A stretch of DNA of 40,645 bases, taken from a virus. The notes beneath the pieces are model-generated. The model saw only the letters and a program-made list of their open reading frames with translations. It searched no databases and had not been told where the DNA came from. A program made the position numbers and the translations under genes. Below, in pieces: positions 1 to 40,645 of the stretch. Positions within the stretch are counted from its first letter, which is position 1, and every line of letters starts with the position of its first letter. The stretch lies in IMG/VR virus record IMGVR_UViG_3300010885_018835, positions 1-40,645 of that record; one strand, 5' to 3'.

Positions 1-1
1 A

Positions 2-337
2 TCACCAACTGCCGCAAACACAAGCACAAGTCTTCTTCCAGATCCATCGGTAATACTGCCATCAGCTTCTGCACAACAGCAACAAGCTACTAATCCAGAA
101 GTAATACTTACAAATCAAATAACATCACCGACTGGTGGGTTTGTTGGCCCAAATACTATACAACCGGCTTTTGACCCAATGGCGGGAACAGCAAGCTCAG
201 TACCATTACCTTCTAAGCCTGTCGCAGATGATGAAGCAACAGTAAGTTCAACTAATGCACAAATAATAACAGCTGCCAGTGTACAAGACGGCGGCGGCCG
301 AGAAACAATACAAACATTTGGTATTGGTGGTATATAA
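2..337 (+). CDS. C-terminal fragment of an unidentified phage structural protein (partial at left edge)
   Basis: An open frame runs from the window edge to a TAA at 335-337 and gives at least 111 residues, so only the C-terminus is visible. The visible part is low complexity, rich in Pro, Ala, Ser, Thr and Gln, with a run of four Gln near residue 28 and a Gly-rich end (FGIGGI). No domain is recognisable. It lies 20 bp upstream of the gp5-like gene. In T4 the gene before 5 is 53, so a baseplate or tail-completion protein is plausible, but nothing in these residues proves it. The base composition matches the downstream genes. That it is coding is fairly sure; its identity is unknown. Confidence 0.6.
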   Translation, partial: SPTAANTSTSLLPDPSVILPSASAQQQQATNPEVILTNQITSPTGGFVGPNTIQPAFDPMAGTASSVPLPSKPVADDEATVSSTNAQIITAASVQDGGGRETIQTFGIGGI

Positions 338-357
338 TTAACATGAGAATATAATAT

Positions 358-3300
358 ATGGCATGGGACGTTTTTAAGCCAAGAGGCTCACAACAAGCAA
401 GCAAACCAACAGCAGGTGGTGCAGTAGTTCGTTCGGCACCAATTCTTGGTATTGTAAAAGATAATATAGATCCTATCAAAGCCGGTAGATTGCAAGTATA
501 CATTAGCGACATAGGTGGTGATGATCCTGATAATAGTGATAGTTGGATTACAGTTGGTTACATGAGTCCGTTTTTTGGAGTAACACCGGCTCAGGGTGCA
601 ACCACTGGATTTGGAGATTACTTAAAGAATCCCGCATCGTATGGTATGTGGACTAGCCCTCCTGATATTGGAACTACCGTAATTTGTATTTTCATTAACG
701 GTGACTCAAATTACGGTTATTACATTGGATGTGTGCCTGAAGCAGAATCATTGTATATGGTTCCTGCTATTGGAGGTGCTGAAAACATTGTAGCAAATCA
801 AGGTGAAGCTAATAGTTATGGTGGTGCAACAAGATTGCCGGTATCTAATATCAATACAAATAACAAAGGTATTTCAGACTCAGCAGAATTCTTGAATCAA
901 CCTAGACCAGTACATAGTTATGTAGCATCAGTACTAAGCCAACAGGGATTGATCCGTGATCCAATTCGCGGGGTTATTGGATCTTCTTCACAACGAGAAA
1001 GTCCATCAAGAGTTGGTTATGGTGTTAGTACACCCGGCAGACCTATATATGAAGGTGGATACACTGATGAAACTTTATTAGATAATTTAACAGCTAATGA
1101 TAGTAAACTCAAAGTAGTATCACGTAGGGCCGGCCATACATTTGTTATGGATGACGGTGATAGTATTGGACGAGACCAATTAATAAGATTGCGTTCAACT
1201 TTAGGGCATCAAATACTAATGAGCGATAGTGGACAGACACTGTTTATTATTCACGCTAACGGTCAAAGTTATATTGAGTTAGGCAAAGAAGGTACTATTG
1301 ACATGTACGCTACTAACTCAGTTAACATCAGGACTCAAGGTGATCTTAACTTACATGCCGATAACAATGTCAATATACAAGCATTAAAAGAACTAAATCT
1401 TGCCGCAGAGACAGTTAATATTAGTTCTGACAAAGAAACTACAATGAAGGCAGGAACTAATTTTAGTCAGTATGCTCAGGGTAGATACACTGTAAAAGTA
1501 ACCAATGGAATGAGCATGGCATCAGGTGGTGAAGCGTCTTATGCTAGTGATGGTGCAACATATATTAATGGATCTCGTATAAACTTGAACACAGGTTCTG
1601 CGTCTTTAGTTCCTCAAGACGTTCCTCAAATGCCAATCACCGTCCATACTGACACATTGTTTGATGCAACTAAAGGTTGGGCAGCGGCGCCAGGTAAATT
1701 ATTAAGCATCGTGTCAAGGGCACCTGCGCATAGTCCGTGGTCAAGTGCAGGACAAGGGGTAGATGTAAAAGTTGATAGCAATGCAGAAACTGTATTACCT
1801 AGCAACCCCAATCCGGCAACAGCAGCCGCAAATAATGCAGTGACCGGCGTACTAGTACCAACAGTAAGTTCAGCAATTATATCAACGGTTCCTTCAGTAA
1901 ATGCTATTAGTAGCTCATTAGACAAAAATGCAACATCAGCATTAGTAGCACAAGTATCAACTCTTGCTGCAACCGGCATTGCAAAAGATGCAGTTGCTGC
2001 AGGAATGGGTGTAGTAGATACAGTTCAGGGTAAAGTGGCATCAATTGGTCAAATGGCACAAACCCCGGCTCAATTAGAATCTGCTGGTATTCTTAAAGCG
2101 GGTTCGGCTGCATTAGTTAACTCATTAGTGCAAGGTGGAAAAACAGTAGAACAGGCAATGACTAATAACTTGTTTACCGGTAAAGCAGGAGCTGAAAATC
2201 TAACTAACTTTGTTAATAATACTCAAGCACAGGTAAATGCAGTAGTAACTAATTTGAGTCAAGCACAAACTGCATTGACAAATACAGGACTGATTACTGG
2301 TAAAGAATCAGGAACACAAATTGGTGGGTTATTGATGGCAGCATCAACATCCGGGGTGACTGCAACAGTAAACTTTGCACAAAATGCAGCAAATAATGTT
2401 TCTAGTAGCGTGACTGCTGCAACAGGAGCAGTGAATAATTTATTAGGGCCTGTACAAAACACATTGTCAGCAGGAAATCTTGCAACTAATGTAGCATCGA
2501 CTGTAACAGGAGGATTAAGTTCTCTTGCAGGCGCAGTTGGCGGATTGGGTGTAGCAACAGTAGGGGGTATTAGTGGTTTGCTTAATTCAGCTAAAGGATT
2601 AGCAGGAGCTGCATTCTCTAAGATTACCGCAGGATTCCCTACTATTACCGCAGGCGTGCCACAGAACTTGAAAGATATTGTAACCCGAGCACAAACATTA
2701 ACCGGCAACGCAGGCAACGCTGGTATAGGAGCTGTTGCGGGATTAACTTCAGGACTAAGCGCATTACCTGGAGCCGAAAAAGTAGTAGCGTCTATTGTCA
2801 ATAATGCAAAAGGTGCATTGAATTCCGTTCCGGGTACAGGTGCAGTAACTGCGTTACTGACTAATCCGGGATCATTAATTGACAAACTTAAGAGTGGGGC
2901 AACTTCATTGTCAAATATTGCTGCAGGTGGATTACCTACAGCAGCATTAGCACAGCTAAACTCTGCAATAACATCATTGAGTTCAGGCGGCGCCGTGCCA
3001 ATTGCACTTGCTAAGATTGGAATTAACACCAATGACAGAAGCGGATTAATAACACAGGTTCAAAATGCATTAGGTAATTCTAAAATACCTGTTCCTGCAT
3101 ATGCAGGAAATCCGGCAACGTTTGGAGTCACCGCAGCTACAACCGCATCTGAAAAATTAGTAGAAGATGCTAAAAAACGAACCGCGGCCACCAATGCAGT
3201 GACTGCGCAATTTGCTGTAGTAGATGCAGCTAGAATTGCATACTTTGAGGCTAAGGCAAACTTACCAGAGGGTGACCCAGAGAGAAACAGATTATTAGCT

Positions 3301-3366
3301 GCATGGGGAGCAGCATTAGACAAATCAAAAGAATTGATAAAGTACGCGGAATCACTATTTGCGTAA
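358..3366 (+). CDS. gp5: Baseplate central spike/hub protein, gp5-like, without lysozyme domain
   Basis: 1,002 residues. Residues about 27-128 look like the gp5/VgrG OB-fold: GIVKDNIDPIKAGRLQVYIS, then a GY(M)SPFFG turn and GTTVICIFINGD. Residues about 254-300 (RRAGHTFVMDDGD, then GHQILMSDSGQ) match the linker seen in VgrG-like spikes. Residues about 301-412 carry short alternating V/I-N/D repeats (SVNIRTQGDLNLHADNNVNI) typical of the triple-stranded beta-helix needle. T4 gp5 has a lysozyme domain between the OB-fold and the helix; none is visible here. Residues about 470-960 form an unusual Ala/Gly/Ser/Thr/Asn-rich tail, and the last 50 residues are charged and helical. In the virion this protein would form the membrane-piercing spike at the baseplate centre. 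Position before genes 25, 6 and 7 supports the call. The ATG at 358 is preceded by a weak GAGA at 345-348. Confidence 0.85.
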   Translation: MAWDVFKPRGSQQASKPTAGGAVVRSAPILGIVKDNIDPIKAGRLQVYISDIGGDDPDNSDSWITVGYMSPFFGVTPAQGATTGFGDYLKNPASYGMWTSPPDIGTTVICIFINGDSNYGYYIGCVPEAESLYMVPAIGGAENIVANQGEANSYGGATRLPVSNINTNNKGISDSAEFLNQPRPVHSYVASVLSQQGLIRDPIRGVIGSSSQRESPSRVGYGVSTPGRPIYEGGYTDETLLDNLTANDSKLKVVSRRAGHTFVMDDGDSIGRDQLIRLRSTLGHQILMSDSGQTLFIIHANGQSYIELGKEGTIDMYATNSVNIRTQGDLNLHADNNVNIQALKELNLAAETVNISSDKETTMKAGTNFSQYAQGRYTVKVTNGMSMASGGEASYASDGATYINGSRINLNTGSASLVPQDVPQMPITVHTDTLFDATKGWAAAPGKLLSIVSRAPAHSPWSSAGQGVDVKVDSNAETVLPSNPNPATAAANNAVTGVLVPTVSSAIISTVPSVNAISSSLDKNATSALVAQVSTLAATGIAKDAVAAGMGVVDTVQGKVASIGQMAQTPAQLESAGILKAGSAALVNSLVQGGKTVEQAMTNNLFTGKAGAENLTNFVNNTQAQVNAVVTNLSQAQTALTNTGLITGKESGTQIGGLLMAASTSGVTATVNFAQNAANNVSSSVTAATGAVNNLLGPVQNTLSAGNLATNVASTVTGGLSSLAGAVGGLGVATVGGISGLLNSAKGLAGAAFSKITAGFPTITAGVPQNLKDIVTRAQTLTGNAGNAGIGAVAGLTSGLSALPGAEKVVASIVNNAKGALNSVPGTGAVTALLTNPGSLIDKLKSGATSLSNIAAGGLPTAALAQLNSAITSLSSGGAVPIALAKIGINTNDRSGLITQVQNALGNSKIPVPAYAGNPATFGVTAATTASEKLVEDAKKRTAATNAVTAQFAVVDAARIAYFEAKANLPEGDPERNRLLAAWGAALDKSKELIKYAESLFA

Positions 3367-3368
3367 TC

Positions 3369-3376
3369 AATAAATA
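3369..3376 (+). promoter_or_regulatory. Putative T4-type late promoter (AATAAATA) upstream of gene 25
   Basis: AATAAATA lies just after the gp5 stop codon and 15 bp before the gp25 ATG. It matches the T4 late octamer TATAAATA at seven of eight positions, and the NATAAATA form described for T4-like cyanophages. A ribosome site AGAGGA follows at 3381-3386. An octamer of this kind can occur by chance in AT-rich DNA, but the same motif recurs in other intergenic gaps of this window. Confidence 0.45.
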
Positions 3377-3391
3377 AAGTAGAGGATAATC

Positions 3392-3841
3392 ATGCCAACA
3401 TATATCGGATTCAGTACAATTAATGCAAACAAGCCCAAATCTACTAACTTAACTACAGGGGTCGATGGTGGTACCGGTTCGGTTATCAGCCCGATTAATA
3501 CTGGTAAAAAGTATAGACTCGTAGACGAACCATTAGTTATCCAAGATTTTGTAAATTCATTGAATATTCAACAGGGTCAAAAAGTTGGTAATCCGGGATA
3601 TGGTACGACACTTTGGTCGTTTATTTTTGAACCCAATACGGCCGACGTACAGTTGCAATTACAGGATGAAATCAGACGAGTTGCCGGCCAAGATCCAAGA
3701 ATGATACTAAATTCTGTCAAAGTCTATCCACAAGAACACGGCATTTTAATAGAACTAGAACTAGCCATAGCACCGTTTAACAATGCCCAAGCATTGAGTA
3801 TTTTCTTCGACAGCAATACTAGTTCAGCCTATACCCAGTAA
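3392..3841 (+). CDS. gp25: Baseplate wedge subunit gp25
   Basis: 149 residues, close to the usual size of the gp25/GPW family (T4 gp25 is 132). Family features are visible: LVIQDFVNSLNI at 48-59, then GNPGYGTTLWSFIFEP at 66-81, QLQLQDEIRR at 87-96 and the closing strand pair HGILIELELAIAP. The protein is a baseplate wedge component conserved across contractile injection systems, where it helps anchor the sheath to the wedge. It starts at ATG 3392 with a good AGAGGA site six bases upstream. It sits between gp5 and gp6, the order expected for T4-like baseplate genes. Confidence 0.93.
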   Translation: MPTYIGFSTINANKPKSTNLTTGVDGGTGSVISPINTGKKYRLVDEPLVIQDFVNSLNIQQGQKVGNPGYGTTLWSFIFEPNTADVQLQLQDEIRRVAGQDPRMILNSVKVYPQEHGILIELELAIAPFNNAQALSIFFDSNTSSAYTQ

Positions 3842-3859
3842 TATCTTCTAAAGTGCGGT

Positions 3860-3884
3860 TTTTAAGTATGATAAATACTTAAAA
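3860..3884. other. Perfect 10-bp inverted repeat spanning the putative gene 6 late promoter
   Basis: TTTTAAGTAT at 3860-3869 is the exact reverse complement of ATACTTAAAA at 3875-3884, with a five-base spacer GATAA. The octamer GATAAATA (3870-3877) straddles the spacer and the right arm. The arms are AT-rich, so the hairpin would be weak as RNA and is not a convincing terminator. A regulatory role at the DNA level is possible but unproven. Confidence 0.5.
3870..3877 (+). promoter_or_regulatory. Putative late promoter (GATAAATA) upstream of gene 6
   Basis: GATAAATA differs from the T4 late consensus only at the first base and lies 19 bp before the gene 6 ATG. A short GAGA (3885-3888) is the only Shine-Dalgarno-like signal. 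The motif lies within a perfect inverted repeat. Confidence 0.45.
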
Positions 3885-3896
3885 GAGAACCTCACT

Positions 3897-6800
3897 ATGG
3901 CAACTAGCTCACGACAATCAGCATTATTCGGCGTAAACGACTGGAAAGCAATATATCAAACTTTCCGTGAAGCCGATTTCCGTAGCTATGACTACGAAAC
4001 TTTACGCAAGAGTTTTATTGATTATTTGCGTGTATACTATCCCGAAACATTCAATGATTATATTGAAAGTTCTGAATTCATTGCATTGTTGGACGTAATG
4101 GCCTTTATGGGTCAGGGTCTAGCTTTCCGTAGCGATTTGAATGCCCGTGAAAACTTCATCGATACGGCAGAACGTAGAGATAGTGTTGTTAAATTAGCTA
4201 ACCTAGTCAGCTATACTCCTAAGCGCAACTTAGCAGGACAGGGCTTTATCAAAGTTGTTAATATCAAAACAACCGAGAATATTACAGATGTTAACGGTTT
4301 CAATTTGGGAAACCTTAATGTATTGTGGAATGACCCGGCTAACATTAATTGGTTAAACCAGTTCAATACTATCATCAATGCATCATTAATTAATACACAG
4401 CGTGTTGGTCGTCCGGGAAATAGTCAACAAATTTTAGGTGTTAAGACTGATGAATATGGTATTAATATTCCGTCAGGTAATCTTCCCATAGTACCGTTTA
4501 GTTCAACTGTCGACGGACAAACAATGAACTTTGAACTATGCAGTGTTACTAGTGTTGGTTCTGACAATGTATACGAAATACCACCTGCACCAACAGGTAA
4601 AATGAACATGCTCTATCGCAATGACAGTTTAGGTTACGGTAGCCCAAATACGGGATTCTTCTTTTACTTTAAGCAAGGATCACTGCAAAATTATACATTC
4701 AACCTGGCTCAGCAAATTGCTAACCAGATAATTGATATTGACATTCAAGGTATTAACAATACTGATACGTGGTTGTATCAATTAAACACTGATAATGGTG
4801 CAAGAACATTGTGGAAAGAAGTAGCTAACGTTTACGCTGATGCATATTTGCAAACAGAGGCTAGTGTTCGCAATATTTTTTCAGTTGTTTCACGATTCAA
4901 CGACCAAGTCAGTTACACTTTTGGTGATGGAGTATTTTCTCAGATTCCAGTTGGAACATTCAGAGCATATGTTCGTGCAGGTAATGCATTGACATATACT
5001 ATTGATCCTTCTGAAATGCAAGGATTGAGTGTAAATATTCCGTATATTAGTAGGGTAGGACGAACAGAAACACTTACATTAGGATTAGAATTACAAGTAC
5101 CTATCTCAAATGCGCAAGCAAGAGAGACCATAGCAAATATTAAACAACGTGCCCCTGCCCGCTACTATACGCAAAATAGAATGGTTAATGGTGAAGATTA
5201 TAACAATTTCCCATATACATTATACAGTTCAATTATAAAGAGCAAAGCTATTAACCGTAGTTCTATTGGTGTGTCTAAAAACTTAGACCTACTTGACCCT
5301 ACGGGAAAATACTCTAGCACCAATTCATTTGCTAACGATGGTGCAGTTTATCAAAATAGTGATAACGGTAACATGTTATTGACAGTAAATAGTTCCGGCG
5401 ACATTATCACATTCTTGACAGGTAATCTTGCAGTGGCATTAGCTACTAACAGCGCGACTCAATATTATATACAAAACTATCCTAGATATAATGTTAATTC
5501 AACTACCGGTGACGGCACAGTATATTGGCAGTTACAAACTACTAATGCAAATAGTGTTACTGGATATTTCTACAACATTGACGGCAGTGCTGATGTACCA
5601 ATTGCAATTGGTACTTATTCTACTCATAATATGAAATATGTAACTGCCGGTGCAATGATTAAATTTATTGCTCCTAGTGGATATTACTTTGATGTCAACA
5701 ATCGATTAATAGCAGGAATTGCATCACCAAGTGATGCTACTTTTATCTGGACCACTGTATTAAATGTATACGGTGACGGTTATAACAACGGCACTGGCGC
5801 ACTAGCAAATAACATAGGACCGGTAACATTAAATGCGTTTGTACCTCAGGGCGCAATCATTACTACTGTAATCCCTACCTTCTTAAATGTACTACCTACA
5901 GCAGTTGTACAAGAGGCTACTACTAGGATGGAATTAGGTCAAGATTTTTCATTAATCTTTAATAATTCATTAACTATTAATCAACCAAGATGGACTATCG
6001 GCGAATATGATGCTACTAATTATTTTGTAAACTTCAATAGCATAGGTAACAATAGATACCAAGTATCATACCGATCATTAAAATACTACTTTGGTAGTGT
6101 AGCAGACACTAGATTCTATTTTGAAAGTGGTAAATTGGTTTATGATCCGTTTTCAGGTAAAGTACTACAAGACTTTGTAAAAGCATTAGCCTCTAACACA
6201 CAGCCTAGTTCGAACTACCCATTAGCTAAACCCGTTACTATGAGCATTATTGGACAAACTGTAGAGTCAGACGGTTATGTAAATGATTTTGAAGTGGAAA
6301 TAGCAAACATTGACGCTAATGATAAAACAGTAATTATCGATCCTGACTTTTTTACTACGTTAACTGGATATCAAACTGGTTCAACTAATGTAGGAATTTA
6401 CACATTTTTTGAATTAATAGAAGATGCAGTAAATTTATCTAGATACCAATTAATACCCACATCTGATGTAGTGTACCAGTACAACAATAAAACTCAAATT
6501 GAAGTTGTTAAGTATGAGTATCCCGTTGGTCAATTATTCTATGCATATTCAGAAAATATATTTTATATGTCAGTGCAGGATAATACTGTAACTACAGCAT
6601 TCTACAATTTGATAGAACAACCAAATTACAGTATGTCTCCTGGACGTCAAGGTCTATCATTCCAATATAGACATAATAGCAACAATACTACTAGGATAGA
6701 TCCTGCAACTACAAACATTATTGATTTGTATTTGGTAACACAGGCATACTATACTTCTTATACTAATTGGTTGCAAGATACTACTAATACAGTTCCACTG

Positions 6801-7268
6801 CCATCTAGACCTACTATCAATGATTTGAATCAGGCATACAGTAATGTACAAAACTATAAAATGCTGAGTGATAGCGTCATTATGAACAGTGTGATATTCA
6901 AACCATTATTTGGCCCTAAAGCTGCAACTAATTTAAGAGCTACTATTAAAGTAATTAAAACTCCGCAAGCAAATGCAAGTGATAGTGAAATTCGTAGTGC
7001 GGTACTATCTACTATGAACTCTTATTTTGATATTAACAATTGGAATTTTGGAGACACATTCTACTTTAGTGAATTAAGCGCATATTTACACGATCAATTA
7101 GGCTCTCTAGTAAGTTCAGTCGTATTAGTACCCAACGACCCTACGATGTCATTTGGTGATTTGTATGAAATCAAATGCTCACCATACGAAATTTTTGTTA
7201 ACGGGGCAACTGCAAACGATGTTGTAGTTATTGCGGCTTTAACACCCGCTGAATTACAGGTAAGATAA
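3897..7268 (+). CDS. gp6: Baseplate wedge subunit gp6 (enlarged)
   Basis: 1,123 residues, against 660 in T4. The N-terminus has the conserved gp6 block at about 41-110: YYPETFNDYIESSEFIALLD, then a Met/Gly-rich helix, LNARENFIDTAERRDSVVKL and LVSYTPKR. The C-terminal 100 residues (IKVIKTPQ through SYFDINNWNFGDTFYFSEL to VLVPNDP) resemble the gpJ/gp6-like wedge domain. The middle is a large Asn/Tyr/Thr-rich beta region that accounts for the extra length. The protein would form the inner ring of the baseplate with gp25 and gp7. The start at ATG 3897 is the first in frame and begins immediately before the conserved helical region. The gene is followed after 25 bp by the gp7-like gene, with no promoter motif between them, so the two are probably co-transcribed. 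Confidence 0.9.
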   Translation: MATSSRQSALFGVNDWKAIYQTFREADFRSYDYETLRKSFIDYLRVYYPETFNDYIESSEFIALLDVMAFMGQGLAFRSDLNARENFIDTAERRDSVVKLANLVSYTPKRNLAGQGFIKVVNIKTTENITDVNGFNLGNLNVLWNDPANINWLNQFNTIINASLINTQRVGRPGNSQQILGVKTDEYGINIPSGNLPIVPFSSTVDGQTMNFELCSVTSVGSDNVYEIPPAPTGKMNMLYRNDSLGYGSPNTGFFFYFKQGSLQNYTFNLAQQIANQIIDIDIQGINNTDTWLYQLNTDNGARTLWKEVANVYADAYLQTEASVRNIFSVVSRFNDQVSYTFGDGVFSQIPVGTFRAYVRAGNALTYTIDPSEMQGLSVNIPYISRVGRTETLTLGLELQVPISNAQARETIANIKQRAPARYYTQNRMVNGEDYNNFPYTLYSSIIKSKAINRSSIGVSKNLDLLDPTGKYSSTNSFANDGAVYQNSDNGNMLLTVNSSGDIITFLTGNLAVALATNSATQYYIQNYPRYNVNSTTGDGTVYWQLQTTNANSVTGYFYNIDGSADVPIAIGTYSTHNMKYVTAGAMIKFIAPSGYYFDVNNRLIAGIASPSDATFIWTTVLNVYGDGYNNGTGALANNIGPVTLNAFVPQGAIITTVIPTFLNVLPTAVVQEATTRMELGQDFSLIFNNSLTINQPRWTIGEYDATNYFVNFNSIGNNRYQVSYRSLKYYFGSVADTRFYFESGKLVYDPFSGKVLQDFVKALASNTQPSSNYPLAKPVTMSIIGQTVESDGYVNDFEVEIANIDANDKTVIIDPDFFTTLTGYQTGSTNVGIYTFFELIEDAVNLSRYQLIPTSDVVYQYNNKTQIEVVKYEYPVGQLFYAYSENIFYMSVQDNTVTTAFYNLIEQPNYSMSPGRQGLSFQYRHNSNNTTRIDPATTNIIDLYLVTQAYYTSYTNWLQDTTNTVPLPSRPTINDLNQAYSNVQNYKMLSDSVIMNSVIFKPLFGPKAATNLRATIKVIKTPQANASDSEIRSAVLSTMNSYFDINNWNFGDTFYFSELSAYLHDQLGSLVSSVVLVPNDPTMSFGDLYEIKCSPYEIFVNGATANDVVVIAALTPAELQVR

Positions 7269-7293
7269 GTACTATATACCTTAGAGAGATAAG

Positions 7294-10200
7294 ATGGCAA
7301 CTAGAATAAGAACGCTGAATTTTTTACCAGAAGTATTTAGAACACCAACAAATACTCAATTTTTAAGTGCAACACTAGACCAGTTAGTTGGTCAGCCTAA
7401 CACAGAAAAGATAGAGGGCTATATAGGTAGCAAGTTTGGTTACGGTGTTAATGCTAAAGACAAATATGTTGTAGAACCAACAAAAACTCGTACTGATTAT
7501 CAATTAGATCCGGGTGTTGTTTTTACTAAAAAAGATTCTACTATTGCACAGGATTTTATTAGCTATCCTGGCATTATCGATGGTTTATCTACTCAAGGTG
7601 GATTGACTCAAAACAACAACCGTTTGTTTAATAGTCAATTTTATTCATGGGATAGTTTTACTGATTTAGATAAAATTATTAATTTTAACCAATACTATTG
7701 GTTACCTACAGGCCCCCAAGCCGTTGCCGTATCTACTGATACTGTATTCAATGCTACATCATACAATGTTACTAGTGAACCAAATGGCTATTTACTAACA
7801 GCAGAAGGTCAGGCTCAAGGTACTATAAACCCAACACTTACTTTGTTGCGCGGCGGAACATATACCTTCACTGTTAACCAAAATAGTCAATTTTGGATTC
7901 AGGGCGCGCCTGGCGTAACAGGCTACGATCCAGTACAACATAATGTACAAACACGTGATGTATACGGAGTTGAAAATAACGGATCAACTGTGGGTATCGT
8001 AACCTTTACTGTACCACAAAAAAATGCGCAAGACGAATATAATTTTTCGGGAAATAATTTAGTAAGTGTAGTAAGCACTGCACCGTTTGACCAAATTAAC
8101 GGCAGACTGTTAAGTGAAATAAAAGACATCGATGGAATTACTGCACTTAATGGATTGACTGTAATGTTTTACGACACCGGTGTTGTAAATGAATACGGCT
8201 ATATATCATCATTCTATGATACCACTCTATACGATCAAGATGGTGGCGTGCCTTATACTGACACTGATTTCCCCGGTAGCTCTATTTTCAATGATAATTT
8301 TGAAGGCGGATATTATTCTGACACTAGTGCAAATTTCTATTTGATTACTTACGTTGGTGACCCAGCTGACCCAACTATCAAGTTGACAGAATCAAGTTTG
8401 ATCCCTACAAATCAAAAAATTACTGCACAGTACGGTACAGAATGGGTAGCTAGAAATTTTTATAGAAATACTCAGGGTACTATTAACTTAATTCCTTACC
8501 TAAGTGCTATCAAAGATGTATTATATTATCAAGACGGGACATCTAGTGATAAAGTTGGGCAGATTAGATTAATTGCTAGTAATACTACTGATAGAATTGA
8601 TATATTAACTGATATCATAGGAAGAAAAACATATACTTCTCCTAACGGAGTAGTGTTTACTAATGGATTAAAAGTAATATTTGAAGGTAACATTTATCCT
8701 TCAAGTTATGGAGGCATAGAATATTATGTGCAGGGTGTAGGCACATCGATTGAATTAATACTAGTATCTGATTTAATTGCACCAGAAATTTTTACAGAAA
8801 GCGTATACGTTCCTTGGGACACTGTGCCATGGGACACGTCAGCATTCGATAGTTCATTGTACGTATCTACTACTCCGGACTATATTACAATTGCTAGAAA
8901 TAGTATTGACAAAAATGCTTGGTCAAGAAGTAACCGCTGGTTCCACGTTGATGTTATCAATGCTACTGCGCAATATAACAATAACCCAAATTTAGTTAGC
9001 TTGTATGCGACACAAGCAAACAAAGCTAAACGACCTATCATTGAATTTTATCCTAATTTAAGATTATTTGATTCTGGTATAATTGGTAAGCCACCTGTTG
9101 ATTTTGTAGACTTTAGGACAACTGATGCATTTACTTATGTCGCAGGACAAGAGAGTTATTATCCGGACGTAGAAGTGTACACCGCATACACTGCTTCAAT
9201 TGTGGGTGTAACCGGTGGTACCTCAACTACTATTACTATACCCGCAAGTGATGTTTCTGGAACTTTTCAAGTTGGTCAATATGTAACTGATTCTACTAAT
9301 TTGCTGCCTAATAGCACTCGAATAACTTCTATTACAGGTACAGCTACCCTAACGTTAGATTTATCTTGGTCAGGAGTAGCAACATTTGGTTCTACTAGTT
9401 CAGCATCACTTATTGCAAATGACACAAACAACGGTAGCTATGCATTATTTGATGGTGCAAGAATAATTTTTGCAGCCGACACGAATGCTGATGTTAAAAA
9501 TAAAATATATGTTGCTAGATTTTCTTCTATAACTCCAGACGCAATACCAGTTATCACGTTGACTGTAGCTGATGACGGCGATGTAGTTATCGGGGAGCAA
9601 GTTGTTGCACTGCGAGGTTTTAATTATCAAGGTAAGGATGTATATTATCATGAAATTTATGATATTAATACAAACACCTATTCAATTGGTTGGGATTCTG
9701 CACAACAAAAACAAACATTAAATCAACCTCCATTATTTGATATTTTTGATAAAAATGGAATTAGTTTTGGTGATAGGTCAGTTTACACTAGTTCATCATT
9801 TATAGGTAATAAGTTATTTGCATATGGTATTGGTATTGGTACTAAAGATTCCGTATTGGGTTTTCCTCTAAAATATAGTTCTACTGTTAACGTAGGTGAT
9901 ATAAGTTTTGATGTATCATTAAATTTGGATGTGTTTAACTACGTTAATGGCAATAATCCAATAACACAAAAAGTTAATACTGGTTACGTCCACAATCATA
10001 CTAGTACTGAAGCTTACGTCCGAGAACTTGGCTGGCAAACTGCGGTTGCCCCTAGCATACAATATCAATTATTTCAATTTGATTATATAGCTACTGCACC
10101 CACAAACATCTTTACATGTGATATTGCAAAAACAGATACTACTGCTAGTAAATGGCCTACCATTCAATTGTATGTTAACAATGTAATTCAACCTAACACA

Positions 10201-13200
10201 TCATACACTACTACAACCAGTACTAGTTCTACTACAGTAATTTTTAATGTGCCTAATCCATTAGTTGATACTGTTATTCAAATTCAATTGTTAAGCGATC
10301 AAGTAAGCAATACTGCATACTATCAAATTCCAATTAACTTAAACAATAACCCGCTTAATGAAGATGTAACAACATTGAATGTAGGTGATATTCGTGGTCA
10401 ATATCAAAGCATATTCTATAACTCACCTGATACAACCGGTGAAGTATTTGGATCAAATAATTATCGAGATTTAGGTAATTTAGTTCCATATGGTAACAGA
10501 ATTATTCAAAACAGTGCATCACTTGTATTGCCGGGAACATTCATACGTCAACAAAATCACAACCTATTCAATGCATTACAATTCAACAGTGTTGAATATA
10601 TTAATTTTAAGACATTGTTAATTGGCACAGTTGATGCAACACCATATGAAGTACATCAAACCCCTGCGTTTATGCTTGATGATGCATTGGATCAAATAAC
10701 TTCATCAAAGACTGAGGGTAATAGTTTCTTTTGGAGTGATATGTTGCCGTCAAAAGCATCATACATTTCTAACTCATATTCATTTGCTAACTCATTGGAT
10801 ACTAGTATCTACCCATTAAGTCACGTTTATAATTTTGAAACTGCAAACTATAATGGTGTTCTTGTGTACCTGTCAAGACTCGTACAAGGTACCACCGTAG
10901 TTACTCAATTGATTAAAGGAGTTGATTACACAGTCAGTTCAACTAGCCCATCGTTGACTATTACATTAGACTTGTTGGCCAACGATCAAATTACAATTAA
11001 CGAATATACACAAACATATGGTTCATATGTTCCTAACACACCTACTAAGTTAGGTTTATATCCATCGACTATTCCCGCTGTAGTGTTAGATACAGCATAT
11101 GCTGAACCAACATATTTTATTGTTGGTCATGATGGGTCATATAATAAATTATACGGCGACTATATTGGTGGTAAGTTAATTGATTTTAGAGATCAAGTAC
11201 TATACGAATTTGAAAAACGTATCTATAATAATTTGAAGTTGAGTAATGTTATTCCTGTACAGGAATATGAAGTAATACCGGGATTCTTTAGAGATACTGA
11301 TTATAGTTACCAAGAGTTTTTAGCAATTTATTCAAGTGGTTTTTTGAACTGGGTTGGACAGAACCGTATTACTTATAAGACTCAATATTACAACCCTAAC
11401 AATGAATATAGTTACAATTACAGTCAAAGTGGTAACAAACTAACACAAGAAGCATTTTTACAAGGTTACTGGAGAGGTATATATGAATACTTCTATGATA
11501 CTAGTAATCCAGATACTATGCCTTGGGAGATGTTAGGATTTACTGACGAACCTACATGGTGGAAAACTCGATACGGTGCGGCACCGTATACTAGTGACAA
11601 CTTGATATTATGGGGTGATTTATCCGCAGGTATTGACTGGAATAACGGCAACCCAATTGTTATAAAACAAGCAATTCGTCCGCAGTTATTAGAAGTCTTG
11701 CCGGTTGACAGTGATGGTAATCTAGTATCACCGTTTGTATCAGTAATGGGAGACTATAGCAATCAAAACTTCCGAGGTGATTGGAAAGTAGGAGATGTTG
11801 GACCAGCAGAATTCAGCTACCGTCGTAGTAGTTCATACCCATTTGACTTGATGCGTATACTTGCATTGACTAAACCAGCAGAGTTTTTTAACTTAGGCGT
11901 TGACGTTGACAATTACAAGTATAATGTTGAATTTAATCAATATTTGGTTAATGACAGAAGCCATTTAGTAATCAGTGATGTGGAGATATACGGCAATGGT
12001 ATTGCTAAAACTAGTTATATCAACTGGATTGTTGACTTTGAAAAACAAGTTGGTGTTGATGCCACAACTAATATCACTACCTTACTAGACAACTTAGATG
12101 TAAGATTAGTATACCGACTTGCAGGATTTTCTGACAAGGATATGTTAAAATTCTATGTAGAAAAAGCTACAGCTAGCAGTGCCAATAGTTCACTGTTAAT
12201 ACCAGATGAAAGTTACAGTGTATTATTGTACGAGAATCAACCCTTCGACCAAATTATTTACAGTGGAGTAGTCGTACAGAGTACTACCAACGGTCATTAT
12301 AAAATATTTGGTAACAGTCAAACTAGTGCATATTTCAAAACAGTTACCCCTAAAATTAACGGTAACTATGCTAACATAACAGTATATGGTCTTACGGTTC
12401 AGCTTGCCAACGACTATGATTATAATGAAGAAGTATTGGTGCCGTACGGTACTGAATTCTACACATTACAAGAAGTTAGTCAGTTCCTAGAAAACTACGG
12501 ACGTTATTTAGAATCACAGGGTGTGTTGTTTGACCAAATCGAAACAGGACTTGAAGTATCTTGGAGACAAATGGTTTCCGAATTATTATACTGGGCGCAA
12601 TCGGGTTGGGAAATTGGCAGTATCATAAACTTGAATCCTGCCGCAAACTTAATTTCTATCAATAAAGATAGTTACATCGTACAGCCATTAACCTTACAAC
12701 AACAAAACTTTATATTGAATCAGAATATGTACCCGATTCAATCTGTTGATTTGTCAATTATCAGAGATGGTACTTTGTTTTCTGCACAACCATTGAATCA
12801 AGGTGACACAGTTGCGTATGGTCAATTCAATATTAGTAATTTTGAACATGGTATTGTTTTCAATAACGTAACATTGTTTGATGATATCATTTATAATTTA
12901 GTTACTGGCTTACGTCAAAATCGTATTACTGTTCGTGGCACAAAAACTGCTGAATGGAATGGTACTATTGATGCTCAAGGCTTTATATTAAATCAAGACA
13001 ACATTATTGAATGGTCTAAAGAAGTCAAATATACTACTGGTTCTATAGTACTATATAAAAATAGATACTGGTCAGCTATTAAGATCATTCAAGCCAAAGA
13101 AGTATTTGATGAACGTGATTGGAAAGAAACTAGTTACAACGAAATTCAAAAAGGATTGTTACCTAACACCAGTACACGTTCATATGAAAGCACATTGTAT

Positions 13201-16200
13201 TATGATGTAAACCAAGCTAACTTAGCTTATGACGCAGACTTATTAAGTTTTAGTTTGATTGGATATCGTCCAAGAGATTATCTTGCACTTGCCGACTTAA
13301 CAGACATTACTCAAATTAATGTGTACAAAAACTTCATTAAGAACAAGGGAACTAAGAATGCATTAAGTGCATTTAAGGGAGCCAACTTATCTCAGGGTGG
13401 GATTGATTATGATGTATATGAAAATTGGGCCATCAAGACCGGTGAGTTTGGTGGAGTTCTAAATAATAATTTTGTTGAATTTAGATTGAATGAAACTGAA
13501 TTGACAGGCAACCCTGCAATAGTTAGTTTGACTAATGGAACATATACTAGTGGTGCCCAACAAGAAATACCTTTGTACACATTATTTAATTATGGCCGTC
13601 CTATAACTAATCCTGATGTGTTGTCAACTATTCCTACATACACACCTTCTACATTGTATCCTGATGCAGGTTATGTAAGCTTTGATGACGTTAAAATTGC
13701 ATCTTATTATTTCTCAGGAGTATCTGCTGCACCTACCCCACTTTCACGACTATATGCAAATGACTATGTATGGGTAGCAGCAATACAAGGGTCATGGCAA
13801 GTATTCACCCCAACAGTAATTTCAACTGTAATTCTTGCAACTAATAACTTGAATGGTACTGTTAGCCTTACTTTTGACACCCCGCATAATTTACTAAAAT
13901 ATGCAGCATTTGCTGTAGTTAGTTTTAGTACAGAAATTGATGGATATTATACAGTTGCTGAGGTAGTCAGTCCAAATATCATTAATATTGCATTAACATT
14001 AATTCCCTCAATAAGAACAATTACTGGATTAGGAATTGCGTTTAAGATGCAATCACAAAGAGTTGCTACACCAAGTGATATCAACAATTTACCTTTACTA
14101 AATTCTGAATTTGTAAAAAATAAAATATGGGTAGACGAGAACAATGATGGTAATTGGGCAGTATTTCGTAAGAGTATTAATTACAATTATGTTTCTGAGG
14201 TCATTAAAGATGGTTCACAAACATTTGGAAGTGCTGTAGCTCATACTAATAATTTAGGTTATTTAATTAGTGATGCTGATGTTGGTGAAGTATATCGCTA
14301 TGTATATGATCCGTTATTAAAAGATTATAGAACATATGGTAATGCTTTAGTTGGTGCTGCCTCGTTTGGTACCACTATTGAGTATGCAGATGATATTTTT
14401 GTTATATCACAACCATTTGGTGCAACAGAAGCTGATAGAACAATTTCTATCTATCAATTGGTGATTACCCGTGACGTTAATGAGCTACAATTATTACAAA
14501 CAATTATAGCTCCTTCTAGTGGGGTGACAAATTGGGGTTCAGCAATTGCTATTTCGGGAGATAAGAACTGGTTATATGTATCGGATACAGTGCATAATAC
14601 AGTTTACGCATACCGTAAATCAGAAGTTACCGGATTGTATCAATATAGCACCACATTGAGTACTGGTACTTCGTCAGCCAATGATAACTTTGGATACTCG
14701 ATATCTACCGATTATTACGGTACTACTGTATTGATTGGTGCACCTAATCAAAATTATGATGTTAATACAAATGACTGGGGCTATTCGTATGTATATGACC
14801 GATTGTATCAGAATCTCGAAGTACAATATACTAGCATTCAATACGTACCACAAATATTTAATTTAGCAGTATCGGTAACTACAATATCAACGCCTGTTAC
14901 AGCTACTCAAGTAACTACTAATTTAATCACTTGTGGTAGCACTAGTGGATTTGTTGTAGGTATGCCGATAATGTTTACTGGTTCTGCATTTGGTGGCATT
15001 GCAGAAAATAAAGTATATTATATAAAAACAATAGCAGGTGGAACTACGTTTACTATATCAGCCACTAGAGGCGGAAGTGCAATAGTTCTAGTAAATGCAT
15101 CAGGTACAATCACAGCCGCTGTTCAATCGACACCAATTTATGTTAGTGTTAATGGAACTAGTATAGCTGATAATAACTATGCAGTAGTTGGTACAAGATT
15201 ATATGTAACTAGTTCATTGACTGCCGGTGATATTATTAGTGTTAGCACAAATAATTTTGTATGGGCCCAAACATTGACAACTGAAGCTGAACCTAAAATA
15301 GGTGTTCAGTTTGGTCATAGTAGCGACACTAATGCATATGCTACAGAATTGTTAGTAGGTGCACCGTTTGAAGTAAGTCAGCAAACTGGTGAAGGTGCTG
15401 TATATCGCTACACTAATGCAGCAGGTAAGTACGGCGCTATTACAGGAACAACTAACTGTAATATTACAGCACCTTTCACTATTTTAATTAACGGATATGC
15501 TGTTACATTACCAATTGGCTGGGCAGGCCCAGCGGCAACTGCAATTAATGAAGCAAACATTACAAATGTACAAGCAGCCGATTTAGATGGGTTATTGTCT
15601 ATTCAGTTAATTGATGTTAATTTAGCAAATGCAAACGACAAATTAAATCTGTCAGTTTTTGCAAAAGCAGACTTAGCTCAAATGGGAATGACTATATTCA
15701 CACAAACACAAGTCATTAATGATCCGCACACTCAAGGTACTACTCAGTTTGGTACTCAAGTTAAATTTAACGAATTTGGTTCGTTTGTAGCAACGGCTCC
15801 TACAGGAACTCGTTTTGCCGCAACTACCTTTGACTTTAGTGATGATGAAAATAATGATAACGATACGCTGTTTGACAACAACGGTACTCAGTGGGTAGAC
15901 ACATTTGCAAATGCAGGTTCAGCATATATGTTTGATTACTTACCAGTATACAATGAATCAATATCTAACACTGGTCAATTCACTTATGCTCAGAGTGTAA
16001 ATGCTCGTAATGAATATTTTGGTCTTCAACCTTTATATGGAACTTCACTAGACTTTAATAATTCTTCTGTATTGATCGGTGCACCTAATTTTAATGATGG
16101 CATTTCATACGGACAAGTTATTGTTTATGACAACACAACTGGGGAACAAGATTGGTCTGTCTATAGAAGTTCAGCACCTATTGTTGATATATCACGTGTG

Positions 16201-19200
16201 CAAAACATTCAAATGTTTAGCGCAGAGACAAATGACACACTTGCTCACCTAGATTATATTGATCCATTGCAAGGTAAATTACTAGGTATCGTAAGTGAAA
16301 ATCTTGATTATGTTTCAAACATAGATCCAGCGGGCTATAACTCTACTTCAAGTTATAATGGTAATACAGTTTGGGGACCGCAAAATCTTGGCCAATTATG
16401 GTTTGATACAAGCTCTACTAAATTTGTAAATTATCATCAGAATGATAATTCATACAATAGTAAATATTGGGGTAGGGTATTTCCAGGCAGCGATGTTGCA
16501 GTATACAGTTGGATATCAAGTAACGTTCCCCCATCTTCATATGCAGGAAGAGGCACTCCATACAATCCCGGAGCATATGCATTTCAATATGTAACAAGTG
16601 CAACCGGTGCGATTGTGCCCGTGTATTATTACTGGGTAAGAAATACTGGATTCATTTTCAATCAAAGAGGAAAAACATTAGCAGATATTACGCTACAAAA
16701 TTATATCTTTAATCCTATTGTTACTGGCGTAAGTTTTTTTGCACCATTACTACCTAACACGTTTGCATTATATAATACAGGTGAATTTATCAATGCATTA
16801 GATTCGGTACTACATGTTGGATTCAGTACCGGTACTAGTGATGATGTATCACATAGTTTATATAGTTTGATTCGTGAAGACTTTGCAGATGACTTTTTAC
16901 CGGGTTTACCAAATAACAATGTTGTAGAAATTCCAGAATCATTGTATAATAGAATGTTAGACAGTATGTGTGGTGTAGATGAAGGTGGCGCTAATGTACC
17001 TAACCCGTTCTTACCAAAACCAGTTCAGTCTGGTATATTAGCACGTCCAAGACAAAGTTTTTTTAGAAATCGTTTTGGTGCGTTAGAAAACTATTTAACA
17101 TATGCTAATGAGGTATTGGCTCAGTTCCCTATAGTTGAACTTAGAAACTCACCGTTCTTAAAGTCAATTGGAGCTACGAATCCAACGACCGGCACACCAT
17201 TCTATGATGTTGCTTCATATTGGAGCTATGTTAACTGGTGGGCAACAGGTTATAACAACAACACTAAATCTGCATTGCAAGTTCCTATATATGCAGACTT
17301 AGCGACTCTTGGAGTACCTGCAGGTACTATCGTTCGTGTTGCAACAAACGGACAGGGTACTGCTGAAACATATAGATACGACGGAGACTCTATTTGGACA
17401 CGCATTGGATTAGACAATGGTACTATAGCGTTTAGTAGTGTACTATGGGATTATCCATCAGCAAGACTTGGTTTTGGTGATAACTTCTTTGATACTACAC
17501 CGTTTGATGAATATCCATCAACTGAAACAAGATATATTGTTAGGGCATTGAACGAACAATTATATATTGATGATTTACAAATTTACAGAAATAAGAGTTT
17601 GATTCTTGTATTTGAATACATTCAATCTGAAACAATAGAGACACAGAATTATTTACCGTGGTTGAACAAAACATCATTTGTTGATGTAAGTCATACTATT
17701 CGTGAGTTATTGCCATATGAAGTATTCACGTCAGATAACCAAGCATTCTTAAGTGGATACGTAAATGAAGTTAAGCCTTATCACGTTGTCATTAAAGACT
17801 TCTTGTTTAAGTATACTAAAACTGATGTATTTGACGGTGACATCACTGACTTTGATTTACCTGCACAATATAATACCACTTACGAGCAATTCATAACTCC
17901 TGAACTAGTGTATGCTAATCCAAGTGGTAACAATCAATATTTGCCAAGTGACCCTATATGGCAAACAGCCCCTTATACTCAATGGTTTAATAACTATGGA
18001 TTAGGTATCACTGGAGTAGACAACTATCCAATCACATTGTTGACTAGTTATATCACATTGATATCTCCGTCATTCACTGTTGACAATGCATACGGTTTCC
18101 CTATTAACGGAGTCGTTAATATTGGCGGTGAAGAAATTGCATACGCATCAGTTAACACTGCCACCGGAGTAATAAGTGGTTTAACTCGAGGAATAAACGG
18201 GACTGCTGCAACTTCACACATACCGGGTGAGCAAATATATATTAATTTACCTCCTGTATTATTGTTAGATGGCGGCAATGGTTACACGGAACCTCCAAAA
18301 ATAACAGCGTATATTGATACTTCAATATATCCGGCACCAACTCGCCCTGCAGTATTGCAAGCAGTTATGTATTTGGATACTATTCTTAGTGTTGACGTAA
18401 TTGATTCGGGTGCAGGGTATGCAGTTCTTCCTGAAATTGTTATAGACCCGTCAACTATTATTACATTTGATAATACAGCGGTTAATATAATAACAGATAC
18501 AATTACGTTGGGTACTCAAGTACTACAAACTGCCGGATTGATTAGATACACAGTTGGCGCAGACACTACTCCAGTTGGAGGGTTAAGTGTTGGTTCTTAC
18601 TACTACATTAATGTATTAGAAACTGTTCCTGTTACTGTAATTGCATTGTACACTAATTACGCCGATGCGATCAACGATACTCATAGGGTAAAATTGTTTA
18701 CGACTGGAAACGGTACTACAAATAACCTAAGCTTAGGTGGCAAAGCAAGCTGTGTAACATCATCAGCGCCAATCAGAGAAAATCAAATATCGTTACGTTT
18801 CGACAGAACTAGCTATACTTCACAAGTAGTTGATTGGACTCCGGGATCATTTTACGGGGCGTTCTATGCGGGTGTATTCAATAATAGCACCGTTATTGCA
18901 AGTTCTGCTATTACGTTAGAACAAACTCAACCACTAATTAGTACTATTGCAGCAAGCGCACAAGGTACTGCATTTGAAATAATGGATGTTACAAATGATT
19001 CAAGCTTGACATGGTCTTCACGTACTAGAAATGTAATTGCTACTACCAGTGGTGTTAATGCAATCACGATTGAGCCATCTGATGGTGGGGCAGCACTTAG
19101 CAGTAATGTAGGACCTACTACTGGTTTCTATGTTGGTATGCCGGTCAAGTTTGTTGGAACAGTTATTGGTAACCTTGTTGAAAATACAACTTATTATGTT

Positions 19201-22200
19201 AAATCTATTATAGATTTATCAAACTTTACTATCTCAGCTACCATCACTGATGGTATTCCGGGTTCTGTATTTGCATTGACAACATCAATTGTTCCTACTG
19301 GAATATTGACTAATTATATTGGTGAGGTAGTTGACACAGCAGTGTTAACAATTAATTACCCTGATATACTTCAGGCAACTGCTACAGCAGCTATCACTAA
19401 TTATATTACTACCCCGTTGACTATAACTGGTCAAGGGGGAACTACTGGTTTTTATGTAGGTTTACCAATAGCATTTACTGGTACTGAATTTGGTGGAATT
19501 GTTGTTAACAAGGCTTACTACGTAACCACTATTGTAGACAGTCAGACATTTACGATGTCTACTACAAATGATCCGTTAATATTAGATATCACTGCAACCT
19601 CTTCGTCAGGTAACTTAGTTACATGTAACAGTACATTAGGATTAAATGTTAATGATCCTATCATCTTTACTGGAACAACATTTGGTGGAATCATAGCAGG
19701 TCAAACTTATTATGTAAGTTCATATAATGGAGCAAACTTCACAATATCTACCTCACCTAATGGCGGTGATTACGGGCCATTGTCTGATGATACAGGTACA
19801 TGTTCTGCTACAAGTCAAAAAGATACTGTTCAGTTAACAACTGCAACTGGCTCAATGACATTGACTGCAGGATTACCAGTAAGTCCAGGACAAATCAATG
19901 GTCAGGAATTCAATTTCTACATAACATCTAATCAATATTCAGGAGTAACTGGAACTACTAGCAATGGACTGACTCGTGTTGTCACTCAAGCAATAGTTAC
20001 TGGTAATTATCTAACTATTTCTGATGATAGCGGTGGTTTAACAGATTTGTTTGTTGGTATGCCAATCACATTCCCTACAACATACGGAGGATTTGGAGAT
20101 TATACTACAAACACGTACACTGTTTCTGATACCGGTATAATAACGGATACAGTAACCAATACATCATCTACTGGCAATCTATTGACATGCGGATCAACTT
20201 CAGGGTTCTATGTTGGTATGCCAGTAGTATTTGGTAACGAATCATTGGGCAATGCTCTACTGAATGTAACTTATTATGTAAAATCAATACCCGGTAGCAC
20301 TACATTTACTATCTCACAAATACCAGGTGGCGCTACATTCGTTTTGGCAAATGATAATGGTAGTATGACAGTGACCGGTGAATCTTATATCAGATTGGAT
20401 ACAATAGTAACCGTTAACGAAACAAGTGAAATAACAATCAGTCAAACACCCACAGTACAAGCGGTGTTTGATGTTAGTTATATACTAGGTGGGTACAGAA
20501 TAATTATCACTACTCCGGGAGAAGGTTATGCTATTGGTAATACAATAACTATTGCAGGTACTAGTGTAGGTGGTCTCTCTCCAAAGAATAATGTAACACT
20601 AACTGTAACAAGTGTAGATACTTCTGGTGGAATTACTACTGCGATTGTTTCGGGAACACCGTTCTCTCCAATAGAGCAATTCTACTTAAAAGTTATTAAT
20701 GCTAATCAGTGTGAAGTTTATTACAATCAAGCACTAACATTACCGGTTAATGGAAATACTTTTGTATATTCGGGAGTTCGTTCTACTACTGCAACAATAG
20801 CTACTGCATCTAATGATAGATTCACTGTAACTAGTTCGGCTGATTTTTCTTTATATGATCCTGTAGTATTCACTGGGACAGTATTTGGTGGAGTTGTGTT
20901 AGGAGAAACTTATTATATCAAGTCAAAACCAACATCTACCACCGTAACAATTTCTGAAACAGTTGGTGGTGCAACATTTAATATTGCATCTAGCACAACC
21001 GGTTCTATGACAATGGCTAAGTCAGGTGATTATGCATTGTTACCAAATCCATTCTACTTTGACCAAAGTTTGGTCAAGTATAATAACAATGTATATCAAT
21101 GTGTCGTTAGTAACAATGATCCAACATTCGTAATTGGTAAATGGGAATTGATGTCATCTGGTAGTAGAAAACTAAATGCACTAGACAGAATTGTGGGTTA
21201 CTATCAACCAACTGTTAATATGCCAGGTCTAGACTTAACACAATTAGTAACTGGAATTACTTACCCTAATAGTACATACCTGGATAATGCATTTGCTCCG
21301 GCAAATGAGTTTGCATTAGATACTATCTTACAAGATCAAGTATTTTATCCTACTGGAATTAACAGTGCTGATATCATGTGGGACGGTACTCGTTACCTAG
21401 TCCCTGCTAATTCAGCAGACAAATCAATTTTATTATCTAGTACAGATGGTGTTAACTGGGCAATGCGTGATCTTGCTAATAACGTAGTATCAGTTACTTC
21501 TATTTTGGTTGTTGACGGAACACATATCATTACCACAAAGAACAATGCTACTCCAATCTATAGAAGTATAGACGGTGTTATATGGTCAGTGCTTGGTCAG
21601 AACAACACCGGCACTAGTGTTGAGTCAACACTATTGAATAGTGTGGCATACTTAAATGACGTATGGGTTGCAGTTGGAGAAAACATTGTAACTAGTACTA
21701 ATACTGAAAATTGGGTGCAAACATATGAGTTCACTAACAATTTAACTAATACAATCAATGGAGTAACCGGAGCTAATACCCCTGGATTTGTAGGCTTTAT
21801 TGCAGTGGGCGCGACCCAACAAATTATATCAGGTAATGCAGTAAATATTAATTTATTATTGATTAGTATTGACGGAGTAACTTGGACTAGCCCATCTTCT
21901 ACACTTACATCATATGCAATGAATGCAGTAACTGCAACCGGCGACTTGATTGTGATTGTTGGAGATCACGGTACTATCTTTACTAGTACTAACGGATCTA
22001 CATGGACACAACGCACATCTGGTACAACAGCTAACTTAAATGATGTTGTGGCCGGTGACTCATTGTATGTTCTAGTTGGCGATGCTGGATTGATAAAAAC
22101 ATCTACTAATGGTATTACATGGACTACTCGTTCATCAGGTACATCACAAAAATTAAACGGTGTCACATATGATGGTACATCATATGTTGTAGTCGGAGAT

Positions 22201-25200
22201 AGTAATGTTATTATAACAAGTACAGATGGATCAACCTGGACTAGTACATCAATGTTTGATGTATTGCCTACAGTATACGATGTTCAAGGTGATGCATTTG
22301 AATCAGGCTACGGTCCTGAAGAATTGGTACCGGGTGTAGTAACTGATAATCTATCAATGATAGTGACTACACGTCCTGGTACAACTTGGGATGCCACAGT
22401 ATATCAACATGTTGGTTATCAAGTAGTTTCATCTGAAATTACACCAACATCAGGGTCACAAACAGTTTATAGCTTTGCTAAACTAGTAGAGTATCCTATA
22501 CAATTATCTGTATTTGTTATTGACGGTGAGACTGGCTTAAGCACTTCAATCTATACCAATGCTTACAGTGTTGATTGGATCAACAAAACTATAACATTGA
22601 ACACACCGTTGGCATTTAGTCCTATAACAAATCGTCTAAGAATAGATGTATATGAAACAGGTAACGGCAATCAATTAGTTAAATCAGATTCATTATCTAA
22701 TCCAGTTACTTTTAACAGTACTACTGGATTCAATGAGATTGAATTGAATTGCAACTATTCAGCATCTATATCCGCTGGTTCAGGGGTTGTTCGTCCCGGA
22801 TCAGAGTCAAAAGAAGTTACTGCTACAAAAACAGAATCTTCATCAAATAGCATTACATGTGCATCAATTGATAAATTCACATTAGATAGCCCTATAACAT
22901 TCCAGGGTGCTGTATTTGGTGGAATTCAATTAGACACCGTTTATTACGTTAAAACTATCAGTACTGCTTCAAACAAGATAACAGTATCAACTTCAATATC
23001 TTCTGGTATTGCAGGACCAACATTTATACTAAGTGATGATACTGGTACGATGCAAGCAGTCGTACAATCAGGTAATGGTCTAGTTTGGACTCCACCGGTA
23101 GTAAATCAAAATGGAATAAGATTAAACTTTGGTGTCATCAGCGAAATTACTCGCACCAATGGTAGCACGAATATTATCACATGTAATAGCACTGATTCAG
23201 TATCAGTGAATGATACAGTTACATTCAGTTCTACTGTATTTGGTGGAGTGATTCAACCATTAACAATCTATTATATTAAAGAAATTATTAGTGCAAATTC
23301 TTTCACTATATCAGAAACTTTGGGTGGAGCTACATTAGAATTGTCTGATGCTACTGGTGGCGCGTTGATGATAACTAATGACTATGCATTTACAATAAGT
23401 GCTAACGGTATCACTGCAACTATGGTTCTTTCTGCGGTATACGATTCATCAGTAGATGTGATCTCTTACACAATATTTGGTGAGACTGCACCGGAACAAT
23501 ATAGTTATACTCTACCGGAGACACAAGTATATACAGTAATTGGTACTGAAACACAATTTACCATTGACAATTTTGTTGGCGGCACTAACCCAACAAATGC
23601 AATTGTAGAATATAATGGTCGCCGTTTAGTAAATATATCGGATTACACTATAAATTCTACAAATAATACATTAAACTTGAACTTCTCTACTTCACCAGGA
23701 TCTACTGTTGCAGTTACAAGCTTCAACTCTACTGAAAGACAGTACTTAAACACTGTATACGGTGGATTATATAATGGATCAATTGTAAATCAATTGACAG
23801 TTGGTTCTACTACGAATATTATTGGTACATACGATCAAGACACCCCAACAGCACAAAGTTTTGACCAAGATACTCCTAGTGTAGTTTTATTTGATGAGGA
23901 CTTCAATTACTTGACACTATCATCTGGGTCAACATCAACGTTGAATATTAATGATGGTATTGAATTTGTTGCTCCAACAATTGGTGGAATTGTTGCAGGT
24001 CAGACATATTATGTAGCAAGCATATTAAATTCTACTGACTTTACTATATCGTTGACTGCTGGAGGAGAGGCAATTCAAGTAACTAATGATTCGGGCGCTA
24101 TGGATTCATTCACTACGCCTCCTACTGTTGCTAATATAATTAATATCAATAACGTGATAGCTCCTCCATTAGCACAGCCTAAGGTCACTGCTACTGCATC
24201 CGGAACAAATCTTATTACTTGTGCAAGTACAGGTAATTTTGTTGTAAATCAATTAGTTATATTCAAGGCACCAATAGCTGATGCAGCAGGATTAGCAGTT
24301 GGTCATACATATCAAATCACTGATTTGGGAACAACTACGCAATCACAATGGAATACTATTGCAGGTACTTCTGGAGTAGTATATGCAGTGGGTGATATTA
24401 TACTAGTAGCAGCAGCCGGTACTGGGACAGGATCAGCACTATTGACTAGCTTTGGTGGGATTAACTTGTTGGGCGAATACTATTACATAGCTTCAATTAA
24501 TGGTATCACTACATTTACTATCAAGGATATAAATGGAACAACGGTAGCATTATCTAATGATACCGGTTTAATTGAAGCATTTGTTGGTGGCAACCCTGCA
24601 ATTTCGATAACAACCGGCATACCAAATAACTTGGTAGAAAATGATCTTGTTAGAATCGATGGCGTATCCGGTTCAACACAATTGAACAACAATACTTACT
24701 ATGCTAAGATTGTATCACCCACACAGATTTTATTATATGAGACTCCATATGATCCTGCATACGGTGCATTAAATTATCCTGTATTGAACGTGTTTACTTA
24801 TACAGGTGGAGGATATGTTTGGTTAGATAAACTATTCACTTTAACTAATGCAACAGCTACGGCCACTATTACTGGATCTAATTTAATTGAAGTTAATAAT
24901 AACAGTGAATTAGTACCGGGTACCCCTGTAATATTTACAGGAACTACATTTGGTGGAATTACTGCTGGACTGACTTACTATGTACGTCAAATAGTAGGAG
25001 ATACTTATTTTACTGTATCTGAGACTCGCGGCGGTGATGAAGTATTATTATCAGACGATACCGGCCGCATGAATGTTACTGAATGGGAACAAATGAATGT
25101 TGATAGACTATGGGTAACTGTTAACGGTTATCGTGTACCATCTAGCTCATTGTATTTGAATCCAAATAACAATTTGAGTATTTTAACAACCATTGTTGGT

Positions 25201-25896
25201 GGAGACGTAATTACAATCACAAACATGATTCCTACAGCTACTCCTAACGAAATGGTTTATATTCAGAATGTTAACCAGACTAATGAAGCCTCTGTATACC
25301 GAGCAAATAGCCAAACTAGAACATGGTTGACTTATCCTTTGTATGATACTGCGACAGTAATTTACTTGAATGATGTTAGTAAAGTTACTCAATCTATTGT
25401 ACAAGAGGTGACAACACCTGCAGAAGTTGATGGTGTTTACAGTATTGGGTTGACTGCTGATAAAAGACTTATTTCTCAAGTTATTGTCTACAACAATACA
25501 ACTAGCAGCTATTTAGATTCTAGCAATTATTTTGTGCAAGTAATCGAATTATCACCGATACTACAAATTACTGCCGGAGTCTCAGCAGGAGATTCACTAA
25601 CAATCACTACAATTGTTGGTAAATTAATTGTAATCAACGGTGAACAGATATACTTTAAGACAGTTAACTTAGAAAACAACACACTAAGTGGACTACAGCG
25701 CGGCGCGAATGGTACAGGAGAACAAACTTATATTCCAGAATATAGTGCGGTATATGGTGTATTGTCAAGTAATCGTTTAAGTCAACCAAATTACTATTTG
25801 ACATGGAATTCCTATGTATACAACACGGTTGAGGGCGATCCTCTGCAAATTAGTGACACATATGCTGCTACTTTCTTAAATGATGACTTCGGTTGA
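7294..25896 (+). CDS. gp7: Giant baseplate wedge protein in the gp7 position (6,200 residues)
   Basis: An uninterrupted 18.6-kb frame; T4 gp7 has 1,032 residues. It starts at ATG 7294 with AGAGAG at 7283-7288. The N-terminus (LNFLPEVFRTPTNTQFL, later FNQYYWLP near residue 135) and the middle (YVNEVKPYHVVIKDF near 3490) are blocks I associate with the large gp7-like proteins of environmental T4-like phages. About 1080-2250 is Tyr/Asn/Trp-rich. About 2307-2960 looks like an FG-GAP beta-propeller and about 4710-4988 like a Ycf48/BNR propeller. Some twelve copies of a 60-70 residue beta repeat lie at about 2543-2608 and 3922-5930. A GGEEIAYASV..LTRGINGT module near 3592-3653 recurs as NGEQIYFKTV..LQRGANGT near 6109-6156. 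The likely role is the baseplate periphery, linking wedges to fibres. The gp7 call rests on gene order more than on sequence. It ends with TGA. Confidence 0.7.
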   Translation: MATRIRTLNFLPEVFRTPTNTQFLSATLDQLVGQPNTEKIEGYIGSKFGYGVNAKDKYVVEPTKTRTDYQLDPGVVFTKKDSTIAQDFISYPGIIDGLSTQGGLTQNNNRLFNSQFYSWDSFTDLDKIINFNQYYWLPTGPQAVAVSTDTVFNATSYNVTSEPNGYLLTAEGQAQGTINPTLTLLRGGTYTFTVNQNSQFWIQGAPGVTGYDPVQHNVQTRDVYGVENNGSTVGIVTFTVPQKNAQDEYNFSGNNLVSVVSTAPFDQINGRLLSEIKDIDGITALNGLTVMFYDTGVVNEYGYISSFYDTTLYDQDGGVPYTDTDFPGSSIFNDNFEGGYYSDTSANFYLITYVGDPADPTIKLTESSLIPTNQKITAQYGTEWVARNFYRNTQGTINLIPYLSAIKDVLYYQDGTSSDKVGQIRLIASNTTDRIDILTDIIGRKTYTSPNGVVFTNGLKVIFEGNIYPSSYGGIEYYVQGVGTSIELILVSDLIAPEIFTESVYVPWDTVPWDTSAFDSSLYVSTTPDYITIARNSIDKNAWSRSNRWFHVDVINATAQYNNNPNLVSLYATQANKAKRPIIEFYPNLRLFDSGIIGKPPVDFVDFRTTDAFTYVAGQESYYPDVEVYTAYTASIVGVTGGTSTTITIPASDVSGTFQVGQYVTDSTNLLPNSTRITSITGTATLTLDLSWSGVATFGSTSSASLIANDTNNGSYALFDGARIIFAADTNADVKNKIYVARFSSITPDAIPVITLTVADDGDVVIGEQVVALRGFNYQGKDVYYHEIYDINTNTYSIGWDSAQQKQTLNQPPLFDIFDKNGISFGDRSVYTSSSFIGNKLFAYGIGIGTKDSVLGFPLKYSSTVNVGDISFDVSLNLDVFNYVNGNNPITQKVNTGYVHNHTSTEAYVRELGWQTAVAPSIQYQLFQFDYIATAPTNIFTCDIAKTDTTASKWPTIQLYVNNVIQPNTSYTTTTSTSSTTVIFNVPNPLVDTVIQIQLLSDQVSNTAYYQIPINLNNNPLNEDVTTLNVGDIRGQYQSIFYNSPDTTGEVFGSNNYRDLGNLVPYGNRIIQNSASLVLPGTFIRQQNHNLFNALQFNSVEYINFKTLLIGTVDATPYEVHQTPAFMLDDALDQITSSKTEGNSFFWSDMLPSKASYISNSYSFANSLDTSIYPLSHVYNFETANYNGVLVYLSRLVQGTTVVTQLIKGVDYTVSSTSPSLTITLDLLANDQITINEYTQTYGSYVPNTPTKLGLYPSTIPAVVLDTAYAEPTYFIVGHDGSYNKLYGDYIGGKLIDFRDQVLYEFEKRIYNNLKLSNVIPVQEYEVIPGFFRDTDYSYQEFLAIYSSGFLNWVGQNRITYKTQYYNPNNEYSYNYSQSGNKLTQEAFLQGYWRGIYEYFYDTSNPDTMPWEMLGFTDEPTWWKTRYGAAPYTSDNLILWGDLSAGIDWNNGNPIVIKQAIRPQLLEVLPVDSDGNLVSPFVSVMGDYSNQNFRGDWKVGDVGPAEFSYRRSSSYPFDLMRILALTKPAEFFNLGVDVDNYKYNVEFNQYLVNDRSHLVISDVEIYGNGIAKTSYINWIVDFEKQVGVDATTNITTLLDNLDVRLVYRLAGFSDKDMLKFYVEKATASSANSSLLIPDESYSVLLYENQPFDQIIYSGVVVQSTTNGHYKIFGNSQTSAYFKTVTPKINGNYANITVYGLTVQLANDYDYNEEVLVPYGTEFYTLQEVSQFLENYGRYLESQGVLFDQIETGLEVSWRQMVSELLYWAQSGWEIGSIINLNPAANLISINKDSYIVQPLTLQQQNFILNQNMYPIQSVDLSIIRDGTLFSAQPLNQGDTVAYGQFNISNFEHGIVFNNVTLFDDIIYNLVTGLRQNRITVRGTKTAEWNGTIDAQGFILNQDNIIEWSKEVKYTTGSIVLYKNRYWSAIKIIQAKEVFDERDWKETSYNEIQKGLLPNTSTRSYESTLYYDVNQANLAYDADLLSFSLIGYRPRDYLALADLTDITQINVYKNFIKNKGTKNALSAFKGANLSQGGIDYDVYENWAIKTGEFGGVLNNNFVEFRLNETELTGNPAIVSLTNGTYTSGAQQEIPLYTLFNYGRPITNPDVLSTIPTYTPSTLYPDAGYVSFDDVKIASYYFSGVSAAPTPLSRLYANDYVWVAAIQGSWQVFTPTVISTVILATNNLNGTVSLTFDTPHNLLKYAAFAVVSFSTEIDGYYTVAEVVSPNIINIALTLIPSIRTITGLGIAFKMQSQRVATPSDINNLPLLNSEFVKNKIWVDENNDGNWAVFRKSINYNYVSEVIKDGSQTFGSAVAHTNNLGYLISDADVGEVYRYVYDPLLKDYRTYGNALVGAASFGTTIEYADDIFVISQPFGATEADRTISIYQLVITRDVNELQLLQTIIAPSSGVTNWGSAIAISGDKNWLYVSDTVHNTVYAYRKSEVTGLYQYSTTLSTGTSSANDNFGYSISTDYYGTTVLIGAPNQNYDVNTNDWGYSYVYDRLYQNLEVQYTSIQYVPQIFNLAVSVTTISTPVTATQVTTNLITCGSTSGFVVGMPIMFTGSAFGGIAENKVYYIKTIAGGTTFTISATRGGSAIVLVNASGTITAAVQSTPIYVSVNGTSIADNNYAVVGTRLYVTSSLTAGDIISVSTNNFVWAQTLTTEAEPKIGVQFGHSSDTNAYATELLVGAPFEVSQQTGEGAVYRYTNAAGKYGAITGTTNCNITAPFTILINGYAVTLPIGWAGPAATAINEANITNVQAADLDGLLSIQLIDVNLANANDKLNLSVFAKADLAQMGMTIFTQTQVINDPHTQGTTQFGTQVKFNEFGSFVATAPTGTRFAATTFDFSDDENNDNDTLFDNNGTQWVDTFANAGSAYMFDYLPVYNESISNTGQFTYAQSVNARNEYFGLQPLYGTSLDFNNSSVLIGAPNFNDGISYGQVIVYDNTTGEQDWSVYRSSAPIVDISRVQNIQMFSAETNDTLAHLDYIDPLQGKLLGIVSENLDYVSNIDPAGYNSTSSYNGNTVWGPQNLGQLWFDTSSTKFVNYHQNDNSYNSKYWGRVFPGSDVAVYSWISSNVPPSSYAGRGTPYNPGAYAFQYVTSATGAIVPVYYYWVRNTGFIFNQRGKTLADITLQNYIFNPIVTGVSFFAPLLPNTFALYNTGEFINALDSVLHVGFSTGTSDDVSHSLYSLIREDFADDFLPGLPNNNVVEIPESLYNRMLDSMCGVDEGGANVPNPFLPKPVQSGILARPRQSFFRNRFGALENYLTYANEVLAQFPIVELRNSPFLKSIGATNPTTGTPFYDVASYWSYVNWWATGYNNNTKSALQVPIYADLATLGVPAGTIVRVATNGQGTAETYRYDGDSIWTRIGLDNGTIAFSSVLWDYPSARLGFGDNFFDTTPFDEYPSTETRYIVRALNEQLYIDDLQIYRNKSLILVFEYIQSETIETQNYLPWLNKTSFVDVSHTIRELLPYEVFTSDNQAFLSGYVNEVKPYHVVIKDFLFKYTKTDVFDGDITDFDLPAQYNTTYEQFITPELVYANPSGNNQYLPSDPIWQTAPYTQWFNNYGLGITGVDNYPITLLTSYITLISPSFTVDNAYGFPINGVVNIGGEEIAYASVNTATGVISGLTRGINGTAATSHIPGEQIYINLPPVLLLDGGNGYTEPPKITAYIDTSIYPAPTRPAVLQAVMYLDTILSVDVIDSGAGYAVLPEIVIDPSTIITFDNTAVNIITDTITLGTQVLQTAGLIRYTVGADTTPVGGLSVGSYYYINVLETVPVTVIALYTNYADAINDTHRVKLFTTGNGTTNNLSLGGKASCVTSSAPIRENQISLRFDRTSYTSQVVDWTPGSFYGAFYAGVFNNSTVIASSAITLEQTQPLISTIAASAQGTAFEIMDVTNDSSLTWSSRTRNVIATTSGVNAITIEPSDGGAALSSNVGPTTGFYVGMPVKFVGTVIGNLVENTTYYVKSIIDLSNFTISATITDGIPGSVFALTTSIVPTGILTNYIGEVVDTAVLTINYPDILQATATAAITNYITTPLTITGQGGTTGFYVGLPIAFTGTEFGGIVVNKAYYVTTIVDSQTFTMSTTNDPLILDITATSSSGNLVTCNSTLGLNVNDPIIFTGTTFGGIIAGQTYYVSSYNGANFTISTSPNGGDYGPLSDDTGTCSATSQKDTVQLTTATGSMTLTAGLPVSPGQINGQEFNFYITSNQYSGVTGTTSNGLTRVVTQAIVTGNYLTISDDSGGLTDLFVGMPITFPTTYGGFGDYTTNTYTVSDTGIITDTVTNTSSTGNLLTCGSTSGFYVGMPVVFGNESLGNALLNVTYYVKSIPGSTTFTISQIPGGATFVLANDNGSMTVTGESYIRLDTIVTVNETSEITISQTPTVQAVFDVSYILGGYRIIITTPGEGYAIGNTITIAGTSVGGLSPKNNVTLTVTSVDTSGGITTAIVSGTPFSPIEQFYLKVINANQCEVYYNQALTLPVNGNTFVYSGVRSTTATIATASNDRFTVTSSADFSLYDPVVFTGTVFGGVVLGETYYIKSKPTSTTVTISETVGGATFNIASSTTGSMTMAKSGDYALLPNPFYFDQSLVKYNNNVYQCVVSNNDPTFVIGKWELMSSGSRKLNALDRIVGYYQPTVNMPGLDLTQLVTGITYPNSTYLDNAFAPANEFALDTILQDQVFYPTGINSADIMWDGTRYLVPANSADKSILLSSTDGVNWAMRDLANNVVSVTSILVVDGTHIITTKNNATPIYRSIDGVIWSVLGQNNTGTSVESTLLNSVAYLNDVWVAVGENIVTSTNTENWVQTYEFTNNLTNTINGVTGANTPGFVGFIAVGATQQIISGNAVNINLLLISIDGVTWTSPSSTLTSYAMNAVTATGDLIVIVGDHGTIFTSTNGSTWTQRTSGTTANLNDVVAGDSLYVLVGDAGLIKTSTNGITWTTRSSGTSQKLNGVTYDGTSYVVVGDSNVIITSTDGSTWTSTSMFDVLPTVYDVQGDAFESGYGPEELVPGVVTDNLSMIVTTRPGTTWDATVYQHVGYQVVSSEITPTSGSQTVYSFAKLVEYPIQLSVFVIDGETGLSTSIYTNAYSVDWINKTITLNTPLAFSPITNRLRIDVYETGNGNQLVKSDSLSNPVTFNSTTGFNEIELNCNYSASISAGSGVVRPGSESKEVTATKTESSSNSITCASIDKFTLDSPITFQGAVFGGIQLDTVYYVKTISTASNKITVSTSISSGIAGPTFILSDDTGTMQAVVQSGNGLVWTPPVVNQNGIRLNFGVISEITRTNGSTNIITCNSTDSVSVNDTVTFSSTVFGGVIQPLTIYYIKEIISANSFTISETLGGATLELSDATGGALMITNDYAFTISANGITATMVLSAVYDSSVDVISYTIFGETAPEQYSYTLPETQVYTVIGTETQFTIDNFVGGTNPTNAIVEYNGRRLVNISDYTINSTNNTLNLNFSTSPGSTVAVTSFNSTERQYLNTVYGGLYNGSIVNQLTVGSTTNIIGTYDQDTPTAQSFDQDTPSVVLFDEDFNYLTLSSGSTSTLNINDGIEFVAPTIGGIVAGQTYYVASILNSTDFTISLTAGGEAIQVTNDSGAMDSFTTPPTVANIININNVIAPPLAQPKVTATASGTNLITCASTGNFVVNQLVIFKAPIADAAGLAVGHTYQITDLGTTTQSQWNTIAGTSGVVYAVGDIILVAAAGTGTGSALLTSFGGINLLGEYYYIASINGITTFTIKDINGTTVALSNDTGLIEAFVGGNPAISITTGIPNNLVENDLVRIDGVSGSTQLNNNTYYAKIVSPTQILLYETPYDPAYGALNYPVLNVFTYTGGGYVWLDKLFTLTNATATATITGSNLIEVNNNSELVPGTPVIFTGTTFGGITAGLTYYVRQIVGDTYFTVSETRGGDEVLLSDDTGRMNVTEWEQMNVDRLWVTVNGYRVPSSSLYLNPNNNLSILTTIVGGDVITITNMIPTATPNEMVYIQNVNQTNEASVYRANSQTRTWLTYPLYDTATVIYLNDVSKVTQSIVQEVTTPAEVDGVYSIGLTADKRLISQVIVYNNTTSSYLDSSNYFVQVIELSPILQITAGVSAGDSLTITTIVGKLIVINGEQIYFKTVNLENNTLSGLQRGANGTGEQTYIPEYSAVYGVLSSNRLSQPNYYLTWNSYVYNTVEGDPLQISDTYAATFLNDDFG
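14211..16160 (+). other. FG-GAP-like beta-propeller region inside the giant protein
   Basis: Repeated blades are readable: QTFGSAVAH, TNWGSAIAISGD, DNFGYSISTDYYGTTVLIGA, FGHSSDTN..ELLVGAP, TQFGTQVKF and YFGLQPLYGTSLDF..VLIGAP, each followed by a Tyr-rich strand such as GYSYVYD or GQVIVYD. This is the pattern of integrin-type FG-GAP repeats (FG...hhhGAP...G.hhhY). One copy of the beta repeat (14920-15117) is inserted between blades. Such propellers usually bind proteins or glycans; the ligand here is unknown. Confidence 0.65.
14920..15117 (+). repeat. Copy 1 of the 60-70 residue beta repeat, inserted in the FG-GAP region
   Basis: The copy reads NLITCGSTSGFVVGMPIMFT, followed by GSAFGG, then VYYIKTI, TTFTISAT and a closing ASGTI strand. 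It follows the consensus N-L-I-T-C-x-S-T-x-x-F-x-V-x-x-P-h-x-F-T-G-x-x-F-G-G-h...Y-Y-h-K-x-I...F-T-I-S...S-D-D-T-G-x-M. It is isolated from the other copies by about 4 kb and interrupts the propeller. Confidence 0.7.
19057..21018 (+). repeat. Copies 2-7 of the beta repeat, first cluster
   Basis: Six diverged copies start near 19057, 19411, 19612, 20008, 20176 and 20812. Constant features are an FYVGMP or VNDP turn, an F-T-G-x-x-F-G-G-I segment, YYVKSI and FTIS. Copy 5 (20008) is partial and lacks the usual YYVKSI/FTIS half. Copies 2 and 6 still share 17 identical bases (TTCTATGTTGGTATGCC at 19126-19142 and 20206-20222), suggesting fairly recent duplication. Spacers between copies vary and contain other beta-rich sequence. 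Confidence 0.7.
21418..22258 (+). other. Ycf48/BNR-like beta-propeller region inside the giant protein
   Basis: At least six blades follow the pattern hhhSTDGxxWxxRxSGTxxxLNxV...YVxVGDxGxI. Examples are ILLSSTDGVNWAMRD, IYRSIDGVIWSVLG, LLISIDGVTWTSPSS, TIFTSTNGSTWTQRTSGT, LIKTSTNGITWTTRSSGT and VIITSTDGSTWTSTS. These Asp/Trp-box repeats are known from BNR/sialidase-type propellers and from Ycf48. In a phage baseplate protein the domain is most easily read as an adhesive or scaffolding module. The ligand is not predictable. Confidence 0.75.
22846..25078 (+). repeat. Copies 8-12 of the beta repeat, second cluster
   Basis: Copies begin near 22846, 23170, 23905, 24208 and 24880. Copy 11 (24208-24585) is about twice normal length because a second module (24301-24446; LGTTTQSQWNTIAGTSGVVY, then AAAGTGTGSA) is inserted between its FxxP strand and its FGGI strand. 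The repeat's second half then resumes normally with YYYIASI and TTFTI. Copy 12 is close to consensus (VIFTGTTFGGITAGLTYYV). Confidence 0.7.
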
Positions 25897-25898
25897 AA

Positions 25899-25910
25899 GA
25901 TAAATAAATA
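25899..25910 (+). promoter_or_regulatory. Overlapping putative late-promoter octamers (GATAAATA/AATAAATA)
   Basis: GATAAATA (25899-25906) overlaps AATAAATA (25903-25910) in the 15-bp gap between the giant gene and the 51-residue ORF. In T4-type late promoters transcription starts only a few bases downstream of the octamer. The transcript would then begin at or after ATG 25912, so this promoter would more easily serve the 206-residue gene at 26067. That point also weakens the case for the mini-ORF as an independent gene. Confidence 0.4.
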
Positions 25911-25911
25911 T

Positions 25912-26067
25912 ATGAATACTAATACGGATGAATCCAAGACAGAACCTAATAAGGTTCAGACTGAGAGTAAACCCAACGAACATGGTGGGTTTTACTTTTC
26001 TTCCCATTTAAGAATAACTGATCCAAATACTAATGAAGTTTTGGTTCAACAACGAGGCGATAACTAA
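25912..26067 (+). CDS. 51-residue small protein, paralogous to the N-terminus of the next protein
   Basis: ATG 25912 to TAA 26065-26067; the stop overlaps the next start as TAATG. The first 22 residues are polar (Asn, Thr, Glu, Lys). The rest reads FYFSSHLRITDPNTNEVLV and ends in RGDN. It aligns by eye with residues 7-34 of the downstream protein (FLKIHDPNNGEIFVDKK), sharing L-x-I-x-D-P-N-x-x-E-h-x-V, so the two look like paralogues and this one is a short or truncated form. Only a weak GAAAGA precedes its start. The frame is the same as that of the giant gene, five codons after its TGA. It may be a small structural accessory protein or a remnant; its function is unknown. Confidence 0.6.
   Translation: MNTNTDESKTEPNKVQTESKPNEHGGFYFSSHLRITDPNTNEVLVQQRGDN
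25942..25996 (+). other. Two adjacent potential RNA hairpins inside the 51-residue ORF
   Basis: GAACCT (25942-25947) and AGGTTC (25952-25957) form a perfect six-pair stem with an AATA loop. AGTAAACCCA (25966-25975) pairs with TGGGTTTTACT (25986-25996) with one bulged T and is followed by a T/C-rich run. The second hairpin resembles a weak terminator or mRNA processing site just before the 206-residue gene. Fold strength was not calculated. Confidence 0.35.
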
Positions 26068-26687
26068 TGTCAGTAATAACACTATCATATAAAATAGAGG
26101 GTTTTCTCAAGATACATGACCCAAATAACGGGGAAATCTTTGTAGATAAGAAGAATGCCATCAACTATGAAAACATGTCGGTATCTATCGCTGACACACT
26201 AAGTAGTCGCGGTTACGGAGAAATCTATCAGATGGCTTTTGGAAACGGTGGCGCATCAGTAGATGAAACCGGAGTTATTACATATCTACCTCCAAACACA
26301 ACAGGTCAAAATGCGGCACTATATAATCAAACCTACGCTAAAATCGTAGATGATACAAGTGTTTTTAACTTAGACCCAACCAGAAATAAGATGACTGTAT
26401 CACATACTGCAGGTAAAGTATATACGGACATTTTAGTACAATGTTTGTTAGATTACGGTGAGCCCGCAGGTCAGGCCGCGTTTGATAACAGTACACAAAC
26501 CGATTCTTCATACACCTTTGACGAATTGGGATTATTAGCAAATTATGGAACGGATGAGAACGGCAACGTACTCACTCGATTGCTTACTCACGTAATCTTT
26601 CATCCAGTACAAAAGAGCTTGAATAGGCAAATTCAAATAGACTATACAGTTAGAATTCAATCCCTGACTAACTTAGTGACAATTTAA
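26067..26687 (+). CDS. Structural protein of unknown function following the gp7-like gene
   Basis: 206 residues, no signal peptide or membrane segment. The N-terminus (LSYKIEGFLKIHDPNNGEIF) is a beta pair shared with the upstream 51-residue ORF. The C-terminus (LLTHVIFHPVQKSLNRQIQI, then DYTVRIQSL) is a beta-strand pair of the type found in baseplate or virion proteins, but I cannot assign a family. In T4 gene 8 follows gene 7; this protein is shorter than gp8 (334) and no specific match is visible, so gp8 is only a positional guess. A ribosome site GAGG (26054-26057) lies inside the upstream ORF, and TAATG coupling links translation of the two. Its place between baseplate and fibre genes suggests a virion connector. 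Confidence 0.75.
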   Translation: MSVITLSYKIEGFLKIHDPNNGEIFVDKKNAINYENMSVSIADTLSSRGYGEIYQMAFGNGGASVDETGVITYLPPNTTGQNAALYNQTYAKIVDDTSVFNLDPTRNKMTVSHTAGKVYTDILVQCLLDYGEPAGQAAFDNSTQTDSSYTFDELGLLANYGTDENGNVLTRLLTHVIFHPVQKSLNRQIQIDYTVRIQSLTNLVTI

Positions 26688-26695
26688 GATAAATA
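26688..26695 (+). promoter_or_regulatory. Putative late promoter (GATAAATA) upstream of the tail-fibre gene
   Basis: GATAAATA begins immediately after the TAA of the 206-residue gene and 25 bp before the tail-fibre ATG, leaving room for a short leader. The ribosome site GGAG at 26706-26709 follows. It is the same octamer as the one upstream of gene 6. Confidence 0.5.
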
Positions 26696-26719
26696 ACAGA
26701 ATATCGGAGTTATAATAAA

Positions 26720-27919
26720 ATGGCATATACGATTGTAAAAAGCAATGGAACAGTACTAACAACTATTGCTGACGGTACCGTCAATACAACAAGTACAACA
26801 CTAGGTTTACCGGGTAGAAATTACGCCGGTTACGGAAATATTGTGGACACTAACTTTGTTCACATCATTGAGAATTTTGCATCTACTACACCACCTGCAA
26901 ACCCATTACAGGGTCAATTGTGGTATAACACTAACACAGGCACATTGAATGTCTGTCCTGCAGACGGTACTTCAAATGCATTGCAATGGTTAACATTGAC
27001 TTCTACTGCTAGCGGAGGAACAACTACATTTGGTAACGTTAGTGTCACTGGTAACTTACAAGCAAATAACATTACTGCATTGAATGCGTTTACAGGTGAC
27101 ACAATTACTGTTCGTTTAGCTACAGTAACTGCAAATGCTACAATTGCTAACGCTGCAATTACTACTGGTAATATTGGTACATTAAATTCAGCAGTTATTC
27201 GTGCAGGTAGTGCAAATACTACACCGGGTTCTATTGTTGGTACTTTTACAATTAACGGTGGTTTGTCAGGTAATGCACTTATTGTAACAAACGGTAACGT
27301 ATATGCATCAGGTGTCAGAACAGATAACTACTACTATGCTAACGGTAACCCATTCAATCCAACTGGTACTTATACAAACGGTAACGTTTTTGATTATATG
27401 ACTGGTTCTAATGCAATATCACAGTTTACAGGTAATATTGCTCCTACTAAAGTAACTACAACTGCAATTGCAGGTGGCGGAAATATTTCTGGTATCTGGA
27501 CATTAGCAAGTGGTGCTAGATTAAATGCAACATACGCTGACTTGGCTGAAAGATTCCATGCTGATGCTGAGTATGCTCCGGGAACTGTCGTTGAAATGGG
27601 CGGAACTAATGAAATTACTGCGGTTCAGTATGAATTAAGTGAAGATGTGTTCGGTGTCGTATCTGACACTGCTGCTTACTTGATGAATGCAGGCGCAGGC
27701 AATGATAACACTCACCCTCCGGTAGCGGTTGGTGGTCGTGTTGCTGTTAAAGTAACAGGCAAAGTGAAAAAAGGACAACGATTGGTTAGTGCAGGCAACG
27801 GTATAGCTAGAGCAGCTAAGCCAGGGGAAGCAACAGCATTCAATACAATTGGACGTTCTTTGGTTAATAAAACAGACGATGGTGTAGGCACAGTCGAAGC
27901 TTTTGTTTCAATTAAATAA
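26720..27919 (+). CDS. Tail-fibre protein with C-terminal autocleavage/chaperone-type domain
   Basis: 399 residues. The N-terminus (YTIVKSNGTVLTTIADGTVN, then NPLQGQLWYNTNTGTL near 73-88) is an attachment domain frequent in fibres of environmental myophages. The middle is a Thr/Asn/Ala/Gly-rich repetitive stalk (GNVSVTGNLQANNITALNAF), consistent with a trimeric beta-structure. From about residue 272 the C-terminus (YADLAERFHADAEYAPGTVV, FGVVSDTAAYLMN, VAVGGRVAVKVTGKVKKGQR) resembles the Peptidase_G2/IMC-type intramolecular chaperone domain that helps fold and is then cut from some phage appendages. The cleavage site cannot be assigned by eye. It probably recognises the host surface. It follows a late-promoter motif and has a GGAG ribosome site. 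Confidence 0.8.
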   Translation: MAYTIVKSNGTVLTTIADGTVNTTSTTLGLPGRNYAGYGNIVDTNFVHIIENFASTTPPANPLQGQLWYNTNTGTLNVCPADGTSNALQWLTLTSTASGGTTTFGNVSVTGNLQANNITALNAFTGDTITVRLATVTANATIANAAITTGNIGTLNSAVIRAGSANTTPGSIVGTFTINGGLSGNALIVTNGNVYASGVRTDNYYYANGNPFNPTGTYTNGNVFDYMTGSNAISQFTGNIAPTKVTTTAIAGGGNISGIWTLASGARLNATYADLAERFHADAEYAPGTVVEMGGTNEITAVQYELSEDVFGVVSDTAAYLMNAGAGNDNTHPPVAVGGRVAVKVTGKVKKGQRLVSAGNGIARAAKPGEATAFNTIGRSLVNKTDDGVGTVEAFVSIK

Positions 27920-27928
27920 GGATAACCA

Positions 27929-28882
27929 ATGAGTTACGCACAAAACGGTCTAATAGAAGCCGTAGACATTAATTCAACACTTGCAGGTGGTAATCCAGTA
28001 ACGGCTGCAAACAAACTTAACACTGTTTGGGCTACCGGAGGCACTAACGCAGGTTATGGTCAAACAGCAATTGCAAACGTAGCGGTAGGAGCAACTGTTG
28101 CTGCAAGTACATGGGCGGCGCTAGTGTCTAATACGGCAAGTGCAGCATCACATCAGAGTTCTAGTATTACTTCAGTATCCGTACCGGTAGTCGGGGGCAC
28201 AGTAACATATAATTCTGCTATCCCAACTAACTTAACAACAATCTATACTAATAGATTAAATGCAGTTTCTCAAAGTGGTACTACTGCAAATACTGCAACA
28301 TATGGTAGTACATGGTCAGCTGCAATCACTTTCACTCACATAGTAACATTTGCATCAGGTGATGCTGCACGTTATTTCTTTAATGCGGGTGGTCAATTAG
28401 CAATCACTTGTGCTCACCCTACTGGTACTGGTATCAACTTGTTATTAAACAACTTGGCAAGTAATGTTGGTACTGTTGTGTTAAGTTCCCCTACATCGGG
28501 TACAGCAAGTATTGCTGGTACTTCATACAACGGTATCACTAGAGTTGGTGGAGGCGGTAACGCTCCTACTGTTAGCACTAACAGTGGTTATTTTAATTTG
28601 ACGACATCAAACGCTAACGTATACTATCAAACTGCTAGTACAGGCCCTTCTGGTTATCTAAGTACAAACATTAATATGTTTATCAAATCGAACGGTACGC
28701 AGGGTTCTAATGGTGATGCAGGTAGTGTAATCACAATCTATACTGTTTGGGACGAAATTCCAAACGGCTTAACTGTATCTACTGGTTCTGCAACAACAGT
28801 GACTATACGCCCACCTGAGACTACTTACATTGCTAATTCATGGGGAACACCAACCGTAACCGGTACAGTGTCAGGTAGTTAA
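27929..28882 (+). CDS. Probable tail-fibre/appendage protein
   Basis: 317 residues, rich in Ser, Thr, Asn, Gly and Ala, with almost no charged residues after the first 20. The N-terminus (ANKLNTVWATG, then AGYGQTAI) is a pattern I associate with phage tail-appendage proteins of environmental phages. A Gly-rich turn (GGGGNAPTV) and beta-strand pairs follow. The C-terminus alternates hydrophobic and polar residues (INMFIKSNGTQ, VITIYTVWDE), as in a compact beta-domain. The gene starts 10 bp after the tail-fibre gene with AAGGA at 27918-27922, so it is probably on the same transcript. It could be a second fibre, a fibre tip or a capsid decoration protein; the sequence does not decide. Confidence 0.7.
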   Translation: MSYAQNGLIEAVDINSTLAGGNPVTAANKLNTVWATGGTNAGYGQTAIANVAVGATVAASTWAALVSNTASAASHQSSSITSVSVPVVGGTVTYNSAIPTNLTTIYTNRLNAVSQSGTTANTATYGSTWSAAITFTHIVTFASGDAARYFFNAGGQLAITCAHPTGTGINLLLNNLASNVGTVVLSSPTSGTASIAGTSYNGITRVGGGGNAPTVSTNSGYFNLTTSNANVYYQTASTGPSGYLSTNINMFIKSNGTQGSNGDAGSVITIYTVWDEIPNGLTVSTGSATTVTIRPPETTYIANSWGTPTVTGTVSGS

Positions 28883-28906
28883 TTTTTCACGACAGCTTGG
28901 TATCTA

Positions 28907-28924
28907 TCTAAATACTTCTAGGAG
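28907..28924 (+). promoter_or_regulatory. Possible late-promoter-like octamer and strong ribosome site before the modification cassette
   Basis: TCTAAATA (28907-28914) has one mismatch to TATAAATA and lies in the 48-bp gap after the appendage gene. AGGAG at 28920-28924, six bases before ATG 28931, is one of the best Shine-Dalgarno matches in the window. This gap is the only clear break between the virion genes and the densely overlapping downstream cassette. Confidence 0.35.
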
Positions 28925-28930
28925 TGTTTA

Positions 28931-29236
28931 ATGGATACCAAAACCTTATTAAGCGAGGCTAAAGCCCGCTTTAATCACAATAGCGCAAAAGCGCAACTCA
29001 AAGACAAATATGACGGTAAATTTATTGTTGCCGAACAAGGGGGACTTTGGAAAGCAACACCTGAAGTGATTACCTTTCTAAATGCATTAGATGATAACTT
29101 TGTAATTTTGGTCGACAATTTTGATAACCCGGTACGAGTGAATCGTGAAAAATTATTAAATGTGTTAAAAGATACTTATCAAAAAGTTATGCTTGATTGG
29201 TATAAAGAATGGAAAGAACTAGAGTCTAAACGATGA
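28931..29236 (+). CDS. Conserved-looking 101-residue protein of unknown function
   Basis: A small charged protein with helix-rich ends and a central beta stretch (GKFIVAEQGGLWKATPEVIT). An acidic, hydrophobic segment (DDNFVILVDNFDNPVRV) precedes a C-terminal helix (YQKVMLDWYKEWKELESKR). There is no cysteine, signal peptide or membrane segment. It starts after a strong AGGAG site and ends in an ATGA overlap with the first glycosyltransferase, so it leads the modification operon. I recognise no family. It could be a fibre-assembly factor, an adaptor, or a protein acted on by the cassette; none of these is supported beyond position. Confidence 0.75.
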   Translation: MDTKTLLSEAKARFNHNSAKAQLKDKYDGKFIVAEQGGLWKATPEVITFLNALDDNFVILVDNFDNPVRVNREKLLNVLKDTYQKVMLDWYKEWKELESKR

Positions 29237-30036
29237 GCAAAGGGGCAATACTATTTGCGTTCAACTCACCCAAGTTCAACTACTATGAAATGGCAGTTGC
29301 AACTGCTAAACGCATCAATCACTTTTTAGGATTACCTGTTACAATTGTGACAGATAACGATTCACTACCTAAAAATATTACATACAATTTTGATAACACC
29401 ATAATAACTCAGCCTGATAAAAACAATATAAGAGAGCATCAAATTTGGATCAATAAAGGTAGATATCAAGCATATAAACTTAGTCCGTATGATGAAACGC
29501 TATTACTTGACACCGACTACATGGTTAATTCAGATAAACTATTACGCACGTTTGATATCTATGATGACTTTTGTTGCCATGACACTACTAGCTTTCTAAT
29601 GCAACCCGGAGTAGCACAAGAAGTATTGAGTTCCTACAGTTTCAAAACATTATGGGCTACAGTAGTAACATTTAGAAAATCAAATAGAGCCGAGCAAATA
29701 TTTGATTGTTTAGAAATGGTACAGAAGAACTATGACCACTATGCAAACATTCATAGTTTTGTAGGCGGAATCTTCAGAAATGACTATGCATTGACACTAG
29801 CATTGCGTATTGCTAACGGACATTCAGATAACAAACAAGATATTATTCCTTGGAACTTAGTTCATGTTGGGAAGAATACTAGTATCTATGGAAATAATAA
29901 TGATGAACTGAACACTGAGTATACAGTTATGTACGACAACTGGCAACGTGGTAAAATTCGTAAAGAGTATATTACTATCAAAGATATGGACTTTCATGTG
30001 ATGAATAAAGAAAACTTCATGGAGCTTATAGCATGA
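29233..30036 (+). CDS. GT-A-like glycosyltransferase 1
   Basis: 267 residues. The N-terminal pattern (MSKGAILFAFNSPKFNYYEM, then LPVTIVTDND) matches the first Rossmann-like strands of GT8/GT-A nucleotide-sugar transferases. YDETLLLDTDYMVNSDKLL contains D93-T94-D95 in the position of the metal-binding DxD motif. A late MDFHVMNKENF segment could be the second metal or acceptor region. It probably transfers a sugar from a nucleotide donor; acceptor and sugar are unknown. It overlaps the upstream gene by ATGA and the downstream gene by four bases, implying translational coupling. The next gene is a paralogue. The GT-A call rests on motif order and is fairly secure; activity is not shown. Confidence 0.75.
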   Translation: MSKGAILFAFNSPKFNYYEMAVATAKRINHFLGLPVTIVTDNDSLPKNITYNFDNTIITQPDKNNIREHQIWINKGRYQAYKLSPYDETLLLDTDYMVNSDKLLRTFDIYDDFCCHDTTSFLMQPGVAQEVLSSYSFKTLWATVVTFRKSNRAEQIFDCLEMVQKNYDHYANIHSFVGGIFRNDYALTLALRIANGHSDNKQDIIPWNLVHVGKNTSIYGNNNDELNTEYTVMYDNWQRGKIRKEYITIKDMDFHVMNKENFMELIA

Positions 30037-30788
30037 CTAGAGGTTTTGTAATTATGGCACAAAACACGGAGAAAGTTGATTACGTTAAATGTGCAAAGGT
30101 TCTAGCACAAAGCATCAAACAAGTGATGCCAAATGCTAATGTCACAATAATTACAGACTTGCCTTATCCCAAACAAGAAGGTTATGCCAATGATTGGCAA
30201 GTATATTATGCTAGTCCATATGATGAGACAATTAAGCTAGAAGCTGACATGATTATTCCTCGCTCGATAGAACACTGGTGGGAGATTTTATCTGTGCAAG
30301 ATGTTGTAGTATGTAGCACAATTAGAAACTTTAAGGGTGAAATTTCTGATGTTAGAGCTTACCGTAAATTCATTGACGAGAACAACTTACCTGATTGTTA
30401 TAATGCAATTACATATTTTAAGAAATCAGAATTTGCAAAACAGTTCTTTGATATAGTTCGTAACGTTTTTGAAAATTGGGAAGAATATAAAGCTATCTTA
30501 AAATGTAACCCACAAGAGGAAGCAAGTACAGACTGGGTGTATGCCATCGCTTGTCATATACTAGGTAATGAAAAAACATCTATTCCTAATTTCAGTGAGT
30601 TTTCAATGACGCATATGAAACAGTTTATAAATGGTATGCCATCTGAAGATTGGGCAAACACCCTAGTGTGTGAATTTTTACCCGACTCTATTAGAGTAAA
30701 CACGTATACCCAATCATATCCGTTTCACTATCATGTGAAAGAGTTTTCTGATACAATAGCTGAAGGATACCAATGGAAGACTATGTAA
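30033..30788 (+). CDS. GT-A-like glycosyltransferase 2 (paralogue of GT1)
   Basis: 251 residues. The order of motifs is the same as in the preceding protein: RGFVIMAQNTEKVDYVKCAK, NVTIITDLPYP, then SPYDETIKLEADMIIPRSIE, which aligns with SPYDETLLLDTDYMVNSDKL of GT1. Here the DxD position reads E70-A71-D72, a weaker but possible metal site. The C-terminal half (TDWVYAIACHILG, and FHYHVKEF near the end) differs from GT1, as expected if the acceptor differs. The two genes overlap by four bases and look like a tandem duplication followed by divergence. It could be an active transferase with altered specificity or a partner subunit. Confidence 0.7.
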   Translation: MTRGFVIMAQNTEKVDYVKCAKVLAQSIKQVMPNANVTIITDLPYPKQEGYANDWQVYYASPYDETIKLEADMIIPRSIEHWWEILSVQDVVVCSTIRNFKGEISDVRAYRKFIDENNLPDCYNAITYFKKSEFAKQFFDIVRNVFENWEEYKAILKCNPQEEASTDWVYAIACHILGNEKTSIPNFSEFSMTHMKQFINGMPSEDWANTLVCEFLPDSIRVNTYTQSYPFHYHVKEFSDTIAEGYQWKTM

Positions 30789-31105
30789 TAGTTTGGGAAG
30801 CCCCTCCGGTAATTAAGCCCGAATTCAGATTATATTATGATGATAAGGGTAGGGTATTATTCTATACCTGCGAAAAACCCGAAGGTAATTACATTACTAT
30901 TGATGCTACTACCTATGCAGAAGGTAGGCCTGATGTACGAGTAGTTGACGGTAAGTTGTCACGTAATTCTAATGGGGCAGTTGTTAGCAAATTAATTATC
31001 AGTGACGAAGGTATATCATGTGCAACAGAAGATATAAGCATTGTAGTAAGTGATGATTACGACGGTAAAAAAACTAAATGGAAATTAACAACTTATGAGT
31101 TATGA
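30773..31105 (+). CDS. 110-residue beta-rich protein of unknown function
   Basis: It starts at ATG 30773, overlapping the end of GT2 by 16 bp, and itself overlaps the next gene by 11 bp. The N-terminus is rich in aromatic and proline residues (MEDYVIVWEAPPVIKPEFRL), followed by a predicted beta-hairpin (YYDDKGRVLFYTCEKPEG) and regular polar/hydrophobic strands (AVVSKLIISDEGISCATEDI). There are two cysteines and no membrane segment. No family is recognised. Deep embedding between GT genes implies a linked role, for example an accessory subunit or a small modified protein. That is inference only. Confidence 0.75.
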   Translation: MEDYVIVWEAPPVIKPEFRLYYDDKGRVLFYTCEKPEGNYITIDATTYAEGRPDVRVVDGKLSRNSNGAVVSKLIISDEGISCATEDISIVVSDDYDGKKTKWKLTTYEL

Positions 31106-32048
31106 AGATATTATTGATGTAGTTGATTTAGATTGTATCTATCTCAGCTATGACGAACCACAAAAAGAAGAATTCTGGCTTAAAGTAAAGAACATGGTGC
31201 CGTGGGCAAAGCGTGTTGATAACGTTAAAGGTAGTGACGCCGCACACAAAGCTGCAGGTGAAGCAAGTGACACAGAACGTTTCATCTTAATTGACGGAGA
31301 TAACATGCCAGAAGAAACCTTCTTCAACCTTCAATTAGACTTTACAGGCAAAGACGAAACATTTAGAAAAGCACAGTTTAGATGGAAAGCGATTAATAGT
31401 ATCAACGGTCTACGCTACGGTAACGGTGGGATGAGTAGTTGGACAAAGACTTATGTGCGTGAAATGAAAACACACGAACACCAGACAGAAGGTGATGTTT
31501 CACGTATAGCCGATTTTTGCTTGGATAGTAAAGATAACTTGTACTGGGCCATGCATGATTGTTACAGTACAACTTATCCCAATTACACACCATTTCAAGC
31601 ATGGCGCGCAGGATTTCGTGAAGGCGTAAAAATGAGTTTGAATCGTGGATCACGTCCTACAGTAGACGAATTCAAAGAAACAGTTGCAAGTCGTAACCTA
31701 AACAACTTGACTATTTGGCAGAACGTTGGCATGGATGTTGAGAATGGTGACTGGGCTATCATGGGAGCACGTATGGGGACTCATATGACAATGCTTACTG
31801 ATTGGGATGTACATAACGTGCAGTGGTTTGATAACTATATTGAAATGTGGGAGAAAATTAAAGATGAAGACCCACTTGAACTATCAGAAGCATATGGTAT
31901 TGAATTAAGCACTAAGCTAGGATTACCTATGTGTGCATTAAACAGTGAACAAAGTGCATTCTTTAAGCGTCACTATAATGCTGATAAGTATAACATTGGT
32001 CCATTAGTTAGAGAGATGGATGTAATAAGAAAGATTGAAGGTTGGTAA
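31095..32048 (+). CDS. Glycosyltransferase-like protein with DGDN motif
   Basis: 317 residues. DLDCIYLSYDEPQKEEFW (11-28) fits the first strand and loop of a GT-A fold. WAKRVDNVKGSDAAHKAAGE (37-56) resembles the donor-binding helix, and FILIDGDNMP (63-72) provides D67 and D69 as a probable DxD metal site. Later NSINGLRYGNGGM recurs in the terminal repeat protein of this window. The C-terminal half is mixed and contains WRAGFREGVKMSL. The most likely role is a phage glycosyltransferase or nucleotide-sugar-binding protein. It overlaps the 110-residue gene by 11 bp and is followed after 4 bp by a radical SAM gene. I know similar proteins only as uncharacterised phage genes, so the GT assignment is motif-based. 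Confidence 0.7.
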   Translation: MSYEDIIDVVDLDCIYLSYDEPQKEEFWLKVKNMVPWAKRVDNVKGSDAAHKAAGEASDTERFILIDGDNMPEETFFNLQLDFTGKDETFRKAQFRWKAINSINGLRYGNGGMSSWTKTYVREMKTHEHQTEGDVSRIADFCLDSKDNLYWAMHDCYSTTYPNYTPFQAWRAGFREGVKMSLNRGSRPTVDEFKETVASRNLNNLTIWQNVGMDVENGDWAIMGARMGTHMTMLTDWDVHNVQWFDNYIEMWEKIKDEDPLELSEAYGIELSTKLGLPMCALNSEQSAFFKRHYNADKYNIGPLVREMDVIRKIEGW

Positions 32049-32052
32049 AAAT

Positions 32053-33468
32053 ATGTCAAATTACGATGATTATCAAAATCATTTGAACAATGTAAAAAAT
32101 GAACTAGATAGCGTAAGCCCTAGTTTTTGTGTTGCTAAATGGAAACAAGTGACGATGCACTTGCAAAACGGGATGAACCATAGTTGTCATCATCCCAAAA
32201 CTCATGTAGTTCCTATATCTGAAATTAAGTTCAATCCCACTGCACTACATAATAGCGAATTCAAAAAAGAACAGCGCAAATTAATGCTTGAGGGAAAACG
32301 ACCAGCCGAATGTGATTACTGTTGGCGTGTAGAAGATAGTGGTCAAGGTAGCTTAAGTGATAGAATATACAAAAGTGCTGACCAATGGGCACAACCTTTT
32401 ATAAAAGATATTCAAAGTAAGCCTTGGGATGATGACGTTGATCCTAGCTATGTGGAAGTAAGCTTTAGTAATGTTTGTAATTTCAAATGTAGCTATTGTG
32501 CTCCTCATATCAGCAGTCAATGGATGGAAGAAATTGAGAAGTATGGGGCATATCCAACATCTAATCATTTCAATAACCTAGATTGGATTAAGCAAGAAAA
32601 TATGATGCCTATCCCTAATAGGGAAGAGAATCCATATGTTGATGCATTTTGGGCTTGGTGGCCTACTATGTATCAAAATCTACAACATTTTAGAATTACA
32701 GGTGGCGAACCATTACTAAGTAAAAACACATTCTTAGTATTGGATTATATTATTGAAAATCCTAACCCTAACTTAGAGGTTAGTATCAATACAAATATGA
32801 ATCCTCCTGAAGAACTATTTGATAAGTTTATTGAAAAGATTAAAATTATCATTACTGAAAAGAAAGTTAAGAAATTCAAACTGTTCACTAGTGCAGAAGC
32901 ACACGGTAAACAAAGCGAGTATATTCGTTTTGGTATGAATTATGACAAGTGGTTAAGCAATATTCATCGTGTATATAAAGAGATTCCAGAAATCGAATTC
33001 ACTATTATGAGTACATATAATATACTCAGTTTAACAACTTATACACATTTTTTAGATGATATATTGGATATTAAGCGACAGTACGGTAAACACGATGATT
33101 TCCGTAATCCAATGTTATTAGATATCCCTTACTTGCGTTATCCTGACCATCAAGCTATATTCATTATGGAACCAGAAATGCTTCCAATGTTATACGACCA
33201 AGTAACTCATATGTATCGTAATTTAGAATATAAAAATTGGTATGGTACTGCTAATAGAGGTTTCTATGAACACGAAGCAGATAAGCTAAAAAGAATATAT
33301 ACTATGGTTAGCAATATGGAACCAAATCAATGGACTACTAACACCAATGAAACACGAAAAGACTTTGTTAAGTTTGTAGATGAACACGATAAAAGACGAG
33401 GAACTAATTTCTTAGAAACATTCCCTGAATTTGAAGGATTCTACAATAGAATTAAACAAACAATGTAA
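32053..33468 (+). CDS. Radical SAM enzyme with N-terminal twitch domain (1)
   Basis: 471 residues from ATG 32053. An in-frame TTG 18 bp upstream is possible but overlaps the previous gene and adds no conserved sequence; GAAGG at 32037-32041 fits either weakly. CNFKCSYC supplies the radical SAM cysteines C142, C146 and C149. GGEP at 217-220 is the SAM-binding motif. Upstream cysteines C26 (SFCVAKW), C45 (NHSCHHP), C87 and C90 (ECDYCW) match the N-terminal twitch arrangement that would hold an auxiliary 4Fe-4S cluster. Such enzymes generate a 5'-deoxyadenosyl radical; the substrate is unknown and could be a sugar, a peptide or a protein side chain. It sits between a GT-like gene and a 431-residue probable GT, pointing to glycan or virion modification. 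Confidence 0.88.
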   Translation: MSNYDDYQNHLNNVKNELDSVSPSFCVAKWKQVTMHLQNGMNHSCHHPKTHVVPISEIKFNPTALHNSEFKKEQRKLMLEGKRPAECDYCWRVEDSGQGSLSDRIYKSADQWAQPFIKDIQSKPWDDDVDPSYVEVSFSNVCNFKCSYCAPHISSQWMEEIEKYGAYPTSNHFNNLDWIKQENMMPIPNREENPYVDAFWAWWPTMYQNLQHFRITGGEPLLSKNTFLVLDYIIENPNPNLEVSINTNMNPPEELFDKFIEKIKIIITEKKVKKFKLFTSAEAHGKQSEYIRFGMNYDKWLSNIHRVYKEIPEIEFTIMSTYNILSLTTYTHFLDDILDIKRQYGKHDDFRNPMLLDIPYLRYPDHQAIFIMEPEMLPMLYDQVTHMYRNLEYKNWYGTANRGFYEHEADKLKRIYTMVSNMEPNQWTTNTNETRKDFVKFVDEHDKRRGTNFLETFPEFEGFYNRIKQTM

Positions 33469-33473
33469 AACTT

Positions 33474-34769
33474 ATGATTACGGCAACTTATGATAAAGCA
33501 ATTGATCCAGTGACTGGGGTCATTTATCCAAGCATGTGTGATAAGAATTATTTGAATGGTCCTAATAAACGACCATCAAACTTTGATGAACACATGTTTC
33601 GTGTCACGCAGGAAAACGATAGTTATAGAACACACGTATTGGTACCATACGAGGACGTGCAGTATGTTCCATTGGATAGTGTTACTACAAAGTATTTTTA
33701 TCTAGTTAATACCTTTAACGTTAATTTTTATGATGAAATGCGAGAGGTAGGTTTTTCGCACGTTGATAATAAAATTATAGAAGATGCAAATGCAGGAAAC
33801 TGTAAAATTATCTTTATACAAGATGTTGAAGGTATGTCGGGTTTAGTCAACACACATCATGAGTATGAATTCAGAACCATACAAGAATGGTGTACTAAAG
33901 CTAATATTAATCCCAAAGCAGTACACTATATTTGTGGCAACTTAATAGCAGATAAAAGAGCACAAGAACAAGGTTGTACCTATCAAGTACATCCAATCAC
34001 CACCCAGGAAACATGGAATAACATAAAAAGTTACCCACTTGGAGTCACAAGGTTTGAGCCAACCAAATCAAACTATCTATATTTGAATTACAACAGGCAA
34101 AGTAGATTTCATCGGGTTTGTATGCTATCTAAGTTAATAAAACACGAGTTATTTGATAAAGGTATGAATAGTTTTAATACAATGGGTCGTTCATTTAATC
34201 AATTTAGTTATAGACTTGACGATTTTGAACCGGGCTTATCTGTCTACGGACAGCAATTATTTGACCGTGCTCCTATTTTTGTAGACACTGATAATTCAGA
34301 TATCACTAGCAGCGTAGGTGATTTATCTAACTATACTGACACCTTTATATCATTGATTTCAGAAACATTAACTGAACCTGGCACATTGTTCTGTAGTGAA
34401 AAGACTTGGCGATCAATTATAGTAGGTCATCCATTTATGATTCTAGGTAGCACTAATCAGTTGAAATACTTAAGGTCACAGGGTTTCAAAACTTTTGGTA
34501 ATTGGATAGATGAAAGCTACGATGATTTTGATGACTTAGATAAAAAAATTAATATTATCTTATCTAATTTAGAACGCTTCAATAAAATGTCATTGGATGA
34601 ATTGAAGAATATTCGTAATGAAATGGAATCAGTCTTGATTCATAATAAGAATCATATGAGAGAATATTCAGCAAAGAAATATTATTACGGAGAAAGATAT
34701 TCGCACAAGAAGCCAGTTGAAATAATATTGTTTGATATTTGGAACCAATTTAATAATGGAGATATATGA
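33474..34769 (+). CDS. Probable glycosyltransferase-family protein (431 residues)
   Basis: The diagnostic C-terminal block is FISLISET (291-298), SEKTWRSIIVGHPFMILGS (308-326), then LKYLRSQGFKTF and WIDESYDDFDDLDKKI. This resembles the donor-binding half of GT-B-type transferases such as fucosyltransferase-like proteins, where a Glu-Lys-Thr segment precedes a hydrophobic strand and a Gly turn. YLYLNYNRQSRFHR (201-214) is a second conserved-looking block. The N-terminal 190 residues are not recognisable. There is no signal peptide or membrane helix. It follows the radical SAM gene after five bases and overlaps the epimerase gene by ATGA, so it is part of the same operon. Glycosyl transfer is probable but could not be confirmed by motif alone. 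Confidence 0.65.
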   Translation: MITATYDKAIDPVTGVIYPSMCDKNYLNGPNKRPSNFDEHMFRVTQENDSYRTHVLVPYEDVQYVPLDSVTTKYFYLVNTFNVNFYDEMREVGFSHVDNKIIEDANAGNCKIIFIQDVEGMSGLVNTHHEYEFRTIQEWCTKANINPKAVHYICGNLIADKRAQEQGCTYQVHPITTQETWNNIKSYPLGVTRFEPTKSNYLYLNYNRQSRFHRVCMLSKLIKHELFDKGMNSFNTMGRSFNQFSYRLDDFEPGLSVYGQQLFDRAPIFVDTDNSDITSSVGDLSNYTDTFISLISETLTEPGTLFCSEKTWRSIIVGHPFMILGSTNQLKYLRSQGFKTFGNWIDESYDDFDDLDKKINIILSNLERFNKMSLDELKNIRNEMESVLIHNKNHMREYSAKKYYYGERYSHKKPVEIILFDIWNQFNNGDI

Positions 34770-35719
34770 AAAAAGTTGTAGTATGTGGTGCAGGTGGATT
34801 TATAGGAAGTCATTTAGTAACTGATTTGAAAAGTCGTGGGTGCTATGTCATTGGAGTTGACTTAAAGTATCCAAAATTTAGCCAAACGGATGCAGATGAG
34901 TTTATCATTGCTGATTTACGTGTGCATTCAAACGTTGACCATGTTATTAAAAGTGATGTTGATGAGATTTATCAATTGGCTGCAGATATGGGCGGTGCTG
35001 GATATATCTTTACAGGTGAGCACGATGCTGACATCATGCACAATAGCTGCCAGATCAACTTAAATGTATTAGACGTTATGAAGAAGAAAGGAATTAAGAA
35101 AGTCTTTTATTCTAGTAGTGCATGTATGTACCCAAGTCACAATCAAGAGGATCCTAACAATCCATTAATGAGTGAAGACAGTGCTTATCCTGCTAATCCA
35201 GATAGTGAGTACGGCTGGGAGAAGTTATTCAGTGAACGACTATATCTCACATACGCACGTAACTATAAAATAGATGTTCGTATTGCACGATTTCATAATA
35301 TATTTGGTCCCAATGGTTCTTGGAACAACGGTAAAGAAAAAGCTCCGGCTGCATTGTGTCGCAAAATAGCAATGTGTGAAGATAAAGGTGTAGTAGAGAT
35401 ATGGGGCCCGGGCAACCAAACACGCAGTTTCTTATATATTGATGAGTGTATAGAAGGCATATACCGTATCATGGAAAGTAATTGTGTTGTGCCAGTAAAC
35501 TTGGGTAGTACACGAATGATAAGTATAAATCAATTAGTATTTTTAATAGCTAAATTAGTAGGTAAAAATGTTTCGATTGAAAATGTTGATGGCCCTAGAG
35601 GTGTATTGGGTCGCAATAGTGATAACAGATTGATAAAAGAATTGATAGATTGGGTACCAGATGAAAATTTAGAAGACGGGCTACTAAAAACATATAATTG
35701 GATAAAACAACAGCTATGA
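34766..35719 (+). CDS. GDP-mannose 3,5-epimerase-like NAD-dependent sugar epimerase
   Basis: 317 residues of the extended SDR family. The nucleotide-binding motif GAGGFIG is at 8-14. The SSSACMYPS strand places Cys120, and YGWEK contains Tyr149 and Lys153. NGKEKAPAALCRK holds Lys192, and GVLGRNSDNRLIKE holds Arg283. These positions correspond to the Cys, Tyr, Lys, Lys and Arg reported as important in plant GDP-mannose 3,5-epimerase, and neighbouring text (LAADMGGAGYIF, RFHNIFGP, TRSFLYIDECIEGI) is also close to that enzyme. The expected reaction converts GDP-D-mannose to GDP-L-galactose/L-gulose, but a related NDP-sugar cannot be excluded. Its product could feed the transferases of this cassette. 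ATGA overlaps link it to both neighbours. Confidence 0.88.
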   Translation: MKKVVVCGAGGFIGSHLVTDLKSRGCYVIGVDLKYPKFSQTDADEFIIADLRVHSNVDHVIKSDVDEIYQLAADMGGAGYIFTGEHDADIMHNSCQINLNVLDVMKKKGIKKVFYSSSACMYPSHNQEDPNNPLMSEDSAYPANPDSEYGWEKLFSERLYLTYARNYKIDVRIARFHNIFGPNGSWNNGKEKAPAALCRKIAMCEDKGVVEIWGPGNQTRSFLYIDECIEGIYRIMESNCVVPVNLGSTRMISINQLVFLIAKLVGKNVSIENVDGPRGVLGRNSDNRLIKELIDWVPDENLEDGLLKTYNWIKQQL

Positions 35720-35796
35720 AATTCCTAATGGCTAACGAGAATCTGTATGATGCAGTGTTACATCATGCAGCTACATTAGTAGGCATACTAAAATAG
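35716..35796 (+). CDS. 26-residue mini-ORF, possible gene remnant
   Basis: It begins with an ATGA overlap with the epimerase stop and reads MKFLMANENLYDAVLHHAAT, ending VGILK before TAG. It is the only ORF in the window ending in TAG and has no recognisable domain. It may be a leader, a small coupled peptide, or the stump of a gene lost between the epimerase and the methyltransferase. Evidence for translation is only the overlap geometry. Confidence 0.25.
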   Translation: MKFLMANENLYDAVLHHAATLVGILK

Positions 35797-35831
35797 AATT
35801 TTTCAAAAATATAGAAATGTGGTATATAAAT

Positions 35832-36479
35832 ATGAGTGAAATAAATTTGAACTGGTTAGTCGAGAACTTTAAGGATAAAGAAATTGTAGTGTTTGATATT
35901 GGTGCTGCCGACTTACATGATACTATTAGAATCAAACAAGTATTACCAGACGCTAAATTCTATTCATTTGAATGTAATAAAGTGTGGGAAGCACGAAATA
36001 ATATAACCGCAATGAATTACGGGATACATCATTTTCAATGCGCAGTAACTGATGTTGAGGGTGAAGATATATTTTATCCTAGTGATACATTACGAGGTGA
36101 ACCGTGGCATTATTCTGGTAGCATGTGTCCGCCCGTAGAAACTTCTGATTTTGAATGGGGCGATTCTTATTCAGTTCGAACAATCAGATTGGATACATTT
36201 TGCGAAAGATTTAATGTGAGTCCTACTTTTATTCACATTGATGTACAAGGTGCCGAGTACAAAGTATTATCTTGCTTAGGAAAGTATAGACCCCTAGCTA
36301 TTTGGGCAGAAATATGTGAGTTTGAAAATGTATATGAGACTGGTACTACTTATAATAAATTCAAAGATTTAATGACAGAACTAGGATATGTTTCGATGTG
36401 CAGGCATAACGGAGACGAATTATTTGTATTCCACTCGGTTCAACTTACAACCTATACTATGGAAAATAAAGATGAGTGA
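35832..36479 (+). CDS. FkbM-family SAM-dependent methyltransferase
   Basis: 215 residues from ATG 35832; an alternative ATG at 35817 would add MWYIN, and neither has a clear ribosome site. Motif I is VFDIGAAD (20-27), followed by FYSFECN (43-49) for the adenosine ribose. The FkbM hallmark FIHIDVQGAEYKVL is at 133-146. RTIRLDTF precedes it, as in most members. Such enzymes O-methylate sugars or other small molecules, so it probably caps or decorates a glycan made by the neighbouring transferases. The gene overlaps the second radical SAM gene by 8 bp. No metal motif or signal sequence is seen. Confidence 0.88.
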   Translation: MSEINLNWLVENFKDKEIVVFDIGAADLHDTIRIKQVLPDAKFYSFECNKVWEARNNITAMNYGIHHFQCAVTDVEGEDIFYPSDTLRGEPWHYSGSMCPPVETSDFEWGDSYSVRTIRLDTFCERFNVSPTFIHIDVQGAEYKVLSCLGKYRPLAIWAEICEFENVYETGTTYNKFKDLMTELGYVSMCRHNGDELFVFHSVQLTTYTMENKDE

Positions 36480-37578
36480 TATACTGAAAAACTATGTTTG
36501 TACGAACCCATTTAAGTACTTAGATGTGCAGCCAAATAGCCAATGGATATGTTGTCCTAGTTGGGCTCCGACTAATATACGAGCAAATGAAAATGGTAAT
36601 GAATACCCTATAAAATTTACTGATAATTTATTGAGTAATTGGGAAAGTGATGTTGCGCAAGATATTCGTAGATCCGTTATTGACGGTACTTACAATCATT
36701 GCGAACATAAAGTTTGTCCTAGTTTATCAGAATTAATCAATACTGGACGCAAACCTGACAATTTTATTACAAAAGAAGAATTTGAAAAAACAACAGAGAT
36801 TTATTCAATAGAAGACCTACACAAATTTAATGGTAGACCAGAAGAAATATTGTTTGGATTCGACCGTAGTTGTAATCTAAGATGCCCTAGTTGTAGAGAT
36901 AGATTAATACCAAATGACGAACTAGACAGTGAAGATTACAAACACAAAAAGTTTTTATTAGATCAGATAGAGACACATTTTTCTCAATCTGCAAAGAAGT
37001 TATTAATTACCGGCAGTGGCGATCCTTTTTATAGCAAGATTTACAGAGATTACTTGGTAAACTTTGACAGTAGCAAATATCCAAATTTAGAACAAATCCA
37101 AATCATTACCAATGGGGTGTTACTAAATCAAAAGATGTGGGAATCATTGCAATCTAAAAAGTTTATTAAAATAATAGAAATCAGTGTAGATGCAGGCACA
37201 AAAGATACTTATGAAAATATAACAAGACTCAACGGAGATTGGGATAGATTAATTGAAAATATAAAATATTTAAGTACCCAAAATTCAATTGACACTATGA
37301 TATTTTCAATGGTAGTAAGTCAACTGAATTATAAAGAAATGCTACCATTTTATAATATACTTACTGAAATATTTAAGAACAGTAAAATACGACTGCGATT
37401 AAATTTTAGACAACATGTTTATTGGAGTTCAGGTAAATTGACAATCAACGAGGTTCGAGATATAAGTGTATTTGACAAAAATCATTCAGAATTTAATCAA
37501 TTCATGGATGCACTATCACTGGTTAAAGACATGCCTTATGTTAATCATAACTTTCACCACTTACTAGATGATTGTTAA
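36472..37578 (+). CDS. Radical SAM enzyme with N-terminal cysteine-rich (twitch-like) domain (2)
   Basis: 368 residues from ATG 36472, overlapping the FkbM gene by 8 bp. The longer frame from 36388 lies wholly within FkbM coding and adds no motif, so it is not used. CNLRCPSC gives radical SAM cysteines C134, C138 and C141. GSGDP (181-185) stands where GGEP is usual, and QIITNG follows. Upstream cysteines C10, C27, C28, C77 and C82 (YVCTNPF, WICCPSW, HCEHKVC) suggest an auxiliary cluster domain before the barrel, different in spacing from the first radical SAM protein. The substrate is unknown. Two such enzymes bracketing an epimerase and a methyltransferase suggest radical chemistry on a sugar or on a fibre or host protein. 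It ends 36 bp before the large repeat protein. Confidence 0.87.
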   Translation: MSDILKNYVCTNPFKYLDVQPNSQWICCPSWAPTNIRANENGNEYPIKFTDNLLSNWESDVAQDIRRSVIDGTYNHCEHKVCPSLSELINTGRKPDNFITKEEFEKTTEIYSIEDLHKFNGRPEEILFGFDRSCNLRCPSCRDRLIPNDELDSEDYKHKKFLLDQIETHFSQSAKKLLITGSGDPFYSKIYRDYLVNFDSSKYPNLEQIQIITNGVLLNQKMWESLQSKKFIKIIEISVDAGTKDTYENITRLNGDWDRLIENIKYLSTQNSIDTMIFSMVVSQLNYKEMLPFYNILTEIFKNSKIRLRLNFRQHVYWSSGKLTINEVRDISVFDKNHSEFNQFMDALSLVKDMPYVNHNFHHLLDDC

Positions 37579-37614
37579 AAACTCTAGCACGATCAGGTTG
37601 ACATAAGTATCTAA

Positions 37615-40600
37615 ATGATAAGAGATGTATTCTATTACGGAAATAAACCCAATGCTCACCCACGTGAACGACATGCTGATTCATTAGATCAGGCAAGGTC
37701 AATGTCCACTACTGAGCATTTTTGGATTATTAATGCACAGTGTGATTATAAAGGATTTGACTGGGATTGGGACTTTGATTTCTTACCGGATGAAGATGTA
37801 TGGTCGCAAGAACACAACAATGTGTGGCCTAGTAGTTATCAAAAAGACAGTGGCACTTGGTTATGTCCAACTCAACTAAGTGAAGTAATAGTCTATCGTA
37901 ATGATGTAGATCCAGTACCGTTAAAGAATGAAATATCTAGCAACTGGGTAATAATTGAAAATATTGATAAAGATAAATTTGACTTTAGGTGGCACCCTGA
38001 TCCAACCGACCCGCCGTACATCTATGTGTGGGGGACCAAATGGAACTCTCCTGAATTAGGTCCTGCATTAGAATATCATACTCCCGGATCCACTGAACGT
38101 AAATATATGCCAACATTTGTTTCGGTTGAACCACAGTGGGATCGATGGAAAATAAACTACCCCGTAGATGATGCTACCTTTGATTTTACTTGGAGACCGA
38201 ATCCAAGAGAGCCAAATTTTATTTATAAATGGGGTTGTAAACATTTTCCTGTAGAGTTACAAGCATGTTTAGAATATCACATACCGGACGCGACTGATAT
38301 CAAGTACATGCCAGAACTAGTAAAATTATTACCTCAAACAGAAAGATGGATTGAAGTACAGGCTGTTGATAAGTCTAAGTTTGATATGACATGGCGACCT
38401 GATCCACGTGAACCTGAATTGATTTATGTTTGGGGCAACAAATATATTGATGGAACAATACGTCCTACATTAGAATATCACATGCCCGGTGCAACAGATA
38501 CCAAGTATATGAGTGAGCCAGTTCCTGTTCTCCCTGAATGGAATCGTTGGGAAATATTACATGAAGTAGATAAAGAATCTTTTGACTTTAGTTGGAGACC
38601 TGATCCAAGGGAACCTGACTATATTTATGTATTTGGTAACACTCAGTATCCGGGGACAATAATGCCAACCATTAGGTATCATTGTTTGAATGCCACTGTA
38701 GAAAAACACGTAACAGATATCGTAGCAAAATTAGCACAGCAGCCAGATTTGTTTGAGAACATAACTGATAATTTTGATTACAGTTGGAGACCTGACCCAA
38801 CTAGCCCACCTTATGTCTATCAATTTGGTACATTACTAGATGAAAATGATGGCCCGCGCTATGTTGTGCCTGGCAACAATGGGGTAGTCGTTCACTTAGA
38901 ACGTAAAGAGGTTGTGTTGGAAGAATTAATTTTCCCGCATTATTATATAAAAACCACATTGGAAGCCTTAATAGAAGAACATCCTAGTGAAATTTTCTGG
39001 GCATTGAACCCCGACTTAGATTATTCAAATTTTGATTTTAAGTGGGTGCCTGACAAAGATAACGTTTATCACGTTAACGCATTCGGCAGTAAAGATAACC
39101 AGAATACACAGACATATTTTGTTAACGGTAATATGTGGCAAAAAGGTTACAGAGATATCAATTATGTTGAGGATAAGATTATTGATGTTAGAACTAAAAT
39201 TGATATGTTCTTTATCGATAGGGGAAATAGTGAATCTCATATACGATTTCAAGCATTATGTGAACGTTTCCCTAATATTGTTAAAACACGATACTTGAAT
39301 AGTTGGGTAGATACAATTAATCGTTGTACCACTAAATCAACTACTAATCTATGCTGGATATTGAACAGTGAACTAGACTACACTGACTTTGAATTTGACT
39401 ATTACCCTAGTCCATGGCAAATGAAGATGGTGCATGTATTTGGTACTCAATGGAGTCATTGGGGAACTACGTTTATGGTCAACAAAACTACTTTTCCTGA
39501 AGACACTAAGTATGTTAAAGTTATTGAGCATTTGAATGTACTTAATTTTGTTAAGCGTAAAACAGCAAAGGCTACCAATTGCCTATATGATATTGTTTAC
39601 ATAGATCACGGCAACTTGGTTGATGCTATTGAAAATAAATTGATTATCAAGTATGATGCTAGCTATTTGAAAACATTTAAGACAATGTTAAAGTCATTGC
39701 CAGTGCAAAAAGAACACTATGTTTGGGTATGTTCTAGTATATGTGACTATGATAATTTTGACTTTAGTTATATATGTGATCCATATGCAAAAGAACAATT
39801 ACATGTATTTCCTAGCGATAAACAAAAGTTTGGTGACACATTCTTAATTGATGTGAACAAATTGCGTTCATTGATTGAAGATATGGATATGTTAGAAGAT
39901 TATGTAAAGATCAACTACAATCAACATCAACGAGTAAAAAGATTAACTCCGCCTACAATTATAAGTGACGATACTCATTGTGATTCTGTACAACAAGAGT
40001 TTGATTTCCCTTATGCTATTTTTAAGACAATCGATAACAAGGACTTAACTGTAGTAGACAATGAACCAATGAGTCTATGGGCCCCTGATACTAAGAACAT
40101 TATTGTTACTAGTACCGGCGGCTCACGTATCATTGTTCCAAAAGAAGCAAAGAAATTTATTGACGGTGAATTATACGATTATCCATATATTAGTCATTCT
40201 ACTAACTTAGCGCAATCTCAGCCATTGGATATAGTCTTCCTAAGCAACGGTGAAACTGGTGCTGACGAGAACTACGAACACTTACTGAAAGTGACTAAGG
40301 GGTTGCGTAATAGAGTAGTTAGAGTTGATGGGGTGAATGGTCGTGTGGCAGCATATCATGCAGCAGCACTAGCAAGTAATACTCCCTGGATGTTCACTGT
40401 ATTTGCTAAATTGAAAGTCAACAGTAAATTTGATTGGAGTTGGCAACCTGATAGATTACAAATACCTAAGCATTATATCTTTAATGCAACTAACCCAGTG
40501 AACAGATTAGAGTATGGTCACCAAGCAATGATTGCATATAATAAAAAGATTACGTTAGCTAACAGTGGTACTGGTCTTGACTTTACACTTGACAACGAAC

Positions 40601-40645
40601 ACGAAGTTGTAGACATTAATTCGGGTGTCGCGGTATACAATACAG
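37615..40645 (+). CDS. Large repeat protein with GT-like modules (partial at right edge)
   Basis: Open from ATG 37615 to the window end: 1,010 codons, no stop. Codons 1-52 hold a unit starting DVFYYGNKPNAHPRE and ending EHFWIINAQCDYKGFDWDW. Five repeats follow with F at codons 122, 189, 256, 323 and 387; the first four are exactly 67 residues apart. Their consensus is W-x(9-12)-F-D-F-x-W-R-P-D-P-x-x-P-x-x-I-Y-x-W-G, then L-E-Y-H-x-P-x-A-T-x-x-K-Y-M. Diverged copies have F at 473, 592, 715 and 939. Longer modules begin at about 528 (IDMFFIDRGN), 659 (DIVYIDHGN) and 872 (DIVFLSNGE). The last shares RVDGVNGRVAAYHAA and NPVNRLEYG with the GT-like protein at 31095-32048, but lacks its DGDN. It is probably a glycan-related or adhesive phage protein; the function is unknown. 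Confidence 0.85.
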   Translation, partial: MIRDVFYYGNKPNAHPRERHADSLDQARSMSTTEHFWIINAQCDYKGFDWDWDFDFLPDEDVWSQEHNNVWPSSYQKDSGTWLCPTQLSEVIVYRNDVDPVPLKNEISSNWVIIENIDKDKFDFRWHPDPTDPPYIYVWGTKWNSPELGPALEYHTPGSTERKYMPTFVSVEPQWDRWKINYPVDDATFDFTWRPNPREPNFIYKWGCKHFPVELQACLEYHIPDATDIKYMPELVKLLPQTERWIEVQAVDKSKFDMTWRPDPREPELIYVWGNKYIDGTIRPTLEYHMPGATDTKYMSEPVPVLPEWNRWEILHEVDKESFDFSWRPDPREPDYIYVFGNTQYPGTIMPTIRYHCLNATVEKHVTDIVAKLAQQPDLFENITDNFDYSWRPDPTSPPYVYQFGTLLDENDGPRYVVPGNNGVVVHLERKEVVLEELIFPHYYIKTTLEALIEEHPSEIFWALNPDLDYSNFDFKWVPDKDNVYHVNAFGSKDNQNTQTYFVNGNMWQKGYRDINYVEDKIIDVRTKIDMFFIDRGNSESHIRFQALCERFPNIVKTRYLNSWVDTINRCTTKSTTNLCWILNSELDYTDFEFDYYPSPWQMKMVHVFGTQWSHWGTTFMVNKTTFPEDTKYVKVIEHLNVLNFVKRKTAKATNCLYDIVYIDHGNLVDAIENKLIIKYDASYLKTFKTMLKSLPVQKEHYVWVCSSICDYDNFDFSYICDPYAKEQLHVFPSDKQKFGDTFLIDVNKLRSLIEDMDMLEDYVKINYNQHQRVKRLTPPTIISDDTHCDSVQQEFDFPYAIFKTIDNKDLTVVDNEPMSLWAPDTKNIIVTSTGGSRIIVPKEAKKFIDGELYDYPYISHSTNLAQSQPLDIVFLSNGETGADENYEHLLKVTKGLRNRVVRVDGVNGRVAAYHAAALASNTPWMFTVFAKLKVNSKFDWSWQPDRLQIPKHYIFNATNPVNRLEYGHQAMIAYNKKITLANSGTGLDFTLDNEHEVVDINSGVAVYNT
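37978..38838 (+). repeat. Tandem 67-residue (201-bp) FDFxWRPDP repeats in the terminal protein
   Basis: Repeat starts are at 37978, 38179, 38380, 38581 and 38773, giving spacings of 201, 201, 201 and 192 bp. Protein identity is high around FDFTWRPNPREPNFIYKWG and in the LEYH/KYM segment. The nucleotide sequences have drifted, so the array is not a product of very recent slippage. The exact 67-residue period argues for a structural repeat. Confidence 0.85.

Follow-up and report, generated by a model that had tools for sequence, protein, structure and literature searches.

Pseudo-glycosyltransferase domains are known singly. COSMC (C1GALT1C1), a GT31 pseudo-enzyme, lost the DxD motif, lacks xED as well, and became a chaperone that supports an active paralogue (PMC7185993). 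LH3, a collagen lysyl hydroxylase with a GT domain and an inactive AC domain, carries an inactive GT-A domain next to an active one (PMC6082870). Loss of DxD is also found in GT14 and in some bacterial GT6 enzymes, which work independently of metal; in GT14, basic side chains take its place (PMC7185993).

The phage protein described here, P0001, is like COSMC a GT-A relative devoid of DxD, but COSMC has a single domain whereas P0001 is an array. LH3, which is among the fold matches of the array model, has two domains and no array. The terminal cap module of P0001 (D) resembles GT14, which is active, in joining a GT-A fold to basic residues at the place of DxD. The likeness to COSMC, to GT14 and to LH3 is one of description. 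In the papers searched we found no description of such an array, which comprises up to ~37 enzyme-derived modules, most of them halved.

The sugar island and its neighbors

The window, that is, the whole stretch of DNA analyzed, is IMG/VR record IMGVR_UViG_3300010885_018835 (40,645 bases). Its opening genes are a T4-type baseplate set (hub with lysozyme, gp25 and gp6), and its gp6 is ~34% identical to the gp6 of jumbo phages that include Sinorhizobium phage Phosso, Agrobacterium phage Atu_ph07 and the Rak2/Munch group. After gp6 come a 6200-codon gene, fibre-like genes and a sugar island, which holds two small GT-like genes, the single-domain protein P0002, radical SAM proteins, an epimerase, an FkbM methyltransferase and the array gene (Table 1). 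The two small GT-like genes are mutually related (blastp E=4e-8), and neither matched a Pfam family above cut-off. The first radical SAM-like product matched PF04055 at E=2e-6, which is under Pfam's cut-off, and a PHROG radical SAM family at E=8e-11.

Gene content of the island varies from phage to phage. In many relatives an O-carbamoyltransferase gene (~495 aa), not present in the window itself, lies immediately 5' of the array gene, for example at L002:6494-7987; further neighbors in relatives are radical SAM proteins with B12 domains, UDP-glucose dehydrogenase, DegT aminotransferase and epimerases. We counted these glycan-type neighbors (carbamoyltransferase, radical SAM, epimerase, DegT, UDP-glucose dehydrogenase) in favor of a glycan role. 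Phages are known to glycosylate DNA with glycosyltransferases (PMC12619734), and the cluster might accordingly hypermodify phage DNA, with the array as a scaffold for base-modifying transferases. We find this very unlikely, as the neighbors are of the kind that serves nucleotide-sugar and polysaccharide chemistry and searches of general scope showed no base-modification gene in the stretches examined.

Relatives of the array were found on contigs of up to 525 kb. Atu_ph07 and Phosso have the tail genes and a radical SAM cluster in common with the window, and tblastn gave no array or P0002 match in the stretches of these phages that were checked. Both carry a 13.3-13.7 kb virion protein gene in the position of the 6200-codon gene, with partial similarity. 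The sole bacterial match, L159, is a contig of 82 kb with a truncated array gene, assigned by binning to a Crocinitomicaceae MAG; it may hint at a host or reflect a binning error. Because P0002 and gp6 are both absent from it and its array stops at the contig edge, we drew no conclusion from it about the host.

Table 1. Features of the window from the 6200-codon gene to the contig end.
Feature	Coordinates	Strand	Remarks
6200-codon gene	7294-25896		adjoins gp6; nearly half of the window
Fibre-like protein	26720-27919		weak match to Peptidase_G2 self-cleaving domain; PHROG virion families
Two adjacent genes, 267 and 251 aa	29233..30788	+	GT-A-like by motif only
P0002, single-domain relative with DGD	31095..32048	+	candidate catalytic partner
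Asp-Gly-Asp motif of P0002	31293..31301	+	invariant in 24 aligned
Radical SAM-like protein	32035..33468	+	ATG start at 32053
NAD-dependent nucleotide-sugar epimerase	34766..35719	+	domain and PHROG matches
FkbM-type methyltransferase	35817..36479	+	domain match
Second radical SAM protein	36388..37578	+	domain match
Array protein P0001, 1010 codons	37615..40645	+	open at contig end
Module N, degenerate GT-A-like unit	37615..37938	+	DVFYYGN ... FWIINAQCDY..FDWDW
Half-module S, copy 1	37939..38139	+	FDFRWHPDPTDPPYIYVWG
Half-module S, copy 2	38140..38340	+	
Half-module S, copy 3	38341..38541	+	
Half-module S, copy 4	38542..38736	+	
Half-module S, copy 5	38737..38898	+	last one, adjoins A
Module A	38920..39192	+	YYIKTTLEALIEEHPSEIFWALNPDLDYSNFDFKW; lacks first strand
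Module B	39196..39579	+	DMFFIDRGN ... ILNSELDY
Module C	39586..39999	+	DIVYIDHGN ... VCSSICDY
Linker ahead of cap	40000..40218	+	mostly low confidence in model
Cap module D	40225..40644	+	DIVFLSNGE ... VFAKL ... NPVNRLEYG; cut by contig end
Phe-Ala-Lys in cap D	40402..40410	+	aligned with DxD site

Architecture of the array

A common plan was found in 124 distinct relatives: module N, 0-33 S units of ~65 aa each, A and B where present, and finally C and the cap D, with copy numbers derived from metagenome assemblies. Complete relatives measure 533-3070 aa. P0001 is incomplete because the contig ends; the missing gene end, which an earlier note on this DNA had proposed to recover, is supplied by the complete relatives, which stop ~70-85 aa beyond the truncation point. 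We hold the homology of the modules and this architecture to be practically certain.

The earlier note had described a protein built from multiplied transferase-like modules, and the strings on which it relied are all present (DVFYYGN at codon 4, DMFFIDRGN at 530, DIVYIDHGN at 659 and DIVFLSNGE at ~872). Its claim of one plan for the N-terminal unit and three longer modules held as regards homology and overlooked module A (codons ~436-526). Likewise, the FDFxW stretches that it pointed out exist, and those at codons 122, 189, 256, 323 and 387 turned out to be five truncated second-half copies that had gone unrecognized. Amplification is supported, with the multiplying unit being mainly the half-module S and not the full module.

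The S unit aligns to the second half of A and B, from the strand that precedes the lost motif onward. Conservation in the unit is highest at W2, F13, D14, W17, P19, Y28, Y42, K51 and Y52 (unit numbering). Loss of the motif in every module would suit relics of a decaying multi-domain transferase that are kept by drift. Such an origin is hardly credible, however, as the caps and S-unit residues are strongly conserved across hundreds of phages and the frames stay intact up to 3070 aa in an ordered architecture.

Family K connects the modules to P0002

Profile-profile comparisons gave E values of 1e-11 for D-P0002, 3e-15 for B-C, 2e-14 for A-B and 3e-11 for S-A. Judged against 25 column-shuffled controls, the pairs N-A, N-B, N-C, S-A, S-B, S-D, A-B, A-C, B-C and D-P0002 scored clearly over the best control, A-D and B-D just slightly over it, and direct comparison of P0002 with N, S, A, B and C stayed at noise level. 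The last module and P0002 both contain RVDxVxGxxAAxxAA and NxhNxLxYG, from which the earlier note had argued that the two align; their relation goes beyond chance by blastp as well (E=2e-11 with D of relatives).

A second family, K, came to light by way of L293 and L296; it was first met in L293, as the latter half of an ORF of 528 aa, and later in 208 stretches. It consists of uncharacterized phage GT-like proteins (members up to 1182 aa) whose cap is homologous to the array cap. The K profile matched P0002 at 1e-30, D at 9e-23, B at 6e-10 over 86 columns and N at 4e-5, with N, A and C spanning 4e-5 to 2e-4; P0002, D, B, N, A and C were all above the 20 shuffles used as controls, and S was marginal. 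These profiles support K as a bridge by which D and B would be tied to P0002, and N, A and C as well but less strongly, N, B and C reaching P0002 through K. The motif of K is DGD in 33 and DAD in 12 of 45 distinct sequences. On an unrooted tree the D caps group in a single clade to the exclusion of K and P0002 (support 100/100), and one motif loss therefore suffices; row D115_L139 of this tree is actually a P0002 and is not among the 115 distinct D caps.

Long K members (L351, L359, L315, L360, L337, L310 and L326) adjoin radical SAM and GT genes and have degenerate GT-like modules before the cap, as the window family does. With ~3-9 such modules ahead of an intact DGD or DAD cap, L351, L359, L315, L360, L337 and L326 represent a parallel array type, which differs from the window family in cap motif (DGD/DAD versus xAK) and in repeat length (~100 aa versus 65). 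Searching annotated phages by tblastn with P0001, P0002, the 533-aa relative L076 and the K domain found no relative, one match at E=0.6 being disregarded. Likewise, P0001 and P0002 had nothing above cut-off in Pfam, PHROGs or NCBIfam, and PDB sequence searches gave no real match.

Predicted fold of the modules

We modeled a relative of 912 aa (L072) with AlphaFold from 41 alignment rows. The mean pLDDT was 76.9 and the pTM 0.44, a value that makes the placement of domains untrustworthy. Cap D is predicted as a Rossmann-like alpha/beta/alpha core, with pLDDT ~80-90 over most of D. Its best fold match was B4GALNT1 (Z 11.9, rmsd 2.9 A, 140 residues), and nucleotidyltransferases of the same general fold score close behind the GT-A enzymes. 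Module C (L072 residues 467-597) matched beta-1,4-galactosyltransferase (Z 9.9, rmsd 3.5 A, 131 residues), module B shows the same strand-helix order in the model, and S is only half a domain. In the model, D and C are in the GT-A fold. This superposition, together with the matches of D, B and P0002 to the DGD/DAD-bearing family K, bears out the transferase derivation that the earlier note had suggested; for P0002, whose own model is poor (pLDDT 55.7), the kinship with D and K is one of sequence.

The top viral-library matches to the array model, A0A6J5L5L5 and A0A6J5LK21 (uncharacterized, uncultured Caudovirales phage, BFVD), share 32-36% identity and a common model fold with the array over most of the protein, and are members or close relatives of the family.

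Loss of the metal motif

P0002 keeps DGD throughout 80 loci and in 24/24 aligned rows, three odd tallies of its motif being alignment shifts. As the earlier note had read it, IDGDN of P0002 faces INAQC, LNSEL, CSSIC and VFAKL in the large protein. DxD is missing from all 115 distinct D caps, where F/N/W/P-A/G-K takes its place; Lys occupies the third position of the site in 114 of them (xAK or xGK), the exception being FAT in L268. Elsewhere in the array the aligned site is mostly NEF or NEY in N, NSE in B and SSI or SSV in C. That the array has lost the metal motif is beyond reasonable doubt.

The sequences make it plausible that the modules are non-catalytic. Since Lys stands at the metal site and metal-independent GT-A enzymes exist, we term the array metal-motif-less rather than non-catalytic. 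By analogy with those enzymes, the conserved Lys would fit metal-independent catalysis or a binding role.

P0002 accompanies the array

An orthologue of P0002 was found in 23/26 virus records with an array, and in all 23 of those that hold gp6. From the three records without P0002, and from no others, gp6 is missing too, and these are therefore probably incomplete. The co-occurrence could also reflect common ancestry of one phage clade. Fusions of a P0002-type with a K-type domain in which each has DGD were seen in L296, L300 and L301 and in L293 at 323-1909 (minus strand). Likewise, an eroded P0002-type domain is fused to an intact K in L349, L306, L314, L325 and L329. As at least one DxD copy persists in every arrangement seen, we propose that the array and P0002 form a split transferase. 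The sequences suggest, at a little under an even chance, that P0002 is the catalytic partner of the array.

The same data bear on whether cap D could itself be an active metal-independent GT-A transferase, with Lys for metal, the array serving as its acceptor arm and P0002 being a separate pathway enzyme. The Lys in 114/115 caps, a core that is otherwise strongly conserved, and the metal-free GT14 and bacterial GT6 enzymes without DxD, GT14 with its basic side chains (PMC7185993), argue for an active cap. However, the loop of D reads YGHQA versus YGNGG in P0002, Thr replaces Lys in L268, and the fusions suggest that one intact partner is enough. We consider an active D unlikely.

Array interiors are replaced between related phages

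Comparison of related arrays reveals interiors that are unalignable or ~67-74% identical despite 87-97% identical ends and flanks. Such pairs are L165/L166 (11 and 8 S units), L039/L016 (22 and 21) and L020/L013 (9 and 4). A milder interior change was seen in L030/L037, and none in L060/L050, L050/L051 and L256/L257. Units with a partner at least 95% identical in the same array make up 0.5%, and this scarcity of near copies favors exchange of stretches. Fresh tandem duplication as the source of the array is disfavored, since most units are not near-copies of their neighbor. The variation fits exchange of stretches between phages; L191/L206 was the one pair of divergent arrays that pointed to a recent transfer, and this may be an artefact of assembly.

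Constant ends around a variable interior resemble host-range proteins. Together with the conserved aromatics in S and the tail and baseplate genes that lie at least ~11 kb upstream in the window, this resemblance would suit a carbohydrate-binding virion or cell-surface protein, an adhesin or decoy, that recruited GT modules and is unconnected to P0002. This is rather improbable: the gene stands in a sugar-enzyme island, often right behind the carbamoyltransferase, and not in the structural block, in the K relatives an array of this kind still bears a cap that looks active, and Pfam and PHROG searches found no virion domain in the array.

A proposed split glycosyltransferase

The best explanation, which we offer tentatively and at somewhat less than even odds, is a GT-A glycosyltransferase split over two proteins, the array being its large part devoid of the metal motif. 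P0002, with its DxD kept, would carry out the transfer. Cap D, a K-type domain without DxD, would be the pairing partner of P0002, in the manner of COSMC and T-synthase or of the accessory GT domain in LH3. Modules N, A, B and C and the variable S units would bind or position an acceptor glycan or glycoprotein, which may be made and modified by the sugar island lying between the P0002 and array genes; for S in particular, acceptor binding is a possibility that we hold with some doubt. Recombination that replaces or resizes the S array would alter which acceptor binds. On this basis the array might even be a recombining specificity array, in which 0-33 exchanged half-modules reprogram the glycan target of P0002 and catalysis and target choice lie on two genes, a reading that we regard as rather speculative and unlikely.

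Of the two phage families, one retains the motif of the cap and the other has lost it. The intact K cap, the intact pair, the half-eroded pair and the fully separated pair make up a natural series that would allow the loss of catalysis, and its takeover by a partner, to be tested. The array gene is conserved yet fast-changing in abundant, very large freshwater phages, and it probably shapes glycans, of the phage virion or of the host surface.
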